Shown here: one piece after another, positions 1 to 64,000 of the stretch
How positions within the stretch are numbered: position 1 is the stretch's first letter
Layout: every line of letters begins with the position of its first letter
Assembly: GCF_022549215.1 (NCBI RefSeq)
Contig: NZ_JAKZFC010000001.1
Coordinates: 930,001 to 994,000, forward strand
Direction: 5' to 3'
Length of the DNA: 64,000 nt
Source: Solibacillus palustris
Lineage (GTDB): Bacteria > Bacillota > Bacilli > Bacillales_A > Planococcaceae
Translations under genes and position numbers: made by a program
The notes under the pieces: model-generated
Database searches by the model: none
Told to the model about the DNA's origin: nothing
What the model saw: only the letters and a program-made list of their open reading frames with translations

Positions 1-1
1 A

Positions 2-1360
2 AGCTTTGCATCAATTAATAGTGCAGTGATTTCAAATTTAGGTTCAGGAGATGCTGCGGTGACAATTCGTGATATTGATACAGGGAAGATTGTTTATTCA
101 CATAACGGAAATAAATTAATGCGCCCTGCTTCGAATATGAAGCTCGTATCTGGTGCGGCTGCATTAGGTATTTTGGGTGAGGATTATCGCTTTACAACTG
201 ACCTTTATATTGATGGTAAAATTCAAAATAACGTACTCAACGGCAATGTATACATAAAAGGCAGTGGCGATCCTACATTAACGAAGGCAGATTTTATTGA
301 GTTTGTATATATATTAAAACAAAAAGGCATTCGTAAAATAAACGGTAATTTAGTAGGGGATGATAAGGCTTTTTCGGGTAGTACATTACCAGTTGGAGTT
401 GAGAAGGTTGATGAATCGTATTATTTCGGTGCAAGAACTTCAGCAATTACCATGTCGCAAAATGAAGATTTTGATGCAAGTACAGTCATTATTAATGCAA
501 CTCCAGGCAATATTGGGGCAAAGCCAAGCTATACAATTCAACCGAATTTAAGTGGTTTGGTCATTTCAAATCAAGCGAGAACCGTGAAGAATGGTCAGAA
601 AAACACCTTAAAGATTGAACGAGTTTACAATTCAAACAAAGTCATCATTTCGGGTGATTTACCAAAAGGTAGTAGTAAGAAGGAATGGGTTACATTACAA
701 GATCCATCTGTGAACACAATGCAAGCAATAAAATTAGTTATGCAAGGATCAGGGATTACATTTAGTTCAAATTCAAAAATTGTATTAGCACCAGTAAAAG
801 ATGATGCGAGATTATTGTACACAAACAAATCAAAGCCATTAGCAACGATATTCCCTGCTTTTATGAAGCTAAGCAATAATAGCATTGCCGATATTTTAGT
901 GAAAACAATGGGAAGACAAGAATTGGAAGAAGGAAGTACAACAGCAGGTACAAAAGTGTTAAAATCATATAGTCAATCCATTGGTTTGGCAGTAGATAAC
1001 TGGCGCTTTGTAGATGGATCTGGTTTGGCTAATTCAAATCGAGTAACGTCAGACGGTTTATCGCAGTTATTATTTGCCGTGCAGCAAGAGCCGTATTTTA
1101 ACACGTACTTTAACTCGCTTCCAGTAGCGGGGAATAGTGAGCGTATGGTGGGTGGTACATTGCGAAAACGGTTAACGGCAACAAATTTACAAAATCGTAT
1201 TTTTGCAAAGACGGGCTATATTCCTAATGTCTACACATTATCAGGTTATATTAAGGGGAATAGTGGTAAGCAATATATTTTCTCTATTCTTTTAGAAAAT
1301 AAAGCGAATGGAATAACGTACATTGATCGTACAGTGACGGAGCTTGTAAAAAATTTATAA
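2..1360 (+). CDS. dacC: D-alanyl-D-alanine carboxypeptidase / endopeptidase, PBP4 (S13) family, 5' end outside window
   Basis: The reading frame is open from the left edge, so the N-terminus (signal peptide and start) is missing and about 452 residues remain. The three active-site motifs of penicillin-binding peptidases are visible: SxxK as SNMK in RPASNMKL near the start, SxN as SNNS about two thirds along, and KTG in AKTGYIPN near the C-terminus. The long insert between SxxK and SxN is typical of the S13 (DacB/DacC, PBP4) family rather than S11. The family trims or cleaves peptidoglycan peptides outside the membrane. A GTG at 26 is in frame, but coding sequence clearly continues upstream of it. 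The symbol follows B. subtilis dacC (PBP4a), by family only. Confidence 0.88.
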   Translation, partial: SFASINSAVISNLGSGDAAVTIRDIDTGKIVYSHNGNKLMRPASNMKLVSGAAALGILGEDYRFTTDLYIDGKIQNNVLNGNVYIKGSGDPTLTKADFIEFVYILKQKGIRKINGNLVGDDKAFSGSTLPVGVEKVDESYYFGARTSAITMSQNEDFDASTVIINATPGNIGAKPSYTIQPNLSGLVISNQARTVKNGQKNTLKIERVYNSNKVIISGDLPKGSSKKEWVTLQDPSVNTMQAIKLVMQGSGITFSSNSKIVLAPVKDDARLLYTNKSKPLATIFPAFMKLSNNSIADILVKTMGRQELEEGSTTAGTKVLKSYSQSIGLAVDNWRFVDGSGLANSNRVTSDGLSQLLFAVQQEPYFNTYFNSLPVAGNSERMVGGTLRKRLTATNLQNRIFAKTGYIPNVYTLSGYIKGNSGKQYIFSILLENKANGITYIDRTVTELVKNL

Positions 1361-1375
1361 GGTAGGTAATAAGTT

Positions 1376-1987
1376 ATGCAGAAGCTTTTATTAACTGGAT
1401 TTGAACCATTTCTGTCGAATCCAATTAATCCAACAAAGGATATTGTAGAGGGACTAAATGGCAAAGTTTTTGGGGAATATGAAGTGATTGGCAGCGTGCT
1501 ATCGGTTGACTTTAAACAAGCACCACAACAGTTTTTAGCTTTGATAAAGGAAGTAAAGCCGACCATCATTGTTTCATTAGGCTTAGCAGCAGGCAACACA
1601 CGCATAATGCCTGAGCGTGTCGCAATTAATGTCAAGGATGGCGAGAAGGATAATAGTGGTGTTGCATTTGTAGATGCACCAATTCATGAAGATGGAGACG
1701 CTGCTTATTTTTCAACATTGCCAATCCGTAATATCGTCAATCGTTTAAATGAAGCAGGCTACCCAGCAGCTATTTCTAACTCTGCTGGTACGTACTTATG
1801 TAATAATATCATGTATGAAGGATTAAATTATGCAAAATCTCATTGTGATGTGCAGGCAACGGGCTTTATTCATATTCCTGCTTCGTTTGAATTAGCCATA
1901 CAAAATGGACGAATTGCAGGTTGGTCACAGGTGGATTTACAAGCTGCAATCGAACTAGCAATAACAGAATGCATCGCAAAAGATTAA
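1376..1987 (+). CDS. pcp: Pyrrolidone-carboxylate peptidase (pyroglutamyl peptidase I)
   Basis: A cytosolic cysteine peptidase of family C15 that removes N-terminal pyroglutamate from peptides. At 203 residues it has the family's usual length. The N-terminus LLTGFEPF is the family signature. The catalytic triad is readable as Glu80 (in MPERVAIN), Cys142 (in SAGTYLCNN) and His166 (in GFIHIPAS), close to the spacing of the Bacillus enzymes. It starts 15 bp after the preceding carboxypeptidase gene and may be co-transcribed with it. No promoter or terminator was noticed between them. Confidence 0.95.
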   Translation: MQKLLLTGFEPFLSNPINPTKDIVEGLNGKVFGEYEVIGSVLSVDFKQAPQQFLALIKEVKPTIIVSLGLAAGNTRIMPERVAINVKDGEKDNSGVAFVDAPIHEDGDAAYFSTLPIRNIVNRLNEAGYPAAISNSAGTYLCNNIMYEGLNYAKSHCDVQATGFIHIPASFELAIQNGRIAGWSQVDLQAAIELAITECIAKD

Positions 1988-2114
1988 AAATTGTCATAAT
2001 TAGCAAGGTAATCAGCTTGCTTGAATGTTGATTTGGCGCTTTATACCAAAATTCGATAAAAGTCTTCGAAAAACGATATGTAAAATTGAGAAATAAATTA
2101 TTGTTGTATAACGT

Positions 2115-2150
2115 CTTCCTGTTGTAATTTTATTAGTAGATAACAGGAAG
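2115..2150. promoter_or_regulatory. Perfect 9-bp inverted repeat upstream of the GlnR-like gene
   Basis: CTTCCTGTT at 2115-2123 is matched exactly by AACAGGAAG at 2142-2150, with an 18-base spacer. The right arm runs into the purine-rich ribosome binding site (about 2146-2158) of the gene starting at 2166. It could be an operator or an mRNA hairpin that affects translation. It does not fit the GlnR/TnrA consensus TGTNAN7TNACA. A weak -10-like TATAAC lies at 2107-2112. Confidence 0.45.
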
Positions 2151-2165
2151 GCGGGGAGAAATACG

Positions 2166-2498
2166 ATGAAAAAAGATTATCGAAAAGCAATGCCGATTTT
2201 ACCAATTCGTACGGTGATGCAGATTACGAATTTATCAGCTCGACAAATTCGCTACTATGAGGAGCATGAATTAGTGGAGCCAATGCGAACTGATGGCAAT
2301 CGTCGTCTATTTTCGCTCCAAAACGTCGATGAATTATTAGAAATTCAAGAGCTATTGGAAGAAGGCGTCAATATCGCGGGTATTAAAAAAGTATTTGCGT
2401 TGAAGCGTACGAGCAATAGCCATACATATCGCGGTAAAACAATTAGCAATGGAGAGTTACGCGCAATTGTGCTAAGAGAAATGCAGGCGTTATCGTAA
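2166..2498 (+). CDS. MerR-family regulator, GlnR/TnrA-like, short form without the C-terminal tail
   Basis: A 110-residue winged-helix regulator. Its first 80 or so residues closely follow the GlnR encoded at 62178: both have RKAMP near the start, then ARQIRYYEEHEL, GNRR.FSL, and a region ending AGIKKVFA. MerR-type dimers bind DNA through this region. In GlnR and TnrA the last residues contact glutamine synthetase and control DNA binding. GlnR here ends in a QGDLSRFFQYK-type tail, but this protein stops at REMQALS with nothing equivalent. It is TnrA-sized but GlnR-like in its N-terminus. A good ribosome binding site (AAGGCGGGGAG) precedes the ATG. It stands alone and is not next to glnA. Confidence 0.8.
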   Translation: MKKDYRKAMPILPIRTVMQITNLSARQIRYYEEHELVEPMRTDGNRRLFSLQNVDELLEIQELLEEGVNIAGIKKVFALKRTSNSHTYRGKTISNGELRAIVLREMQALS

Positions 2499-2540
2499 TT
2501 TCATGTTTTTCTTGTGAAAAAACAAAAAGGAATCGTCTAC

Positions 2541-2563
2541 TTTGCGCCGAGGATGAAGGCTAG
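2541..2563 (+). repeat. Short partial match to the hairpin-ended intergenic repeat
   Basis: TTTGCGCCGAGGATG followed by AAGGCTAG matches the inner part of the repeats at 31441-31647 and 59397-59548. Only this core is recognisable and the flanks differ, so it is either a decayed copy or a shared sub-element. Confidence 0.35.
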
Positions 2564-2634
2564 TTTGTTCTGTATCAGGTGCAAAAAATTTCCGAGTCCC
2601 ATTCCCGTTGAATTGAAAATCCTCGAAGCATAAA

Positions 2635-2670
2635 ACCTCCTCACTTGTGCACATTACATAGTGGGAGGTG
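2635..2670 (+). promoter_or_regulatory. Hairpin that would sequester the ribosome binding site of the gene at 2678
   Basis: ACCTCC-T-CACT at 2635-2645 pairs with AGTGGGAGGT at 2660-2669: ten base pairs with one bulged T and a 14-base loop. The right arm contains the Shine-Dalgarno GGGAGGTG. Folded mRNA would hide the ribosome binding site, which suggests translational control. No T-run follows, so it is not an intrinsic terminator. Confidence 0.45.
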
Positions 2671-2677
2671 AACATCA

Positions 2678-2914
2678 ATGGGAAATAAAAACGGCAATCA
2701 TAACAATCGAAACAGCAAGAAGACAATGAATGCAAGAACGCATAATCCTTTTGGTACCTACAAAAACAAAGATTTAGATGCCAGCAATAGTAATAATAAC
2801 AACCCTAATGATAATCTAAACGAAGAATTCTCAGCAGAATTTGATGCCAAACTCAAAAATGCAAATAATAAAACGAATCATGACAAAAATCAACAATCCA
2901 ATAAAAATAAATAG
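2678..2914 (+). CDS. Small Asn/Lys-rich hydrophilic protein
   Basis: A 78-residue protein, very rich in Asn and Lys, with no hydrophobic segment. A strong ribosome binding site (GGGAGGTG) precedes the ATG. I do not recognise the family with certainty. Composition and size recall minor small acid-soluble spore proteins, but no named Ssp motif is present. The stretch LNEEFSAEFDAKLKNAN resembles REEYAPEFNAVIHNN in the 44-residue protein encoded just downstream (2992-3126), so the two look like diverged paralogues, perhaps co-transcribed. Function is unknown. Confidence 0.6.
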   Translation: MGNKNGNHNNRNSKKTMNARTHNPFGTYKNKDLDASNSNNNNPNDNLNEEFSAEFDAKLKNANNKTNHDKNQQSNKNK

Positions 2915-2991
2915 CCAAACCTATCTTTTGAAAAAAATCAGGACATCATTACACTGTGGCGTTATTGATTAAATAATGGAGGTGGACAAGA

Positions 2992-3126
2992 ATGGCGAAG
3001 AAAGGTAAAACAAGCTTTAAAAAGAAAAAGAAAGATGATAAGCCTAAAACTAACAACAAGCGTGAAGAATATGCACCAGAATTCAACGCAGTAATTCATA
3101 ATAATGTTCAAAAACCTAAGCAGTAA
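2992..3126 (+). CDS. Very small Lys-rich hydrophilic protein
   Basis: A 44-residue frame starts with ATG, nine bases after a strong GGAGGTGG ribosome binding site. The protein is strongly basic, with a run of five lysines near residue 10 and a single acidic/aromatic motif EEYAPEFNA. That motif is shared with the neighbouring 78-residue protein at 2678. The hairpin terminator at 3141 closes the unit. The good start signal, the similarity to its neighbour and the terminator are the reasons for calling it a gene. Nucleic-acid binding or a role in spores is only a guess from composition. Confidence 0.55.
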   Translation: MAKKGKTSFKKKKKDDKPKTNNKREEYAPEFNAVIHNNVQKPKQ

Positions 3127-3140
3127 ATAAAAATGGTAAG

Positions 3141-3191
3141 AAAATAGATGCTCCAAGAAGGAAAGGTAAAACTTCAGGAGCATCTATTTTT
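3141..3191 (+). terminator. Intrinsic terminator after the two small genes
   Basis: AAAATAGATGCTCC at 3141-3154 pairs with GGAGCATCTATTTT from 3177. An inner GAAG/CTTC stem sits in the loop and the 3' arm ends in a T-run. Confidence 0.8.
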
Positions 3192-3220
3192 GTTGTTATT
3201 TCTGAGCGAACGCTAGTTTA

Positions 3221-3280
3221 ACTTGATTCAGCTAATTCTTTTTGTACCGTAAGCAATGCGACAGGTACAGAAGTCCCCGA
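3221..3280 (+). repeat. Dispersed repeat headed by ACTTGATTCAGC, copy A
   Basis: This aligns with 23244-23300 through the shared segments ACTTGATTCAGC, TTTTTGTACC, AAGCAA.GCGACAGG and TACAGAAGTCC, with a few substitutions. It lies between a terminator and the next gene. The same head occurs at 56526 and a variant at 39038. Confidence 0.6.
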
Positions 3281-3327
3281 TTGATTTCCCCTAAGTTGCG
3301 CAAGCTATAAAAGAGGCGAGAAGGTCA

Positions 3328-3642
3328 ATGATATTCAAAAAAAATGTTGTACGTATTGTTTTTATAACGGCTTTATTTATTCCATTACACACGCTACCAA
3401 TAGTTAATGCCCAGCAAGAAGCACCTGCCTATGCGAAGTGGGGCATACTCGCCATGAAAGAAACACAAAAAAGATATCCTGATGCGAAAATTATTGATTA
3501 TTTGCATCAAGGAAGCGAATTAAAAGAAACCGTAACTATTGAAAAGTTTAAGTTATGGTTAAAAAAGGGCGACAAAGAATTTGGTGTATTTGTAAGCATA
3601 GTGTTTGTTACTAAAACAGAAAAGTTGGTTATGATTGAATGA
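3328..3642 (+). CDS. Exported DUF3889 protein (YqzG-like)
   Basis: A 104-residue protein with an N-terminal signal peptide: a basic start, then a hydrophobic stretch to about residue 25, with a probable cleavage near NAQQ. The mature part has the features of the DUF3889 family: PAYAKWGILAMKET, then KRYPDAKIIDYLH, then EKFKLWLKKGDKEFGVFV and a C-terminal TKTEKL. Family function is not established. A GAGGCGAG ribosome binding site precedes the ATG. It is monocistronic between the repeat at 3221 and the convergent gene at 3739. Confidence 0.75.
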   Translation: MIFKKNVVRIVFITALFIPLHTLPIVNAQQEAPAYAKWGILAMKETQKRYPDAKIIDYLHQGSELKETVTIEKFKLWLKKGDKEFGVFVSIVFVTKTEKLVMIE

Positions 3643-3738
3643 TAACTAGCGTTGTTATATTGAAGTATGTGCAATTGCTTTAATTTTTTTCATTGATTTC
3701 CTTATAATTTGTACTTTTATTTGGTTGGGGTTTATGAA

Positions 3739-3978
3739 TTAAATCCCAACTAGCCTCATTAATTTTTTATAGCGTTTTTCACCAAGTAACTTATGCAATT
3801 TTTGTAATACTTCATTTGGAATACCGGTAATTGCCCAGCTAATATTGGCGTGCTTCATGATTTTACGCAGTTTTTTAATTTCCTCCAATGTTAATTCAAT
3901 ATCTTTTTTTTGGGCGAATTGCTGAAGTTGTTCATCACTCATTTGGTGTAATTTATTTAACAATTCCAAATTCTTCAT
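3739..3978 (-). CDS. DUF2624-like small protein (YqfT-like)
   Basis: A 79-residue, probably helical, basic protein. The order MKNLELLNKLHQMS, a middle segment with a conserved-looking ISWAITGIP, and an LLGEKRYKKLM tail match my memory of the DUF2624 (YqfT) family. In Bacillus that gene sits beside zinc-transport genes, as it does here. It is divergent from the zinc operon and shares the intergenic region 3979-4082. A ribosome binding site (GGAGAG on this strand) lies just before its ATG. Molecular role is unknown. Confidence 0.6.
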   Translation of the reverse strand: MKNLELLNKLHQMSDEQLQQFAQKKDIELTLEEIKKLRKIMKHANISWAITGIPNEVLQKLHKLLGEKRYKKLMRLVGI

Positions 3979-4005
3979 TATAGCTCTCCTTTCAAGTTTC
4001 TTTCC

Positions 4006-4066
4006 TTTACATTGTAAAAAAAGTCTACTATACTAATTTGATGTAAATCGTAATGATTTTGAATTA
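4006..4066 (+). promoter_or_regulatory. Sigma-A promoter and Zur box of the zinc uptake operon
   Basis: TTTACA (4006-4011) and TATACT (4029-4034) are separated by exactly 17 bases. Just downstream, 4045-4065 reads AAATCGTAATGATTTTGAATT. This matches the Bacillus Zur operator (AAATCGTAAT-N-ATTACGATTT) almost fully in the left half and partly in the right. Placed over the transcription start, it would let zinc-loaded Zur block the operon. Confidence 0.7.
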
Positions 4067-4082
4067 GAAAGAAGCGAAAAAA

Positions 4083-4829
4083 ATGAACAAACCATTGATT
4101 GAATTGAAGGATGTTTCCTTTCAATATGAATACACACAAGTATTAAAAAACATTTCTTTACGCGTGAACGAGGGCGATTTTTTGGCGTTAATCGGTCAAA
4201 ATGGCTCGGGTAAATCGACGCTATTAAAATTGATTTTAGGGCTATTAAAGCCGATGTCTGGGGAGATTAAATTATTTGATGAGCCAGCAAACCAGTTTAA
4301 ACACCGCGAATGGATTGGCTATGTGTCACAGAAATCTAATGCCTTTAACTCTGGTTTTCCGGCAACCGTTGAAGAAGTAGTAAAAAGTGGCTTATCACAA
4401 AAGGTTGGACTGTTTAAGCGTTATCCAAAAGATGCAGACCTTTTAGTGAAGGCGGCCTTGAAAGATGTTGGCATGGAGCAATTTATGAAGCGGAATATTG
4501 GACAGCTTTCAGGAGGACAGCAGCAGCGTGTATTTATTGCGCGCGCATTAGTAGCTGATCCAAAGCTACTTATTTTAGATGAGCCAACTGTTGGGATTGA
4601 CCGTGAAAACGTGCAAGCATTTTATGATATGCTCGCTCATTTAAATAGGCATCATAAAATGACTATGATTTTAGTAACACATGATGTCGATACCGTATCT
4701 GACCGTGTAAGCCACGTGGCATGCTTAAATCAAACGATTCATTTCCACGGTTATAAAAATGATTTTGATACGATTTCGGAAGAACAGATTGAAAGCTGGA
4801 ACGGTCACACTGTTCGAAAGATTCATTAA
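4083..4829 (+). CDS. znuC: Zinc ABC transporter ATP-binding protein
   Basis: The cytosolic ATPase of a cluster C9 metal importer, 248 residues. Walker A is GQNGSGKST at residues 38-46. The ABC signature LSGGQQQR lies near 142 and Walker B LLILDEP near 160, followed by the switch His in LVTHD. It is followed after 15 bp by the permease gene and then by a Zur-type repressor. This context, plus the Zur box upstream, argues for zinc rather than manganese. The substrate-binding lipoprotein (ZnuA/AdcA) is not in the operon. The name adcC is equally valid. Confidence 0.9.
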   Translation: MNKPLIELKDVSFQYEYTQVLKNISLRVNEGDFLALIGQNGSGKSTLLKLILGLLKPMSGEIKLFDEPANQFKHREWIGYVSQKSNAFNSGFPATVEEVVKSGLSQKVGLFKRYPKDADLLVKAALKDVGMEQFMKRNIGQLSGGQQQRVFIARALVADPKLLILDEPTVGIDRENVQAFYDMLAHLNRHHKMTMILVTHDVDTVSDRVSHVACLNQTIHFHGYKNDFDTISEEQIESWNGHTVRKIH

Positions 4830-4844
4830 GAGGAGTAGGCCATT

Positions 4845-5711
4845 ATGATCGAAGCAATATTAAACTATGAATTTTTACAAAACGCCTTTTTCTCAGGGCT
4901 CATTATTGGTGTCATTGCCCCGTTACTGGGGGTATTTATTGTTGTTCGTCGCCTGTCACTAATCGCGGATGCGCTGTCACATGTAACGCTTGCAGGCATT
5001 GCTGGGAGTCTTTACATAAGTCAGTCTTTTGCCGGATTGGCGCTGCTTAATCCGATTTATTTAGGAATTGTGGCGTCGGTAAGTGGTTCAATCTTAATCG
5101 AGCGCTTGCGACGTTTGTATAAACACTATGAAGAGCTTGCAATTCCAATTATTATGTCGGGTGGTATCGGGGTTAGTGCGATTTTAATTTCACTAGCAAG
5201 TGGCTTTAATACAGATTTAATGAGCTATTTATTCGGCTCGGTATCGGCTGTTTCGAGACAGGATTTATTTGTTGTCATTGCGATTGCGATTGTCGTGGTG
5301 ATTTTCTTAGTATTATTTTTCAAAGAATTATTCGTTCTATCTTTTGACGAAGAATATGCAAAAGCAAGTGGATTGCCAGCAAAATGGATTCATTTGTTAT
5401 TTATGGTTGTTGTGGCACTTGTCATTGCGGCTAGCATGCGTATTGTTGGGATATTATTAGTATCTAGCTTAATGACATTACCGGTAGCAGCAGCAATGCG
5501 TTTAGCACATGGCTTTAAACAGGCGATCATTTTAGCGATTGTATTTGGTGAACTAGCGGTATTAATAGGATTAGTTAGTGCATTTTATTTAAATTTAGCG
5601 CCAGGTGGTACGATTGTCGTAACTTCAATTATCATTTTATTGTTTGTCATAATCATTAAAAAAATGGTTTTAAAATTATCAACTAAGGTGGAAGGGGAAG
5701 AAGCACAGTGA
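4845..5711 (+). CDS. znuB: Zinc ABC transporter permease
   Basis: A 288-residue membrane protein with about eight hydrophobic segments, of the ABC-3 family. Conserved family features are RRLSLIADALSHVTLAG near residues 35-50 and GILLVSSLMTLPVAAA in the C-terminal half. It pairs with the ATPase at 4083 to move zinc inward across the cytoplasmic membrane. A GAGGAG ribosome binding site lies in the 15-bp gap. Its stop overlaps the start of the Zur gene by four bases (GTGA), indicating translational coupling. Confidence 0.9.
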   Translation: MIEAILNYEFLQNAFFSGLIIGVIAPLLGVFIVVRRLSLIADALSHVTLAGIAGSLYISQSFAGLALLNPIYLGIVASVSGSILIERLRRLYKHYEELAIPIIMSGGIGVSAILISLASGFNTDLMSYLFGSVSAVSRQDLFVVIAIAIVVVIFLVLFFKELFVLSFDEEYAKASGLPAKWIHLLFMVVVALVIAASMRIVGILLVSSLMTLPVAAAMRLAHGFKQAIILAIVFGELAVLIGLVSAFYLNLAPGGTIVVTSIIILLFVIIIKKMVLKLSTKVEGEEAQ

Positions 5712-6118
5712 ATACAACACGCGCGTGGGAAATATTAAAAGACAATGGCTATAAAAAAACAGATAAACGAGAGTTGATTTTGGGTATGTTTGCGGCTACG
5801 GATAAATATTTGACTGCCCGTGATTTACTGCAAGTGCTGAAAAAAGACTTCCCAGGCATGAGCTTTGATACGATTTATCGTAACTTAGCAACATTTGTTG
5901 AATTAGATATTTTAGAAGAAACTGAGCTAAATGGTGAACGTAATTTTCGCATGCATTGCGAATCGGATCATCACCATCATCATTTTATTTGTCGCGATTG
6001 TGGGAATGTGAAGGAATTATCACTGTGTCCGATGGAGATGCTCGGAGAAAAGCTGCCAGGTTATGCAATAGAAGCTCATAAATTTGAAATATATGGAAAA
6101 TGCCCAAGCTGCTTATAA
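5708..6118 (+). CDS. zur: Zinc uptake regulator, Fur family
   Basis: A 136-residue Fur-family repressor. The N-terminal winged helix includes FDTIYRNLATF at about 53-63. A His-rich metal site runs HHHHHF at about 88-93, and two CxxC pairs at Cys95/98 and Cys132/135 form the structural zinc site. The start is a GTG overlapping the permease stop, behind a GGAAGGGGAAG ribosome binding site. Its location at the end of a zinc transporter operon with a Zur box supports Zur rather than Fur or PerR. A second Fur-family gene at 30959 is the better candidate for Fur. Confidence 0.88.
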   Translation: MNTTRAWEILKDNGYKKTDKRELILGMFAATDKYLTARDLLQVLKKDFPGMSFDTIYRNLATFVELDILEETELNGERNFRMHCESDHHHHHFICRDCGNVKELSLCPMEMLGEKLPGYAIEAHKFEIYGKCPSCL

Positions 6119-6219
6119 AGGTATAAATTTTATGTATTAATCCATGAAATCGATGTGAATTTAAAAACTATTTGCATAATTTCATCAGTATGATAAAGTA
6201 AGCTTTACAAATTGAATAG

Positions 6220-6390
6220 TTTGCAAGAAAGAGATGCCTAGTGCATAAATGGGAATTCGGTGTAAATCCGAAGCTATATCCGTAACTGTAAGCGTAGATG
6301 AAAGTAAGCAAAATACCACTGCTAAAAGCGGGAAGGTGCTTATGTTTAAAGTGAAGCGCTAAGCCAGGAGACCAATCTTTTTCTGATCGT
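6220..6390 (+). promoter_or_regulatory. Cobalamin riboswitch aptamer
   Basis: The conserved B12-box AGCCAGGAGACC lies at 6362-6373. Upstream is the expected core: GATGCC, then GGGAATTCGGTGTAAATCCGAAGC, and ACTGTAAGCG in the P3-P6 region. It precedes a run of B12 salvage genes. Binding of adenosylcobalamin should favour the terminator at 6474-6502. The aptamer ends are approximate. Confidence 0.92.
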
Positions 6391-6473
6391 AACACACCTC
6401 TTCGGAATTAAAGAGAATGTACGGCAGCCATACATCAAATGAGCGTTTTTAAATATACCTTTTTGATTTTATG

Positions 6474-6502
6474 AAGCCATCCATTTTCTGGGTGGCTTTT
6501 TT
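6474..6502 (+). terminator. Intrinsic terminator, expression platform of the cobalamin riboswitch
   Basis: AAGCCATCC (6474-6482) pairs with GGGTGGCTT (6490-6498), with one G-T pair, and is followed by a T-run to 6502. Because it lies before the operon's first plausible start codon, any upstream ATG (such as that at 6471) is not a real start. Confidence 0.8.
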
Positions 6503-6554
6503 CATTCCACTTAAGATTTCAAAGAGCAATGAATTTGAAGTGAGGTTGAGAAAG

Positions 6555-7109
6555 TTGAAGAAGGATATTCGTTATTCGTGCTATCCATTCATGCGTGAAA
6601 AATCGAGTTGTGTTGATTATGAAATTCGTACAGATTCACTAACGACACGTATTGGTGCGGTTATTCCGACATTAGTGGATGATGAACGCGGTCGGATTGT
6701 ATTAGAAGATTTACGTCTCATACAACCGCTTGCTTATCACGTAAATGGTTCAGTGCGCGGAAAATTAGCGATTACAGAAGATGACTTACAGTGGTTAAGC
6801 GATCGTTATGATTTTTATGTTAGTGAAGTAAAAGAATCCATACAGCAGTTTTTATTACCTCAAGGGGTAGAAAGCGCGGCCCGTCTTCATATTTGCCGTA
6901 GTGAAGCGAAAAAATCATATCGCGCATTACATAAAGTAAGTGAGGAAAGAGATGTTCCTGAAATTTTATTCGACTTTTTAGGCTTACTTGCCAATGTATT
7001 GTTTGTGATGGCTGTGTACATGAACAAGCAACACGAATGTGATGAAATTGTCTTTACCTCAAAATCTTATCCAATGAAAAAGAAAAAGGAGCAAAACAAT
7101 GAACTTTAA
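6555..7109 (+). CDS. Cob(I)alamin adenosyltransferase, PduO type, diverged
   Basis: Converts cob(I)alamin to adenosylcobalamin using ATP. I chose a TTG at 6555, nine bases after GAGG, which gives 184 residues, the usual length. An in-frame ATG at 6471 lies inside the riboswitch terminator. The C-terminal half carries the recognisable part: LPQGVESAARLHICRSEAKKSYRAL, then a helix LLANVLFVMAVY, like the family's LPGG...AARLHxAR...LSDxLFVxAR. The N-terminal half is diverged, though TDSLTTRIGAVI recalls the usual DELNSxIG. It is the first gene of the B12 operon and overlaps the next by 11 bases. Confidence 0.72.
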   Translation: MKKDIRYSCYPFMREKSSCVDYEIRTDSLTTRIGAVIPTLVDDERGRIVLEDLRLIQPLAYHVNGSVRGKLAITEDDLQWLSDRYDFYVSEVKESIQQFLLPQGVESAARLHICRSEAKKSYRALHKVSEERDVPEILFDFLGLLANVLFVMAVYMNKQHECDEIVFTSKSYPMKKKKEQNNEL

Positions 7110-8037
7110 AATGAAATGGGTTGCACCTGTTGCAGCAGCACTACTTTTAGCAGCATGTGGAGCAGACGAAGAAAAAGCATCAAAAGATCCAGTTAAGCAA
7201 ACTGAGGTGGATGGTCCCTACACAGTTGTAGATGACCGCGGTATTGAAGTAACTTTCGAGGAAGTACCAGAAACAATCGTATCATTACAGCCAAGTAATA
7301 CAGAAATTTTATTTGAGTTAGGTGTCGGTGCTCAAATTGTTGGTGCAACAGATTATGATACATATCCAGAAGCGGCACAAAAAATCGAACGTGTTTCTAC
7401 GTCAACAGTCATTAACGCAGAACGTATCGTTGAGTTAAATCCAGACGTAGTCGTAGCTTACACAGCCGGTGATGAGGCACAAATTGCACAGTTAGAAGAC
7501 GCGGGCTTAAAGGTGTTTGTCATCGGTTCAGCTACATCATTTGACGATGTCTACACAGATATCATTCAGCTTTCTGAAGTAATGGGCGTTGAGGAAAAGG
7601 GAAATGAAGTCGTAGCAGACATTAAAGGACAAATTGCAGCAGTTCAAGAGAAAACAGATACAGTAGATGCAAAGAAAAAAGTGTACTATGAAGTATCACC
7701 AGCTCCAACCATTTGGACAACTGGTAGCGATACATTCCAACAAGAAATTATGAATACAGCCGGTGTTGAAAATATTTTCGCAGATCAAAATAGCTGGTTA
7801 AGCGTAACAGAAGAAGATGTAATTACACGTAATCCGGAAGTAATTATTACGCCAGCAACTTATATGGAAAATGCAGTGGATGAAATTTTAGGTCGTGCAG
7901 GCTGGGATCAAATTCAGGCTGTTTCAGATAAGGCTGTTGTGTTAGTAGATGGAGATGTTATGTCTCGCCCGGGGCCACGTATAGGTGAAGCGGTAGAAAT
8001 TATGGCAGAAGCCGTATACCCAGAATTATTTAAATAG
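7099..8037 (+). CDS. btuF: Cobalamin/corrinoid-binding lipoprotein, BtuF-like
   Basis: A 312-residue substrate-binding protein of the helical-backbone metal-receptor class (Peripla_BP_2). A lipoprotein signal ends at LLLAAC with Cys about residue 20. The core starts TVVDDRGIEVTFEEVPETIVSLQPSNTEILFELG, the usual fold-3 layout of BtuF/FhuD. The riboswitch and the B12 neighbours point to cobalamin or cobinamide as ligand. The gene overlaps the adenosyltransferase by 11 bases. No permease (BtuC) or ATPase (BtuD) gene is present in the operon, so it must work with a transporter encoded elsewhere. Siderophore binding is the alternative. Confidence 0.75.
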   Translation: MNFKMKWVAPVAAALLLAACGADEEKASKDPVKQTEVDGPYTVVDDRGIEVTFEEVPETIVSLQPSNTEILFELGVGAQIVGATDYDTYPEAAQKIERVSTSTVINAERIVELNPDVVVAYTAGDEAQIAQLEDAGLKVFVIGSATSFDDVYTDIIQLSEVMGVEEKGNEVVADIKGQIAAVQEKTDTVDAKKKVYYEVSPAPTIWTTGSDTFQQEIMNTAGVENIFADQNSWLSVTEEDVITRNPEVIITPATYMENAVDEILGRAGWDQIQAVSDKAVVLVDGDVMSRPGPRIGEAVEIMAEAVYPELFK

Positions 8038-8049
8038 GCTTATAATAAT

Positions 8050-8080
8050 AGAACATGCCTGATTGTAGGTGTGTTCTTTT
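8050..8080 (+). terminator. Weak hairpin with T-run inside the B12 operon
   Basis: AGAACATGCC (8050-8059) pairs with GGTGTGTTCT (8068-8077), then a short T-run. It may reduce read-through from btuF into cobU, or only stabilise mRNA. Confidence 0.45.
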
Positions 8081-8104
8081 AATTATTTGCAAAGGTGGAC
8101 TACA

Positions 8105-8647
8105 ATGATCTTTATAACTGGCGGAGTACGTAGTGGTAAAAGTGCCTATGCCGAGCAACGTGCCCTGGCTTTGGGGGACGAAAAACACTATTACTATTTT
8201 GCAACGGGTGCCGCGTTTGACGAAGAAATGAAAAAGCGAATTATACGACATCAGCAAGACCGCATGCAGCAAGAAATCAATTGGACAACAGTGGAAATGC
8301 AAGTGGAAATACCCCAACAAATTAATCAAGTATCATCAAATGATGTTGTATTATTTGAATGTGTTACGACATGGCTTTCAAATGTGCTCTATTTAAGTGA
8401 ACAGCAAAAAAATCGTAGCGAATATATCAATAACTGCATCGAATCCCTACAAAAGCAATTGCAAAATTGGCAAGTACAAGGTGCTACAATAATAGTTGTA
8501 TCGAATGAAGTATTAGACGAGCTGCCTTCAAAATATGAGGAAGTGAATTTATATCGCAAGTTGTTAGGAAACTTGCATCAATGGCTTGTGCAGCATAGCC
8601 ATGAAGCTTATGAAGTACAGTTTCAACTTGTACAACGATGGAAATAG
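8105..8647 (+). CDS. cobU: Adenosylcobinamide kinase / guanylyltransferase, CobU-type (copy 1)
   Basis: A 180-residue CobU/CobP-family protein, which phosphorylates adenosylcobinamide and transfers GMP to it. The ATG at 8105 follows AAAGGTGG by seven bases. Visible features are the P-loop GGVRSGKS at 6-13, FATGAAFDEEM, then RIIRHQQDR with His49 (the guanylylated His in the CobU family), a segment like LxECVTTWLSN, and VSNEVLDELP. The C-terminal part is diverged: the usual GIVP after VSNEVG and the final AD-V-GLP motif are absent. Those motifs occur instead in the second CobU-type protein at 9954. Confidence 0.85.
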   Translation: MIFITGGVRSGKSAYAEQRALALGDEKHYYYFATGAAFDEEMKKRIIRHQQDRMQQEINWTTVEMQVEIPQQINQVSSNDVVLFECVTTWLSNVLYLSEQQKNRSEYINNCIESLQKQLQNWQVQGATIIVVSNEVLDELPSKYEEVNLYRKLLGNLHQWLVQHSHEAYEVQFQLVQRWK

Positions 8648-8659
8648 GGGGTGAGCAGG

Positions 8660-9433
8660 TTGAAAAATGCAAGTCAAGGTTTCTTATTAGCGTGGCAGTT
8701 TTTTTCTTTCATACCGATAAAAAAGCAATTAGATATGAATAAAAGCTCGATTACGTGGATGTATGCGAGTTTACCGCTCGTTGGTTTAGTAATTGGTGCA
8801 ATGATAAGCTGTGGTGCGTATTTACTTGTTAGCTATAGCGACATATCCAATTTATTATTGTCGATTTTACTTGTAATTGGCATGGTTATTTTTACTGGTG
8901 GGTTACATTTAGATGGCTTTATCGATATGTGTGATGCCTTTTTTTCATATGGTGATAAAGATAAGCGATTGCAAGTGCTAGATGATCCCCGCACAGGCGC
9001 TTTTGGTGTGTTAGGGATTGTATCATTACTTTTGTTGAAGCTTGGTTTTGTTTATGAAACACTAGCGCAAGGGCAGTTAGGAATGCTTGTGTATATTGTC
9101 ATTATTCCATATATTGCGCGCATCGGGATGCTTGTGTATTTTGTAACAATGAATACGTCGAAAAAAACAGGTTTAGCCGCCTATTTTAAAGAGCAGGTAG
9201 TAAGAAAGCAGCTCATTATTTATAGCGCAGTGCTGTTTACACTAATGAGTGCAGCGCTGATATATACTGGGATTTATAGCTTCTTTATTTTAGTAGCCAT
9301 AATGCTAGCTGTAGTTGTAATTTACCGTAAATGGTCGTATCGGAATTTTGGGGGTATGAGTGGGGATTTACTCGGTGCATTAGGTGAAAGCTTGGAGGTT
9401 GTTTTATGGCTAACAGCGTTACTGTGCATTTAA
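8660..9433 (+). CDS. cobS: Adenosylcobinamide-GDP ribazoletransferase (cobalamin synthase)
   Basis: The membrane enzyme that joins adenosylcobinamide-GDP with alpha-ribazole(-phosphate). The family signature is clear: GGLHLDGFIDMCDAFFSYGDKDKRL, then LDDPRTGAFG, followed by several membrane segments, and GMSGDLLGAL near the C-terminus. About 257 residues, the usual size. The start is uncertain between GTG at 8651, which lies inside the AGGGGGTG ribosome binding site, and TTG at 8660, which is correctly spaced from it. I prefer 8660. It overlaps cobC by 28 bases. Confidence 0.92.
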   Translation: MKNASQGFLLAWQFFSFIPIKKQLDMNKSSITWMYASLPLVGLVIGAMISCGAYLLVSYSDISNLLLSILLVIGMVIFTGGLHLDGFIDMCDAFFSYGDKDKRLQVLDDPRTGAFGVLGIVSLLLLKLGFVYETLAQGQLGMLVYIVIIPYIARIGMLVYFVTMNTSKKTGLAAYFKEQVVRKQLIIYSAVLFTLMSAALIYTGIYSFFILVAIMLAVVVIYRKWSYRNFGGMSGDLLGALGESLEVVLWLTALLCI

Positions 9434-10002
9434 TTCGGCATGAAAAAACGGATGCTAATATAAAGCGCAAATATATCGGCTGGACGGATGAGCCAATTGT
9501 TGAAAATGTAAATATGAGACCGATTTTGCAGCCAGACATTGTCTATGGTAGTGATTTAATGCGCTGTGAACAAACTGCCAATCGCTATTTTCCGCAGGCA
9601 AAATTTAAAGCATACCAAAGTTTACGTGAGCTTCATTTTGGCGACTTTGAAATGAAGACGTATGAAGAATTACAACATAATAAAATGTATCGTGCATGGA
9701 TTGATGATCCGTACAATGTAACACCGCCAAATGGTGAAAGCTTTGAACAATTTAAGCAGAGAGTAGTTCAGACGTTTATGCAAATCGTTGAAGCACAACA
9801 AGACTACACTTTCATTGTGCATGGTGGCGTTATTCGAATACTTCTTTCGCAATTTGGACTTAAAGAAAAAACATTTCAACAAGTGATGGCCAATCATCGG
9901 ACCATTTATACGTTACAATGGGCAACACTTGAGGATTTTATTGGGGGTACGAAATGCACGTCATACTCGGAGGCGCACATAACGGGAAACGTGCGTATGT
10001 AG
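9406..10002 (+). CDS. cobC: Alpha-ribazole phosphatase-like, histidine phosphatase family
   Basis: A 198-residue phosphoglycerate-mutase-fold phosphatase. The first catalytic motif is LIRHEKT with Arg11-His12-Glu13 (RHG is more usual). It is followed by the substrate-pocket motif GSDLMRCEQTA, then ELHFGDFE, and the second catalytic His in IVHGGVIR near residue 145. In this operon the expected job is removing the phosphate from alpha-ribazole phosphate or cobalamin phosphate. Long overlaps with cobS (28 bases) and with the downstream gene (49 bases) show a tightly packed operon. Other small-molecule phosphatase activity cannot be excluded. Confidence 0.82.
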   Translation: MANSVTVHLIRHEKTDANIKRKYIGWTDEPIVENVNMRPILQPDIVYGSDLMRCEQTANRYFPQAKFKAYQSLRELHFGDFEMKTYEELQHNKMYRAWIDDPYNVTPPNGESFEQFKQRVVQTFMQIVEAQQDYTFIVHGGVIRILLSQFGLKEKTFQQVMANHRTIYTLQWATLEDFIGGTKCTSYSEAHITGNVRM

Positions 10003-10382
10003 AAAGAGAAGTCTTAAAATTCAAACAAAGAGAAGTAGTGTTTTTTGAAGGAATAATACCCGATTCATCGTATGAAAATGCAGGGAAAGTACTTGTTATT
10101 AGTGAATTTGAAAAAATCATTGCACCTTTTTTAAATCAACCCGAACAAATTATTGCGCAGGAAATATTTGAGCAAATTGAACATCTGGCACAAAATAATT
10201 TATTGTACTGTATATGTACGGATACGAGCCGTGGTATTGTACCAATAGAGAAAGAGGCACGTCAATTACGAGATACATGTGGACGTTTGTATCAATTACT
10301 ATGTGCGCACGCCGACACGGTAACGCGGGTATGGTATGGAATTCCTCAGCAACTAAAAGGAGATAGTTATGGAGAAAAATAA
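9954..10382 (+). CDS. CobU-type protein, short diverged copy 2
   Basis: A 142-residue protein related to CobU but shorter than the usual 170-200 residues. A P-loop-like N-terminus, LGGAHNGKR at 5-13, has Arg in place of the usual final Ser/Thr. The middle part with the guanylylated His motif is missing. The C-terminal part is well kept: TSRGIVPIEKEARQLRDTCG, then L.AHADTV..VWYGIPQQLK. It therefore lacks what copy 1 (8105) has and keeps what copy 1 lacks. It overlaps cobC by 49 bases and the next gene by 14. Separate kinase and guanylyltransferase roles, or joint action of the two, are inferences. Confidence 0.7.
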   Translation: MHVILGGAHNGKRAYVEREVLKFKQREVVFFEGIIPDSSYENAGKVLVISEFEKIIAPFLNQPEQIIAQEIFEQIEHLAQNNLLYCICTDTSRGIVPIEKEARQLRDTCGRLYQLLCAHADTVTRVWYGIPQQLKGDSYGEK

Positions 10383-10863
10383 ATTACGACTAATTATTTT
10401 AACGGCTTTAATTGCCGCAATTTGTGTGATTGGCAGCATGATTAAAGTGCCAGTAGGAATGATTACAACTGCGGCACTTGATTCGGCCCCGGCTTTTATT
10501 AGCGCGGTATTTTTACCACCTGTTTTTGCAGGAGCAGCAGGTGCGTTTGGACATATTGCCACAGGATTAACTTCAGGATTTCCACTTGGCGTATTTCATG
10601 TTTTAATTGCGATTGAGATGTTTGTTGTTGTAGCTGTTTTTGCATGGTTACATCGAAAAGGGTATCACTTTTTGAAATGGGTTTTTGCAATTGTAGCGAA
10701 TGGCATTATTTCACCGTTACCGTTTTATTTCTTAATTTCGCCAGCATTTTATATCGGTGCATTGCCTTCATTATTCATTGCGACTGTAATCAATGTTGCG
10801 ATTGCGGCGGTTGTCATGCCAGTTCTTAAAACCGTGATTCATCGTGTTGGGGTGAATGCATGA
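10369..10863 (+). CDS. cblT: ECF transporter S component, probable alpha-ribazole transporter CblT
   Basis: A 164-residue membrane protein with about five or six hydrophobic helices. It has the layout of ECF substrate-binding subunits: an N-terminal basic start and helix, then a loop with MITTAALDSAPAFISAVFLPPVFAGAAGAFGH. The next gene is CblS-like, and in Listeria and Geobacillus CblT and CblS together salvage alpha-ribazole (established for those). The B12 riboswitch upstream supports the substrate. It overlaps both neighbours, with ATGA at the 3' end. The shared ECF energising module would come from elsewhere in the genome. ECF assignment is firm; substrate is inferred from context. Confidence 0.75.
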   Translation: MEKNKLRLIILTALIAAICVIGSMIKVPVGMITTAALDSAPAFISAVFLPPVFAGAAGAFGHIATGLTSGFPLGVFHVLIAIEMFVVVAVFAWLHRKGYHFLKWVFAIVANGIISPLPFYFLISPAFYIGALPSLFIATVINVAIAAVVMPVLKTVIHRVGVNA

Positions 10864-11543
10864 GAAATGCAATTGAAGTGAATGAATTCATCGTGACGAT
10901 TGATAATTCTGGCTGTATTGGTAGTAAAGATTTGGACGCAGTGCACGTACCAGACGAAATTACTGCCTATTTCACTGCGCGTACGGCAATATTAGAACAG
11001 CTTTGTGCAGGTGCTCAGCCAATTCAATTATTAATGGCCAATTTTTCGGGGGATGCGGTTTGGGCAAGTTACGAACAGGGCTTTCAACGTGCATTTGATG
11101 AAATGAAGCTTGCCATGCCACCACTTACTGGTTCGAGTGAGTCCAATTTTCAAGCGCTACAATCGGCCGTGTCTTTAACGATTATTGGTCAGAAAAAATT
11201 TCAACGCACGGTACAAGACTGTGTTTTTTTTGTTGTAGGCGAGCCACTTGTTGGAAATGATGTGTTAGCTAATCCAAATAAAGTAGCAAAATTACATGAG
11301 CTTTATGAGGGCTTAGTAGATGAAACCATTGCAGCAATTTGGCCAACTGGGTCGAAGGGCATTGCAACGGAAATCGAACGCTTTATCGGCAAAGGCTATA
11401 CAAGTGATGTGGAGTTACATACTTCTGCCGGGCCATCCTGTGCAGTACTAGTCGCGGTACAACATCAAAATATACAGTCATTTAAAGAGAAAATCTCTGC
11501 GCCAATATATGAAATTACTGCTCTAAAAAAATATTTTAAATAA
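10860..11543 (+). CDS. cblS: Alpha-ribazole kinase, CblS-like (AIR synthase/ThiL fold)
   Basis: A 227-residue cytosolic protein. The AIR-synthase-type N-terminal domain is visible as IDNSGCIGSKDLDAVHVP, then YFTARTAILEQLCAGAQP, then MANFSGDAVW, and LTGSSESNF followed by SLTIIG. These match PurM/ThiL-like phosphate-binding and metal-binding segments. Next to CblT, in a B12 operon, it fits CblS, which phosphorylates alpha-ribazole to alpha-ribazole phosphate, the nucleotide-loop precursor used by CobS. It overlaps cblT by four bases and is the last gene of the operon. Confidence 0.78.
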   Translation: MRNAIEVNEFIVTIDNSGCIGSKDLDAVHVPDEITAYFTARTAILEQLCAGAQPIQLLMANFSGDAVWASYEQGFQRAFDEMKLAMPPLTGSSESNFQALQSAVSLTIIGQKKFQRTVQDCVFFVVGEPLVGNDVLANPNKVAKLHELYEGLVDETIAAIWPTGSKGIATEIERFIGKGYTSDVELHTSAGPSCAVLVAVQHQNIQSFKEKISAPIYEITALKKYFK

Positions 11544-11559
11544 ATATTGAAAAATTATA

Positions 11560-11586
11560 AATTTTCTAAAAATAAAGTGGTAAGAT
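11560..11586 (+). promoter_or_regulatory. Candidate CodY box and extended -10 promoter of ilvE
   Basis: AATTTTCTAAAAATA (11560-11574) matches the CodY consensus AATTTTCWGAAAATT at 13 of 15 positions. Close downstream, TGGTAAGAT (11578-11586) reads as an extended -10 (TG-N-TAAGAT). The box covers the -35 region, which suits repression by CodY when branched-chain amino acids are plentiful. Confidence 0.5.
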
Positions 11587-11625
11587 AGAGTGTATCAATC
11601 TATTTTTAGTTAAGGAGCATGAACA

Positions 11626-12696
11626 ATGACAACGTACCAAATTTCAACGGAGTTAATAACAAATAAAAAAGAGAAAACGCCTGCTGATCAGCTTGGCTTT
11701 GGTCAAGTATTTACAGATCATATGTTTGTGATGGACTATGTGGAAGGGCAAGGCTGGGTAAACCCAACAATTACTGCATATGCTCCAATCGAATTAAGTC
11801 CTGCTGCAATGGTTTTCCATTATGGACAAGCGGTATTTGAAGGCTTAAAGGCATATTTGACAGAAGATGGGGAAGTACAATTATTCCGTCCAGACCGCAA
11901 TTTCAAACGCTTAAATGATTCAAATAAGCGTCTATGTATCCCAGCAATTGATGAAGAACTAGCATTAAATGCGTTAAAAGAATTAATTCGTGTAGATCGT
12001 GATTGGGTTCCTTCTGCACCAGGTACATCACTCTATATTCGTCCATTTATTATTGCGACGGAGCCATATTTAGGCGTAAATCCTGCAAAGAACTATAAAT
12101 TTATGATTATTCTGTCGCCGGTAGGTTCTTATTATAAAGAAGGCATTAATCCGGTGAAAATTTTAGTAGAGCAGCATTATGTACGCGCTGTTGTAGGTGG
12201 TACAGGTGAAGCCAAAACAGCAGGTAACTATGCGTCAAGCTTAAAAGGTTCTGAATTAGCGGCACAACAAGGCTACTCACAGACACTTTGGCTAGATGGT
12301 AAAGAAAATAAATATGTTGAAGAAGTAGGAAGCATGAATATCTTCTTCAAAATTGATGGTAAAGTGATTACACCAGCATTAAACGGTAGTATTTTACCAG
12401 GGATTACACGCGACTCGATGATTCAAGTGTTAAAATCGAAAAACATCCCAGTAGAAGAGCGTGCGATTGCGTTTGAGGAAGTATTAACTGCAGCGAAAAA
12501 CGGTACGCTTGAAGAAGTATTTGGTACAGGTACAGCAGCTGTTATTTCTCCTGTAGGCGAGCTGAAATGGTTAGATGAAATTATTGCTATCAATGATGGA
12601 CAAATCGGGGAAGTAACGCAGATGCTATATGATACATTATTAGGTATTCAATATGGTACATTAGAAGATCCATTTGGTTGGACAATTAAATTATAA
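11626..12696 (+). CDS. ilvE: Branched-chain amino acid aminotransferase
   Basis: A 356-residue, fold-type IV PLP enzyme that interconverts Leu, Ile and Val with their 2-oxo acids. The PLP lysine is Lys197 in GGTGEAKTAGNYASSL. Family motifs include FHYGQAVFEGLKAY, then EVGSMNIFF and LPGITRDSMIQVL. Length is normal. An AAGGAG ribosome binding site precedes the ATG by nine bases. It has its own promoter and a strong terminator at 12704-12737, so it is probably monocistronic. Confidence 0.95.
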   Translation: MTTYQISTELITNKKEKTPADQLGFGQVFTDHMFVMDYVEGQGWVNPTITAYAPIELSPAAMVFHYGQAVFEGLKAYLTEDGEVQLFRPDRNFKRLNDSNKRLCIPAIDEELALNALKELIRVDRDWVPSAPGTSLYIRPFIIATEPYLGVNPAKNYKFMIILSPVGSYYKEGINPVKILVEQHYVRAVVGGTGEAKTAGNYASSLKGSELAAQQGYSQTLWLDGKENKYVEEVGSMNIFFKIDGKVITPALNGSILPGITRDSMIQVLKSKNIPVEERAIAFEEVLTAAKNGTLEEVFGTGTAAVISPVGELKWLDEIIAINDGQIGEVTQMLYDTLLGIQYGTLEDPFGWTIKL

Positions 12697-12703
12697 TCTA
12701 CAC

Positions 12704-12737
12704 AATGCAAGTCGCTTTAAAATGTGGCTTGCATTTT
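12704..12737 (+). terminator. Intrinsic terminator of ilvE
   Basis: AATGCAAGTCGC (12704-12715) pairs with GTGGCTTGCATT (12724-12735), with an 8-base loop and a T-run. Confidence 0.8.
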
Positions 12738-12770
12738 CTATTGCTAAAGTTACGAAAGGGGATAAAGACT

Positions 12771-13163
12771 TTGAAAAAGCTTCTATTCTTCATCTTATGT
12801 CTACTCATCGTAAGTGGATGCACAAATGGCTCCACAACTTCGATATCCATCGAAAAAAAGGTACCAAATAAAATAGAAAAAATTTTAAAAGATAATCCCA
12901 TTGAGAAGGACACCGGGCTACAGTTATTTTCAAATGGAAATGATACCTATTATATTATTTACGAAACAACAAAACAAATGGATTTCATACCGGGAATGCG
13001 TGAAGGGGGAGGTTCGGAAATGACGTTTTTATTTCGTGAAGGTGAGGAACAAAATAAGCTAACTCGCTATGTTTATAAGTTTAAATCTGATAATACAATT
13101 AAAACAATAAACATTTCATTGAATGGCGTACCAACCTCCTTTGATAGAGTGTCACAATATTAA
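12771..13163 (+). CDS. Small lipoprotein of unknown function
   Basis: A 130-residue lipoprotein. The start is a TTG placed nine bases after GAAAGGGG. An in-frame ATG further up lies inside the ilvE terminator and is rejected. The signal peptide LKKLLFFILCLLIVSGC ends in a lipobox (VSGC), so the mature protein is membrane-anchored at a Cys near residue 17. The rest is mixed alpha/beta with an aromatic GNDTYYIIYETT segment and a glycine-rich GGGSEMTFLF. I do not recognise the family. Confidence 0.7.
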   Translation: MKKLLFFILCLLIVSGCTNGSTTSISIEKKVPNKIEKILKDNPIEKDTGLQLFSNGNDTYYIIYETTKQMDFIPGMREGGGSEMTFLFREGEEQNKLTRYVYKFKSDNTIKTINISLNGVPTSFDRVSQY

Positions 13164-13174
13164 TTAGCATATCT

Positions 13175-13218
13175 GAAAAGCCCGAAAACACGGTAGAACT
13201 TGTGCTTTCGGGCTTTTC
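13175..13218. terminator. Bidirectional terminator between the lipoprotein gene and the flotillin locus
   Basis: GAAAAGCCCGAAA (13175-13187) pairs with TTTCGGGCTTTTC (13206-13218). The sequence is nearly symmetrical with T-runs on both strands. On the minus strand it comes directly after the stop of the flotillin C-terminal remnant, so it may be that gene's original terminator. Confidence 0.75.
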
Positions 13219-13219
13219 A

Positions 13220-13360
13220 TTATTTCTTCTCTACATAACTTTCAATTAGCTGTTTTACATCTATACCTGATGATGCTTTTAAGGATTCTTGAAGAGAAGC
13301 CATTAAATCTGTGGCATAGCCTGCCACTTTTCCGGCACCGCCATTTGCTCCCTCATACAT
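13220..13360 (-). pseudogene. Flotillin C-terminal remnant
   Basis: On the minus strand, 46 codons and a stop read MYEGANGGAGKVAG, then YATDLMASLQESLK, then SSGIDVKQLIESYVEKK. This aligns with the C-terminus of the intact FloT at 13543 (ANKVTSYATNLMSTLQETLK, SGLDVKELIESYAGK). An in-frame stop lies directly upstream, so it is cut off from any N-terminal part. With the N-terminal remnant at 15586 it brackets the intact gene. It ends just before the terminator at 13175-13218. Confidence 0.8.
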
Positions 13361-13503
13361 TTACTTTTTCAAATCAACTTCTGGAATTGATAGAAGTAAT
13401 GTTTAGGGTGGATAAAAGACAAACTAAGTAACAAGATAGTATCAAAAATCAACAGTGTTGTAAGAGCAGTTAACTAAGGGTAATTTAAATTTCCTATAAA
13501 AAC

Positions 13504-13541
13504 AATAGCTACCTGACACAGTGTATCAGGTAGCTATTTCC
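13504..13541 (-). terminator. Intrinsic terminator of intact floT
   Basis: AATAGCTACCTGA (13504-13516) pairs with TCAGGTAGCTATT (13526-13538). On the minus strand the hairpin follows the floT stop and leads into TTGTTTTTATAG. Confidence 0.8.
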
Positions 13542-13542
13542 A

Positions 13543-15111
13543 TTATTGCCCCACTGTTTCTTTTTCCTCTACAACTGTTACAGGTGTTTGTTTTTTCTCA
13601 AGCCCATAAGCAATTTTCTCTAGCTCCGGACGTAGCGTATGTTTGCCTGCATAACTTTCAATCAGCTCTTTCACATCAAGCCCAGACGTTTCTTTCAGAG
13701 TTTCTTGCAGTGTTGACATGAGGTTCGTCGCATATGACGTAACTTTATTGGCACCACCACCGCTTTCACCGCCGCCTGTATCAACTACTGTAATCTTATC
13801 GATATTCGCAAGTGGAGTTGCAATTTGTTTTGCGTATTCAGGCATCATTTTCACAACCATATCTAAAATAGCCGCTTGACCGTATTGCTCAAACGCTTCG
13901 GCAATTTTTTGTTTAGCATCAGCTTCTGCTAAACCACGAAGGCGGATAATTTCTGCTTCCGCAGTACCTTGAGCACGTTCAGCTTCAGCTTTGGCAAGAC
14001 CATCTAAGCGTATACGCTCAGCTTGTGCTTGTGCTTGTGTCTCAACGCGATATTTCTCTGCATCAGCTTGTGCAAGCTCTTTTCTTTTTTGTGCTTCTGC
14101 GTTTTGCTCGATGGCATAACGATCAGCATCTGCCTTTTTCTTAACTTCAGAATCATATTGCTTTTCACGACGTAAAATTTCTTTTTCTTCTAGTTCGATT
14201 TGTTTTTGACGTTCAATAATCTTCACTTGCATTTCTTGCTCAGTTACTTCCTGTTTCGCACGTGCTGATTCTAATTCATATGCTTGGTCGGCACGAGCTT
14301 TTGCAATATCTTGCTCTCTACGATATTCAGCAACTTTTAATTGATTTTCTTTTTCTGCTTCTGCAATCTCTGTTGCACGTTCAAGTTCCGCTTTTTTAGC
14401 TTCTTGTGCCGCTTGCGCACGTTTAATTCGTGTTTCTTTATCTGCTTCCGCTGTCGCAATATCAGCATCACGTTTTACTTGTGCGATACGAGGTTTACCA
14501 AGAGAATCTAAATACCCATTATTATCTTGTACATCTTTGATTGTGAACGAAACAATAATTAAGCCCATTTTCGCTAAATCTTGAGAGGCAACGCGTTGTA
14601 CTTCTTGTGAGAATTTATCACGGTTTTTATAAATTTCTTCAACAGTCATTGAACCTAAGATTGAACGTAAGTGACCTTCTAACACTTCACGTGCTTCACC
14701 TTCACGCTCGCTTTTTTGTTTTCCTAAAAATTGTTCCGCAGCCGTTGCAATTTCAGAAATTGATCCGCCGATTTTAATAATTGCAGTGGCACTTGCCATT
14801 ACTTTAACACCTTGTTCTGTATAAACTTCGGGTGTAGTTACTTCTAACTTGCTTGAAAGTAAGCTAAGCGGTTTTGCTTGCTGGAACACAGGGAACACGA
14901 ATGTACCACCGCCACGGATAATTTTAATTTTATTCCCCGAATCATCTGTGTGTACATTTTTGCCACCTAAATAACTACCTGTTACAATTAATGCCTCATC
15001 TGCTCCCGCTGTTTTATATTTTGAAACGTATACCGCCACAATAGCAATAATTAAAAAAACAACAACACCTACTGCAATTAAACTACCTAATCCGACTAAC
15101 TCATCTAACAT
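13543..15111 (-). CDS. floT: Flotillin-like membrane-microdomain protein
   Basis: A 522-residue SPFH-domain protein (B. subtilis FloT/YuaG is slightly shorter). It starts with a membrane hairpin segment (LIAVGVVVFLIIAIVAVYVSKY), then the SPFH domain to about residue 210. A long charged coiled coil follows (about 215-400) with the flotillin EA-rich repeats (AEAEKE, AQAQAERIR, AQGTAEAEIIRLRGLAEADAK), then a Gly/Ser linker and a short conserved tail. It scaffolds ordered membrane domains. The gene has its own sigma-W-type promoter about 200 bp upstream and its own terminator. It lies between two remnants of a diverged flotillin. Confidence 0.93.
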   Translation of the reverse strand: MLDELVGLGSLIAVGVVVFLIIAIVAVYVSKYKTAGADEALIVTGSYLGGKNVHTDDSGNKIKIIRGGGTFVFPVFQQAKPLSLLSSKLEVTTPEVYTEQGVKVMASATAIIKIGGSISEIATAAEQFLGKQKSEREGEAREVLEGHLRSILGSMTVEEIYKNRDKFSQEVQRVASQDLAKMGLIIVSFTIKDVQDNNGYLDSLGKPRIAQVKRDADIATAEADKETRIKRAQAAQEAKKAELERATEIAEAEKENQLKVAEYRREQDIAKARADQAYELESARAKQEVTEQEMQVKIIERQKQIELEEKEILRREKQYDSEVKKKADADRYAIEQNAEAQKRKELAQADAEKYRVETQAQAQAERIRLDGLAKAEAERAQGTAEAEIIRLRGLAEADAKQKIAEAFEQYGQAAILDMVVKMMPEYAKQIATPLANIDKITVVDTGGGESGGGANKVTSYATNLMSTLQETLKETSGLDVKELIESYAGKHTLRPELEKIAYGLEKKQTPVTVVEEKETVGQ

Positions 15112-15316
15112 AAATCATTTCCTCCTTAATTTTTATTTAATTAGAAGAACCTTTGTAATTGGGCTGAACAAAGGTTATTCTAAATATTTAGATAATTAAA
15201 AATGGAGTATTATATGTTTTTTTGTACTTCCACTTTTAACTATTGTTTCTAAAGACATCTTGTAATTACGTAAATTTAGAGGTATTCACATAATAAATTG
15301 TGAATTATAGTATTTA

Positions 15317-15342
15317 TACGGTTTGAATTACATTTGGTTTCA
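15317..15342 (-). promoter_or_regulatory. Sigma-W-type promoter of intact floT
   Basis: On the minus strand TGAAAC (15342-15337) and CGTA (15320-15317) are separated by exactly 16 bases, a full match to the B. subtilis sigma-W consensus. It lies about 205 bp upstream of the floT start. An AACCTTTGT/ACAAAGGTT inverted repeat follows in the leader. Confidence 0.7.
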
Positions 15343-15382
15343 AAATATTTCTAAAAAAAGAAAAAATTAGAGGTTTTGATGA

Positions 15383-15466
15383 AATGATTGGGATGGCCAA
15401 AATGTCTTTTATCGTTATCAATTGGCTGGAAATGAATTTGTTGTGAATCCGAAACTTGTACGATGA
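15383..15466 (+). other. Coding-like fragment in the 474-bp floT upstream region
   Basis: The gap 15112-15585 holds the floT leader, its promoter and little else. On the plus strand, 27 codons before a stop read NDWDGQNVFYRYQLAGNEFV and then VNPKLVR. The amino-acid mix looks like real protein, but there is no start, ribosome binding site or upstream coding sequence. It may be a remnant of a lost gene or chance. Confidence 0.2.
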
Positions 15467-15585
15467 TATAATGTTAGTAGGAAATTTTCATAATAGCGAT
15501 AATATGCTTTTAATTTAATTTCAAAAAGGAGTTAAGAACCCTTTTAATTAAGGTGTTCTAAGCTCCTATTAATTGCTTCTTTTTA

Positions 15586-15855
15586 TTAGTATTCGCCTTC
15601 AAGTTTACTTGACAGCAAGCTTAAAGGCTGAGCTTGTTGGAAAACAGGGAATACAAATGTACCACCACCGCGGATAATTTTAATGCGGTTGCCCGATTCA
15701 TCGGTATGTACATTGTTACTTCTTAAATAGCTACCTGTAACAATAAGTGCTTCATCTGGACCTGCTGTGCGGTATTTCATAATATAGACTGCTACAATTG
15801 CAAGAATTAAAAATAAGACAACCCCAATGGCAATAAGTGTACCTAACATAAACAT
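15586..15855 (-). pseudogene. Flotillin N-terminal remnant
   Basis: An 89-residue frame reproduces the first 85 or so residues of flotillin: the membrane segment LIAIGVVLFLILAIVAVYIMKY, then AGPDEALIVTGSY, NNVHTDESGN, IKIIRGGGTFVFPVFQQAQPLSLLSSKLE. It then ends abruptly at GEY-stop where intact FloT continues with VTTPEVYTEQG. The DNA differs from intact floT at many positions, so the two copies are old paralogues. The start still has its place 12 bp after the NfeD-like gene, as yuaG follows yuaF in B. subtilis. A short membrane peptide could still be made. Confidence 0.8.
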
Positions 15856-15867
15856 CTACCTTGTATT

Positions 15868-16398
15868 TTAAAATGTAAATTCTTCGTTTTCATAGATTGC
15901 TACAAAAGCTGTTCCTTCACGAATTTCTATGATTAAAACGTGGGTATCATAAGGAATTTCGACATTATGATAACTAGCAGCCCGTTTTGCAATAATGCCG
16001 TTTACCCCTTCTATCACGATTTCTCCATAGCCGTCTAACGGAATTGGGACAATTACTCGAGCAACCTGACTTTCAAGTGAAGCATCAGTATAGGCTAATG
16101 AAACTTCGGCGGAGCGTAGTGGAACAAGTAAGAAAAAATAAAGTAGTGCGGTAAAAATGCTCGAAATAATTAGAGAGATAGCAAGATTGATAATACTTGA
16201 AAGGGATAAAAAGCGTTCGAAAATGTATCCAGCGGCGGCTGTAAAAGTAATGAAGGATAAAATAATGGATGGATCAAAAATAGGAATTGTGTCCAACGAA
16301 ACATCTGCCATGTCTGCGAAAAATAAATACAAAACCGTACAGCAGCCGATGGCGATTAAAATAGTTAAGTAAATCACTTCTAATGAGTACCCAAACAT
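15868..16398 (-). CDS. NfeD-like membrane protein (YuaF-like)
   Basis: A 176-residue membrane protein with three or four helices in the first 115 residues and a C-terminal soluble domain. The soluble domain includes ARVIVPIPLDGYGEIVIEG, then AKRAASYHNVEIPYDTHVLIIEI, which is the OB-fold NfeD domain. In B. subtilis yuaF-yuaG(floT) form a sigma-W operon and work together in membrane order and fluidity. The same order and a matching promoter are seen here. The gene that now follows directly is only a flotillin remnant, and the intact floT is transcribed from its own promoter. Confidence 0.85.
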   Translation of the reverse strand: MFGYSLEVIYLTILIAIGCCTVLYLFFADMADVSLDTIPIFDPSIILSFITFTAAAGYIFERFLSLSSIINLAISLIISSIFTALLYFFLLVPLRSAEVSLAYTDASLESQVARVIVPIPLDGYGEIVIEGVNGIIAKRAASYHNVEIPYDTHVLIIEIREGTAFVAIYENEEFTF

Positions 16399-16431
16399 TT
16401 TAACACCTCCTTTGATTTCATTACTTACTTA

Positions 16432-16457
16432 TACGGAATAAAATGGATAAAGTTTCA
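16432..16457 (-). promoter_or_regulatory. Sigma-W-type promoter of the NfeD-like gene
   Basis: On the minus strand TGAAAC (16457-16452) and CGTA (16435-16432) are separated by exactly 16 bases. The start codon is about 35 bp downstream, after an AAAGGAGGTG ribosome binding site. It is the same consensus as the one before floT (15317-15342). Confidence 0.75.
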
Positions 16458-16485
16458 GAAAAAACAAAATTTTTTATATTAAAAC

Positions 16486-16518
16486 AAAAATCATTTCCGC
16501 ATTCGGAAATGATTTTTT
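16486..16518 (-). terminator. Terminator hairpin overlapping the 3' codons of the YunD-like gene
   Basis: AAAAATCATTTCC (16486-16498) pairs with GGAAATGATTTTT (16505-16517). The stop of the minus-strand gene (16491-16493) lies within the left arm, so the last codons of the protein are part of the hairpin. T-runs on both sides make it bidirectional. Confidence 0.7.
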
Positions 16519-17936
16519 ACTTGTGTTTGTATGGGACTATTTTTTTGAATGTATGCCATCATTAGTTTTGGGACAAATTCGCTAGTTTCGTAAATAGGAT
16601 TTTTATGAAACATAGCATAATCATGTGCACCAGTTGCTCGGTAGCTATTGATGACAACACTAAATATTTCGTTGTCTTGCATTTCATGTCCATTATATTC
16701 ACATGAGACAACTCGCTGACCAACAGGATGTCTTAAACAAATTTCATAGTCCAAGCCTCCCCAAAGATCATAAACAAAAGGGTGTGGCTGTGGGTAATGG
16801 ACATTCATACTAAAGTCGATTTCGTCTTGCGTATTGATAGCGAATACACTGGCACTTAGTTCGAGTGCTTCGCGAATTTCAGCACCCGTCATTTCAATTT
16901 TTACAAGTCGATTTTGGCGCGGTAAATTATGTAACACATCTTTTCGAGTAATTTGCTTTGGGAATCCACCGTTTTGATGATACGGAAGCTCGATAACTGA
17001 TAGCTGTGCCTTCGTATAGTGCATTTGCATGTCATGCAGAAGCTGTACATAATCAGTTTGCATTGTGCGAGGTGTGAAAAAATTGCTGTATTGTAAATCA
17101 CATGCGCTCTCGCCAATCATTTCATTTTTCCACTTATCAAATGCGGCATCAGTAAATGAAGGTAATGAGTCATCCACGTAAACTAAAGTTGGTTTATGGT
17201 TAATATTGCCGCCCTCGATTGTTACATCGATTTGTGCAAAACATTTAGCATTGGCTCCAGGTTGAACGACAGAGATACCATTTATTTTAGTAGCAATTTC
17301 TAAATGCTGATGTCCGGTGATGAAAAGGTCAATACCATCAATTTCATGAAGCATGCGATAACCCTCATTTTCGCCTTCTAGCAAATCAATCAGATGACCG
17401 GTCTGCAAATCTCGTTCAAAGCCCCCGTGGTAGCATAAAATAACGAAATCTACCTGCTCGTGTGCGCGTACATGTTTCACAGTTTTTTGTGCAGCGTCAA
17501 AGGCTTGCTCAAAATGTAAAGATTTTGTTGCTGTGCCTTCATCCCAAAGTGGTGTGAAATGTGTCACAACACCGATGACCGCCACGCGAATTCCATGAAT
17601 GTCTTTTATAATATAGTCTTTTGCGAATGCTTGTATATTGGCTGCGATCCAAGGGAAATTACAAGCATTACGCATCGCTTCAATTGCAGGAAGGGGATAA
17701 TTGAATTCATGATTCCCGAAAACCGCCACATCATATCGTAGGGCATTGGCCATGCTGATTTGTGGGTGCTCACAACGTTGTATATTTTCATAAAAATAGC
17801 TTAAATGACTTCCTTGCAAAAAATCGCCATTATCGATTAAAAGCTCGGGCTGTCGGTCATTAATCATAGAGGCGAGCTGTGAAAAATGTTCGGTATGTCC
17901 GTGTATGTCACTTGTCGCGATAATTGAAAATTTCAT
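16491..17936 (-). CDS. Bifunctional metallophosphatase / 5'-nucleotidase (YunD-like)
   Basis: A 481-residue protein: an N-terminal calcineurin-type phosphoesterase domain with SDIHGH near residue 10, IDNGDFLQGS near 38, GNHEFNYP near 73-80, CYHGG, and GHQH near 205; then a 5'-nucleotidase C-terminal domain from about 300 to the end. There is no signal peptide, so it is cytosolic like B. subtilis YunD. The ATG at 17936 is eight bases after AAAGGAAG; another ATG six bases further up is too close to it. It is expected to hydrolyse nucleotides or related phosphates; the exact substrate is not shown. Confidence 0.85.
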   Translation of the reverse strand: MKFSIIATSDIHGHTEHFSQLASMINDRQPELLIDNGDFLQGSHLSYFYENIQRCEHPQISMANALRYDVAVFGNHEFNYPLPAIEAMRNACNFPWIAANIQAFAKDYIIKDIHGIRVAVIGVVTHFTPLWDEGTATKSLHFEQAFDAAQKTVKHVRAHEQVDFVILCYHGGFERDLQTGHLIDLLEGENEGYRMLHEIDGIDLFITGHQHLEIATKINGISVVQPGANAKCFAQIDVTIEGGNINHKPTLVYVDDSLPSFTDAAFDKWKNEMIGESACDLQYSNFFTPRTMQTDYVQLLHDMQMHYTKAQLSVIELPYHQNGGFPKQITRKDVLHNLPRQNRLVKIEMTGAEIREALELSASVFAINTQDEIDFSMNVHYPQPHPFVYDLWGGLDYEICLRHPVGQRVVSCEYNGHEMQDNEIFSVVINSYRATGAHDYAMFHKNPIYETSEFVPKLMMAYIQKNSPIQTQVKNHFRMRK

Positions 17937-17998
17937 GTACATAACTTCCTTTGTGCTTCGTTGTTGCTATTATAGCGCGAATTATTGCGCAATAGTGG

Positions 17999-18013
17999 TG
18001 AAAATGATTAAAT
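17999..18013 (+). promoter_or_regulatory. Possible Fur box before the haem monooxygenase gene
   Basis: TGAAAATGATTAAAT matches the Fur core TGATAATNATTATCA at 10 of 14 fixed positions, mostly in the left half and centre. It lies 20 bp before the ribosome binding site. Related Bacillus genes are Fur-controlled, but the match is weak. Confidence 0.3.
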
Positions 18014-18047
18014 GAAAAGGAAGAGAAAATTTGGAGGAGTGATTTTC

Positions 18048-18371
18048 ATGATTACAGTAACAAATCGCATTAAAGTAAAAAAAGGATTTGCAACAATGAT
18101 GGCTCCAAAATTCGTACAGCCAGGACCATTACAACAATTTGAAGGCTTCCAAAAAGTTGAAGTATTAATTGCAACTCAATTTGAAGAGTACGATGAGATG
18201 AGCGTTGTGATGTATTGGGATACGAAAGAGAATTTTGCTGTATGGCGTGAAAGTGATGCCTTTAAAGAATCACATAAACGTCCAGCGGGTGGACCTAGTG
18301 CACAGGGCGAGTCACCGATGCTAGGCTCTGAAATTGTAATTGCTGAAGTAGCAGCTTCCATTTCAAAATAA
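18048..18371 (+). CDS. Haem-degrading monooxygenase, IsdG/HmoA family
   Basis: A 107-residue ABM-fold protein that opens haem and releases iron. The start is the ATG at 18048, ten bases after TTGGAGGAG. The catalytic triad of the IsdG family is in place: Asn6 (TVTNRIKV), Trp66 (NFAVWRES) and His76 (FKESHKRP), with nearly the same numbering as in staphylococcal IsdG (Asn7, Trp67, His77). It is monocistronic, with a terminator at 18402. Possible iron control is noted at 17999. Confidence 0.85.
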   Translation: MITVTNRIKVKKGFATMMAPKFVQPGPLQQFEGFQKVEVLIATQFEEYDEMSVVMYWDTKENFAVWRESDAFKESHKRPAGGPSAQGESPMLGSEIVIAEVAASISK

Positions 18372-18401
18372 GAAGCAACAATTTTGTCTAAGAATAAAAA
18401 T

Positions 18402-18438
18402 AGCCTGTCGATTTGTAAACGACAGGCTCCTTTTATAA
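18402..18438. terminator. Terminator between convergent genes
   Basis: AGCCTGTCG (18402-18410) and CGACAGGCT (18420-18428) form a 9-bp stem, followed by TCCTTTT. It also closes the convergent gene at 18433 with an A-run on the other side. Confidence 0.75.
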
Positions 18439-19047
18439 TGTTTGATGCGATTTATTATTGATAAAGTCTTGGTAGAAGAAACTTGCTTCGTCACAACATT
18501 TTTTGACGAGAAGTTCAAATTCATTGGAAGAATTCAAATGCTGAATCAAAATTTTCACTAGAATCGCTTGATCTTTCATAAAGGGTTGTAATAATTCCTT
18601 ACTTTGCAAATGCATTAAATAATAGTGACATTGCTGATTGCGTTTAATTAAAGGGCGCTGATTAGCAATTTTTAAGATTTTTACATACCAATTATTTATT
18701 TGCTTTGTTAGTAGGATTGATAAAATATAGATATGTTCTAATGTAGTGTCCGGATGAGAGCGGAAATAATTAATATAGTAATCATTTTTCAACGCATTAA
18801 ACATTATATGGTTCGAAGAATAGTAGAGTATTTTATCGAAAGACTCGATAATATCTTCTTCTTCGCGATGTAATAGCACCCAAAAATTAAATGCAGAAAT
18901 CCACATATCTTTCATATTATAATAACTAGTATCATCAATCGGTATCTTCAATAAGGGATTCATTTTTTCAGCTAATTGCTGGAAATCAAAGACATACTGC
19001 TCATTGATAAAAAATAAACTGTGCTCAAATGTGATTTGATTATACAT
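18433..19047 (-). CDS. Hypothetical protein
   Basis: A 204-residue protein of unknown family. It is rich in aromatic and charged residues and probably all-helical, with no clear signal peptide or membrane helix. Notable stretches are FNFWVLLHREEEDIIESFDKI and EHIYILSILLTKQINNWYVKIL, and a CC pair near residue 185 in VKKCCDEASFF. It is monocistronic and divergent from the gene at 19353. The codon pattern and a GGTGG-like ribosome binding site before the ATG support a real gene. Confidence 0.6.
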   Translation of the reverse strand: MYNQITFEHSLFFINEQYVFDFQQLAEKMNPLLKIPIDDTSYYNMKDMWISAFNFWVLLHREEEDIIESFDKILYYSSNHIMFNALKNDYYINYFRSHPDTTLEHIYILSILLTKQINNWYVKILKIANQRPLIKRNQQCHYYLMHLQSKELLQPFMKDQAILVKILIQHLNSSNEFELLVKKCCDEASFFYQDFINNKSHQTL

Positions 19048-19352
19048 AGATTTTCCACCTCATTTAACTTGCTTCAGCAAATTCTTTTTTTAACATAAAA
19101 TTGCTACTAGTTTTGGTGAAGTTATGATCTATTGTCTAAACTTCCTATGAAATATCAATAAAACCAACAATTAGGTCTTACGATTGTTCTTATTATCGCC
19201 AACTTTAGATAGATTATTATCTAAAAAGCAATATATAGTTCAAATGAATACTAGAAATCCTAATATTGTATGATGTTGAGAGATTAATATTCATCAAATA
19301 CTCACATCAATAATTTTGAAATTACAAGGTAAAAGGTAGGAGAATACGACTT
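19048..19352. other. Intergenic region between divergent genes; one inverted repeat
   Basis: This 305-bp AT-rich gap separates two divergent genes of unknown function. The only feature I see is a perfect 8-bp inverted repeat, TTTAGATA at 19204-19211 and TATCTAAA at 19218-19225, with a 6-base spacer. It could be an operator for either promoter. No open frame or known site was noticed. Confidence 0.35.
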
Positions 19353-20045
19353 ATGATGAACATGGAGCAATACTTTTACGATGGTCAATTTTTAAAAAGC
19401 TATAAAGCAGCACTACAGGATCTAACAAATGAAAGTAGAAAACAGTATTTAGTAATATTCGAGAAGTATGAGTACGCAAATTTCCCTCAACCAACTGCAC
19501 AGCTTCAACAGAGTATAGAACGTGCTAATGAAAGCTATGAGGAATTAGATGAGGTCGAACAATTACGTGCGATTCAAGATGAAGGACAATTTGCACAAAC
19601 TATTAAAGAACTTGAAAATGACGCGCGTACATCAGATGATGTGCGAAAAGCGGAATCCTTTTTCGTACAAGCGCAGTTATTTTTAATGGCACATCATTAC
19701 GATGAAAGTATTCATTGCTTTATGCAAGCAGTAAAGCATAATCCAAATAAGGCATTATATTATGGCTTTGCAGGGCAAACGATGAATCGTTTTAGTTGGT
19801 CGCCGTTTGATACATTACCTTACATAGAACGTGCCATTGATCTGGACCTACAAAATGCACGTTGGTATTGGAATAAGGCACTGGTTTTAACCCAGTTATA
19901 TAAAGATTTGCAAGCAGAGCCGTTTTTAGAAAATGCGCTGATTGCGATTGAGAAAGCAATTGAAGTTTGTCGTGAAGACCAAATATCATTACGAAATGGT
20001 ATCGACTCAACGTTGGAAAATTTAAAGGAATATTTATTTAATTAA
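19353..20045 (+). CDS. TPR-like repeat protein, function unknown
   Basis: A 230-residue soluble protein. The second half has tetratricopeptide-type helices: FFVQAQLFLMAHHYDESIHCFMQAVKHNPNKALYYGFAGQ at about 110-150, then PYIERAIDLDLQNARWYWNKALVLTQLY, and NALIAIEKAIEV. The first half is charged and helical. Such folds usually bind other proteins. An AGGTAGGAG ribosome binding site precedes the start; ATG codons at 19353, 19356 and 19362 all lie in frame. The membrane protein gene at 20059 follows after 13 bp and is probably co-transcribed. Confidence 0.65.
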   Translation: MMNMEQYFYDGQFLKSYKAALQDLTNESRKQYLVIFEKYEYANFPQPTAQLQQSIERANESYEELDEVEQLRAIQDEGQFAQTIKELENDARTSDDVRKAESFFVQAQLFLMAHHYDESIHCFMQAVKHNPNKALYYGFAGQTMNRFSWSPFDTLPYIERAIDLDLQNARWYWNKALVLTQLYKDLQAEPFLENALIAIEKAIEVCREDQISLRNGIDSTLENLKEYLFN

Positions 20046-20058
20046 CCGGGGGCACAGC

Positions 20059-20499
20059 ATGAAGAGCAAAAAGTTTTTGTCATGGAAAGGTATTTCGATT
20101 TATTTAACGATTATTTTATTTTTAGTCATTTTCATTCAAATGATGGATCAAAATAAGCGTGATGAAAAAGAGGGGCAGTACTTAGCTGAAATCGAAAAGT
20201 CATATTTACAGCTTGTTGATTTTCAAACGTATATTATAAATGATGAAGTGCAAGTAGATTCCAACAAGCATGTATTAGTGATGGCGCAGAGGGATTTCCA
20301 ATACCAGCTAAGCCTGTTTATCGATATTTTTGGTAATAAGGAAAAAGGTGAGTATAGCTTGTATGACTTTTATGCTGAAGCAGACAAAGCGTTGCAAGCC
20401 TTTTATGACGCCTCTACAAAAGAGCAACAAACGGCTGCACACGAACAGCTACTTGCAATCAAACAGCCTCTATTTACACTGATTGGCGATCAAAAATAA
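20059..20499 (+). CDS. Single-pass membrane protein, function unknown
   Basis: A 146-residue protein with one membrane helix near residues 12-28 (ISIYLTIILFLVIFIQMM), preceded by a basic N-terminus. About 115 charged, probably helical residues follow and are expected outside the cell. A CCGGGGG-type ribosome binding site precedes the ATG. It follows the TPR-like gene by 13 bp and ends at a strong terminator, so the two form a small operon. I do not recognise the family. Confidence 0.6.
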   Translation: MKSKKFLSWKGISIYLTIILFLVIFIQMMDQNKRDEKEGQYLAEIEKSYLQLVDFQTYIINDEVQVDSNKHVLVMAQRDFQYQLSLFIDIFGNKEKGEYSLYDFYAEADKALQAFYDASTKEQQTAAHEQLLAIKQPLFTLIGDQK

Positions 20500-20502
20500 A
20501 AC

Positions 20503-20544
20503 GAAAAAAGCTCACGGGACGAAAATTCGTTTTGTGAGCTTTTC
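20503..20544. terminator. Bidirectional terminator
   Basis: GAAAAAAGCTCAC (20503-20515) pairs with GTGAGCTTTTC (20534-20544). It ends the gene at 20059 and the converging lia operon. Confidence 0.8.
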
Positions 20545-20545
20545 A

Positions 20546-20857
20546 TTATTTTTTCTTTGATTTGACAAACGCTATCACGAAGCAAACAACTTGAATTACC
20601 ACTATGGCAATTAACATATAAAAGTCTTTTCTTGAGCCGCCTAAGTTCAATTCATCAACTAAAATTCCTGAAATATAGAATAGCTGTGCACTTAGAAGGA
20701 TGATAAACGTGCCAATAAATAGCATAATTTTGGGATTAATCGCAAAACGCAGTACGATAATAACAAATAGTGCACTGAAGATTAATATCAATGTGAATAA
20801 TGGATCGAGTAATGTTAAAGTACCGTCCTTGGCAAAGTTTTCGTACGAATAATTCAT
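20546..20857 (-). CDS. Small membrane protein at the end of the lia operon
   Basis: A 103-residue protein with three hydrophobic segments: about residues 18-40, 43-66 and 80-97, ending in a KSKKK tail. It starts 12 bp after the response regulator gene on the same strand behind an AAGGAGTTG ribosome binding site, so it belongs to the lia operon. I do not recognise its family. A role in envelope stress is suggested only by position. Confidence 0.6.
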   Translation of the reverse strand: MNYSYENFAKDGTLTLLDPLFTLILIFSALFVIIVLRFAINPKIMLFIGTFIILLSAQLFYISGILVDELNLGGSRKDFYMLIAIVVIQVVCFVIAFVKSKKK

Positions 20858-20869
20858 AAAGGCAACTCC

Positions 20870-21499
20870 TTATTTTACAAGTCCATTTTGGAACGCATAG
20901 ACAACGGCTTGGGTGCGGTCTTGAACTTCTAATTTACTTAAAATATTACTAACATGTGTTTTTACCGTTTTTAAGGCAATAAATAATTCCTCGGCAATTT
21001 CTTGATTTGCTAATCCGCGCGCCATACATTGCAATACTTCCATTTCGCGCTCTGTTAAATGGTCATGTAGTGCAGGAGCAATTCCACGCATACGCGCCAT
21101 GACCTTTGTTGTTGCTTCGGGTTCTAGTACCGTTTCACCTGCAATCGTTTTACGAATCGCATCGGCAATTTGCTTGGCATTACTTGTTTTTAAAATATAG
21201 CTTACGGCACCAGCTTCTAATGCAGGATATAGCTTATCATCATCGATAAAGCTAGTTACCATCATCACTTTTGCTTGCGGCCAGGTTGCTAAAATTTCGG
21301 CAGTTGCTTGTGCCCCATTTTTAATAGGCATGACGTTGTCCATGAGTACAATATCAGGCTTTAGGGAAAGTGCTTTTTCTATTGCTTCTTGGCCATTCGA
21401 TGCTTCTCCGATTACTTCAATATCCGGTTGCGCAGAAAGATAAGCGGCTACACCAATACGAACCATTTCATGATCATCTGCAATGACTACTTTAATCAT
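20870..21499 (-). CDS. liaR: Envelope-stress response regulator, LiaR/VraR type
   Basis: A 209-residue NarL-family regulator. The receiver domain has the acidic pair Asp8-Asp9, the phosphoacceptor Asp54 in VLMDNVMP, and the conserved Lys in YILKTSN. The C-terminal LuxR-type helix-turn-helix has LTEREMEVLQCMARGLANQEIAEELFIALKTVKTHVSNIL. It overlaps liaS by eight bases. Together with LiaF and LiaS it matches the three-component system that senses interference with lipid II, and it should activate the liaI-liaH genes upstream in this same cluster. Confidence 0.9.
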   Translation of the reverse strand: MIKVVIADDHEMVRIGVAAYLSAQPDIEVIGEASNGQEAIEKALSLKPDIVLMDNVMPIKNGAQATAEILATWPQAKVMMVTSFIDDDKLYPALEAGAVSYILKTSNAKQIADAIRKTIAGETVLEPEATTKVMARMRGIAPALHDHLTEREMEVLQCMARGLANQEIAEELFIALKTVKTHVSNILSKLEVQDRTQAVVYAFQNGLVK

Positions 21500-22517
21500 T
21501 TGTTTGTTCCTCCTTCTTTAATGGAACTTTTACTTCAACAATTGTCCCTTTGTTTGGAACAGATACAATTTTATACGTACAACCAATTTCAACCGCACGT
21601 TCTGCGATATTGCGTAGGCCGTAAGAGGATGTTTTATCACCGTCATTATCGAAGCCAAGGCCGTTATCTTGAATGCGTAAAATGGCTAAGTCGTCACGCG
21701 CAATAAATAATAGCTCGACTTCATTCGCTTTTGCATGACGCAGCGTATTGGATAATGCTTCTTGGGCGATGCGGAAAAGATGGTCTTCTTCGGCTTTTCC
21801 TAGTGTAATTTCTTCGATTTGATAGTCAATATTAAAGTACACTTTTTCCTGAAGTTCAACAATTAAATCCTCTAATCCTTCTGCCAAGCTTTTATTGCGC
21901 AGTGCGACAGGGCGTAGATGTAACAGCAACGCGCGCATTTCAAGTTGGGCTTGCTGTACGACTTTCTCGACTTGGGCTAGCTGTTTTTGTGAATGTTCGT
22001 TCGCTTCTTGCTCAGTTAATGCAGATAGAAGCATGGATGCCGCAAAAAGCTGCTGTGATACAGAGTCGTGTAGCTCACGTGCTAAACGCTGGCGCTCGGC
22101 AAGTAGGCGTTCTTGAACAATCGCATCGTTTGTTTCAACCTTTTCACTTGCTAGGCGCTGTAATGATGAACGCTGTGTTTCGATCAGTTCGTTTGCATCA
22201 TGCAATGCTTTTTTTAAAGAGCTATTTGCATGTTTCACTTTTTGAGGAAAATCTGGCTGTGCCACCTTTTTAACAAGACGTGTCGTTTGATTTTCCTTTA
22301 GTTTTACGGCAATAGTCATCCAAATGGCAATAAAAAAGCTAAAGCTTGCTGCGACAATGACCATTATTGCAGCGAGTGGCAGATCAAATTCGCGATTATC
22401 TATTAAAAAGCGCCAAGTATCCTCCCGCGGTGCGCCATATAAAAAAACTAAAATATTGAAGGCAAAAGATAGAAAAAGTAATAAGAGAATCGTTAAGCGG
22501 ACTAAAAAGGCAATCAT
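21492..22517 (-). CDS. liaS: Envelope-stress sensor kinase, LiaS/VraS type
   Basis: A 341-residue HisKA_3 kinase. Two membrane helices (about 7-27 and 48-70) frame a very short outer loop, as in intramembrane-sensing kinases. The phosphorylated His150 is in LARELHDSVSQQLFA, and the ATPase domain has RIAQEALSNTLRHA and DNGLGFD near the C-terminus. The start is the ATG at 22517, overlapping the liaF stop (ATGA); longer forms would run into liaF. The lack of a large outer sensor domain fits control by LiaF. Confidence 0.9.
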   Translation of the reverse strand: MIAFLVRLTILLLLFLSFAFNILVFLYGAPREDTWRFLIDNREFDLPLAAIMVIVAASFSFFIAIWMTIAVKLKENQTTRLVKKVAQPDFPQKVKHANSSLKKALHDANELIETQRSSLQRLASEKVETNDAIVQERLLAERQRLARELHDSVSQQLFAASMLLSALTEQEANEHSQKQLAQVEKVVQQAQLEMRALLLHLRPVALRNKSLAEGLEDLIVELQEKVYFNIDYQIEEITLGKAEEDHLFRIAQEALSNTLRHAKANEVELLFIARDDLAILRIQDNGLGFDNDGDKTSSYGLRNIAERAVEIGCTYKIVSVPNKGTIVEVKVPLKKEEQTND

Positions 22518-23188
22518 GCGCGTTGCACCTCCACATCTCCAATCCAAGTAGTCACATAGATGACAAGTATACGTTTTGCATCTTGTGGGCCGTCGTCAAA
22601 TTTTAATTGCTCATTCACACATTGTTTTGGTGCATAGCTGAAACATGTCGCTTGGCCGTATAGTGTTGAATAATTCAATTGAACGGTTACTTCGTAGGGT
22701 ACGACAATCCGAATTTTACCAAGTGACTGCTGAATGACGATAAGTGACTTTCCAGGTGGTAAAATGGTTTCAGTCGCATCAATTGTTATATCTCCAATAA
22801 AACGTTGTATATGCACATCCTGCCACTGATAGCTTTCTGTTGGTGCATTTGTAGTACCGATTAACTGATTTTGTTGCGCAATAGACGTTATATGTTTTTT
22901 GATTTCTAGTACTTGCTCTTTTTTCGTTAAATATTGATACAGTAAAAAAATAAGAGTACCAATAATCAGTAGGCGCAATGTCCAAATGTTAATGACAGCT
23001 AGAAATAAAAAGAAAAGTCCAGCCCATAGTAAGTATTGCTTTTTCTTTTTAAAGCTAAAATACAATAGGGCTGCACCAATAATCAGTAAAAACACCGTAC
23101 CATTATTGAATAATGTCAATTCGATTAACACGACAAGGGCAAAGCAAATCACAATGATAGCAAGGTGATCGGTTGTAATCTTCGGCAT
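22514..23188 (-). CDS. liaF: LiaF-like negative regulator
   Basis: A 224-residue membrane protein, the usual inhibitor of LiaS/VraS. The start is the ATG at 23188, behind TAAGGAGGGA; a longer frame upstream has no start signal. The first 100 residues have three or four hydrophobic helices. The C-terminal domain (about 125-224) contains QWQDVHIQRFIGDITIDATETILPPGKSLIVIQQSLGKIRIVVPYEV and ends WIGDVEV, typical of the LiaF C-terminal beta domain. It is translationally coupled to liaS. Confidence 0.88.
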   Translation of the reverse strand: MPKITTDHLAIIVICFALVVLIELTLFNNGTVFLLIIGAALLYFSFKKKKQYLLWAGLFFLFLAVINIWTLRLLIIGTLIFLLYQYLTKKEQVLEIKKHITSIAQQNQLIGTTNAPTESYQWQDVHIQRFIGDITIDATETILPPGKSLIVIQQSLGKIRIVVPYEVTVQLNYSTLYGQATCFSYAPKQCVNEQLKFDDGPQDAKRILVIYVTTWIGDVEVQRA

Positions 23189-23213
23189 GATGTCCCTCCT
23201 TAACGTACAAAAT

Positions 23214-23243
23214 GGAGAAAGCATTTTAAGGCTTTCTCCTTGA
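23214..23243 (-). terminator. Attenuator-like hairpin between liaH and liaF
   Basis: GGAGAAAGC (23214-23222) pairs with GCTTTCTCC (23231-23239). On the minus strand it is followed by ATTTTG, a weak T-run. It would let liaI-liaH be expressed more than liaFSR. Confidence 0.55.
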
Positions 23244-23300
23244 ACTTGATTCAGCAAAAATTTTTTGTACCAAAAGCAAAGCGACAGGTACAGAAGTCCT
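23244..23300 (+). repeat. Dispersed repeat headed by ACTTGATTCAGC, copy B
   Basis: It matches copy A at 3221-3280 through most of its length, ending with GCGACAGGTACAGAAGTCC. A CCACTTAAATAAGTGG hairpin follows directly. It sits between liaH and liaF, inside the operon. Confidence 0.6.
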
Positions 23301-23367
23301 CCACTTAAATAAGTGGGGGAGACTCTTAGTTTAGCTAAAGCGCTAGTATATTTGCTCTAGTATACCA

Positions 23368-23994
23368 TTATTTTGGTTGTTCGATTAGTTTTTGCTCTTT
23401 ATCTAATTGTGCTAAGCGCGCTTCAAATGATGTGACTTCATATTTACGCTCGATGTTTTGTGATAAGTCGTCAATATAGCTTGATAGCTCATCAAAATTA
23501 TCGGCATTATTTGTTGTTAACACTTTATCCATTTGATAGTTGGCACGTACGACATTTTCTTTACCCATTAATTGCAGTTGGCGTACTTTCATGTCTTTAA
23601 TTTTATGCTTCATTGTTTCGAATTTACGCTCAAGTGCGAAGTATTCGTTGTTTGCTGCATCAATACTTGTTAGTAATGCTTGTTTGCGTGTAGTATAGGC
23701 AGCTACTTCATCTTGTGCAAAGGCAATTAACTCAGCTTCTTCTGTGCTTTGAGCAAGTGTTAATTGTGATTCGCGTTTTTCAAGCATATCAATTGTTTGT
23801 GAAAATTGTACTTCTAACTCTTTTTTCAGTTGACCTTGGCGTGCCAGTAATTTACCTGTTTCTTCTGTTTGTTTCTCTGCTTCACGAATGTATTGGTTTA
23901 ACATTTTGATTGGATTTTTTTCTACCTTTTTATCGAATAATTCGTGTAAGTCTGCTTGAATTGAGTATTTGAACTTTGTTAATAAATTTTTCAT
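23368..23994 (-). CDS. liaH: PspA/IM30-family protein, LiaH-like
   Basis: A 208-residue, almost entirely coiled-coil protein of the PspA/IM30/Vipp1 family. It begins LLTKFKYSIQADLHELFDKKVEKNPIKMLNQYIREAEKQ, the typical N-terminal helix and DP-like turn. These proteins form large rings that support a damaged cytoplasmic membrane. It follows the LiaI-like gene by 17 bp, as liaIH do in B. subtilis, and the rest of the Lia system lies downstream. It is the probable main output of LiaR. Confidence 0.85.
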   Translation of the reverse strand: MKNLLTKFKYSIQADLHELFDKKVEKNPIKMLNQYIREAEKQTEETGKLLARQGQLKKELEVQFSQTIDMLEKRESQLTLAQSTEEAELIAFAQDEVAAYTTRKQALLTSIDAANNEYFALERKFETMKHKIKDMKVRQLQLMGKENVVRANYQMDKVLTTNNADNFDELSSYIDDLSQNIERKYEVTSFEARLAQLDKEQKLIEQPK

Positions 23995-24011
23995 TGTGCA
24001 TTCACTCCTTA

Positions 24012-24359
24012 TTATTTGTTTAAGTTAGCCCATTCGCGTTCGAAATTTGTAAACGGATCGTCATCTTTTTTAGAGAGAATTTCGACCTTTTCGTTATTAC
24101 GTGATTTGTAAATGTAGAATACAATTCCGATTGCGACTAAACCGATAAAGCCTGGGATGTTTGATAATGCGCTTATTAACCCAGCAAGTGCGACAACTAA
24201 GCTCATTACTTTTCCAAAAGTACTTGTGCTTTCTGTGTAATAATGTAAGCCTGCTGCAAGTAGTAAGCCTGATACTAGTAATCCGGCAACCGGTGCTAAT
24301 AAACCAAACGCGATAATCGCTGCTACAAAGCCTGCTGAATATAAGAAAAACTTCTTCAT
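24012..24359 (-). CDS. liaI: LiaI-like membrane protein
   Basis: A 115-residue protein with three hydrophobic segments between residues 5 and 88, then a charged cytosolic tail ending DPFTNFEREWANLNK. An F-x3-W tail of this kind occurs in LiaI and related proteins that tether PspA-family partners to the membrane. It is the first gene of the lia operon, behind a strong AAGGAGGAAC ribosome binding site. The family assignment rests on topology, tail and position next to a PspA-type gene. Confidence 0.7.
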   Translation of the reverse strand: MKKFFLYSAGFVAAIIAFGLLAPVAGLLVSGLLLAAGLHYYTESTSTFGKVMSLVVALAGLISALSNIPGFIGLVAIGIVFYIYKSRNNEKVEILSKKDDDPFTNFEREWANLNK

Positions 24360-24439
24360 TGTATTGTTCCTCCTTGTATTTGATGTCTTAATAGTACCGT
24401 GTATGCAACTCTTTCATAACGACCTGTAATTGTATTTTC

Positions 24440-24474
24440 ATCTAGGTCTAGAGGCTGAGGGTGTCTAAGTCTAA
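24440..24474 (-). promoter_or_regulatory. Repeated TAGAC motifs upstream of the lia operon
   Basis: On the minus strand this segment reads TTAGACTTAGAC, an 11-base gap, then TCTAGACCTAGAT. Three TAGAC units and a fourth TAGA are spaced in a regular way. It lies about 80-115 bp upstream of the liaI start, a suitable place for the LiaR activator. I could not match it to a published LiaR consensus. Confidence 0.4.
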
Positions 24475-24576
24475 ATTGTTCAAATTAAATATATAGAAAG
24501 ACTATTCTTTTTAGTGTATAATCCTTCATGGAGAGTTTTTCTCGGTACATAGGTAGCGGAGGAGGTTGGACAAGTA

Positions 24577-24795
24577 ATGACATGGGCATGGATTTTAGGT
24601 ATTATTATTGCTTTAATCGCGGGTGTTGCAATCGGTTTCTACGCAGCTCGTCAATATATGATGAAGTATTTAAAAGAGAACCCACCTATTAACGAACAAA
24701 TGATTCGTGTAATGATGGCACAAATGGGACGCAAACCATCTGAAAAGCAAGTACGTCAGATGATGTCGCAAATGAACAAATTCCAAGATAAATAA
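24577..24795 (+). CDS. yneF: UPF0154 family membrane protein YneF
   Basis: A 72-residue protein with one N-terminal membrane helix ([28 protein letters not shown]). The highly conserved family tail follows: [29 protein letters not shown]. This is the UPF0154/YneF family, widespread in Firmicutes and of unknown function. A GGAGGAGG ribosome binding site precedes the ATG by about ten bases. A TATAAT at the end of the upstream AT-rich stretch may be its promoter. The terminator at 24805 closes the unit. Confidence 0.9.
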
Positions 24796-24804
24796 TAAAA
24801 TGAC

Positions 24805-24847
24805 AACTACCAGTAGTGCTGATTGATGAGCTACTGGTAGTTTTTCT
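24805..24847 (+). terminator. Intrinsic terminator of yneF
   Basis: AACTACCAGTAG (24805-24816) pairs with CTACTGGTAGTT (24831-24842), followed by TTTTCTTTTT. Confidence 0.85.
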
Positions 24848-24936
24848 TTTTGTAACTAAAAGAATCTGAATATTCTATTGATTCAGTCTGAAAACTAGTC
24901 TAAGCTAGATACAGTATATTTTTGGAGGTTTTAGTG

Positions 24937-25410
24937 ATGGCGACTGAGAAAACAAATGTAGAGAGCTTCGATTTAGATCATACGAAAGTTGTTGCACCGT
25001 ATGTCCGTCTTGCTGGTACAAAACAAGGCGTAAAAGGTGACATTGTAACAAAATATGATATTCGTTTTAAACAACCAAATAAAGCACATATGGAAATGCC
25101 AGCGCTTCACTCATTAGAGCATTTAATGGCTGATCGCATTCGTAATCATAGCGACGCAGTAGTAGACCTGTCACCAATGGGCTGCCAAACAGGTTTTTAT
25201 GTATCATTCATCAACTATGATGACTATGAAGGAATTTTAACTATTTTAGAAAAAACAGCTCAAGATGTGTTAATGGCTACTTCAGTCCCAGCATGCAATG
25301 AGGTGCAATGCGGTTGGGCGGCGAGCCATAGTTTAGAGGGGGCACAGGCGTTAGCGAAAGAGTTTTTAGACAACCGTGCGGAATGGCATATCATCTTTAA
25401 TGAAGACTAA
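24937..25410 (+). CDS. luxS: S-ribosylhomocysteine lyase
   Basis: Cleaves S-ribosylhomocysteine to homocysteine and the autoinducer-2 precursor DPD. The start is ATG at 24937, eight bases after TTTGGAGG, giving 157 residues, the usual length. The metal site is HSLEH (His58, Glu61, His62) and Cys125 (in [12 protein letters not shown]). The catalytic Cys83 lies in MGCQTGFY. It is monocistronic, with a strong shared terminator downstream. Confidence 0.97.
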
Positions 25411-25455
25411 AAAAGCTGAACGTTACGATAATGAAATCGTAGCGTTCAGCTTTTA
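25411..25455. terminator. Bidirectional terminator between luxS and the hydrolase gene
   Basis: AAAAGCTGAACG (25411-25422) pairs with CGTTCAGCTTTT (25443-25454), with a further inner ACGAT/ATCGT stem. Confidence 0.85.
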
Positions 25456-25456
25456 T

Positions 25457-26410
25457 TTATGATAATGTGTCCGTTTCATCGCGGTAAGCAGGTACAAAAT
25501 CATGTAGAAACTTTGCGACTTCTTGTTCATAATCATCGGGATTTTCATTAAATGACTTCGCATGCGGCCCTTGATCAAATAATTTAAGTCTTTTTGGCTC
25601 AGGTTTTGCTTCGTATAATTCCTCGGCCATTCTAGAAGGAATGAAATCGTCCGGTGTACTGTGGATGAACAATACAGGCTTCTCAATATGTTTGACAGCA
25701 TCGACTGGCATTATTTCTTTTACGGAGTAGCCATCTCGAATACGCATGAAAAAATCTGCGAATGAAATCGTATATTTGGCATCAATCTTTACCGTATTTT
25801 CAAAAATCTCCTTTAACAAAGCGGGGAAGTTTGAAAAGGCACAATCCGAAATATAGAAGTCCGCATCGTCAGCAATTGACCCCGCATATAGTAACGTTGT
25901 CGCAGCGCCCATGGATTCACCGTGAATACCTAAAATTCCATCAGGACCAATTTCTTCACGTACTTTGTCAACAACAGCTTGTAAATCAAATTTTTCATAA
26001 TGCCCATAGCTCGTCGTTTTTCCTTCTGATTCGCCATGACGACGATGGTCATATACAACCGCGTTAAAACCAAGATGTTCAAACATACGGGCATAGCGCA
26101 TCGAATTGATTTTGTTTTCTGTAACGCCATGACAGATGATCACTGTATTTTTCGTTTCTAACGGTTTTAAAAAAATGCCTCTTATCATATAGCCGTTTGG
26201 TGATTCGATTGATAGTATTTCTTTTGGACAGCCTTCATACCATACTTCATCAAAACGTTTTGATGAAATTTCACGTTCTAAAATGAACGCATCGTCCTTT
26301 TTCTTAATGTACATAATGCGGTTTGTCATTACAACACCTGTTACCGTTGTCGCAGCGGCAAGTAATGTTGTCACAATACTTCCAGATAAAAATAACGTCC
26401 GTTTTTTCAT
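25457..26410 (-). CDS. Membrane-anchored alpha/beta hydrolase (YqkD-like)
   Basis: A 317-residue hydrolase. An N-terminal signal anchor (about 5-30) is followed by the alpha/beta fold. Its HG motif is IICHGVTENK, the nucleophile elbow is GESMG near residue 170, the acid is likely in HSTPDDFIP near 257, and the His is in QGPHAKSF near 288. It resembles B. subtilis YqkD, and the yqkE- and yqkF-like genes and nudF follow nearby as they do in B. subtilis. The substrate is unknown; such proteins are esterases or peptidase-like. An AGGGAGTG ribosome binding site precedes the ATG. Confidence 0.82.
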   Translation of the reverse strand: MKKRTLFLSGSIVTTLLAAATTVTGVVMTNRIMYIKKKDDAFILEREISSKRFDEVWYEGCPKEILSIESPNGYMIRGIFLKPLETKNTVIICHGVTENKINSMRYARMFEHLGFNAVVYDHRRHGESEGKTTSYGHYEKFDLQAVVDKVREEIGPDGILGIHGESMGAATTLLYAGSIADDADFYISDCAFSNFPALLKEIFENTVKIDAKYTISFADFFMRIRDGYSVKEIMPVDAVKHIEKPVLFIHSTPDDFIPSRMAEELYEAKPEPKRLKLFDQGPHAKSFNENPDDYEQEVAKFLHDFVPAYRDETDTLS

Positions 26411-26583
26411 ATGAAGTCACTCCCTTGATAATTTTATTATTCAATGAACTCCGAACAGAAATCAACTAAAATGTACCAAAAAATGCTAGTAAACTTTGGT
26501 GTTAAAAATGGAAAATGTTTGATAGAATTTTTACTAAGCAACATTGTTTGCTATGGGGTGGAGTATGAAAGGGGAACGGATTT

Positions 26584-27765
26584 ATGACACAAGAAGTAGT
26601 AATTGTAAGTGCAGTACGTACCGCAATTGGTGCGTTCCAAGGAACATTAAAAGATATTGCAGCACCAACATTAGGTAGTATCGTTATAAAAGAAGCTTTA
26701 CAACGAATTAAATTAGAACCAGCACTTGTTGATGAAGTCATTATGGGTAATGTACTAGCAGCAGGCACAGGTCAAAATCCAGCGCGACAGGCGAGTATGC
26801 AAGCGGGAATGCCATCTGCTGTACCCGCTATGACGATTAATAAAGTATGTGGATCAGGCTTAAAGGCAGTCCATTTAGCTGCGCAGGCAATTTTAGCAGG
26901 AGATGCAGAAATCGTTGTCGCAGGTGGCTTTGAAAATATGAGCCAGGCACCCTATGTTATGCAAAATGCGCGAGAAGGCTTCCGAATGGGCGACCAAAAA
27001 ATTATTGATACAATGATTAAGGATGGTTTATGGTGCGCATTTAACGATTACCATATGGGCATTACTGCTGAAAATTTATGCGATAAATATGACATAACGC
27101 GTGATGAACAAGATGCATTTGCAGCACGCTCACAACAACGAGCGGCACAGGCAATTGCAGATGGGAAGTTTGCACAGGAAATCGTACCAGTTGAAATTCC
27201 TCAGCGTAAAGGGGAGCCGATTGTATTTGCGCAAGATGAATATGTGAAATCTGGCACAACAGCTGAAAAATTAGGTAGCTTACGTCCAGCATTTAAAAAA
27301 GATGGTTCGGTAACAGCTGGAAACGCATCTGGGATTAATGACGGCGCGGCTGCAGTTGTTGTTATGTCTAAGCAACGTGCATTTGAGCTCGGCATTAAAC
27401 CAATGGCAACCCTTGTTGCAAACGCAAGTGCAGGGGTAGATCCGTCAATTATGGGCATTGGTCCGGTTCAGGCAGTAAAAAAAGCTTTAGCAAAAGCAAA
27501 TTTAACACTAGACGAAGTAGATTTAATTGAAGCGAACGAAGCATTTGCAGCACAATCAATTGCTGTGGATCGCGAATTAGCATTCAATCATGATAAACTA
27601 AATGTTAATGGCGGTGCGATTGCGCTTGGACACCCTATTGGAGCAAGCGGTGCACGTATTTTAGTAACGCTTTTACACGAAATGCAAAAGCAAGGCGCAA
27701 ACTATGGTTTAGCCACACTATGCATTGGTGGTGGTCAAGGGGTAGCAACAATCGTACAACGTTAA
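26584..27765 (+). CDS. Acetyl-CoA C-acetyltransferase (thiolase)
   Basis: A 393-residue thiolase, joining two acetyl-CoA or cleaving 3-ketoacyl-CoA. Acyl-accepting Cys89 lies in [12 protein letters not shown], the His of [17 protein letters not shown] near 349, and the second Cys in LCIGGGQG near 379. Full length with a GGGGAACGG ribosome binding site. The DUF3886 gene follows after 21 bp. No other fatty-acid or butanoate genes are nearby, so a biosynthetic or degradative direction cannot be told. Candidate names are mmgA, yhfS or thlA. Confidence 0.93.
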
Positions 27766-27786
27766 CAAATGAAAAAGGTGAGTACA

Positions 27787-28041
27787 ATGGCAAAAAAGAA
27801 ACAACAACGTCAAACTTCAGAATTTGAATTACCAAAAGAAAAAGCTGCAACATTAGCCGATCAACTAGGTGGAGATGTACTAGCAAAATTAAAAGCGGCG
27901 AAGCAGGAAATGGTTGCCGATGAGCAAGCAAAAGAGGAAGAACGTATTGCAAAAGCGAAGTTCGAGAAAAAGCAACGCGAAAAAAATATGAGCTTTGAAG
28001 AATTATTAAACCAATTCGGTGACCAAGGCTCGAAATTTTAA
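27787..28041 (+). CDS. DUF3886 family protein (YqkE-like)
   Basis: An 84-residue hydrophilic, coiled-coil-rich protein. The start ATG at 27787 lies behind AAAAGGTGAG; an in-frame ATG 18 bases upstream lacks a good site. The order is MAKKKQQRQ, then ATLADQLGGDVLAKLKAAKQEM, a run of charged AKEEERIAKAKFEKKQREK and finally MSFEELLNQF. This matches DUF3886 (B. subtilis YqkE). Function is unknown. It lies between YqkD-like and YqkF-like genes, as in B. subtilis. Confidence 0.78.
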   Translation: MAKKKQQRQTSEFELPKEKAATLADQLGGDVLAKLKAAKQEMVADEQAKEEERIAKAKFEKKQREKNMSFEELLNQFGDQGSKF

Positions 28042-28065
28042 CGAAAAAAGGATTATCGCCAAATT

Positions 28066-28290
28066 ATAGGGGTGACAATTTGTAATAGGTATGCAAGTTG
28101 ATTGGAATGAAGGGGAGGCGAGTGTAGCTGACGGCTAACGCCTTTCGCTACAGAGCAAAGCTTCCTACGGGAACAGCAAATGTCTATTTGCGACGAAAGC
28201 AAAGCGACAGGAGCACGACGCCTGAGACGTTCGTGTAAGGCCGTGCCCACGGAAAGCGTCCGACCCGTAATGGAAATCTCACACGATTTA
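28066..28290. repeat. Intergenic repeat-like GC-richer element
   Basis: This segment in the 291-bp gap is GC-richer than its surroundings. It carries GGGAGGCGAGTGTAGCTGACGG, an AAGCAAAGCGACAGG core shared with the repeat at 23244-23300, CGCCTGAGACG and GGAAAGCGTCCG. I recognise the GGAAAGCGTCCG style from intergenic repeats of Bacillus relatives. Only one copy is in this window. No gene is seen. Confidence 0.45.
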
Positions 28291-28304
28291 TGGTGATGGG
28301 CCAA

Positions 28305-28342
28305 AAAAAGGTAGTGCTGAAAAAAATCAGCGCTACCTTTTT
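28305..28342. terminator. Bidirectional terminator
   Basis: AAAGGTAGTGCTGA (28307-28320) pairs with TCAGCGCTACCTTT (28327-28340), with A- and T-runs on both sides. Confidence 0.85.
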
Positions 28343-28809
28343 ACATAATGATACATAACAAGAATGAGTTTTGCGATGAGTAAAAATGTCAATGCGCCAC
28401 TCGCGTCTAACATAACATCATCCACAACACCTATTCGTCCAGGTATCATGCTTTGGCGATATTCATCTAAACTTGCAATGACCACAACGCTTATAAAGCT
28501 AAGTATCATTGGAAATCGCCATTTTAACCGATTGTAAAAGCTAAATAAAATTAGTGCTAAAAGCCCGTACCCAAAGAAATGAGTACCTTTACGAATCAAA
28601 AATTCAACAAATTTAAAATAACCTTTCGTCTCAACGGAAACAATGCTACCCCAATAATGAAACTGGAGCTGACTAAGCCAATGCTCTAACGGTTTATCCT
28701 GTAAAACATCTTGCAGGAAGGGAAGAAGTGATTGCTGTTCGTAACTCATGTTCGACATGATGGCGACAACAATCAAACCAGTCACTACGAAAAAAATCGA
28801 TTTTCTCAT
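28333..28809 (-). CDS. VanZ family membrane protein
   Basis: A 158-residue membrane protein with four hydrophobic segments. VanZ family marks are the KGTHFFGYGLLALIL segment near 75-89 and ASLDEYRQSMIPGRIGVVDDVMLDASGA near 113-140. VanZ proteins are linked to glycopeptide tolerance in some hosts, but most chromosomal ones have no known role. The start overlaps the stop of the aldo/keto reductase gene (ATGA), so the two are coupled. Confidence 0.85.
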   Translation of the reverse strand: MRKSIFFVVTGLIVVAIMSNMSYEQQSLLPFLQDVLQDKPLEHWLSQLQFHYWGSIVSVETKGYFKFVEFLIRKGTHFFGYGLLALILFSFYNRLKWRFPMILSFISVVVIASLDEYRQSMIPGRIGVVDDVMLDASGALTFLLIAKLILVMYHYVKR

Positions 28810-29696
28810 CGGTGATCCGTATAACGGTCCTGACGCGTATAATGAGCCAATTGATAGATATTGTCGATTGATTGAGCTTTTTCATACGCTGCTAAGTTTT
28901 GCTGCAATTGCTGTATCGTACGAGCACCAATAACGGTTGAACTAACTGCACTATATTGCAAGTTAAACGCAATTGCCGCTGCATGTACATCTCCGTAAAG
29001 TGCTTCAATTTTTTCTAAAAGTAATGTTGCCTGTGCTTCATCGTAGCTCATAAATGGTTTTAAGCGTTTACGCCATTCATTTGTTAAGAGCCCTTTTGCG
29101 ACAGAGCCGCGCGTCACTACAGAAGCTCCATTCTGCTCGATTTGCTCGAAAAACTCACTTGCACGCTCATCAAGAATGTTAAATTGCATCATATTGCTTA
29201 TCGCAGCGCTATTTTGTAAAAATGGTACGAAAACGTTAGGACGAATTGATGAAATCCCGTATTCACGAATTAACCCTTCTTTTTTTAACCCTTCAAATGT
29301 ATCGATAATTTCTTCCCAATTATCATCTAGTGTGCCGCCATGTAGCTGATAGACGTCAATATAATCTGTTTGCAAGCGACGTAAGCTATCTCGCACAGCC
29401 TTGTTAATATAGCTTGCTGACGTATCCCAGCACCAGCTATCCTTGCCGTCTTGCCAGCGATTACCTACTTTTGTTGCTATAATAATGTTGTTACGGTGCG
29501 CTTTCAATGCTTCACCTACAACCTTTTCATTTTCTCCACGGTCATATAAATCAGCTGTATCAAAATAATTAATACCTGCATCGATTGCGGTATCAATGAC
29601 TTGCTTGGCTTCCTGAGCGATAGGAGGAAGAGACATACAGCCTAGACTGACTTCTGAAATTTTGATTGCGCTATTTCCTAAAGTACGATTTTTCAT
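28806..29696 (-). CDS. Aldo/keto reductase (YqkF-like)
   Basis: A 296-residue TIM-barrel NAD(P)H oxidoreductase. The catalytic tetrad is visible: Asp46 and Tyr51 in YFDTADLYDRG, Lys76 in IATKVGNR, and a His in VYQLHGG near 118. The fold signature RTLGNSAIKISEVSLG opens the protein. It is like B. subtilis YqkF and lies in the same neighbourhood next to nudF, with which it is divergent. The substrate is unknown. An AGAGGTGTTCC ribosome binding site precedes the ATG. Confidence 0.88.
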   Translation of the reverse strand: MKNRTLGNSAIKISEVSLGCMSLPPIAQEAKQVIDTAIDAGINYFDTADLYDRGENEKVVGEALKAHRNNIIIATKVGNRWQDGKDSWCWDTSASYINKAVRDSLRRLQTDYIDVYQLHGGTLDDNWEEIIDTFEGLKKEGLIREYGISSIRPNVFVPFLQNSAAISNMMQFNILDERASEFFEQIEQNGASVVTRGSVAKGLLTNEWRKRLKPFMSYDEAQATLLLEKIEALYGDVHAAAIAFNLQYSAVSSTVIGARTIQQLQQNLAAYEKAQSIDNIYQLAHYTRQDRYTDHR

Positions 29697-29784
29697 TGGA
29701 ACACCTCTATCATTTCTTTATTTTAGAATTTCCATTTCTAATGGTACAATGAAAACAAGTTGCAGAACAAGTGGAGGCGATATG

Positions 29785-30324
29785 ATGAATAAGTTTGAAG
29801 AGCGCACAATCCAATCAACTCCTATTTTTAATGGGAAAGTAATTTCATTAAAGGTGGATGATGTGACATTGCCAAACGGGGCTACATCAAAGCGAGAAAT
29901 TATAAATCATCCAGGCGCAGTTGCAGTCATTGCGATTACTGAGGATAATAAATTACTTCTAGTGGAACAATATCGAAAAGCATTAGAGCGTTCCATTATC
30001 GAAATTCCAGCAGGCAAGCTCGAAAAGGGCGAGATGCCAATTATGACAGCACGTCGCGAACTAGAAGAAGAGACAGGCTATACAACAGACGACCTAACAT
30101 TTGTCCAAGCGTTTGCAACCTCTCCTGGTTTTGCAGACGAAATTATTCATATTTATGTTGCAAAAAATTTAACAAAATTAGAAGTCGCAGCAGAGCTCGA
30201 TGAAGATGAATTTGTTGAGTTAATGGAAGTTACCGTACAAGAGGCTGAGGCAATGGTCGCAGATGAGCGCATTTATGATGCCAAAACGGCCTTTGCAATT
30301 CTTTGGATGAAATTACAACAATAA
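29785..30324 (+). CDS. nudF: ADP-ribose pyrophosphatase (Nudix)
   Basis: A 179-residue Nudix hydrolase that splits ADP-ribose into AMP and ribose-5-phosphate. The Nudix box is complete: GKLEKGEMPIMTARRELEEETGY (G-x5-E-x7-REUxEExGU). The EQYRKALERSIIEIPAG segment upstream is typical of the ADPRase group. A double ATG (29782 and 29785) follows GTGGAGGCG; the second is better spaced. Longer frames upstream lack start signals. The order nudF then SpoIIM-like and fur follows B. subtilis. Confidence 0.9.
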   Translation: MNKFEERTIQSTPIFNGKVISLKVDDVTLPNGATSKREIINHPGAVAVIAITEDNKLLLVEQYRKALERSIIEIPAGKLEKGEMPIMTARRELEEETGYTTDDLTFVQAFATSPGFADEIIHIYVAKNLTKLEVAAELDEDEFVELMEVTVQEAEAMVADERIYDAKTAFAILWMKLQQ

Positions 30325-30383
30325 AAAATAATGCATACCGTCTGTCAATCTGCATAAGTTGTATGGACAAGGGGGCGGTCTGT

Positions 30384-30893
30384 GTGCGAAATTATTTAAC
30401 AATTCAATACACATCGATGATTGTCATATGTTTTATATGTGGTGTATTGTGTTATCAACTATTTGAAATGGCTCAAATCAAGCAAGTGATTACAATTTTT
30501 GATCAACGATTGTTATCATTGGAAAAGCCTACAATCTTTTGGAATGTAGTTCCTTTTCTTGTGAGCATAATTATTGTATTATTCTTTTCAACACATCAAT
30601 ATTTAGCAAAAATAGCACTCATTTTTATTGCTATAAAAATGACATTTTTAGGACTGAGCTCTGTTTTTTTATTAGTGCAGCATGATTCTATAAAAATGTA
30701 CGCGTATTGGTGGTTTCCGTTTCAGTTGTTGTATGGTATTTTACTAATCATGCTTTATGAAGTGATGAAACGCCAACAATCTAGTAGGGCACTTAAACGG
30801 ACATTACCTTATAATAGAGTGCTTATTTTATTATTTGTGTTTGTTTTGATAGGGGCTTTAGAAAATTTCGCAATAACTTACTTATTTAAATAA
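30384..30893 (+). CDS. Integral membrane protein, possibly SpoIIM-like
   Basis: A 169-residue protein with five hydrophobic segments. The start is a GTG at 30384, eight bases after AAGGGGG; longer in-frame forms extend back into nudF. An N-terminal helix (TIQYTSMIVICFICGVLCYQLFE) is followed by a polar stretch and then four more helices, with LIGALENFAITYL near the end. Topology, size and position between nudF and fur resemble SpoIIM, but sequence similarity by eye is weak. SpoIIM acts in septal peptidoglycan hydrolysis during engulfment. Confidence 0.5.
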   Translation: MRNYLTIQYTSMIVICFICGVLCYQLFEMAQIKQVITIFDQRLLSLEKPTIFWNVVPFLVSIIIVLFFSTHQYLAKIALIFIAIKMTFLGLSSVFLLVQHDSIKMYAYWWFPFQLLYGILLIMLYEVMKRQQSSRALKRTLPYNRVLILLFVFVLIGALENFAITYLFK

Positions 30894-30902
30894 ATCATTG
30901 TC

Positions 30903-30932
30903 TTGTAATAAGATTTAGACATTTGGTATAAT
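30903..30932 (+). promoter_or_regulatory. Sigma-A promoter of fur
   Basis: TTGTAA (30903-30908) and TATAAT (30927-30932) are separated by 18 bases. The start codon of fur is 27 bp downstream, after TAGGAGGG. Confidence 0.65.
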
Positions 30933-30958
30933 GGAGTGAGTTTAGGAGGGCGTCACAT

Positions 30959-31423
30959 ATGGAGAGCCGAATTGATCGAATTAAAAAGCAACTGCATAGT
31001 GCGAGCTATAAGCTGACGCCACAGCGAGAAGCGACAGTAGCGGTATTACTTGAGCATGAGGAAGATCATTTAAGTGCTGAAGATGTTTACTTATTAGTAA
31101 AAGAAAAAGCACCTGAAATTGGTTTAGCAACAGTGTATCGTACGTTAGAGCTTCTAACAGAGCTGAAAATCGTCGATAAAATTAACTTTGGTGATGGTGT
31201 ATCTCGTTATGATTTACGTCAGGAAGGTGCAAAGCATTTCCACCACCATTTAGTTTGTATCGAATGTGGCGCAGTAGATGAAATTCAAGAAGATTTATTA
31301 GAAGATGTAGAAGCAATCGTGGAAAAACGCTGGAACTTTATGATTAAAGATCACCGCCTAACATTCCATGGAATTTGTTGGCGTTGTCACGATAATAGTG
31401 ATGACTCTGGAGAAGACAAATAG
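30959..31423 (+). CDS. fur: Ferric uptake regulator
   Basis: A 154-residue Fur-family repressor. Winged helix with EIGLATVYRTLELLTELKIV, then the metal site HFHHHLVC at about 92-99, with CxxC at Cys99/102 (VCIECG), and a second pair ICWRC near 141. By position between nudF and xerD it corresponds to B. subtilis fur. The His-rich spacing and lack of PerR-specific neighbours support Fur. The other Fur-family gene in the window (5708) is Zur. Confidence 0.85.
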   Translation: MESRIDRIKKQLHSASYKLTPQREATVAVLLEHEEDHLSAEDVYLLVKEKAPEIGLATVYRTLELLTELKIVDKINFGDGVSRYDLRQEGAKHFHHHLVCIECGAVDEIQEDLLEDVEAIVEKRWNFMIKDHRLTFHGICWRCHDNSDDSGEDK

Positions 31424-31440
31424 TAATCTATGATCAAAAA

Positions 31441-31647
31441 AGGGGGTGTCCGAGAAGTGATTCTGGGACACCTCCTTTGCGCTGAGGATGGAGGCCAGCA
31501 CGATGCTGGTCATGAATACGTTGTCACACGATGTGACGGTTTTAGCATTCGTTCCTATTTCGACCACCGCAGAAGCACCGCCTGCAGCGGATAATTAATA
31601 CACGAACGAAGAAATGCGCGAGAAGTATTTACTTTTCGCGCAGCCTT
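31441..31647 (+). repeat. Hairpin-ended intergenic repeat, copy 1
   Basis: This is the reverse-orientation partner of 59397-59548. From the left: GGGGTGTCC, a TGTCC.AGAA/TTCT.GGACA hairpin, TTTGCG.CGAGGATGG, a private segment of about 55 bases with two small hairpins, TATTTCGACCACC, then GCACCGCCTGCAGCGG, TAATTAATACACGAACGAAG, and a final AAGTATTTACTTTTCGCGC hairpin followed by a T-run. It fills the space between the convergent genes fur and the CNNM gene. It probably also acts as a terminator. Confidence 0.8.
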
Positions 31648-31691
31648 TTTTTCTGCTTAAATATTGTTAGCAGGGAATAGGTGAAAAAAAT

Positions 31692-33011
31692 TTATAACAG
31701 TTCTAAAACGTCATGAAGTTTTTTCACATCTAAATATTGAATTTGTAATCCATCAATCTCGTGGATTTTAAATTCATAGTTTTCGAATATAAATGATTCG
31801 TCCGAGTGTAGTTCAGGCATGTTCGAAAAGTACCAACCACCGATTGTATCGATATTAGGATCTTCAATATCTAAGTGTAACAACTTACGAACATCGTCAA
31901 CTAACACTTTCGAATAAATTAAGTAATGGTCATCACCAATTTTACGAATGTCTGGGATTTCATCATCGTCAAACTCATCGCGAATTTCTCCAACAAGCTC
32001 TTCTAAAATATCTTCTACTGTTACCATACCACTAGTTCCACCATATTCATCTAACAAAATCGCAATATGAATACGTTTCTTTTGCATAATTTGTAGTAAG
32101 TTTTGAATTGGTGTCGTTTCTATAATACGAATCATTGGATTGATATAGTCTTCTAGTTTAAAAGATGCAGAAACAATACGATTGTTCATTCCTAACGTTA
32201 GGAAGTCTTTAATATTTAAAAAACCTAAAATATTGTCGCGGTCACCGTCGTAAACTGGGTAACGAGTGTAGCGTTCTTCTGAAATTTGCGTTAAAACCTC
32301 TTCAAAAGTTGCCGTTACTTCAAAGCCAACGATATCAGTACGTGGTACCATAATTTCACGTGCGATCTTGTCATCGAACTCAAATACGTTGTTTACATAT
32401 TTTAATTCGGTCATGTTAATTTCGCCAGATTTGTAGCTTTCAGATAACAGCAAACGCAATTCTTCTTCTGTGTGAGATAGTTCATGCTCACTTGCTGGTT
32501 GCATGCCGAATGCTTTTAATAAAAGTCTAGCAGAACCATTTAGTAGCCAAATTAATGGGAACATCAGTTTATAGAATAATTGAATTGGTTTTGCAAATGC
32601 TAATGTAATCGCTTCAGCTTTTTGAATGGCAATTGTTTTTGGTGCTAATTCACCAACAACTACGTGGAAAAATGTTGCAAGGAAAAATGCGCCACCTAAT
32701 GTAAACCAATGTACATAGTCAGTAGGAATACCGATTGCGTCAAACAGCGGATGTAAAATAAACTCAAACGTTGATTCCCCGACCATACCAATACCAAGTG
32801 CTGTTACAGTAATCCCTAACTGACACGCTGATAAATATTCGTCCAAATGAGTTGTCACATTTTTGGCTGCCAATGAGCCGGTTTTTCCTTCAGCAACAAG
32901 CTGATCAATACGAGATTGACGGACTTTTACAATCGCAAACTCAGTTGCAACGAAAAAGGCTGTCAAAGCGATTAATACCGCGAAAATGATTAAGTTAATG
33001 ACTGTGGTCAA
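31692..33011 (-). CDS. CNNM/CorC-type membrane protein with CBS domains
   Basis: A 439-residue protein. An N-terminal CNNM (DUF21) domain has four hydrophobic segments in residues 1-150 with VATEFAIVKVRQSRI. A CBS pair follows (about 220-340) with MVPRTDIVGFE and LLDEYGGTSGMVTVEDILEELVGEIRDEFDDD. A CorC/HlyC-type C-terminal domain lies from about 355. The family is often annotated hemolysin-like, but it is linked to magnesium or divalent cation export. Operon partners are not evident; the MerR gene at 33048 lies 36 bp upstream on the same strand. Confidence 0.9.
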   Translation of the reverse strand: MTTVINLIIFAVLIALTAFFVATEFAIVKVRQSRIDQLVAEGKTGSLAAKNVTTHLDEYLSACQLGITVTALGIGMVGESTFEFILHPLFDAIGIPTDYVHWFTLGGAFFLATFFHVVVGELAPKTIAIQKAEAITLAFAKPIQLFYKLMFPLIWLLNGSARLLLKAFGMQPASEHELSHTEEELRLLLSESYKSGEINMTELKYVNNVFEFDDKIAREIMVPRTDIVGFEVTATFEEVLTQISEERYTRYPVYDGDRDNILGFLNIKDFLTLGMNNRIVSASFKLEDYINPMIRIIETTPIQNLLQIMQKKRIHIAILLDEYGGTSGMVTVEDILEELVGEIRDEFDDDEIPDIRKIGDDHYLIYSKVLVDDVRKLLHLDIEDPNIDTIGGWYFSNMPELHSDESFIFENYEFKIHEIDGLQIQYLDVKKLHDVLELL

Positions 33012-33047
33012 ACAAGCGTTCTACTCACGAAGTAGAACGTTCACCTC

Positions 33048-33443
33048 CTAGTTATTTAAAATTAATAATAGTGATTGCATAAGTGCAACACTTTCAGGTG
33101 ACACTTTTTTACGCAATTTTTTGCGCTCTGTGTCATCAAGATGCTCCATTAAAATCGTGACGTCGTGCTCAAGCTTGCGCATTTGTAGACGGATGTCCTG
33201 AACATCGATTTCTTCTGGTGTATCCTCTGTAGGTAATAGCATTTTATGAATTTCTTCTAAACATTTACCTTGTTGTTTTTGCTGTTCAATCCAATGAATA
33301 CGTTCGATCATTGTTTTATCGTAGTAGCGATAATTGGACGCCGAACGCTCTACAGTAAGCAGATTTAAATTTGTATAATAATCGATAGTTCGTTTTGTCA
33401 CACCTGTCGCAGAGGCAAGTTCACCAATTTTTAATTTGTCGAT
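33048..33443 (-). CDS. MerR family regulator with no standard start codon for its full HTH
   Basis: A regulator of about 117-131 residues. The frame upstream of the first standard start (GTG at 33401) still encodes the conserved MerR beginning LKIGELASATGVTKRTIDYY. Only ATC (33443) or ATT could start it, because a stop lies at 33452-33450. A well-placed AGGAGTG site (33460-33454) is followed by a TTG, but that TTG is in another frame. Either a rare start codon is used, one base is missing, or the N-terminus is truncated. The C-terminal part has a coiled coil (about 70-105). It probably controls the adjacent CNNM gene. Confidence 0.7.
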   Translation of the reverse strand: MDKLKIGELASATGVTKRTIDYYTNLNLLTVERSASNYRYYDKTMIERIHWIEQQKQQGKCLEEIHKMLLPTEDTPEEIDVQDIRLQMRKLEHDVTILMEHLDDTERKKLRKKVSPESVALMQSLLLILNN

Positions 33444-33629
33444 CCCAAGTTATCACTCCTATCCAAAACGTTATACTTGTAAGGATAACGTATAATATTC
33501 AAATTGTAAAATAAACATTACGGTGGAAAATTTTTGGTAGATAAACAGTTTCAAGATGAATTTATGCGGCGCTTAAATAATTGGAAAGTGTTAAAATAAT
33601 AAGACTAAATAGTAAGTGAGGCGATAAAT

Positions 33630-34532
33630 ATGCAAGCATTGAAAGATCCAATTGATGATTACCTTCATTTTATAAAAGTAGAACGCCAATTATCAGACAA
33701 TACATTGCAATCTTATAAAAGAGATTTAGTATCTTATGCGCGTCATTTGTTTCATGAGCAAAAGCTTGCTGACTTCAATCAAGTGCTACGCGATAATATT
33801 TTATTGTATTTAGATAGTATGCGTGCAGTAGGAAAATCAAGTAAAACCGTTTCGCGACAAATTTCATCAATTCGTTCATTTCACCAATTTTTATTGCGTG
33901 AAAAAGTATGTGACCAAGATCCGACGGTGCATCTAGAAATGCCAAAAAAAGAACATACTTTACCGAAAGTTCTTTCAATAGAAGATATTGATGCACTCAT
34001 TTCAGCACCATCAATTGAAAAGCCTCAAGGAATACGAGATATTGCGATTTTAGAGATGATGTATGGCTCAGGTATGCGGATTAGTGAACTGATTGCATTA
34101 AATCTTGAGGATGTGCATATTACGATGGGATTTGTGCGTGTATTTGGTAAAGGGGGTAAGGAACGAATTATTCCACTAGGGCGTGGTGCACTTACAGCAT
34201 GTACCAATTATTTAAATGAGGCAAGACCGCAACTGCTCGGAAATGCCCCGAAAAATGATGCGTTTTTTATTACACAAAGAGGGAAACGATTCACTAGACA
34301 GGGCTGCTGGAAAATTATAAAAGAACATGCACAGACGGCAGATATCACAAAAGAAATTACACCTCACGTGCTGCGTCATTCATTTGCGACCCATTTAATT
34401 GAAAATGGAGCAGACCTACGTGCGGTACAGGAATTATTAGGACATTCCGATATTTCCACAACGCAAATTTACACGCATGTAAGTAAAACAAGATTATCTG
34501 AAGTATACAAACAATTCCATCCGAGGGCATAA
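33630..34532 (+). CDS. xerD: Site-specific tyrosine recombinase XerD
   Basis: A 300-residue tyrosine recombinase that, with XerC/CodV, resolves chromosome dimers at dif. The SAM-like core-binding domain is at 1-95. Catalytic residues are Arg150 (GSGMRISEL), Lys174 (FGKGGKER), His246 and Arg249 (HVLRHSFATH), His272 (LLGHSDIS) and Tyr281 (TTQIYTHVS). Length and position next to deoB match B. subtilis ripX/xerD. A GTGAGGCG ribosome binding site precedes the ATG. Confidence 0.95.
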   Translation: MQALKDPIDDYLHFIKVERQLSDNTLQSYKRDLVSYARHLFHEQKLADFNQVLRDNILLYLDSMRAVGKSSKTVSRQISSIRSFHQFLLREKVCDQDPTVHLEMPKKEHTLPKVLSIEDIDALISAPSIEKPQGIRDIAILEMMYGSGMRISELIALNLEDVHITMGFVRVFGKGGKERIIPLGRGALTACTNYLNEARPQLLGNAPKNDAFFITQRGKRFTRQGCWKIIKEHAQTADITKEITPHVLRHSFATHLIENGADLRAVQELLGHSDISTTQIYTHVSKTRLSEVYKQFHPRA

Positions 34533-34546
34533 AGCATAGAAATTAA

Positions 34547-34560
34547 TGAAAACCTTTTCA
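34547..34560 (+). promoter_or_regulatory. Candidate cre (CcpA) site upstream of deoB
   Basis: TGAAAACCTTTTCA matches the cre consensus TGWAANCGNTNWCA at all but one position and is symmetrical apart from its centre. It lies 77 bp before the deoB start. Catabolite control of nucleoside use is established in B. subtilis, so the site is plausible. Confidence 0.45.
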
Positions 34561-34636
34561 AAATCGGATGTCTGACCTTTATTTGTTGCAAGTTATTATG
34601 TAAAATAAGAGTGTAGAAAGAGGAGTGAACAGTATA

Positions 34637-35815
34637 ATGCAACCTTTTAAAAAAATACATGTAATCGTAATGGACTCAGTAGGCATTGGTGAAGCACCAG
34701 ATGCAGACAAATTTGGTGACGTTGGCTCACATACATTAGGACATATCGCAGAAAAAATGAACGGCTTAAACATGCCAACAATGGAGAAAATGGGCTTATC
34801 GAACATTCGTGAGCTACAAGGAATCGCAAAAAGCGAATCACCATCTGCTTATTACGGTATGATGCAAGAAGCTTCTGTTGGGAAAGATACAATGACAGGG
34901 CATTGGGAAATCATGGGCTTAAACATCGACAAGCCATTTAAAGTATACCCTGAAGGCTTCCCACAAGAGCTAATTACAAAACTAGAAGCAGCTACAGGAC
35001 GCAAAGTACTTTGTAATTTACCGTACAGCGGTACAGCAGTGATCGATGATTATGCGAAAGAACATATGGAAACTGGTGCAATTATTGTTTATACATCGGC
35101 GGATCCAGTCTTACAAATTGCGGCTCACGAGGAAATTATTCCAGTAGATGAATTATATAAAATTTGTGAAATCGCACGTGAATTAACATTAGATCCAAAA
35201 TTTTTAGTGGGTCGCGTTATTGCACGTCCATTCATAGGGGAGCCAGGGAACTTTACACGTACTTCGAATCGTCATGATTATGCGTTAACGCCATTTGGTC
35301 GCACAACGATGGCTGAAATGAAAGATGAAGGTTTAGATGTTATTGCAATCGGTAAAATTTCAGACATCTTTAATGGTGATGGTGTCACAGAAGCCATTCG
35401 TACGAAAAATAATACAGACGGAATGGACAAAATGGCGGATGTCGTTCGTCGAGACTTCCATGGGTTGAGCTTCTTAAACCTAGTAGATTTCGATGCAAAT
35501 TTCGGCCACCGTCGTGATCCAATCGGTTATGGCGAAGCGTTAGAAGAGTTTGACCGTCGTTTACCAGAAGTGCTTGAAGCATTATCTGAAGATGATTTAT
35601 TAATAATTACGGCTGACCACGGCAATGACCCAACTTTCCCTGGTACAGACCATACCCGTGAATATGTTCCGTTAATCGTATACTCACCACGCTTTAAACA
35701 AGGTGCTGAATTACCATTACGCGAAACATTCGCAGATATCGCAGCAACAGTTGCAGCAAACTTCAACATCGCTGCACCGGAATTCGGAAAGAGCTTCTTA
35801 AATGAGTTGAAATAA
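34637..35815 (+). CDS. deoB: Phosphopentomutase
   Basis: Interconverts ribose- or deoxyribose-1-phosphate and 5-phosphate in nucleoside use. It is 392 residues with alkaline-phosphatase-type metal motifs: [20 protein letters not shown] at the N-terminus, Thr in [12 protein letters not shown] near 90, and [29 protein letters not shown] near 320-350. The ATG at 34637 follows AGGAG by 11 bases. pdp begins 14 bp downstream, so the two form a nucleoside catabolic operon. In B. subtilis drm is followed by a purine phosphorylase instead. Confidence 0.95.
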
Positions 35816-35829
35816 GGGGGAAAATCAAC

Positions 35830-37134
35830 ATGAGAATGGTTGACATTATTGAAAAAAAGCGTAATGGCGAAGAACTATCTACACAGGAAATTCGCTTTTT
35901 TGTAGAGGGCTATACAGATGGGTCTATTCCCGATTATCAAGCAAGTGCTTTATGTATGGCGATTTATTTTAAAGACATGACTGATCGTGAACGCGCGGAC
36001 TTAACAATGGCAATGGTAGAATCAGGCGACCAAATCGATCTATCTTCAATTGCTGGTGTGAAAGTAGACAAGCACTCAACTGGCGGGGTAGGTGATACAA
36101 CAACTTTACCACTTGCAGCAATGGTAGCAGCAGTCGGTGTTCCAGTTGCGAAAATGAGTGGTCGTGGTTTAGGTCATACAGGTGGTACGATTGATAAATT
36201 AGAATCAATTGAAGGGTTCCATGTTGAATTATCGAGCGAACAGTTCTCGAAACAAGTAAATGAAATTGGCATGGCGGTTATCGGACAATCTGGTAACTTA
36301 ACGCCTGCTGATAAAAAGCTATACGCCTTACGAGATGTTACTGGTACCGTTTCAAGTATTCCTTTAATCGCTGGTTCTATTATGTCGAAAAAAATTGCAG
36401 CTGGCGCAGATGCTATCGTTCTTGATGTGAAAACAGGTGACGGTGCATTCATGAAAACAGTGGAAGATTCAATCAAACTTGCACAAGCAATGGTGAAAAT
36501 CGGAAACAATATTGGACGTAAAACAATGGCCATTATTTCAGATATGAGCCAACCATTAGGCTTTGCAATCGGTAACGCACTTGAAGTTCAAGAAGCCATC
36601 GATACGTTAAAAGGTAACGGTCCAGCAGACTTAAACGAGCTTTGCTATACATTAGGTGCTCAAATGGTTGTTGTTGGCGGTAAAGCTGAAACAATTGAAG
36701 AAGCACGCAAAATGCTCGAAGATGTTGTAGCGAACGGCGCAGCATTAGAAGTGTTAAAAAAATTCATCGCTGCTCAAGGTGGCGATGCTTCCGTAGTAGA
36801 CGATCCATCTCGTTTACCACAAGCAAAATTCAAAATTGATGTACCGGCAAAACAAGCTGGCTATGTTGCAAAAATCGAAGCAGATGATATCGGCACAGCT
36901 GCGATGCTACTTGGTGCAGGTCGTGCAACGAAAGAATCTGAAATCGATTTAGCGGTTGGTTTAGTACTGCACAAAAAAGTAGGTGACCAAGTGGCACAAG
37001 GGGAGTCATTAATGACGATTCATGCCAACACTGAAAATGTAGAAGACGTATTAGAAAAAATCTATGCGCATTTCCACATTTCTGCTGACAAGGTAGCAGC
37101 ACCAAAATTAATCGAAGCGATTATTACAGAGTAG
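35830..37134 (+). CDS. pdp: Pyrimidine-nucleoside phosphorylase
   Basis: A 434-residue enzyme that phosphorolyses uridine and thymidine, giving (deoxy)ribose-1-phosphate for DeoB. The family signature is [21 protein letters not shown] near 114-134, preceded by [21 protein letters not shown]+-binding and phosphate-binding segments are intact. A TAAGGGGGAAAA ribosome binding site overlaps the end of deoB. A strong terminator follows. Confidence 0.95.
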
Positions 37135-37140
37135 TTTAAA

Positions 37141-37179
37141 AAAAGCTTATTGCGAAGAAATTTCGCAGTAAGCTTTTTT
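37141..37179 (+). terminator. Intrinsic terminator of deoB-pdp
   Basis: AAAAGCTTATTGCGA (37141-37155) pairs with TCGCAGTAAGCTTTT (37163-37177), followed by TT. Confidence 0.85.
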
Positions 37180-37280
37180 GCTCTTTGAAAAAATTTTAAA
37201 TGTGATAAAATGTGTATATTAATACTGTTTTATGAATAATATTTTCTGTTTTAATCATTAATTTGTAAAGAAGGGGTCTT

Positions 37281-39038
37281 ATGCAATTGAAGTGGTCGGG
37301 GAGATTTGAGGGGTATACATTTGCACATTTTAAAAAGGATTTAATTTCGGGAACAATTGTTGGGATTATCGCAATTCCACTGGCGATGTCTTTTGCAATT
37401 GCATCAGGAGTAAAACCCGAATATGGCATATACACCGCGATAATTGCAGGGATATTAATATCGCTATTAGGTGGATCAAAATACCAAATAGGTGGGCCAA
37501 CTGGTGCCTTTGTTCCGGTTTTACTTGGGATTGTGCTCGTCTATGGCTATGAAAATTTGCTGATTGCTGGACTCATGGCGGGGGTTATGCTTGTTTTAAT
37601 GGGTGTATTTAAGCTTGGCACACTCATAAAGTTCATTCCGAGACCTGTGACAGTTGGCTTTACAGCAGGGATTGCGGTCATCATTTTCACCGGACAAGTT
37701 GGTAATTTTTTTGGTCTATCGAATATGCAACAGCATGAAAAGTTTCATATGAATGTGCTAGAAATTGCTTCAAACATGAGCACATTCAATTATTATAGTG
37801 TGCTTGTAGGGGGAATTAGCCTTGCGCTTATTTTACTAACACCTCGCCTATTACCAAAAGTTCCAGGTGCGCTTGTGGGCATTATTGTGTCTACTATTAT
37901 TGCAGTACTGTTTTTACAAGGACAAGTAGCGACAATCGGCTCCACATATGGTGAAATACCAAATACGTTACCGCATTTTCAAATACCTGAAATTACATTT
38001 GAACGAATCTATTTGTTAATTGGTCCTGCATTTGTTATTGCTATGCTTGGCGGGATTGAGTCATTATTATCGGCTGTTGTCGCAGATGGAATGACAAACA
38101 GTAAGCATAATAGTAATCGTGAACTAATCGGACAGGGAGTTGCTAATATTGTGACGCCGTTATTCGGGGGGATTCCTGCGACTGGTGCGATTGCACGTAC
38201 GGCTACAAATATTAAAACAGGCGCAACTTCACCAATGTCCGGCATCATCCACGGGGTATTTGTACTGTTAACATTAGTATTGCTCGCACCGCTTGCCGTG
38301 CATATCCCACTTGCGAGTTTAGCACCGGTGCTAATGATGGTGGCATGGAATATGAGTGAACGTCATCATTTTTTACATATTGTAAAGCTCAAATCAGGGG
38401 ATTCGCTTGTACTTATTATTACGTTTTTATTAACGGTATTTACGAGCTTAACATTTGCGGTGCAGGTAGGCTTAATTTTAGCGGTTATCCTATTTGCGAA
38501 ACGAATGAGTGATATGCTAACGGTAACAAAGGTGCTACCGAATTTAGAAGAGCGTGGTGGGAAGTTGCAATCGCAAATGGTGTCAGATACACATGATTGT
38601 CCGCAAATTAGTGTTTATACAATTGATGGACCATTATTTTTTGGCGCGGCTCAAACGTTTGAACAATCAATATTAAATACACTTCATTATCGACCAGCAG
38701 TATTTATAATGCGCTTAGGAAAGGTACCTTATATTGATTCAACCGGTGAGGAATATTTCCGAAGCATCGTACGTGATTTCCAAAACAATGGTGGGATGAT
38801 ACTTGTAAGTGGAGTACAGCCAAGTTTACAAATCATGCTTGAACGCAACGGATTACTTGAATTGATTGGTGCGCATCATTTTTATGCATCAACTGGTGAG
38901 GCAATTTCTGAAGCCATTTCAATTATTAATCAAAATAAATGCTTTGGCTGTAAGCATTTTGCGTTTCATGAATGTCAGCAACTTGCAAATGGTGAGCAAT
39001 TAGAACAACCAAAACAACTTATAGAAACAACCATATAA
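37281..39038 (+). CDS. SulP-family anion transporter with STAS domain
   Basis: A 585-residue transporter with ten or more membrane segments in residues 15-420. SulP marks are IVGIIAIPLAMSFAIASGVKPEYGIYTAIIAG and GGSKYQIGGPTGAFVPVL near the start. The C-terminal STAS domain (about 440-550) contains IDGPLFFGAAQTFEQS and VPYIDSTGEEYF. A Cys/His tail CFGCKHFAFHECQQL follows. The substrate may be sulphate or bicarbonate; the sequence does not decide. A GAAGGGG site precedes the ATG. It replaces dacF, which normally precedes spoIIA. Confidence 0.88.
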   Translation: MQLKWSGRFEGYTFAHFKKDLISGTIVGIIAIPLAMSFAIASGVKPEYGIYTAIIAGILISLLGGSKYQIGGPTGAFVPVLLGIVLVYGYENLLIAGLMAGVMLVLMGVFKLGTLIKFIPRPVTVGFTAGIAVIIFTGQVGNFFGLSNMQQHEKFHMNVLEIASNMSTFNYYSVLVGGISLALILLTPRLLPKVPGALVGIIVSTIIAVLFLQGQVATIGSTYGEIPNTLPHFQIPEITFERIYLLIGPAFVIAMLGGIESLLSAVVADGMTNSKHNSNRELIGQGVANIVTPLFGGIPATGAIARTATNIKTGATSPMSGIIHGVFVLLTLVLLAPLAVHIPLASLAPVLMMVAWNMSERHHFLHIVKLKSGDSLVLIITFLLTVFTSLTFAVQVGLILAVILFAKRMSDMLTVTKVLPNLEERGGKLQSQMVSDTHDCPQISVYTIDGPLFFGAAQTFEQSILNTLHYRPAVFIMRLGKVPYIDSTGEEYFRSIVRDFQNNGGMILVSGVQPSLQIMLERNGLLELIGAHHFYASTGEAISEAISIINQNKCFGCKHFAFHECQQLANGEQLEQPKQLIETTI

Positions 39039-39150
39039 CTTGTTTTAGCAGGGGTTAAAACCCTGGTTGAAGCAAGTTATTGTGTCACAGATTTTTTGAG
39101 GAGTTTTTCGGGCAAGCTCGAAAAAAATCTGGACGCAATTACGCCGAGGC
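39038..39150 (+). repeat. Intergenic structured repeat, copy E (variant head)
   Basis: ACTTGTTTTAGCAGGGGTT pairs with AACCCTGGTTGAAGCAAGT in a strong hairpin. Then AGATTTTTT.GAGGA.TTTTTC, AAAATCTGGA and GCAATTACGCCGAGGCG follow. The latter part aligns with 56648-56714 and the head with 56526-56560. It directly follows the SulP stop. Confidence 0.65.
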
Positions 39151-39159
39151 GATCGAAGC

Positions 39160-39203
39160 AACTGTCTAAAAGGGTAGCATCCTTTTTCAGACAGTTGTTT
39201 TTT
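39160..39203 (+). terminator. Intrinsic terminator after the SulP gene
   Basis: AACTGTCT (39160-39167) pairs with AGACAGTT (39189-39196), with an inner AAAGG/CCTTT stem and a following run of T. Confidence 0.75.
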
Positions 39204-39261
39204 TTGTTTGGTGGATAAAAAAGTATGAGTTTTTTAGTGTAACCCACATAAGAAAAGACAT

Positions 39262-39294
39262 CAACTCGCGCTATTTTGCGCGAGTTGTGTTTTT
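39262..39294 (+). terminator. Second intrinsic terminator before the spoIIA operon
   Basis: CAACTCGCGC (39262-39271) pairs with GCGCGAGTTG (39278-39287), then TGTTTTT. With the one at 39160 it insulates spoIIA from SulP transcription. Confidence 0.8.
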
Positions 39295-39394
39295 CTAACC
39301 GAAAATGATTAAAACATAGAATTTTTACCTATACTGCATCTAGCTGTCGTAAATCCACTACTTATAGCGAACTTGCACTTGTTTTGTCAACGTG

Positions 39395-39423
39395 ATAGGA
39401 AAACGACTTCAGTTGCCGAATAT
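39395..39423 (+). promoter_or_regulatory. Sigma-H promoter of the spoIIA operon
   Basis: ATAGGAAAA (39395-39403) and GCCGAATAT (39415-39423) match the sigma-H consensus RNAGGANWW and RNNGAATWW with an 11-base gap between them. It lies 25 bp before spoIIAA. Sigma-H control of spoIIA is established in B. subtilis. Confidence 0.75.
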
Positions 39424-39447
39424 CGAAGCTAGAAGGAGGCGGCATGT

Positions 39448-39810
39448 ATGAATTTTAATGTAACAATGTACCCGAATCAGCTATTAATTGTGAAGCTTTA
39501 TGGAGAGCTCGATCATCATCAAACCGAAAAAATACGCGGAGATATTTCGAATGCGATTTTGCAAGGAGATGTACGGCTGCTTGTTTGGAACTTAGAGCAT
39601 TTGCAGTTTATGGATAGCGCAGGAATTGGATTAGTACTAGGGCGAATGCGTGAACTAAGGGCAGTAGATGGAGAAACAATGCTGCTTAACCCATCACCAA
39701 CAATGCAAAAAATCTTTCAATTTTCAGGGTTATCAAAATTTATATGCTTTGCGACAGAGGAACAGGTCATTTTACGTAGCAAGGGGGATTTTCAATGGAT
39801 AACGAAATGA
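39448..39810 (+). CDS. spoIIAA: Anti-sigma F factor antagonist SpoIIAA
   Basis: A 120-residue STAS-fold protein. The phosphorylatable Ser57 is in QFMDSAGIGLVLGRM, matching Ser58 of B. subtilis. Its unphosphorylated form frees sigma-F from SpoIIAB in the forespore. An AAGGAGGC site is eight bases before the ATG; another ATG four bases upstream is in a different frame. Its stop overlaps spoIIAB by 16 bases. Confidence 0.95.
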   Translation: MNFNVTMYPNQLLIVKLYGELDHHQTEKIRGDISNAILQGDVRLLVWNLEHLQFMDSAGIGLVLGRMRELRAVDGETMLLNPSPTMQKIFQFSGLSKFICFATEEQVILRSKGDFQWITK

Positions 39811-40235
39811 CACTTACATTTTTAGCGCGTAGTGAAAATGAAAGCTTGGCACGTATTGCGGTAACAAGCTTTATGGCGCAATTAGATCCGACCGTTGAAG
39901 AACTGTCTGAATGCAAGACAATCGTATCAGAGGCAGTATCGAATGCGATTATTCATGGCTATGCAAATAATCCAAACGGCATGATTACAGTGCATGCCAC
40001 GCGCTTTGGTGCAGAAATTAGTGTGGCAATTAAGGATGAGGGCTGTGGAATTGCCAACATTGAGCAAGCACGCGAGCCATTATATACTACAAAACCAGAG
40101 TTAGAACGTTCAGGCATGGGCTTTACGATTATGGAAAGTTTTGCTGATTTTTTACAAATCGAATCAACGCTTGGTGAAGGAACAATTATCACTTTTACAA
40201 AGCAAATTTCCCCACTACAAGCATTTGTGACGTAA
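39795..40235 (+). CDS. spoIIAB: Anti-sigma F factor / serine kinase SpoIIAB
   Basis: A 146-residue GHKL-type kinase that binds sigma-F and phosphorylates SpoIIAA. ATP-site motifs are present: the N box ETIVSEAVSNAIIHGY (read as KTIVSEAVSNAIIHGY) near 47-62, G1 IKDEGCGI near 84-91, and G2 SGMGFTIM near 108-115. An AAGGGGG ribosome binding site lies within spoIIAA. sigF begins 13 bp after the stop. Confidence 0.95.
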   Translation: MDNEMTLTFLARSENESLARIAVTSFMAQLDPTVEELSECKTIVSEAVSNAIIHGYANNPNGMITVHATRFGAEISVAIKDEGCGIANIEQAREPLYTTKPELERSGMGFTIMESFADFLQIESTLGEGTIITFTKQISPLQAFVT

Positions 40236-40248
40236 CGACTATAGGGGG

Positions 40249-41019
40249 GTGGAGAGTATCGAACAGTCATCTGAAACGTTATTAACACAAGCACATATGC
40301 GTGAGCTTATCGCAATGTCTCAAGAAGGGGATACAGAGGCCAGAAAACGGATGATTGAAGGCAATACGAGGCTCGTGTGGTCAATTGTACAGCGCTTTGC
40401 TTCAAGAGGTGTAGAGCTTGAAGATTTATTTCAAATTGGCTGTATAGGGCTTATGAAATCTGTAGATAAGTTTGATTTATCCTATGAGGTAAAATTTTCG
40501 ACCTATGCCGTACCGATGATTATCGGGGAAATTCAACGTTTTTTACGAGATGACGGAATGGTGAAAGTTAGTCGTTCAATACGCGAGCTTAATTTTAAAA
40601 TTCGTCATGCGACGGATGAATATTTAAAAACAAATGAAAAATCACCGTCAATTGCGGAGCTCGCTGCGATTTTACAAGTATCACCGGATGAGATTTTAAT
40701 GGCTACAGATGCAATGCGTGACCCAGCGAGCCTACACGATCAATTGTTTGAAAATGATGGGGATTCGATTACGCTTATGGATCAAATGCGTGACGATAAA
40801 TCGCAGCTTGCTTTTGATTATATTACGCTCAAAGATTTATTGAAACGTTTAGGAAAACGAGAACAATCGATTATCTATTTCCGCTATTATTTAGATTTAA
40901 CACAGACGGAAATTGCGGACAGGCTCGGTATTTCACAAGTGCAAGTATCACGTTTGGAAAAAAAGATTTTAGCACAATTAAAAACATGGATAGAACTACC
41001 ACTATCAAGTAAGCGGTGA
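40249..41019 (+). CDS. sigF: RNA polymerase sigma-F factor
   Basis: A 256-residue sigma-70 family factor that directs early forespore genes. Region 2 has NTRLVWSIVQRFASRGVELEDLFQIGCIGLMKSVDKFD and FSTYAVPMIIGEIQRFLRDDG. Region 3 starts VSRSIRELNFKIR. Region 4 has REQSIIYFRYYLDLTQTEIADRLGISQVQVSRLEKKIL. The GTG start at 40249 is taken by comparison with B. subtilis SpoIIAC. It abuts the AGGGGG site, so the exact start is uncertain. spoVAF follows after four bases. Confidence 0.95.
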   Translation: MESIEQSSETLLTQAHMRELIAMSQEGDTEARKRMIEGNTRLVWSIVQRFASRGVELEDLFQIGCIGLMKSVDKFDLSYEVKFSTYAVPMIIGEIQRFLRDDGMVKVSRSIRELNFKIRHATDEYLKTNEKSPSIAELAAILQVSPDEILMATDAMRDPASLHDQLFENDGDSITLMDQMRDDKSQLAFDYITLKDLLKRLGKREQSIIYFRYYLDLTQTEIADRLGISQVQVSRLEKKILAQLKTWIELPLSSKR

Positions 41020-41023
41020 AAAA

Positions 41024-42466
41024 ATGAAGAATCAACTATTTACATCAAAAGAGATTGCAAAAGGATTCTTAGAATCACGCTTTGACACGGATCACACTTT
41101 TGACGTATGCGTAAAAGAAATTACAATCAAAAATCTCCCGACACTGACAGTTTATATTAGTGGATTAGTAAACGGAGACAGCTTGACCAAATTGTTAGCG
41201 AATTTGCAAAGGGAATATGATGAAGAAATAGATGATGAAAATGTCTATTTTGAAGAGCATTTTAACTATCACGATAAAGAACCAGTAACATCAATTGATG
41301 ATTTTCTACTAGGTATTTTAAGTGGCCGAATAGGATTTATCACGTTGAGTGGCTATGCATTTTTAGCGGAGTTTCGCCAATATCCAGGCAGAAGTCCAGA
41401 AGAACCGGATAATGAAAAAGTAATTCGTGGTTCTCGCGACGGCTTCGCAGAAAATGTCATCCAAAATGTAGCGCTTATTCGTCGGCGTATTCGCAGTACA
41501 GAGCTTCGCTATCAAATGCACCGTGTGTCAACTTATGGTCAAACCGATGTTGTTATTGCTTATATGGGCGATTTGGTGAATGAGGATCACTTACAATGGA
41601 TTATCGAACGACTACAACAAATTAAGCATGATGGTCTAACGATGAGTGATAAATCTTTAGAAGAATGGCTGTTTAAGCAAAGATTCCATCCGCTACCATT
41701 TGTTCGTTACACAGAAAGACCTGATATTGTTGCTGCACATTTATTAGAAGGGCATATTGCGATTATTGTGGATACATCTCCTTCAGTTATGCTTATGCCA
41801 GTGACGATGTTTCATTTATTACAGCATGCCGAGGAATATCGCCAAGCACCTCTAATTGGCACGATGATGCGTTTATTACGTTTTGGAGCAGTGCTATTAA
41901 GTTTTTTACTATTACCATTTTGGTACTTGCTCATAACAAATGAGCATATAATACCTGAACAATTATCGTATATAGGTATTAGTGATAAAAGTGAAGTACC
42001 GCTATTTTTGCAACTTATGATAGCAGATACCGGGATTGAATTTTTGCGAATAGCTGCTATTCACACCCCGACGCCATTATCGACCGCAATGGGTTTAATT
42101 GCTGGGATTATAATTGGTCAAATTGCAATTGATGTTGGATTATTTTCTAGTGAAGTGGTACTATACACGGCCATTAGTGCGATATTTACGTTTGCAATAC
42201 CCAATTATGAATTAAGTATTTCGGTGAAGGTATTCCGTTTATTGCTACTTTCGGTAACAGCACTATTTGGAATAAATGGATTTTTTATTGGAATTTTTGC
42301 GATATTCACGTATTTATGCGCATTAAAACCGATGAAAGTCCCTTATTTATGGCCGCTTGTTCCATTCTTCCCTAAAGCATTCTTACGAGTGTTTATTCGC
42401 TTTCCAATGTCAGATGACGCGTTGCGACCATATATCATTGGTGCTAAACAGCGAAAACGCGCATGA
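41024..42466 (+). CDS. spoVAF: Spore protein SpoVAF (GerA-type)
   Basis: A 480-residue protein of the GerA/SpoVAF family. The large N-terminal cytosolic domain (to about 280) contains GSRDGFAENVIQNVALIRRRIRS and GHIAIIVDTSPSVMLMP. Five or so membrane segments follow (about 285-455). In B. subtilis it is the last gene of spoVAA-AF, made in the forespore under sigma-G. Here it begins four bases after sigF and no spoVAA-AE genes are present, so it is joined directly to the spoIIA operon. Confidence 0.9.
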   Translation: MKNQLFTSKEIAKGFLESRFDTDHTFDVCVKEITIKNLPTLTVYISGLVNGDSLTKLLANLQREYDEEIDDENVYFEEHFNYHDKEPVTSIDDFLLGILSGRIGFITLSGYAFLAEFRQYPGRSPEEPDNEKVIRGSRDGFAENVIQNVALIRRRIRSTELRYQMHRVSTYGQTDVVIAYMGDLVNEDHLQWIIERLQQIKHDGLTMSDKSLEEWLFKQRFHPLPFVRYTERPDIVAAHLLEGHIAIIVDTSPSVMLMPVTMFHLLQHAEEYRQAPLIGTMMRLLRFGAVLLSFLLLPFWYLLITNEHIIPEQLSYIGISDKSEVPLFLQLMIADTGIEFLRIAAIHTPTPLSTAMGLIAGIIIGQIAIDVGLFSSEVVLYTAISAIFTFAIPNYELSISVKVFRLLLLSVTALFGINGFFIGIFAIFTYLCALKPMKVPYLWPLVPFFPKAFLRVFIRFPMSDDALRPYIIGAKQRKRA

Positions 42467-42568
42467 ACGCACATTGCATGACACACTTTCCTATGTTAAA
42501 GTTCTCATATAATATTTTGTGATTTTTATGAATATTAGTGCGACTAATCGTAGTTAGGGGAGAATGAC

Positions 42569-43888
42569 ATGCATTTTTATGGTACACAACAAGTAAACGA
42601 ACAAGGAAATTTAATGATTGGTGGCGTTGACACAGTAGAGTTAGCAAAACAATATGGAACTCCTTTATTCGTTTACGATACTGCGTTAATCCGAAAACGC
42701 GCGCGTGGCTTTATTGATACATTTGAAAAATTAGGTGTAACAGCACAAGTTGCATATGCTTCAAAAGCATTTGCTTGTGTAGCAGTGTATCAATTAGCTG
42801 CACAAGAAAATTTATCGCTTGATGTTGTATCAGGAGGCGAATTATTTACTGCCATTAAAGCAGGATTCCCAGCAGAACGCATTCACTTCCACGGTAACAA
42901 TAAATCGATTGCTGAACTTGAGTTAGCATTCGATACGAAAATTGGCTGTATCGTAGTAGATAATTTCTATGAAATCACTGTTATAAAAGAAATCGCGCAA
43001 AGAAAAAATCAAAAGATGAACGTATTATTACGTGTGACACCTGGTGTTGAAGCACATACACATGACTTTATTACAACAGGTCAAGCAGATTCGAAATTTG
43101 GCTTTGACTTAAATAACGGTCAAGCAGATGAAGCATTTAAACTAGTTGTTAATGATGAATTCATCAACCTTTTAGGATTACACTGTCATATCGGTTCGCA
43201 AATTTTCGAAACAGAGGGTTTTAGCTTAGCGGCTGGCAAAGTAATGCAAAAAATGGGTGTTTGGAAACAAGAACATGGCTTTGAAGCAACAGTACTAAAC
43301 TTAGGTGGCGGCTTTGGTATTCGCTATACAGCAGAAGACAAGCCGCTTGAACCTCATGAGTATGTAGCCGATATGATTAAAACTGTGCAAGCAGAAAGCG
43401 AAAAATTAAGCTTAACAATGCCTGAAATTTGGATTGAGCCAGGCCGTTCGTTAGTAGGAGATGCGGGAACGTCTCTTTACACAATTGGCTCGCAAAAAAC
43501 AGTACCTGGCTTGCGCGAATATATCGCGGTTGATGGTGGGATGAGCGATAATATCCGACCAGCATTATATGATGCAAAATATGAGGCTGTTATTGCGAAC
43601 AAAGCGAACAACGCAAAAACAAGTACATATACTGTAGCAGGAAAGCTTTGTGAATCAGGTGATAAATTAATCATCGATGCTGCCTTACAAAAGGTGGAGA
43701 CAGGTGATATTTTAGCAATGTTCTGTACTGGGGCATACGGCTATTCAATGGCATCAAACTACAACCGTGTTCCACGTCCTGCAGTAGTATTTGTAGAAAA
43801 TGGGGAGCATCAATTAGCTATTCAACGTGAAAGTTATGAAAATTTAGTTGTAAATGATCTACCGTTAACATTAAAAAAGGGTGAGTAA
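42569..43888 (+). CDS. lysA: Diaminopimelate decarboxylase
   Basis: Catalyses the last step of lysine synthesis from meso-diaminopimelate. It is 439 residues, an alanine-racemase-type PLP barrel enzyme. PLP Lys66 lies in VAYASKAFAC, the glycine-rich phosphate site GGGFGIRY near 245, EPGRSLVGDAG near 290, and CESGDKL near 363. A TTAGGGGAG ribosome binding site precedes the ATG. TATAAT at the AT-rich upstream stretch is a probable -10. The position after spoVAF is as in B. subtilis. Confidence 0.96.
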   Translation: MHFYGTQQVNEQGNLMIGGVDTVELAKQYGTPLFVYDTALIRKRARGFIDTFEKLGVTAQVAYASKAFACVAVYQLAAQENLSLDVVSGGELFTAIKAGFPAERIHFHGNNKSIAELELAFDTKIGCIVVDNFYEITVIKEIAQRKNQKMNVLLRVTPGVEAHTHDFITTGQADSKFGFDLNNGQADEAFKLVVNDEFINLLGLHCHIGSQIFETEGFSLAAGKVMQKMGVWKQEHGFEATVLNLGGGFGIRYTAEDKPLEPHEYVADMIKTVQAESEKLSLTMPEIWIEPGRSLVGDAGTSLYTIGSQKTVPGLREYIAVDGGMSDNIRPALYDAKYEAVIANKANNAKTSTYTVAGKLCESGDKLIIDAALQKVETGDILAMFCTGAYGYSMASNYNRVPRPAVVFVENGEHQLAIQRESYENLVVNDLPLTLKKGE

Positions 43889-43891
43889 TCG

Positions 43892-44005
43892 TTGAAACTA
43901 TCGAAGCAGGCGAAATGGGGTTTGGGGCTGTTAGTAGGTATTATTATGTGGTCTCTACTTTTCATTTACGTAATTAGTCCATTAGTTAATAAAATGTCAA
44001 ATTAG
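43892..44005 (+). CDS. Tiny single-pass membrane protein after lysA
   Basis: A 37-residue frame starts with TTG, behind AAAAAAGGGTGAG within the last codons of lysA. The protein has a basic amphipathic start (LKLSKQAKWG), then one membrane helix (LGLLVGIIMWSLLFIYVI) and a short polar end. Good start signals, close linkage to lysA (3 bp) and a sensible membrane topology support it. Its function is unknown, and it would be missed by length cut-offs. Confidence 0.5.
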   Translation: MKLSKQAKWGLGLLVGIIMWSLLFIYVISPLVNKMSN

Positions 44006-44104
44006 TAAACTGTCACTCGCATTGTAACGTTGGAAAATTGTGTTATTGCATTTCTTGTTATCTTTTGATAGGATTTGCAATGGTAGAATTGAGGGAATGT
44101 GAAA

Positions 44105-44470
44105 ATGTTAGTTCGGTATAAAAAAGCACTTGAAAAAATTGCGATGGGATTAATTTCATTAATGCCACAAGAAAAAGATATCAAACGCTTAATGGAAACC
44201 ATTCAACAATATGATCAAAACGAGAATTGGACATTGTATTTGTGGAAAAAGGATGACGAATATGTAGGTGCTGTCGGGATTGTGGAAGAAAACGATGTAG
44301 TAACATTGCAACATATTACGGTAATCCCATCTTATCGTGGCGAAGGTGTAGCTTTAAAAATGTTACAAGAGCTTAAAGAAATGGGCTATGACAAAATTGT
44401 TGCCAATGATGAGACACATTCATTTGTTCAAAAGTGTAAACCTATATTAAATAACGAAGCAGATAATTAA
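44105..44470 (+). CDS. ribT: GNAT-family protein RibT
   Basis: A 121-residue GNAT-fold protein. The start ATG at 44105 is eight bases after GAGGGA. The beginning LVRYKKALEKIAMGLISLMPQEKDIKRL is strongly like B. subtilis RibT. The acetyl-CoA loop is VIPSYRGEGVALKML near 77-91. In B. subtilis ribT closes the ribDGBAHT operon, but here it stands alone between lysA and ypuF with none of the riboflavin biosynthesis genes. Its substrate is not known. A bidirectional terminator follows. Confidence 0.85.
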   Translation: MLVRYKKALEKIAMGLISLMPQEKDIKRLMETIQQYDQNENWTLYLWKKDDEYVGAVGIVEENDVVTLQHITVIPSYRGEGVALKMLQELKEMGYDKIVANDETHSFVQKCKPILNNEADN

Positions 44471-44481
44471 CTTTGCTTCAA

Positions 44482-44522
44482 TATAAAAAGATGAAATGGT
44501 ACATAGGCCATTTCATCTTTTT
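44482..44522. terminator. Bidirectional terminator between ribT and ypuF
   Basis: AAAAAGATGAAATGG (44485-44499) pairs exactly with CCATTTCATCTTTTT (44508-44522). Confidence 0.85.
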
Positions 44523-44529
44523 CATTTTC

Positions 44530-45054
44530 CTATTGGTTCCTTGATGTTTTATCATTTGTGTTTTTTAACTTATTCACTTCACGCAAAGCGATAATATCGG
44601 AACGGTCACGTAGCATATGTTTATTAAGTAGGAAGTGTGGGTCAAGTGGTGGTGTTGCTATGATTTTATCAAGCACAGCTATGTGAAGCTCTGGATGGTT
44701 AATCGGAATTTTAATACGCGTGAACTTTTCGTGAGCTGTTATACGTTTATGTTGTAGCTGCATGTCCGCTATCAATTGTTCAAAGTAGACATAATCAAAA
44801 TATGGTGAATTTTTATTGCTTTTAAAATTGTTGATCGCTTTTTGAAATATCCGATCGGCGCCATTGAAATTTTCGCGACGCCAATGATACATACCTGTAG
44901 CAAGCTGGACATAGCCTACAAGTGAGTGAAGTTTTTCACCAGGTGCGACTTCCTTCCAATATTCTTCTAATACTTCATGGCATTCAAAATAGTCCTCATT
45001 GCCATTAAAATAAGCACAGTACTCAATAAACAGTGGGTGAAACAAAGGATGCAT
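44530..45054 (-). CDS. ypuF: DUF309 family protein (YpuF-like)
   Basis: A 174-residue helical protein. The DUF309 signature is FNGNEDYFECHEVLEEYWKE near 16-35, followed by HSLVGYVQLATGMYHWRRENFNGADRIFQKA. The family function is unknown. B. subtilis ypuF lies just before scpA, as here, though on this strand the gene is divergent from scpA. An AAGGAGTCC ribosome binding site precedes the ATG. Confidence 0.82.
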   Translation of the reverse strand: MHPLFHPLFIEYCAYFNGNEDYFECHEVLEEYWKEVAPGEKLHSLVGYVQLATGMYHWRRENFNGADRIFQKAINNFKSNKNSPYFDYVYFEQLIADMQLQHKRITAHEKFTRIKIPINHPELHIAVLDKIIATPPLDPHFLLNKHMLRDRSDIIALREVNKLKNTNDKTSRNQ

Positions 45055-45243
45055 TGTGGACTCCTTTCGAATATACTTAATGATGGATTAAAACAAATGA
45101 TACCAATGATAACTGTAAATTTTAGTATAGCATGTATCAAATAATTATAATGTATGGTGTGTTTTGAGCTTCGAAATCTATTAACGATACTCGTATGTTT
45201 AATTATACAATTAATCCAATTTTAAAAGATAGGTGACTTGAAT

Positions 45244-46026
45244 ATGTCTTATGAAGTAAAGCTAGAGGCTTTTAGTGGGCCACTGGATTTATTGTTACAT
45301 TTAATTAACCGCCTGGAAATTGATATATATGATATTCCAATGGCAGAGCTGACGGAACAATATATTGACCATATCCATGCGATGCAAACGCTTGAGCTAA
45401 ATGAAGCAAGCGAATACTTAGTTATGGCGGCAACATTACTTGCTATTAAAAGTCGCACGCTCATTCCGATTAATGAGGGCGAAATAGATGCAGAAGAATT
45501 CGAAGTCGATGAAATGGATCCACGTGACGAATTAGTAGCACGTTTAATCGAGTATAAAAAGTATAAGGAAGCAGCAGTCCAATTACAAGAACTTGAAAGT
45601 GAACGTGGGCAAGTATTTACAAAAGCTCCTGCTGATTTATCGGATTATATGCCGAAAGAGCAAATGACATTATTCGATACAAATGTCAATGTATACGATA
45701 TGTTAAGCGCATTCCAAAAGTTATTGCGTCGCAAACAGTTGAAAAAACCATTATCAACAAGAATAGCACGTCAGGAAATTTCAGTAAAAGAACAAATGCA
45801 TACGGTCGTCAATATTTTAAAGCAATCAGGTGGGAAAATGTTGTTTTCACAGTTATTCGAATCAGATGACAAACCAATGCTTGTACTGACATTTTTAACA
45901 TTACTGGAGCTGATGAAACGTCAAGTTGTTTTTGTAGAACAAGAAAATAACTTTGATGATTTATCTGTATTGCTAAAGAAGGAGGAGATTGACGATGAAC
46001 TCGAACAAATTATTGAGCCGAATTGA
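45244..46026 (+). CDS. scpA: Segregation and condensation protein A
   Basis: The kleisin subunit of the bacterial SMC-ScpAB condensin, 260 residues. The N-terminal domain starts YEVKLEAFSGPLDLLLHLINRLEIDIYDIPMAELTEQYIDHI, fully typical. A flexible acidic middle and a winged-helix C-terminus (from about 190) follow. The ATG at 45244 is eight bases after ATAGGTGA; a TTG at 45238 is too near. It overlaps scpB by 32 bases. Confidence 0.95.
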   Translation: MSYEVKLEAFSGPLDLLLHLINRLEIDIYDIPMAELTEQYIDHIHAMQTLELNEASEYLVMAATLLAIKSRTLIPINEGEIDAEEFEVDEMDPRDELVARLIEYKKYKEAAVQLQELESERGQVFTKAPADLSDYMPKEQMTLFDTNVNVYDMLSAFQKLLRRKQLKKPLSTRIARQEISVKEQMHTVVNILKQSGGKMLFSQLFESDDKPMLVLTFLTLLELMKRQVVFVEQENNFDDLSVLLKKEEIDDELEQIIEPN

Positions 46027-46582
46027 GGCATTATTATTCGTGGCAGGCGATGAAGGTATGACAGCAAAACAGCTTGCACAATATATTGAAGTGGAAATAA
46101 TGGATATTGAAGCAGGGTTAAGCGAGCTACAATCACAATATGATGACGAAGAATCACGCGGCATCACATTAAAAGAGCTTGCGGGTACCTACCAACTTAC
46201 AACAAAACCGGAAGTAGCTGATACATTAAAAAGATTAATTGAAAACCCGACCAACCAAGTATTAACGGCAGCTTCCTTAGAAGTACTTTCAATTATTGCG
46301 TACAAGCAGCCGATTACTCGTGCAGAAGTAGAAGATATACGTGGGGTAAAAAGTGAGCGACCAATTGCGACGCTTGTATCCCGAGCATTAGTGCAAGAAG
46401 TAGGTCGAGCAGAAGGAACAGGCCGTGCGATTTTATATGGTACAACGAAGGAATTTTTAAATTACTTTGGCTTAAAAAATATTAATGAGCTTCCACCATT
46501 GCCAGAAGATGTGGATGCAGATGATGAACAACCGACTGATTTATTTTTAACGAAATTCCAGGAAACATTTAATCAAAATTAA
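45995..46582 (+). CDS. scpB: Segregation and condensation protein B
   Basis: A 195-residue tandem winged-helix protein of the SMC complex. It begins NKLLSRIEALLFVAGDEGMTAKQLAQYIE and carries LEVLSIIAYKQPITRAEVEDIRGVKSE, the ScpB signature, then GRAEGTGRAILYGTT. The ATG at 45995 is eight bases after AAGGAGGA, a site placed within the end of scpA. A short acidic tail follows. The dacB-like gene starts 13 bp later. Confidence 0.95.
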   Translation: MNSNKLLSRIEALLFVAGDEGMTAKQLAQYIEVEIMDIEAGLSELQSQYDDEESRGITLKELAGTYQLTTKPEVADTLKRLIENPTNQVLTAASLEVLSIIAYKQPITRAEVEDIRGVKSERPIATLVSRALVQEVGRAEGTGRAILYGTTKEFLNYFGLKNINELPPLPEDVDADDEQPTDLFLTKFQETFNQN

Positions 46583-46595
46583 AAGGAGTGGTCCG

Positions 46596-47576
46596 TTGAA
46601 AAAATGGATAGTGAGTTTAGTAATTATTCTGTTTGTTGGCTTTCATTCAAATCAAGTAAATGCTGCCTATGCAAGTTATGTAGTTATTGATGCCGAAAAT
46701 GGTCGTACATTGGTCGGACAAAATGAACACGAGCGCTTACCAATAGCAAGCTTAACAAAAATTTGGACGGCTTTAATCGTACTGGAACGTAGTGAGTTAA
46801 CGGATTTAGTGTATGTTTCAAGTCGGGCAGCTTCAGTGGAGGGTTCTTCAATTTATTTAGAACAGGGACAAACCTATACAATCGACTATTTAGTACATGG
46901 CCTTATGATGCAATCAGGCAATGACGCAGCAACTGCATTAGCCGAGCATGTAGGAGGCTCTATTGAAGGCTTCGTCTATTTAATGAATGAAAAGGCAAAA
47001 TTGCATCAACTTACAAACACCTATTTCACCAATCCAACGGGCTTACATGATGATAAGCATTTATCGTCTGCCTATGATACAGCAAAAATGTTACAAATCG
47101 CAATGCAAAATGAGGAATTTCAAAAAGTTGCCTCAACAAAAGTTTTTTCGCAAGGAATGACGTGGAAAAACAAGCATCGCTTACTTCACGAAGATGTTGG
47201 GGCAATCGCTGGAAAAACAGGGTATACAAAAGTAGCAAGCCGCACACTTGCTACTTTTTTTAAACGGGAACAAAAATCATTTGTGGTCGTCACATTAAAT
47301 GAAGGGAATGATTGGCATATTCACAAGGAATTGGCTAATTATATAGATGCAAATTTTTCGAATGAAGTTATTGTAAAAAAAGGTATTTACAAAACGAATG
47401 GCCTGTCCGTTTCGGTTGAAGAACCAATCCAAATGCTTTTAAGAAAAGGAGAGCACCCTAAGCTTCAGCACATACTTCTTGTATCTAGGCATCCTGAGTC
47501 AAAGCGAGCAGCTTGGCGCGTATTTGAAGGTGATCGTGTCGTCGCATCAAAACTTGTACAAATTAAGACGCGTTAG
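46596..47576 (+). CDS. dacB: D-alanyl-D-alanine carboxypeptidase, S11 family (DacB/PBP5*-like)
   Basis: A 326-residue exported peptidase. The start is TTG behind AAAAGGAGTGG. A signal peptide ends near VNAA (about residue 23). Active-site motifs are Ser52-x-x-Lys55 (IASLTKIW), SGN near 108 (QSGNDAAT) and KTG near 208 (AGKTGYTK). By place after scpB and before rluB it corresponds to dacB of B. subtilis, which makes the spore-cortex enzyme PBP5*. It is shorter than that protein (about 380) and spmA/spmB are missing, so a spore role is an inference. Confidence 0.85.
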   Translation: MKKWIVSLVIILFVGFHSNQVNAAYASYVVIDAENGRTLVGQNEHERLPIASLTKIWTALIVLERSELTDLVYVSSRAASVEGSSIYLEQGQTYTIDYLVHGLMMQSGNDAATALAEHVGGSIEGFVYLMNEKAKLHQLTNTYFTNPTGLHDDKHLSSAYDTAKMLQIAMQNEEFQKVASTKVFSQGMTWKNKHRLLHEDVGAIAGKTGYTKVASRTLATFFKREQKSFVVVTLNEGNDWHIHKELANYIDANFSNEVIVKKGIYKTNGLSVSVEEPIQMLLRKGEHPKLQHILLVSRHPESKRAAWRVFEGDRVVASKLVQIKTR

Positions 47577-47765
47577 GGTGTACAAATTATTAAGATGAAT
47601 TTAGATGCTTAACTTTCGATATGCAATCGACAAGATGTAATCAAATATAGCATATTCTCTTTTCTAATATAACGAAGTATGACATAATCAAAAACGTAAA
47701 AACTGTGAATACGTACGCTGTGAAGCTTGCGTTATTTGCGAACTATCAATCAATGAGGTGAACTT

Positions 47766-48509
47766 ATGGAACGATTACAGAAAGTGATTGCATACGCAGG
47801 TGTAGCATCACGTCGTAAAGCAGAGCAATTAATTTTAGAAGGTAAAGTAAAGGTAAACGGAAAAGTTATTAAAGAACTTGGGACAAAAGTTTCGAATTCG
47901 GATGATATCGAAGTAGAAGGCGTGAAATTAGAAAAAGAAGACAAAGTGTACTTCTTGCTCTATAAACCACGTGGCTATATTTCGGCTGTCACGGATGACA
48001 AAGGTCGTAAAACAGTAACAGATATTTTCAAAAAGCATGTACATCAACGTATTTTCCCAGTTGGTCGTTTAGATTACGATACAACAGGCTTACTATTATT
48101 AACGAATGATGGGGAGTTCTCAAACCTAATGACGCACCCAAAATTCAAAATTGATAAAACGTATATCGCGCGTGTTAAGGGTGTACCAACGAAGCAAGGG
48201 TTAATGAAGCTACAGGGCGGAGTTAAGCTTGAAGATGGTAAAACGGCACCAGCGAAAGTAAGTATGACAAGCTTCGATGAAAAAGCAGGCAAAGCGATTT
48301 GTGAAATTACCATTCACGAAGGCCGTAACCGCCAAGTACGTCGTATGTTCGAAGCAATTGGTACACCAGTTGTGAAATTAAAACGTGAGCGCTTCGCATT
48401 CCTAGATTTAACAGGTCTTTCACCAGGTGAATACCGTCAGTTAACGAAGCACGAAGTAAAATTATTACGCGTATTAGCTGAAACTGGTAAAATTGATTCC
48501 AATAGATAG
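47766..48509 (+). CDS. rluB: Ribosomal large-subunit pseudouridine synthase B
   Basis: A 247-residue RsuA/RluB-family enzyme that modifies 23S rRNA. The N-terminal S4 RNA-binding domain (about 2-60) has RLQKVIAYAGVASRRKAEQLILEGKVKVNGK. The catalytic Asp is in FPVGRLDYDTTGLLLLTNDGE near 102. The end has HEGRNRQVRRMFEAIG near 180. It corresponds to B. subtilis ypuL, directly before resA. A GAGGTGAAC ribosome binding site precedes the ATG. Confidence 0.94.
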   Translation: MERLQKVIAYAGVASRRKAEQLILEGKVKVNGKVIKELGTKVSNSDDIEVEGVKLEKEDKVYFLLYKPRGYISAVTDDKGRKTVTDIFKKHVHQRIFPVGRLDYDTTGLLLLTNDGEFSNLMTHPKFKIDKTYIARVKGVPTKQGLMKLQGGVKLEDGKTAPAKVSMTSFDEKAGKAICEITIHEGRNRQVRRMFEAIGTPVVKLKRERFAFLDLTGLSPGEYRQLTKHEVKLLRVLAETGKIDSNR

Positions 48510-48614
48510 GTAGTGGAAACGTTCATAAAGGATTCAAAATAAAGCAATTTTAATTTTGTAATAATTTGCTATAATTACAAACAGTAGTTGCGAAAAAGGA
48601 AGGAGGTTTTCTAT

Positions 48615-49148
48615 TTGGAACAAAAGAAAAAGCGTTCGATTATGCGCGGTGTGATTCTTGCAATTTTAGCTTTAGCCATTGGATATACTATTTATGCCGC
48701 CGTAACGAAAGATAAAATAGAACTGATTACAGCTGGTGCTGAGGCACCGGACTTTGAAGTGGTCGATTTAAATGGTGAAAAACATCGCTTAAAGGAATAT
48801 AAAGGTCAGGGTGTGTTACTAAATTTCTGGGGTACATGGTGTGAGCCTTGTGAACGAGAGTTTCCTGCAATGGAACGTCAATACGAGTCATTTAAAAAGC
48901 AAGGTGTAGAAATAATTGCTGTGAACTTTGCGCAATCTGAATTTGAAGTAAGCAAATATGTGACGAATATGGGCATGACATTCCCGGTTGCTATCGATAA
49001 AACAAAAAGTGTATTCACTGCCTATAATATCGGCCCACTACCAACTTCGATTTTTATTAAACCAGATGGTACGATTGACCGAATAATAACAGGTGAAATG
49101 AGCGAGGTAGAAATCATTCAATATTTAGAATCAATAAAGCCGGAATAG
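48615..49148 (+). CDS. resA: Thiol-disulphide oxidoreductase ResA
   Basis: A membrane-anchored thioredoxin-like protein that reduces apocytochrome c haem-binding cysteines. The start is a TTG at 48615, eight bases after AAGGAGGT. It has 177 residues with an N-terminal anchor (about 10-30) and the active site CEPC (Cys76, Cys79) in FWGTWCEPCERE, plus the later cis-Pro region PLPTSIFIKPDG. resB and resC follow in the same operon. Confidence 0.94.
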   Translation: MEQKKKRSIMRGVILAILALAIGYTIYAAVTKDKIELITAGAEAPDFEVVDLNGEKHRLKEYKGQGVLLNFWGTWCEPCEREFPAMERQYESFKKQGVEIIAVNFAQSEFEVSKYVTNMGMTFPVAIDKTKSVFTAYNIGPLPTSIFIKPDGTIDRIITGEMSEVEIIQYLESIKPE

Positions 49149-49161
49149 GAGTTTTTACGCA

Positions 49162-50820
49162 ATGAATAAAATACTTTGTGAATGCGGGCATGAAAATTCA
49201 GAAGGCACGAATCTCTGTCAAAAATGCGGTTCTCCTTTAACGGAAGAGGAAAAAAGCAAAAAAATTGCAGACATGCGCTATGAAGGTACAGCCATTCGTT
49301 CAAAAACTTATAACAAGTCAATTATTGATAAAATTTGGAATTTCTTTTCGAGTGTTAAAGTAGGGATTGCACTCATTATCATCAATTTAATAGCAGCATC
49401 GATTGGTACGATTTTACCGCAGGAGTTTTACATTAGTGTCGCAACAGACGCGGAAAAAAAGCAGTACTACTCAGATGTTTATGGTTGGTTCGGTGAAATT
49501 TACTATGCGTTAGGTTTATCGGATCTTTATTCATCCCTATGGTTCCAAATACTTGTATTAATGTTAGGTGTGTCCATAATTATTGCCAGTATTGACCGTG
49601 GTTTCCCGTTACATAAATCTTTAAAAAATCAACGAGTAAAACGACATATTAATTTCATGAGGCGTCAGCGAGTAGTTGCAAACGGTGTTGCTACTGGGCA
49701 ACAAGAGCAGACATTAGAACTAGTTGAACAAAAATTAAAAAATTTAAAATACAAAGTACGCCGTGAAGATAACGCAGTCATGGCTGAAAAGGGCCGTTTC
49801 TCTCGTTACGGTGCCTATGTCAATCACGTCGGCTTAATCGTCTTTATAGTTGGAGTTATGCTGCATTTAGTACCAGGCTTTTACGTTGATGAATCCATGT
49901 GGCTACGTGAGGGCGAAACACGTGCAATTCCAGGTATGGACGGTTATTTCTTGAAAAATGATAAATTCATTTTAGAAACGTATGACAATGATCCGCAAGG
50001 TGAGCAACTAAAGCAAGGTATTAATACGATGGCGAAAAACTATCAAACAAATGTTACCTTGTACAAGCAAGCTGATGACGCGGTTCCTGGACAAGCTGAT
50101 AATTTACAAGAAGTGAAGTCTTATGAAATCCGTGTCAATCACCCATTAAAGCATGATGGATATGGAGTATATCAAATGGATTACCGTTTAAATGAGTTAA
50201 AAACGATGATTTTTGATTTATCGAATAAAGCAACTCAAGAATCGCTTGGTCAGATTAGCATCGATTTAACAAACCCGCAAGATGAGTACGATTTAGGAAA
50301 TGGTGCAAAGGTACGCTTAATGGGCTACTACCCTGACTTCTCAGGCTTTAAAGAGGGCGTACCGCAAACAGCGACACAAACTCCAAATAACCCAGCGTTC
50401 ATTTTCAAAATGATTACGCCTGAAACGCCAGATGGAGAAACAAGCTTTGTAGCGATACAGCAAACGCTTGAGCCGGATGGGGAAAATATGTACAAAATGA
50501 AGTTTTCGAATGTAGAAATGCGTAATATGTCGGGCTTAATGGTTCGCCATGATAAAACAATACCGATGTTATTTGTGGGGGGTATTATTTTCATGATTGG
50601 TGTAGCGATTGGTTCATATTGGAATCACCGTCGTATTTGGATAGAGCAGTTTGAAGATGGAACGATCCGTTTAGCTGCACATACAAATAAAAACTGGTTT
50701 GGCATCAAAAAGGATTTAGATGCGCTAACGAGCCATGCACATTTACCACAATATATTGACCAACATGAACTAGACAATATTGAAAAGGCTGAAACAGAAA
50801 AGGAAGGTAAAACCTCATGA
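49162..50820 (+). CDS. resB: Cytochrome c biogenesis protein ResB
   Basis: A 552-residue membrane protein of the system II haem-delivery complex. An N-terminal zinc ribbon ([18 protein letters not shown], about 6-23) is followed by membrane segments near 65-85, 125-145 and 220-240. A large outer domain follows (about 245-455) and a last helix near 470-490. The segment [24 protein letters not shown] is typical. It overlaps resC by four bases (ATGA). Confidence 0.93.
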
Positions 50821-52001
50821 GTTTAATCGATTTAAGCGGTAACTTGTTGTACGTTGCGTTCATTTGCTATTTAATCGGGACATTTGCATTTGCGGGTTCG
50901 ATTAAAGAAAAAAATGATACTGCGGCAAGTCGTGCAGACAAGTATGGTAAATTTGCAATCGTCCTAACAATCATTGGTTTTGTAGCGCAATTAGGTTATT
51001 TCATTACACGTTGGATATATACAGGACATGCCCCTGTAAGTAATATGTTTGAGTTTACAACGGCATTTGGTATGTTTATTGTTCTGTCGTTTATTATAAT
51101 TTACTTTATGTATAAAGTTTCTGTACTAGGGGTTGTTGCGCTTCCGATTGCTTTGTTAATCATTGGGTATGCGGCGATGTTCCCAAGTGAAGTAAGTCCA
51201 CTTGTACCGTCACTACAAAGTCATTGGTTAACGATTCACGTAATTACGGCAGCATTTGGACAATCGATTTTCGCGATTAGTGCAGTTGCTGGGTTAGCAT
51301 ACTTACTAAAAAATGTAGACATGTCGAAAAAATCAAGAGAGAGCTTTTGGTTAGAAACGGTGATGTTCTGCTGTGTGCTTGTAGTAGGTTTTATCGTTGC
51401 GACGATTACATTTACAGCTATGGATTACAAAGCGGAATTTGAATACGTTGATACTTTAGATAATGTAAGTACAACAACCTATAATATGCCAGCATTATTT
51501 GGGATGAACGAATATAAAGAGCTGACAGAAAATAAAATGACACCCCTTGTAGAATTACCTGCATTAATTGATGCGCGTAAATTAACATCAGTAGTTTGGT
51601 CTGTTCTTTTTGGTACGATTTTATACGGATTAATTCGTTTAATCTTCCGTAAAAAAGTAGCAACCATGCTACAACCATTAGTGAGACGTGTGAATTCTAC
51701 TTTATTAGACGAAATTGCCTATCGCGCGATTTTAATTGCTTTCCCGATATTTACACTTGGTGCACTGATTTTCGCAATGATTTGGGCACAAAAAGCTTGG
51801 GGGCGTTTCTGGGGTTGGGACCCAAAAGAAGTATGGGCGCTTATTACGTGGTTATTCTATGCAGCCTTCTTACACCTACGTCTTTCAAAGGGTTGGGAAG
51901 GAAAAAAGACAGCTTGGTTAACAGTAATTGGGTTCGTAATTATTATCTTTAACTTAGTTGTTGTAAACTTAGTAATTGCTGGTTTACACTCTTACGCATA
52001 A
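50817..52001 (+). CDS. resC: Cytochrome c biogenesis protein ResC
   Basis: A 394-residue membrane protein with about eight helices, the haem-handling partner of ResB. The tryptophan-rich WWD domain is near residue 330-345 ([18 protein letters not shown]), and conserved His residues flank it ([20 protein letters not shown]). The start overlaps the resB stop. A hairpin at 52025-52060 may end the resABC transcript before resDE. Confidence 0.94.
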
Positions 52002-52024
52002 ATTTAACAAAATATCGTATTTTT

Positions 52025-52061
52025 AGAAAAGTTCTTCCTTGTTTGGTTGAGCTTTTCTTTT
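52025..52061 (+). terminator. Probable terminator between resC and resD
   Basis: AGAAAAGTTC (52025-52034) pairs with GAGCTTTTCT (52049-52058), imperfect at the base of the loop, followed by TTT. Confidence 0.5.
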
Positions 52062-52123
52062 CAATTGCTATTTGAACAGGTACAATAGAAAAGAGAAACA
52101 GAGTTTTGAAAGGGGTAACACCA

Positions 52124-52840
52124 GTGTCTGAAAATATATCTGTATTAATCGTTGATGATGAAGATCGTATTCGTCGCTTATTAAAAATGTATTTAGAGCG
52201 TGAAGGATATTTAGTAGAAGAGGCCGAAAATGGAGAACAAGCTCTTGAAATGGCTATGGAAAAAGATTATCACTGTATACTATTAGATATTATGATGCCT
52301 GAAAAAGATGGGCTAGAAGTATGCGCAGAGTTACGTGAAAAGAAAACGACGCCAATTATTTTACTTACAGCAAAAGGTGAAGAAGCAAACCGTGTACAAG
52401 GGTTCGAACTTGGAGCGGATGATTATATTGTAAAGCCATTTAGTCCCCGGGAGGTTGTACTGCGTTTGAAAGCAATTTTACGTCGCTCAGCAGTGTTCTC
52501 ACCGGTAAATAATTCATCGTCATCAAAAGATTTAGTTGTGTTTCCACATTTAACAATCGACCATGATGCGCACCGTGTAACAGCTGACGGTACAGAAGTA
52601 AACTTAACACCAAAAGAGTATGAGTTGCTTTACTTCTTAGCAAAATCTCCTGACAAAGTATTTGACCGTGAGCAATTATTAAAAGAAGTATGGCATTATG
52701 ACTTCTTTGGTGACTTACGTACGGTAGATACACATGTAAAACGTTTACGTGAAAAGTTAAATCGTGTTTCTGAAAATGCGGCGAAAATGATCGTAACGGT
52801 TTGGGGAGTTGGCTACAAGTTTGAGGTCGTAAATGATTAG
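52124..52840 (+). CDS. resD: Response regulator ResD
   Basis: A 238-residue OmpR-family regulator of aerobic and anaerobic respiration. The start is GTG at 52124, seven bases after AAAGGGG. Acidic pocket VDDED near residue 11, phosphoacceptor about Asp55 in CILLDIMMPEKDG, and Lys in YIVKPFSPREV. The C-terminal winged helix has LTPKEYELLYFLAKSP and RTVDTHVKRLREKL. It overlaps resE by eight bases. The place after resABC matches B. subtilis. Confidence 0.93.
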   Translation: MSENISVLIVDDEDRIRRLLKMYLEREGYLVEEAENGEQALEMAMEKDYHCILLDIMMPEKDGLEVCAELREKKTTPIILLTAKGEEANRVQGFELGADDYIVKPFSPREVVLRLKAILRRSAVFSPVNNSSSSKDLVVFPHLTIDHDAHRVTADGTEVNLTPKEYELLYFLAKSPDKVFDREQLLKEVWHYDFFGDLRTVDTHVKRLREKLNRVSENAAKMIVTVWGVGYKFEVVND

Positions 52841-54608
52841 AATAGCAACAAGTATCGTCGGGAAGCTATGGGGAACCATTTTGCTTCTCGTTTCGTTTGT
52901 CCTGTTCATTTTCACGTTATTTATGTTAGAGCTATTAGAGAAATATAATAATGAACAATCCGAAATGTCATTGCGTCAAACGGCGGCAGCGATTGTGAGC
53001 ATTGTTGATCATGATGAATTAGACGATAAACAATTTGCCATTATTTCCGAATTATTAACCGAAACAACGAATGTACTGATTGCAAAAAATTCGGATGAAG
53101 TGCTTTATTCTGTACAAGAGGGCGTTAATAAAGAGGAAATTCAAGAAAAAATTATTTCAAGTAAGGTATTTGAAAAGGTATATGCTACCGACGAGCCGAT
53201 TGTTAAAGAACTAACACTGCCATCGAACACCAAAGAAAATAAAAATAGCAATTACATTGTGCTTGGATTCCCATTAAAGAGCGAAGCGGAAACGCATGGC
53301 GCTGTCTTTATGTATAAAAATCCAGAGGCATTGCACCAAACGAGTAAGGAAACGACAAAAATTGTCTTTATCGCAGCAGCCATTGCTTTTGTATTAACTA
53401 CGATTTTTGCCTTTTTCTTATCTTCTAAAATTACATTACCGCTTCGGAAAATGCGTGAACATGCCTTTGAATTAGCGAAAGGGCGTTTTGATTCGAAATT
53501 AGATACGAAGCAAAATGACGAAATTGGTCAGCTGGCTGTTGCATTTAACCAAATGGGACGCCAATTAAAGCACCATTTAGAAGTTATTAATCAGGAAAAA
53601 GAACAGTTGTCTAGCGTTTTAACGTCGATGTCAGATGCCGTTATTACGTTTAACCGTGATAAGACGATTTTAGTAAGTAATCCACCTGCTGAACGCATGC
53701 TACAAAAATGGTTTGTGACAAGAGGTTTAGATAGCTCGAAACCGATTCCTGTTGAGTTTTATCATATGCTAGATCATGTGTTAAGTTTTGAAGATCAACT
53801 TGAAGAAGAGCTAGAAATTGGCAAATCATATTACAGTATATCGATTTCCCCGCTCTACAGTGGCGAGTCAATTCGTGGCGCTGTTGCTGTCATTCGCGAT
53901 AAAACAGAAGAAACGAAGCTTGAAAAGTTAAAATCAGACTTTATTGCCAATGTTTCACATGAATTACGCACGCCAATCGCAATGCTACAGGGCTACTCTG
54001 AAGCGATTTTAGACGGAGTTGTGGAATCTGAGGAAGAACGTAATGACATGATTCGTGTTATTCATGATGAATCTCAGCGTATGAGCCGCTTAGTAACGGA
54101 TCTATTGGATTTAGCTCGCATGGAAGCGGGTCATATGACGCTCTATAAAGATGATGTACCGCTAGTATCAGTTATTGATCGAATGACACATAAATTCGAT
54201 CAGCGTGCAAAAGAACATCAGGTGCAATTGAAGTTTGAAACGATGATTTCACAAGAAACGATTATTCCGATTGATGAAGACCGCATTGAACAAGTGTTAA
54301 CAAATTTAATCGACAACGCGATTCGCCATACGTCACAAAATGGAATCGTTACTGTGTCAATTACAGAAGACAAAGGATATGCAAAAATAGAAGTAAGCGA
54401 TACAGGGCAAGGGATTCCTCAAGACGATTTACCATACGTGTTTGAACGTTTCTACAAAGCCGATAAAGCCCGCACCCGTTCAAAAGGTGGGACAGGTCTT
54501 GGATTAGCAATTACAAAAAATATCGTAGAAGCACACAAAGGCAAAATCACCGTAACAAGTATAGAACAACAAGGCACTACATTTACATTCCATTTGCCGC
54601 TTAAATAA
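52833..54608 (+). CDS. resE: Sensor histidine kinase ResE
   Basis: A 591-residue kinase. Membrane helices near 13-35 and 172-193 enclose an outer domain. HAMP follows (about 194-246), then a PAS domain (about 255-360) and HisKA with His376 in IANVSHELRTPIAML. The ATPase domain has N (NLIDNAIRHT), G1 (VSDTGQGI), F (FERFYKAD) and G2 (GGTGLGLAI) boxes. It pairs with ResD. Confidence 0.93.
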   Translation: MIRIATSIVGKLWGTILLLVSFVLFIFTLFMLELLEKYNNEQSEMSLRQTAAAIVSIVDHDELDDKQFAIISELLTETTNVLIAKNSDEVLYSVQEGVNKEEIQEKIISSKVFEKVYATDEPIVKELTLPSNTKENKNSNYIVLGFPLKSEAETHGAVFMYKNPEALHQTSKETTKIVFIAAAIAFVLTTIFAFFLSSKITLPLRKMREHAFELAKGRFDSKLDTKQNDEIGQLAVAFNQMGRQLKHHLEVINQEKEQLSSVLTSMSDAVITFNRDKTILVSNPPAERMLQKWFVTRGLDSSKPIPVEFYHMLDHVLSFEDQLEEELEIGKSYYSISISPLYSGESIRGAVAVIRDKTEETKLEKLKSDFIANVSHELRTPIAMLQGYSEAILDGVVESEEERNDMIRVIHDESQRMSRLVTDLLDLARMEAGHMTLYKDDVPLVSVIDRMTHKFDQRAKEHQVQLKFETMISQETIIPIDEDRIEQVLTNLIDNAIRHTSQNGIVTVSITEDKGYAKIEVSDTGQGIPQDDLPYVFERFYKADKARTRSKGGTGLGLAITKNIVEAHKGKITVTSIEQQGTTFTFHLPLK

Positions 54609-54732
54609 ATAGGATTGTAGTCTAACAATTGCTACTCTTTAAATTCACCATTTACAACTGAATGGTGAATTTAATTTTTTATAGTACCAAATCTATAAAA
54701 CTTAATAAAATTACGATAAACTTGATACAACA

Positions 54733-54758
54733 TGTAACTTTTTTTGAATTGAGACGAC
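54733..54758 (+). promoter_or_regulatory. Candidate autoregulatory sigma-X promoter
   Basis: TGTAAC (54733-54738) and CGAC (54755-54758) are separated by 16 bases, which matches the sigma-X consensus (TGTAAC, CGWC). It lies 26 bp before the sigX start, so SigX probably drives its own operon. Confidence 0.6.
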
Positions 54759-54784
54759 AAATTATTGAAATGGAGGTGGGATGG

Positions 54785-55318
54785 GTGCAACAATCCATTT
54801 TCCATCGGTTATACGATATGTATCATCACGATGTTTTTAATTTTTTGTTTTATATTGTGAAAAACCGCACAGCTGCTGAAGATCTTTCTCATGAAGTTTA
54901 TATAAGAGTATTGAATGCCTATGACCGCTTTGAAGGGAAAAGCAGCGAAAAAACCTGGCTATTTTCCATTGCGAAAAATGTTGCAATTGATTACTTCCGA
55001 AAAAAGCAGGTTCGGGATAAACATGCATTTACCGCATTTGATTGGGAGACAGAGCAGCTCGTATCACATAGCCCATCACCAGAACAGTTTGTAGAGTTAA
55101 GTGATCAGCTGAGGCAATTACTAGAAGCGCTAGAGCAATGTACAGGCGATCAAAAAATGGTCATTATTATGCGCTTTATGCAAGAATTGTCGATTCAGGA
55201 GACTGCCGAAATTTTAGGGTGGACTCAAGGGAAAGTAAAAACAACGCAGCACCGGGCATTAAAAAATTTACGTTTAATATTGGAGCAGCAAAATGGAAAG
55301 GGGGGCGATTCATTATGA
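54785..55318 (+). CDS. sigX: ECF sigma factor SigX
   Basis: A 177-residue ECF sigma factor. The start is GTG at 54785, six bases after GGAGGTG. Region 2 has LYDMYHHDVFNFLFYIVKNRTAAEDLSHEVYIRVLNAYDRFEG and KTWLFSIAKNVAIDYFRKK. Region 4 has QKMVIIMRFMQELSIQETAEILGWTQGKVKTTQHRALKNLR. The position after resE and before an anti-sigma gene matches B. subtilis sigX, which acts on cell-surface modification. It overlaps rsiX by four bases. Confidence 0.88.
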   Translation: MQQSIFHRLYDMYHHDVFNFLFYIVKNRTAAEDLSHEVYIRVLNAYDRFEGKSSEKTWLFSIAKNVAIDYFRKKQVRDKHAFTAFDWETEQLVSHSPSPEQFVELSDQLRQLLEALEQCTGDQKMVIIMRFMQELSIQETAEILGWTQGKVKTTQHRALKNLRLILEQQNGKGGDSL

Positions 55319-56526
55319 ACAAGGAGCAATGGGATGATGAGAATTTAGAAAACCTTTTCAAACAAGCGCCGAAAGTAAATGATCATCGAACGAAAGATGA
55401 AGTACTACAGCGTTTAATCGATGAAGGCGCATTTGATGAAAAACCGCCTCAATTACAAAAAGTAGCACAAAAAAGAATTCGCTGGACACCATTAATCGCC
55501 TCGATTGCGTCATTATTTATTTTAGTATTAATTGGTTCACAATTTATAGGGAACAACTCGATTTCGATGGAAAACAGTGCGCGTGATGAAGCAGAAATGA
55601 AATCAACTAGTGACGCTATGGAAGCAAAAATGGCTGACCAATCCGAGGAATCTTCATTGATGACGACGCGTGCTTTTGTAAATGCGACGACACAACAAAC
55701 ACTTGTATACGAATCGCAATTAGAAGGTGTTACATTATTTGAAATGGGCTTATCAGATGGTACAGAAAGTATTCCAGTAAGTTTTTTAATCCCAAATGAG
55801 ATCGTTTTAAATAAAGTAGGCACAGATCATCCAACGAATTTGCAATTATATGAAACATTTGCATCGAAAATAGATGAAACAGCTTTAGGCTTTAGTGAGT
55901 ATCACCCATTTATAGGAACATTTCGTGAACAAGAGGACGGAATAATTCATACATTACCAGATGGACATAATTATGATGCAAGTTCAGCAAACATTTCAAA
56001 TTATACCGGAGCATTAATCAATACGTTTGGAGATGCTTATAAGGAAGTACAGTTTGAAAATGAACATGGTGAACCTTTATTATTCAATCATTTGGGTAAT
56101 TTGACAGAGCTAATTCAATTACAAGGTGAACAAAGACAATACAATTATTTTGTCTATCAAAAACAAGATGGCTCATATTATTTAAGCCCAAATTTCCATA
56201 CGAGCTTTTCAACAGTTGAAGAAGCATTAAACAATATGGGAGTTGAATCCAATGATCTATATCAATCAGCCATTTTACCTGATGTGGCATTTAATACAGA
56301 AGTAAAAGATAATATTGTAACGATTACATTCGATCAGCCGCTCGATTTAGAACAATTTGAGCCAACAGCAGCGATGCGTATGATAGAAGGAATGCTATTA
56401 ACGGCAGCAAGTTTCGATAAACAAATTAAATTTGAACATATTGTTCAAGATAATTGGAGTGGTTTTGACTTCACAAAGCCTTTAGAGAAGCCAATAGCAG
56501 CGAATATCGTTTTATACAACTTTTAA
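55315..56526 (+). CDS. rsiX: Anti-sigma-X factor RsiX
   Basis: A 403-residue single-pass membrane protein. The cytosolic N-terminus (1-48) would bind SigX, the membrane helix is near 52-72 (TPLIASIASLFILVLIGSQFI), and a large outer domain follows. The outer part is not clearly related to known domains by eye, as usual for RsiX-type proteins. The ATG overlaps the sigX stop (ATGA), behind AAGGGGGGCG. Assignment rests on topology and linkage. Confidence 0.8.
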   Translation: MNKEQWDDENLENLFKQAPKVNDHRTKDEVLQRLIDEGAFDEKPPQLQKVAQKRIRWTPLIASIASLFILVLIGSQFIGNNSISMENSARDEAEMKSTSDAMEAKMADQSEESSLMTTRAFVNATTQQTLVYESQLEGVTLFEMGLSDGTESIPVSFLIPNEIVLNKVGTDHPTNLQLYETFASKIDETALGFSEYHPFIGTFREQEDGIIHTLPDGHNYDASSANISNYTGALINTFGDAYKEVQFENEHGEPLLFNHLGNLTELIQLQGEQRQYNYFVYQKQDGSYYLSPNFHTSFSTVEEALNNMGVESNDLYQSAILPDVAFNTEVKDNIVTITFDQPLDLEQFEPTAAMRMIEGMLLTAASFDKQIKFEHIVQDNWSGFDFTKPLEKPIAANIVLYNF

Positions 56527-56714
56527 CTTGATTCAGCAGGGGTTCAATCCCCGGCTGAATTGTGGAACGAAGGCTAAAAGCGTCACGTCCTGTGCCAACG
56601 CCTTCGTAATCAACTTCGTGTTGACCTAATGCCCTTGACGGATGTCAAAGATTTTTTAGAGGAATTTTTCAAGCGTGCTTGAAAATAATCTGGATGTAAT
56701 TCCGCCGGGTCGTA
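56526..56714 (+). repeat. Intergenic structured repeat, copy D
   Basis: ACTTGATTCAGC head, then GGGGTTCAATCCCCGGCTGAAT forming a hairpin, then a private middle. AGATTTTTTAGAGGAATTTTTC, AATAATCTGGAT and GTAATTCCGCCGGGTCG align with 39091-39150. It follows the rsiX stop directly, as copy E follows the SulP gene. Confidence 0.65.
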
Positions 56715-56740
56715 ATGTATCTAATCAAATAACTTTACTC

Positions 56741-56777
56741 GGAATTGTAAGCAAAGGTCTTTACAATTCCGTTTTTT
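56741..56777 (+). terminator. Intrinsic terminator after rsiX
   Basis: GGAATTGTAA (56741-56750) pairs exactly with TTACAATTCC (56761-56770), followed by GTTTTTT. Confidence 0.85.
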
Positions 56778-56837
56778 ATTTTATAATAGTAATTGTAGTA
56801 AAGTTATTCGTACTTTACGAACAAATTTCATATTGAT

Positions 56838-57010
56838 TCATCTTCGGGGCAGGGTGTAATTCCCGACCGGCGGTAATAAAAGTGTCAACTTCTGACCATT
56901 TAATTGGAGAACGTTGCGTCAAAGCTTTTTCAGCCCGCGAGCCACAATTTGTGTGCAGGATTTGGTGAGATTCCAAAGCCGACAGTATAGTCTGGATGGG
57001 AGAAGATGAA
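56838..57010 (+). promoter_or_regulatory. FMN riboswitch (RFN element)
   Basis: Conserved core present: TTCATCTTCGGGGCAGGGTG, then TTCCCGACCGGCGGT, later CAGCCCGCGAGC, then GCAGGATTTGGTGAGATTCCAAAGCCGACAGT, and the closing GGATGGGAGAAGATGAA. It precedes ribU. FMN binding should favour the terminator at 57157-57188. Confidence 0.95.
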
Positions 57011-57061
57011 GGTACGGTCGTCATTTTATGAAAATGTCGCTTGTTCGTAGTGCCAATTTTT

Positions 57062-57188
57062 CCTTATGCAAATAGTGGGATACTTTTTGCATAGACGAAA
57101 TCGGTCTCATACTACAACAATGCGAATAGACCCTTTATTTAAGTGTGCCTATTTCTCCCTTATGCTTGTTTGTGCATAAGGGTTTTTT
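57062..57188 (+). terminator. Expression platform and terminator of the FMN riboswitch
   Basis: The terminator stem is CCCTTATGC (57157-57165) with GCATAAGGG (57174-57182) and a T-run to 57188. An extra CCTTATGC at 57062-57069 repeats the left arm and could pair with the right arm instead, giving an antiterminator switch. Confidence 0.75.
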
Positions 57189-57253
57189 CATGGAATGAAG
57201 AGAATCGTCCTTTCTTCTTGCGAGACTGAATCAGCAAAGAGGAGAGATTGCAA

Positions 57254-57829
57254 ATGCAAAAAAGAAGTTTAAAATTACGCTCGTTCGTAACGATTGCGAT
57301 GCTTAGTGGGGTATCATTCGTATTGATGTTATTAAATTTCCCGCTGCCATGGTTCCCGGTGTTTTTACAAATCGATTTCAGTGATGTGCCAGCATTAATT
57401 GCGGCTATTACAATGGGGCCGGTTGCCGGTATTATGGTCGAGCTTGTAAAAAACGTACTAGATTGGATTTATACAGGAGCGCCAGAGGGTATACCTGTAG
57501 GTCATATGGCGAACTTTGCGACAGGTGTATTATTCATTTTACCAGCGTACTTCATTTATAAAAAATTCCCTTCAGTAAAAGGGTTAATGTCAGGTCTAGT
57601 TGTTTCGACAGTAGTAATGTCACTAGGTATGGCGGTATTAAACTATGTAGCATTTTTACCACTTTACACGTATTTACTAGGCTTTGAATATAATATGTAT
57701 GAAACTGTTGTCTTAGGGATTTTACCGTTTAACATTGTCAAAGGTGTGATGATGTTAGTTGTGGTAACGATGCTCTATCGTACAATGCGTGTGTGGATTG
57801 AAAATCAACGTAAACAATATTCACTTTAA
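57254..57829 (+). CDS. ribU: Riboflavin ECF transporter S component RibU
   Basis: A 191-residue membrane protein with six helices. The RibU signature is visible: VSFVLMLLNFPLPWFPVFLQIDFSDVPALIAAITMGPVAGIMVELVKNVLDW, then GAPEGIPVGHMANFATG. It binds riboflavin and works with the shared ECF ATPase/EcfT module. The start ATG at 57254 is seven bases after GAGGAGA. Control by the FMN riboswitch upstream confirms the substrate. No riboflavin synthesis genes are in the window apart from ribT. Confidence 0.95.
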   Translation: MQKRSLKLRSFVTIAMLSGVSFVLMLLNFPLPWFPVFLQIDFSDVPALIAAITMGPVAGIMVELVKNVLDWIYTGAPEGIPVGHMANFATGVLFILPAYFIYKKFPSVKGLMSGLVVSTVVMSLGMAVLNYVAFLPLYTYLLGFEYNMYETVVLGILPFNIVKGVMMLVVVTMLYRTMRVWIENQRKQYSL

Positions 57830-57841
57830 ATAATTTATGGC

Positions 57842-57886
57842 AAGCTATAGAGATGCAGTGTTTTGCTGTATTCTATAGCTTTTTGT
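57842..57886 (+). terminator. Intrinsic terminator of ribU
   Basis: AAGCTATAG (57842-57850) pairs with CTATAGCTT (57873-57881), with an inner CAG/CTG stem and a T-run. Confidence 0.75.
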
Positions 57887-58052
57887 ATTTTTTATTACAT
57901 AAAAGGGGGATAATATTATAGTATACGCGGTTAAGAATAACTATTCGCTATTGTATTCAACGTAATAGCCTGTTATCATAATGACTATTGTTTTAAAAAT
58001 CAATATATTTCGTTTATTAGACAACGTAGAAAACATCATGGGAGCGAATGAA

Positions 58053-59390
58053 ATGGAGAAAAAAATACCATTTTCAACATACGCAGTGATCGGAACGATG
58101 CTGTTCGGTATGTTTTTTGGGGCGGGTAATTTAATTTTCCCAATCCAAATGGGGCAGTTAGCTGGGACAAACTATTGGTTTGCGCTAACAGGCTTTTTAG
58201 TAACGGCGATAGGGTTACCGTTTTTAGGAATATTGGCGATTGGTTTATCGGGTAGTAGTGGGCTACGTGATTTAGGGAGTAAGGTTCATCCGATTTTTGG
58301 GCTAGTCTTTGCCTTGGCGTTATATTTAACAATTGGGCCGTTCTTTGCGATTCCGCGTACTGCAACTGTACCGTTTGTAGTAGGGTTTGAGCCGTTTATT
58401 GATCCGGCACAAACGAAAATTTGGCTAGCAGTATTTAGTTTTGTGTTCTTTGCTATTGTGTTTTATTTTTCGCTAAATCCGGCGAAAATTATGGACATTA
58501 TCGGAAAATATTTAACGCCAGCATTTTTAATTTTCCTATTTATTTTAATTGGTATCAGTTTATTTTCACCTATGGGTAGTTTTGTTGAGCCTACGGGTAG
58601 CTATATAAACGAAGCGTTTATGACGGGCTTTAAAGAGGGTTACAATACTATGGATGCCCTTGCGTCACTGGCATTTGGGATTATTGTTATCAATGCGATT
58701 AAACGGACTGGTATTACAGATAAAAAAGAAATTGCAAAAGCAACGTGGAAGTCAGGAATTTTTGCGATGGCATTAATGATGCTTATTTATGGGCTAATTG
58801 CTTATATGGGTGCATCTAGTGTGACATTGATTGGTACGTTTGATAATGGCGGACAAATTTTCGCTGCAGTAGCGGATCATTATTTTGGTTCTTATGGGGC
58901 GATTTTATTAGCGGTTATTATTGTGCTAGCATGTTTAAAGACGAGCATCGGGCTAATTACATCTTGTAGTGAGTTTTTCCATGAGGTGTTCCCGAAAATT
59001 AGCTATAAAGTATTTGTAATTGTACTATGTGTGGTGTCATTTACAATTGCGAACTTTGGATTAACAAACATTATTACATATGCAATTCCGGTATTATTGT
59101 TCTTATATCCATTAGCGATTGTGTTGATTATTTTAGCGTTAGCAGGGCCATTATTTCACTATAAACAGCCGATATTTGCGGTTGCGATGTTATTTACCTT
59201 CTTTATTAGTATAATTGATGGTTATAATGCATTAGTGGTGAGTGTGCCTACATTTGAAGTTAGCTTTTTAACGAAATTAGCGAGTGTCTATGCGGATATG
59301 TTACCGCTATATTCAATTGGTTTAGGGTGGATTGTACCTGCTGTTATGGGCGCGGTTATCGGCTATATTATTTCACTTATAAAAAAATAA
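58053..59390 (+). CDS. brnQ: Branched-chain amino acid transporter BrnQ
   Basis: A 445-residue LIVCS-family Na+- or H+-coupled carrier with about twelve membrane helices. The family start is YAVIGTMLFGMFFGAGNLIFPIQMGQLAG, followed by FAIPRTATVPFVVGFEP near 95-110 and LACLKTSIGLITSCSEFF in the second half. The ATG at 58053 is five bases after GGGAGCG; an ATG at 58038 is an alternative. It is monocistronic, with the hairpin-ended repeat directly downstream. Confidence 0.92.
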   Translation: MEKKIPFSTYAVIGTMLFGMFFGAGNLIFPIQMGQLAGTNYWFALTGFLVTAIGLPFLGILAIGLSGSSGLRDLGSKVHPIFGLVFALALYLTIGPFFAIPRTATVPFVVGFEPFIDPAQTKIWLAVFSFVFFAIVFYFSLNPAKIMDIIGKYLTPAFLIFLFILIGISLFSPMGSFVEPTGSYINEAFMTGFKEGYNTMDALASLAFGIIVINAIKRTGITDKKEIAKATWKSGIFAMALMMLIYGLIAYMGASSVTLIGTFDNGGQIFAAVADHYFGSYGAILLAVIIVLACLKTSIGLITSCSEFFHEVFPKISYKVFVIVLCVVSFTIANFGLTNIITYAIPVLLFLYPLAIVLIILALAGPLFHYKQPIFAVAMLFTFFISIIDGYNALVVSVPTFEVSFLTKLASVYADMLPLYSIGLGWIVPAVMGAVIGYIISLIKK

Positions 59391-59396
59391 AATGAA

Positions 59397-59548
59397 GGGG
59401 CTGCGCGAAAAGTAAATACTTTTCGCGAAGTGCTTCGTTCGTGTATTAATTATCCGCTGCAGGCGGTGCTTCTGTGGTGGTCGAAATAAGATTTCCACCA
59501 TCCTCGGCGCAAAGGGGTGTCCCAGAATCACTTCTCGGACACCCCTTT
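59397..59548 (-). repeat. Hairpin-ended intergenic repeat, copy 2
   Basis: The reverse complement matches 31441-31647 over nearly its whole length except for the 55-base private segment of copy 1. Shared parts include the GGGGTGTCC.AGAAGTGATTCT end, TTTGCGCCGAGGATGG, GCACCGCCTGCAGCGG, TAATTAATACACGAACGAAG and the AAGTATTTACTTTTCGCGC end hairpin. It lies between the convergent genes brnQ and yitT. Confidence 0.8.
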
Positions 59549-59559
59549 TCTGTATTAAA

Positions 59560-59587
59560 AAGCCACCCGAAATAATTCGGGTGGCTA
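59560..59587 (-). terminator. Intrinsic terminator of the YitT-family gene
   Basis: AGCCACCCGAA (from 59561) pairs with TTCGGGTGGCT (to 59586). On the minus strand it is followed by TTTTTAATAC. Confidence 0.8.
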
Positions 59588-59593
59588 AAATTG

Positions 59594-60451
59594 TTAATGT
59601 ACGTCGCGTTTTTGGAAGTTACCACCTTTAACTTCAACAACTTCGTAAACCGTTACGAAAGCATTTGGGTCGATTTCACGGATAATTGTCTTCATTTTGC
59701 TTTCTTCCATACGGTTAATAACACATGTAATTTCTTTGAATTCTTGGTTTGAATACGCACCTTGTACGGTTGCAAAAGTTGCACTACGGCCTAAACGGTC
59801 ACGAATTGTTTCGACCATATTGTTTGGCTCGCTTGTAATGATTTTGAAAGTTTTCGATCCACTTAATCCTTCTTCAACAATGTGGATGACTTTAGAAGCG
59901 ATAAAGTAGGCGATTGCTGAAAGTAACGCCCCTGTAAATCCAAATACTGTAGAGACGATTATGAAAACGAAGAAGTTTAAAAATAGAATTAAATCACTTG
60001 TTCCAAATGGTAACTTACGAGAAAGTAATACGGCTAACATATCAAGCCCATCTAAAGCACCACCATTACGAAGTGCAAGACCCATTCCTAAGCCTAAAAT
60101 GATACCCCCGACAACTGTAATAAGTAATGCATCGCCAGTGATGATTGTAGGCACGTGATGCATTAACATTGTACCCGCTGATAATGAAGCGATCCCGATG
60201 ACAGAATTAATTGCAAAGCTTTTTCCGATTTGCTTATAGCCTAGGTAAATGAATGGAATGTTAAGTACAGCAATTAGTATCCCTAGTGATACGGGGGTTA
60301 GTTGTGATATTACGATACTAATTCCTGTAACTCCTCCATCGGATACATTATTTGGAATTAATACCGCCTCTAAACCGTAAGCGGCTATTAACCCTCCGAT
60401 AATAATGAATAGCTTTTGTGCGATTGATTTTGTAATATTTTTCTTAGCCAT
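59594..60451 (-). CDS. YitT family membrane protein (DUF161/DUF2179)
   Basis: A 285-residue protein. Five or six membrane helices lie in residues 12-195, with LIAAYGLEAVLIPNNVSDGGVTGISIVIS and ALRNGGALDGLDMLAVLLSRK, typical of the YitT family. A C-terminal cytosolic DUF2179 domain (about 205-275) has IITSEPNNMVETIRDRLGRSATFATVQGAYSNQE and ends near FVTVYEVVEVKGGNF. Function is unknown. A GGAGGAG site precedes the ATG. It is monocistronic with the terminator at 59560. Confidence 0.9.
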   Translation of the reverse strand: MAKKNITKSIAQKLFIIIGGLIAAYGLEAVLIPNNVSDGGVTGISIVISQLTPVSLGILIAVLNIPFIYLGYKQIGKSFAINSVIGIASLSAGTMLMHHVPTIITGDALLITVVGGIILGLGMGLALRNGGALDGLDMLAVLLSRKLPFGTSDLILFLNFFVFIIVSTVFGFTGALLSAIAYFIASKVIHIVEEGLSGSKTFKIITSEPNNMVETIRDRLGRSATFATVQGAYSNQEFKEITCVINRMEESKMKTIIREIDPNAFVTVYEVVEVKGGNFQKRDVH

Positions 60452-60722
60452 AAATCTCCTCCTAATAAACTACTGCTAATAATTATACATGAATAGTGAC
60501 TTGAATGCTTTTTGTCGCGCTGAATAATGTGAATTCTCGATTAAAAAATAGAAAACTTGTAAATTATTCTTAGTGATTAGATGCATTTTGAAATAAATGA
60601 TTTGGATGATCTATGATTTTCTTATTTCGATTAAAGAACTGTACATTTTTAATATTATCTTATATGATATTCCTTCGATAAACTAAAAAGGAAATAATTT
60701 AAAGTGAAAAGAGGTGTCCAGA

Positions 60723-61967
60723 GTGACTGAAGAGAAAACGTTGCAAAATGCAACTTGGAAACGTGATATTACATTATTTTTAAGTAGCCAAACGATTTCG
60801 CTGTTTGGTTCTTCGCTTGTGCAATATGCGATGATGTGGTATATCACGCTGTCGACACAATCCGGTATGATGATGACGATTTATATTATTTGTGGTTTTA
60901 TCCCGACATTTATACTTTCACCTGTAGCGGGAGTATGGGCGGACCGCTTTAATCGTAAAAAGTTGATTGTTTATGCGGATGGTATGATTGCGGTATCGAC
61001 ACTTATTTTAGCGATGTTATTTTTAATGGGATATCAATCGATCTGGTTATTATTCGTCATGGCAGCGATACGGGCGCTTGGCACAGGTATTCAAACACCT
61101 GCTGTAGGTGCGATTTTGCCGCAAATTGTACCGGAAGAACATTTGATGCGCATTAATGGTATCAACGGTTCGATTCAAGCGATTATCATGTTTGTTTCGC
61201 CGATGGTTAGTGCTGCGTTGTTATCTCTGACTACAATGGAAGTGATATTCTTTGTTGACGTAATTACGGCTGCAATTGCGATTATTGTGTTAGTAACATT
61301 ATTGAAAATTCCTTTGCATAAAAAGGCGGCGAGTAATGAGCAAGTGGGTTACTTACAAGACTTTAAGTTAGGGATTGACTATATTCATAAGCATCCATTT
61401 TTAAAAAGCTTCTTCGTTTTTTTTGCGCTGCTATTTGTCATGATGGCCCCCGCAGCGTTTTTAACCCCGCTACAGGTGACACGAACGTTTGGCGACGATA
61501 TTTGGCGTTTAACGGCTATTGAAATTGCCTTTTCGGTCGGAATGATGATTGGTGGAGCGGTTATTGCGACATGGGGAGGATTTAATAATCGTGTGTATAC
61601 AATGATGTTTGCTGGAATTGTCATGAGTATATGTACGATTTTGTTGGGTGTGTTACCGATCTTTACGTTGTACTTAGTTGCAATGGGTATATTCGGTTTA
61701 TCAATGCCGATTTTCAACACACCAACGATGACGATTATACAGGAAAAAGTTGATCCAGATTATTTAGGTCGTGTATTTGGTGTGTTTGGAATGATTTCAA
61801 CGTCAATGATGCCGTTGGGAATGTTAGTATTTGGGCCATTAGCGGATGTTGTTTCTGTTGAGCAACTACTAATTTGGACAGGTGTGGCAATGTTCGTTGT
61901 TACGGTTTGTATTAAATTAAGCAAGGCGTTAATTGAAGCGGGGAAACCGTCGATTAAAACGGAATAA
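60723..61967 (+). CDS. MFS transporter, drug-exporter type
   Basis: A 414-residue major-facilitator protein with about twelve helices. It begins LFLSSQTISLFGSSLVQYAMMWYITLSTQSG, followed by the MFS loop 2-3 motif GVWADRFNRKK near 80-90, as in the EntS/MefA-like (MFS_3) group. Such proteins export macrolides, siderophores or other small molecules; the substrate is not shown. The GTG at 60723 is nine bases after GAAAAGAGG. The upstream 260-bp gap holds no other feature that I can see. A strong terminator follows. Confidence 0.88.
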   Translation: MTEEKTLQNATWKRDITLFLSSQTISLFGSSLVQYAMMWYITLSTQSGMMMTIYIICGFIPTFILSPVAGVWADRFNRKKLIVYADGMIAVSTLILAMLFLMGYQSIWLLFVMAAIRALGTGIQTPAVGAILPQIVPEEHLMRINGINGSIQAIIMFVSPMVSAALLSLTTMEVIFFVDVITAAIAIIVLVTLLKIPLHKKAASNEQVGYLQDFKLGIDYIHKHPFLKSFFVFFALLFVMMAPAAFLTPLQVTRTFGDDIWRLTAIEIAFSVGMMIGGAVIATWGGFNNRVYTMMFAGIVMSICTILLGVLPIFTLYLVAMGIFGLSMPIFNTPTMTIIQEKVDPDYLGRVFGVFGMISTSMMPLGMLVFGPLADVVSVEQLLIWTGVAMFVVTVCIKLSKALIEAGKPSIKTE

Positions 61968-61976
61968 AAAATAGGG

Positions 61977-62020
61977 AAAGCCATTTACTACATGAATTTA
62001 TGTAGTAAATGGCTTTTTTG
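61977..62020 (+). terminator. Intrinsic terminator of the MFS gene
   Basis: AAAGCCATTTACTACAT (from 61977) pairs with ATGTAGTAAATGGCTTT, followed by TTT. The stem is about 17 bp. Confidence 0.85.
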
Positions 62021-62099
62021 TATAGAAACCTTACATAAAAAGACTGGATACTTCCGAAAAACATTCGAAAAGTTAGATGAAATCCATCTAAAAAACATA

Positions 62100-62151
62100 T
62101 GTTAGTTTTTATGACATAGAATTGACAATGTATCTAACGTTGGTGTAAAGT
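62100..62151 (+). promoter_or_regulatory. Paired GlnR operators and promoter of glnR-glnA
   Basis: TGTTAGTTTTTATGACA (62100-62116) is a full match to the GlnR/TnrA box TGTNAN7TNACA. A second, imperfect box TGACAATGTATCTAACG (62123-62139) follows after six bases, the same spacing as in B. subtilis glnRA. The second box overlaps a TTGACA -35 (62122-62127); TAAAGT at 62146-62151 is the likely -10. Confidence 0.82.
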
Positions 62152-62177
62152 TAGAAACAAGAAAGGGAGGCGAGCTG

Positions 62178-62576
62178 ATGAGTCGGGAGTTTCGAAGAGC
62201 AATGCCGTTATTGCCAATAAGCATGGTTATGCAATTAACAGAATTAACGGCTAGACAAATTCGCTACTACGAAGAACACGAGCTAATCGTCCCTGCCAGA
62301 TCAGAAGGGAACAGGAGGATGTTTTCCTTAGATGATATCGATGCGTTACTAGAAATTAGAGAATTACTAGAACAAGGCATTAATATGGCAGGCATTAAAA
62401 AGGTGTTTGCGATGCGAAATAATAATTATGTTAGAAGTACTGACACGGTACTAATGTCAGATGCAGAATTACGGTCCATATTACGTGAAGAAATGCAACA
62501 GGCGCAGGCGTCAAAAAAAACTTCGCTACGACAAGGTGACTTATCGCGTTTCTTTCAATATAAAAATGAGCAGTAA
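62178..62576 (+). CDS. glnR: Nitrogen regulator GlnR
   Basis: A 132-residue MerR-family repressor. The N-terminal winged helix has MQLTELTARQIRYYEEHELIVPARSEGNRRMFSLDDID, and the C-terminal tail QGDLSRFFQYKNEQ is the part that senses feedback-inhibited glutamine synthetase. It represses glnRA when nitrogen is plentiful. An AAGGGAGGCG site precedes the ATG. glnA begins 25 bp after the stop. A tail-less relative is encoded at 2166. Confidence 0.94.
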   Translation: MSREFRRAMPLLPISMVMQLTELTARQIRYYEEHELIVPARSEGNRRMFSLDDIDALLEIRELLEQGINMAGIKKVFAMRNNNYVRSTDTVLMSDAELRSILREEMQQAQASKKTSLRQGDLSRFFQYKNEQ

Positions 62577-62601
62577 CCATTAAAAAGGAGAGTGTTGAAG
62601 T

Positions 62602-63960
62602 ATGACAAATCCAGTGGTAAATGGAACAAGAAAGTTAACTAAAGAGGATATCAAAAAAATCGTTGTGGACAAAAATGTTAAGTTTATTCGTCTTCAATTC
62701 ACAGATATATTAGGTACAATCAAAAACGTTGAAATTCCAGTAAGCCAATTAGAAAAAGCATTAGATAATAAAATGATGTTTGATGGTTCATCAATTGAGG
62801 GCTTCGTACGTATCGAAGAATCTGACATGTACTTACGCCCAGACTTAGATACTTTCATGATTTTCCCGTGGACAGCTGAAAAAGGTAAAGTAGCACGCTT
62901 GATTTGTGATATCGCTCGTCCAGATGGTACACCATTTGAAGGAGACCCTCGTTCGAACTTAAAACGTATGTTAAAAGAAATGGAGGCCCTAGGTTTCACA
63001 GGCTTCAACTTAGGACCAGAGCCGGAATTCTTCTTATTCAAATTAGATGAAAAAGGGGAACCAACTTTAGAGTTAAATGATGACGGTGGATACTTCGATT
63101 TAGCGCCAACAGACTTAGGTGAAAACTGCCGTCGTGATATCGTATTAGAGCTTGAAGAAATGGGCTTTGAAATCGAGGCATCTCACCACGAGGTAGCTCC
63201 TGGTCAGCACGAAATTGATTTCAAATATGCAAACGCGATAGAAGCATGTGATAACATCCAAACATTTAAATTAGTTGTAAAAACAATTGCACGTAAACAC
63301 GGACTACATGCGACATTCATGCCAAAACCATTATTCGGTGTAAACGGTTCAGGAATGCACTTCAACTTATCTTTATTCCAAGGTGACAAAAACGCATTCT
63401 GGGATGAAGGTGCGGATTTACAATTATCAAAAACAGCGAGACATTTCATGGCGGGCGTATTGAATCACGTACAAGGTTTCACTGCGGTAACAAACCCAAC
63501 AGTAAATTCTTACAAGCGTTTAGTACCAGGATATGAAGCACCTTGCTACGTGGCATGGTCTGCGCAAAATCGTTCACCATTAATTCGTATTCCAGCTTCA
63601 CGAGGATTATCAACTCGTATTGAATTACGTTCAGTTGACCCATCTGCAAACCCGTACTTAGCAATGGCTGTAATTTTAGCAGCGGGCTTAGATGGCGTGA
63701 AAAACGAAATCGAACCACCAGCACCAGTTGACCGCAACATCTACGTGATGAACGCAGAAGAACGTGCAATAAATGGGATTGATAGCTTACCAGGCTCTTT
63801 AGACGCAGCGTTAGCAACATTAGCAAAAGACCAAATAATCATTGATGCTTTAGGTGACCACATCTATGCAAACTTTAAGGAAGCGAAAGAAGTAGAATTC
63901 GATATGTTTCGCACAACCGTTACACAGTGGGAACGCGACCAATATATGAAGATGTACTAA
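62602..63960 (+). CDS. glnA: Glutamine synthetase, type I
   Basis: Makes glutamine from glutamate, ammonia and ATP. It is 452 residues, a few more than B. subtilis GlnA at the N-terminus. Motifs include [22 protein letters not shown] near 55-76, EPEFFLF near 138, the [10 protein letters not shown] metal/ammonia site near 250, [27 protein letters not shown] near 305-330, and RTTVTQW at the C-terminus, where the Arg is linked to feedback control. An AAAAGGAGAG ribosome binding site is nine bases before the ATG. It ends in a strong terminator. Confidence 0.97.
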
Positions 63961-63962
63961 TA

Positions 63963-63998
63963 AAAAGCGTTGGAGCTACTGGCTCCAACGCTTTTTTT
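63963..63998 (+). terminator. Intrinsic terminator of glnRA
   Basis: AAAAGCGTTGGAGC pairs exactly with GCTCCAACGCTTTT, with a 5-base loop and a run of T. Confidence 0.9.
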
Positions 63999-64000
63999 AA

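Follow-up and report, generated by a model that had tools for sequence, protein, structure and literature searches.

In Bacillus subtilis, yuaF-yuaG(floT)-yuaI makes up a core SigW operon, as stated in passages of PMC3498285, and, according to extracts of PMC2636767, most SPFH genes of the flotillin type are found in one operon with an NfeD homologue. Xenologous gene displacement has already been described (excerpts of PMC1274311). In the T6SS clusters of Vibrio, excerpts of PMC5361080 report that effector modules are displaced sequentially, with older pieces left downstream, and that the proposed mechanism is homology-facilitated illegitimate recombination. Our literature search for flotillin together with Solibacillus found no paper, and a search on flotillin remnants, pseudogenes or transfer returned, judged by titles, none on flotillin displacement.

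We analysed a stretch of 64,000 nucleotides from Solibacillus palustris (contig NZ_JAKZFC010000001.1, positions 930,001 to 994,000), here called the window. On its minus strand, a complete flotillin gene lies between two flotillin remnants, the 5' stub and the 3' stub, behind an nfeD-like gene. The parts of the locus, in the order in which the minus strand is read, are as follows.

16432..16457 (-): SigW-type promoter 5' of nfeD (TGAAAC, 16 nt, CGTA), from a pattern search
15868..16398 (-): nfeD/yuaF-like gene, 176 aa, an ORF whose orthologues adjoin a flotillin in 18/18 loci compared
15586..15855 (-): 5' stub of the resident type-A flotillin, an 89-aa frame of codons 1-86 plus 3 foreign codons
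15527..15567 (-): terminator-like hairpin in the interval between 5' stub and second promoter, -16.3 kcal/mol, z -3.4
15317..15342 (-): SigW-type promoter of intact floT (TGAAAC, 16 nt, CGTA), ~205 nt upstream of the start codon
13543..15111 (-): complete floT, tail type B, 522 aa; NF058507, Band_7 and Flot domains
13504..13538 (-): intrinsic terminator of intact floT, from the terminator scan, -24.1 kcal/mol, z -6.2
13220..13360 (-): 3' stub of a type-A flotillin, a 46-aa open frame with ~43 codons homologous
13174..13219 (-): terminator 3' of the 3' stub, common to the G013 flotillin; inverted repeat, -28.6 kcal/mol, 96% over 51 nt to G013

As in the B. subtilis operon (passages of PMC3498285), an NfeD-like gene stands beside floT and is preceded by a SigW-type promoter; unlike there, a stub and a hairpin stand between nfeD and the working floT of the window, and this floT has a SigW-type site of its own. 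The locus resembles xenologous displacement, as outlined in parts of PMC1274311, in that an ortholog comes in from a different lineage and the resident disappears, in this case from the very position that the newcomer takes up, but it differs in that both older flotillin ends are still readable and the newcomer carries its own promoter-like site. With the Vibrio clusters, as presented in parts of PMC5361080, it shares the replacement of an old gene by a new module while pieces of earlier occupants stay downstream; in contrast, only one scaffold gene of housekeeping type is concerned, an immunity gene has not been kept, and, as the donor was not found, neither junction could be shown to have a homologous anchor. 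We consider it probable that floT was replaced in situ by a xenologue and that the stubs are the scars. A relative's allele would then have taken the place of a conserved scaffold gene inside a single species, and the older ends can still be read: a well-preserved but ordinary evolutionary scar, left by a kind of event already known.

The four minus-strand frames of the original prediction, namely nfeD, a flotillin start, a complete floT and a flotillin end, are all present in the list of open reading frames. Its figure of about 85 codons for the start agrees with the 86 found, whereas of the 46 codons given for the end only ~43 are homologous. The intact product scores 832 bits against NCBIfam NF058507 (cut-off 700), covers model positions 2-476 of 477 and thus qualifies as FloT; in Pfam it has the Band_7 and Flot domains. 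A genome search returned exactly three flotillin matches, the two stubs and the intact gene, and because the latter is the sole complete flotillin of the genome, it presumably supplies FloT, which its family suggests to be the membrane-microdomain scaffold. The 89-aa frame matches intact FloT at 69/83 residues (E = 2e-48) and NF058507 at positions 2-79 (E = 1.6e-32, score 113), and the 46-aa frame matches the FloT tail at 23/34 residues (E = 1e-14). The homology of 13220-13360 to flotillin C-termini, on which the prediction had staked itself, is there, at NF058507 positions 436-476 of 477 (E = 8.5e-12, score 45). Both stub scores lie below the FloT cut-off and neither stub has a Pfam match at E <= 0.001; the NF058507 E values of the two stubs nevertheless argue that their homology to flotillin is not chance. 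The 176-aa NfeD-like protein has no Pfam or NCBIfam match, and its label comes from position and length.

Comparison was made within a genus set of 16 genomes, consisting of the window's own genome, G061 of the same species and 14 others. Flotillin is found in 16/16, with one match in 14 genomes, two in G009 and three in the window's genome; an intact flotillin is present once in every one of the 15 others searched. Tail type A (GGAGKVT.YATDLM...SSGIDVK) occurs in 13/16, and type B (ANKVT.YATNLMSTLQETLKETSGLDVK...HTLRPEL) in the window, G011, G002 and the Lysinibacillus-type (g14) genomes that were read. The two types are distinct in the last ~150 nt; the remaining gene is mosaic within the genus, and in the full-length tree the A/B split is weak (54/91), with the bootstrap not settled. 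The original prediction had suggested looking for an unbroken NfeD-flotillin pair in relatives, and this exists in both G061 and the sister species G013, where a type-A gene directly follows nfeD. In all, flotillin adjoins nfeD in 18/18 loci compared, including that of G028, where it is split into two frames. The G028 flotillin (L067, about 3518-4974, plus strand) matches in two pieces that overlap but lie in different frames, which would fit a frameshift or a sequencing error.

The intact gene and the 5' stub have different relatives. The intact gene is 86% identical to G011 and 77% to G061 at the nucleotide level, groups with G011 (100/99), and is rejected as a member of the clade of G013 and G061 (p-AU 5e-66). 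Over 249 nt, the 5' stub shares 94.4% of its nucleotides with G061 and 89.2% with G013, and it falls into the clade of these two (99/98); a group of 5' stub and intact gene is rejected (p-AU 0.0002). Its homology to the type-A gene stops at 15597, that is at codon 86, and the last three codons (GEY) are non-flotillin. On these sequence comparisons, the 5' stub is the start of a resident G061-like type-A gene. The phylogeny of the gene is therefore at odds with that of its surroundings, as displacement implies: floT goes with G011, and the flanks are 97-98% identical to G061. Furthermore, the resident ortholog was lost at the very same place, type A being intact in G061 and G013 and left here as the 5' stub. 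The insertion scenario of the original prediction thus stands insofar as a foreign version with its own promoter-like site sits in a resident nfeD-flotillin locus; its idea of a retained paralogue gives way to a xenologue that displaced the resident copy, given the single intact flotillin in each of the other genus genomes searched.

Synonymous divergence agrees with the claim that no recent duplication took place. With dS above about 1 to be read as near saturation, the 5' stub and the intact gene differ by a dS of about 1.7, which rules out a recent duplication, and the intact gene stands at 1.17-1.76 from five type-A genes. Between the intact gene and G011, dS is 0.73, compared with 1.01-3.56 for seven other genes of the same genome pair; for G002, it is 0.91, and the seven other genes start at 1.37. 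As floT is below the seven other genes in both pairs, the transfer of the type-B allele between species seems to postdate their split. G011 is nearest to the intact gene yet is not the donor.

Outside the locus, G061 and the window are closely similar, with 98.0% identity over 5191-12696 and 97.1% over 19100-24472. Identity is 92.1% over 15597-19098, and the flotillins of the two are 79.6% identical by local alignment and 77.3% over the aligned gene. Sliding identity shows an uneven dip, inside which some segments reach 96%. Four genes outside the patch have a dS of 0.04-0.12 to G061, three within it one of 0.29-0.36. The diverged patch (12697-19099) suggests that recombination touched ~12.7-19.1 kb in either the window strain or G061; the right edge coincides with ~215 bases present in G061 only and is a rough limit. 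A lipoprotein-like frame (by eye) lies beside the locus at 12771-13163 on the plus strand; it is also found in G013 and in none of the other 17 loci compared, has no counterpart at this place in G061 and has no Pfam match.

Between the stub boundaries, the window carries ~2.25 kb of other DNA where G061 has ~1.07 kb of flotillin. Similarity of the intact gene to G011 spans 15149 to 13533. Upstream of it, the matches to 15150-15596 in 261 family genomes do not exceed 73 nt, and the donor was not found. Downstream, 13361-13560 gave matches of 28-70 nt in five other genomes, all g14, three of them at the end of that genome's own flotillin; the similar sequence behind the flotillins of these three genomes suggests that the floT terminator goes with type B. 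Searched against the rest of the genome, the intergenic insert DNA gave eight other matches, the best with E 0.13. Among the 25 longest of 60 inverted-repeat pairs, no pair exactly frames the insert; a weak pair (21 nt, 76%) at 13487-13507 and 15467-15487 lies 109-126 nt inside the insert boundaries. Carriage by a mobile element was considered and rejected, as the four plasmid and five phage records that matched are all at 60-80% identity. The plasmid matches fall on flotillin or SPFH genes, and the phage records, which are without annotation, match inside the floT coding region only. A short plus-strand frame in the insert, at about 15410-15466, looks protein-like by eye.

The sites at 16457-16432 and 15342-15317 both read TGAAAC, 16 nt, CGTA, which we take to be the SigW-type consensus. 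Such a string did not turn up in PMC3498285. The strict pattern occurs four times on the minus strand of the window and not on the plus strand, with 0.15 expected per strand in 64 kb; the other two sites are at 36354 and 30724, also on the minus strand. A relaxed pattern precedes nfeD in 16/19 related loci and is missing in G011, G028 and G031, G011 having a one-letter variant before nfeD. Of the three hairpins of the locus (15527-15567, 13504-13538, 13174-13219), only that of floT, 13504-13538, was listed by the terminator scan.

In the displacement that we favour, the ancestor would have had the usual nfeD-floT pair with a type-A flotillin, for which the 5' stub, G061 and G013 serve as evidence. 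Recombination with DNA of another Solibacillus lineage would then have brought in a type-B unit comprising hairpin, SigW-type promoter, floT and terminator. The nfeD gene keeps its SigW-type promoter, and its transcript probably ends at the hairpin 15527-15567; the hairpin and the second promoter suggest that floT is not transcribed from the nfeD promoter. The two genes would now form separate SigW-type units, and both should still be envelope-stress responsive while no longer sharing one transcript. If the swap does uncouple floT from nfeD, the strain could show, as an experiment of nature, whether FloT and NfeD have to be produced jointly. Both stubs are most likely without function.

Whether the two remnants come from one gene, as the original prediction had proposed to check, receives a divided answer: the 5' stub belongs with G061 and G013, whereas placing the 3' stub in the same clade is borderline (p-AU 0.051, long branch). 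In the 3' stub, the homologous part starts at 13351. Its letters are those of type A, and the tree test rejects a group of this stub with the intact gene, G011 and G002 (p-AU 0.009). An alignment of 129 nt gives the stub 75% identity with G013 and likewise with G061; G013 and G061 share 91% with each other, and the closest relative of the stub is G014 at 79%; dS to G013 and G061 is about 1.5-1.8. About 21 synonymous and 11 nonsynonymous changes make up the 32 differences between the stub and G013. Neutral decay would make about three in four changes nonsynonymous, and finding at most 9 nonsynonymous changes among the 20 in excess of the G013-G061 level has a chance of 0.003 under it (rough binomial, few sites). 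The divergence, mostly at synonymous sites, thus appears to go beyond simple decay of a G061/G013 gene. The C-terminal extension that G013 and G061 have is missing from the 3' stub, as it is from G010 and G032. These points, together with a 3' relic behind the intact flotillin of G009, favour a variant of displacement in which two flotillins left the stubs: the 3' stub would go back to a previous occupant, or to one that had already recombined, and the 5' stub to the G061-like gene, with type B as the latest addition. We put this variant somewhat short of an even chance, since the clade of the 3' stub with G013 and G061 is not rejected and the stub is followed by the terminator of the G013 flotillin and then by G013's next gene (77.7% aa). 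Moreover, with a dN of 0.09-0.19, higher than the 0.03 of the pair G013 and G014, the stub looks in part as if it had evolved under relaxed constraint, and decay may account for some of its divergence. For a one-gene origin of the stubs, position speaks in favour and sequence leans against; both would be accommodated by a resident gene whose tail had already been recombined. Displacement of the resident floT would hold without a shared gene of origin.

The other reading of the original prediction, a tandem A-B-A array with decayed outer members, is disfavoured and in our view improbable: the order and orientation of the pieces fit it, and tandem SPFH duplications beside NfeD occur in other groups (extracts of PMC2636767), but there is no tandem flotillin in the 16 genus genomes, G061 has a plain nfeD-floT pair, and two separate large deletions would be required. 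Furthermore, when pieces from the 5' part, the middle and the 3' part of flotillin were run in tblastn (E <= 0.01) against 100 loci, only two, the window and G009, had additional fragments, leaving 98/100 without any; the 100 loci are the window, 19 relatives and 80 from a named collection, with at least three overlapping (G004, G019, G032). The prediction had also suggested that the 89-residue frame could act on FloT or NfeD. Such a working product is very improbable, even though the frame is open, follows nfeD at the usual position and shows predominantly synonymous changes relative to G061 (about 10.5, against 3.5 nonsynonymous ones), for its Shine-Dalgarno sequence is weakened (AAGGTAG, with GAGGAGG in G061 and a stronger one also in G013), it lacks a Pfam match and most of the SPFH domain, and it has diverged too little for selection on the shortened product to become visible. 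An assembly artefact, to which a draft genome of 42 contigs might give rise, is hardly credible, as the contig measures 1.42 Mb, with the locus far from its ends, and the stated contamination is 0.74%.

G009 has a comparable relic, a frame-broken flotillin 3' end at L061 2703-2843 on the minus strand, beyond the terminator of the intact gene. The relic is closest to G010 (75% over 124 nt), and the intact gene combines a 5' region that groups with G002 (95/93) with a type-A tail. Flotillin replacement and mosaicism at this locus are not confined to the window. A wider proposal, which we consider rather unlikely, is that the Solibacillus nfeD-floT locus is a site of repeated flotillin replacement by whole and mosaic alleles, leaving 3' relics in the window and G009, as if the tail were under changing selection (e.g. 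from agents attacking membrane microdomains), and that the swap seen here also uncoupled floT from nfeD expression. Elsewhere in the window, a dispersed repeat of ~60 nt is present at 3215-3280 and 23240-23299, with copies also in G061; it has at least 25 matches in the genome, the window copy included, among the 40 of 62 candidates scored.
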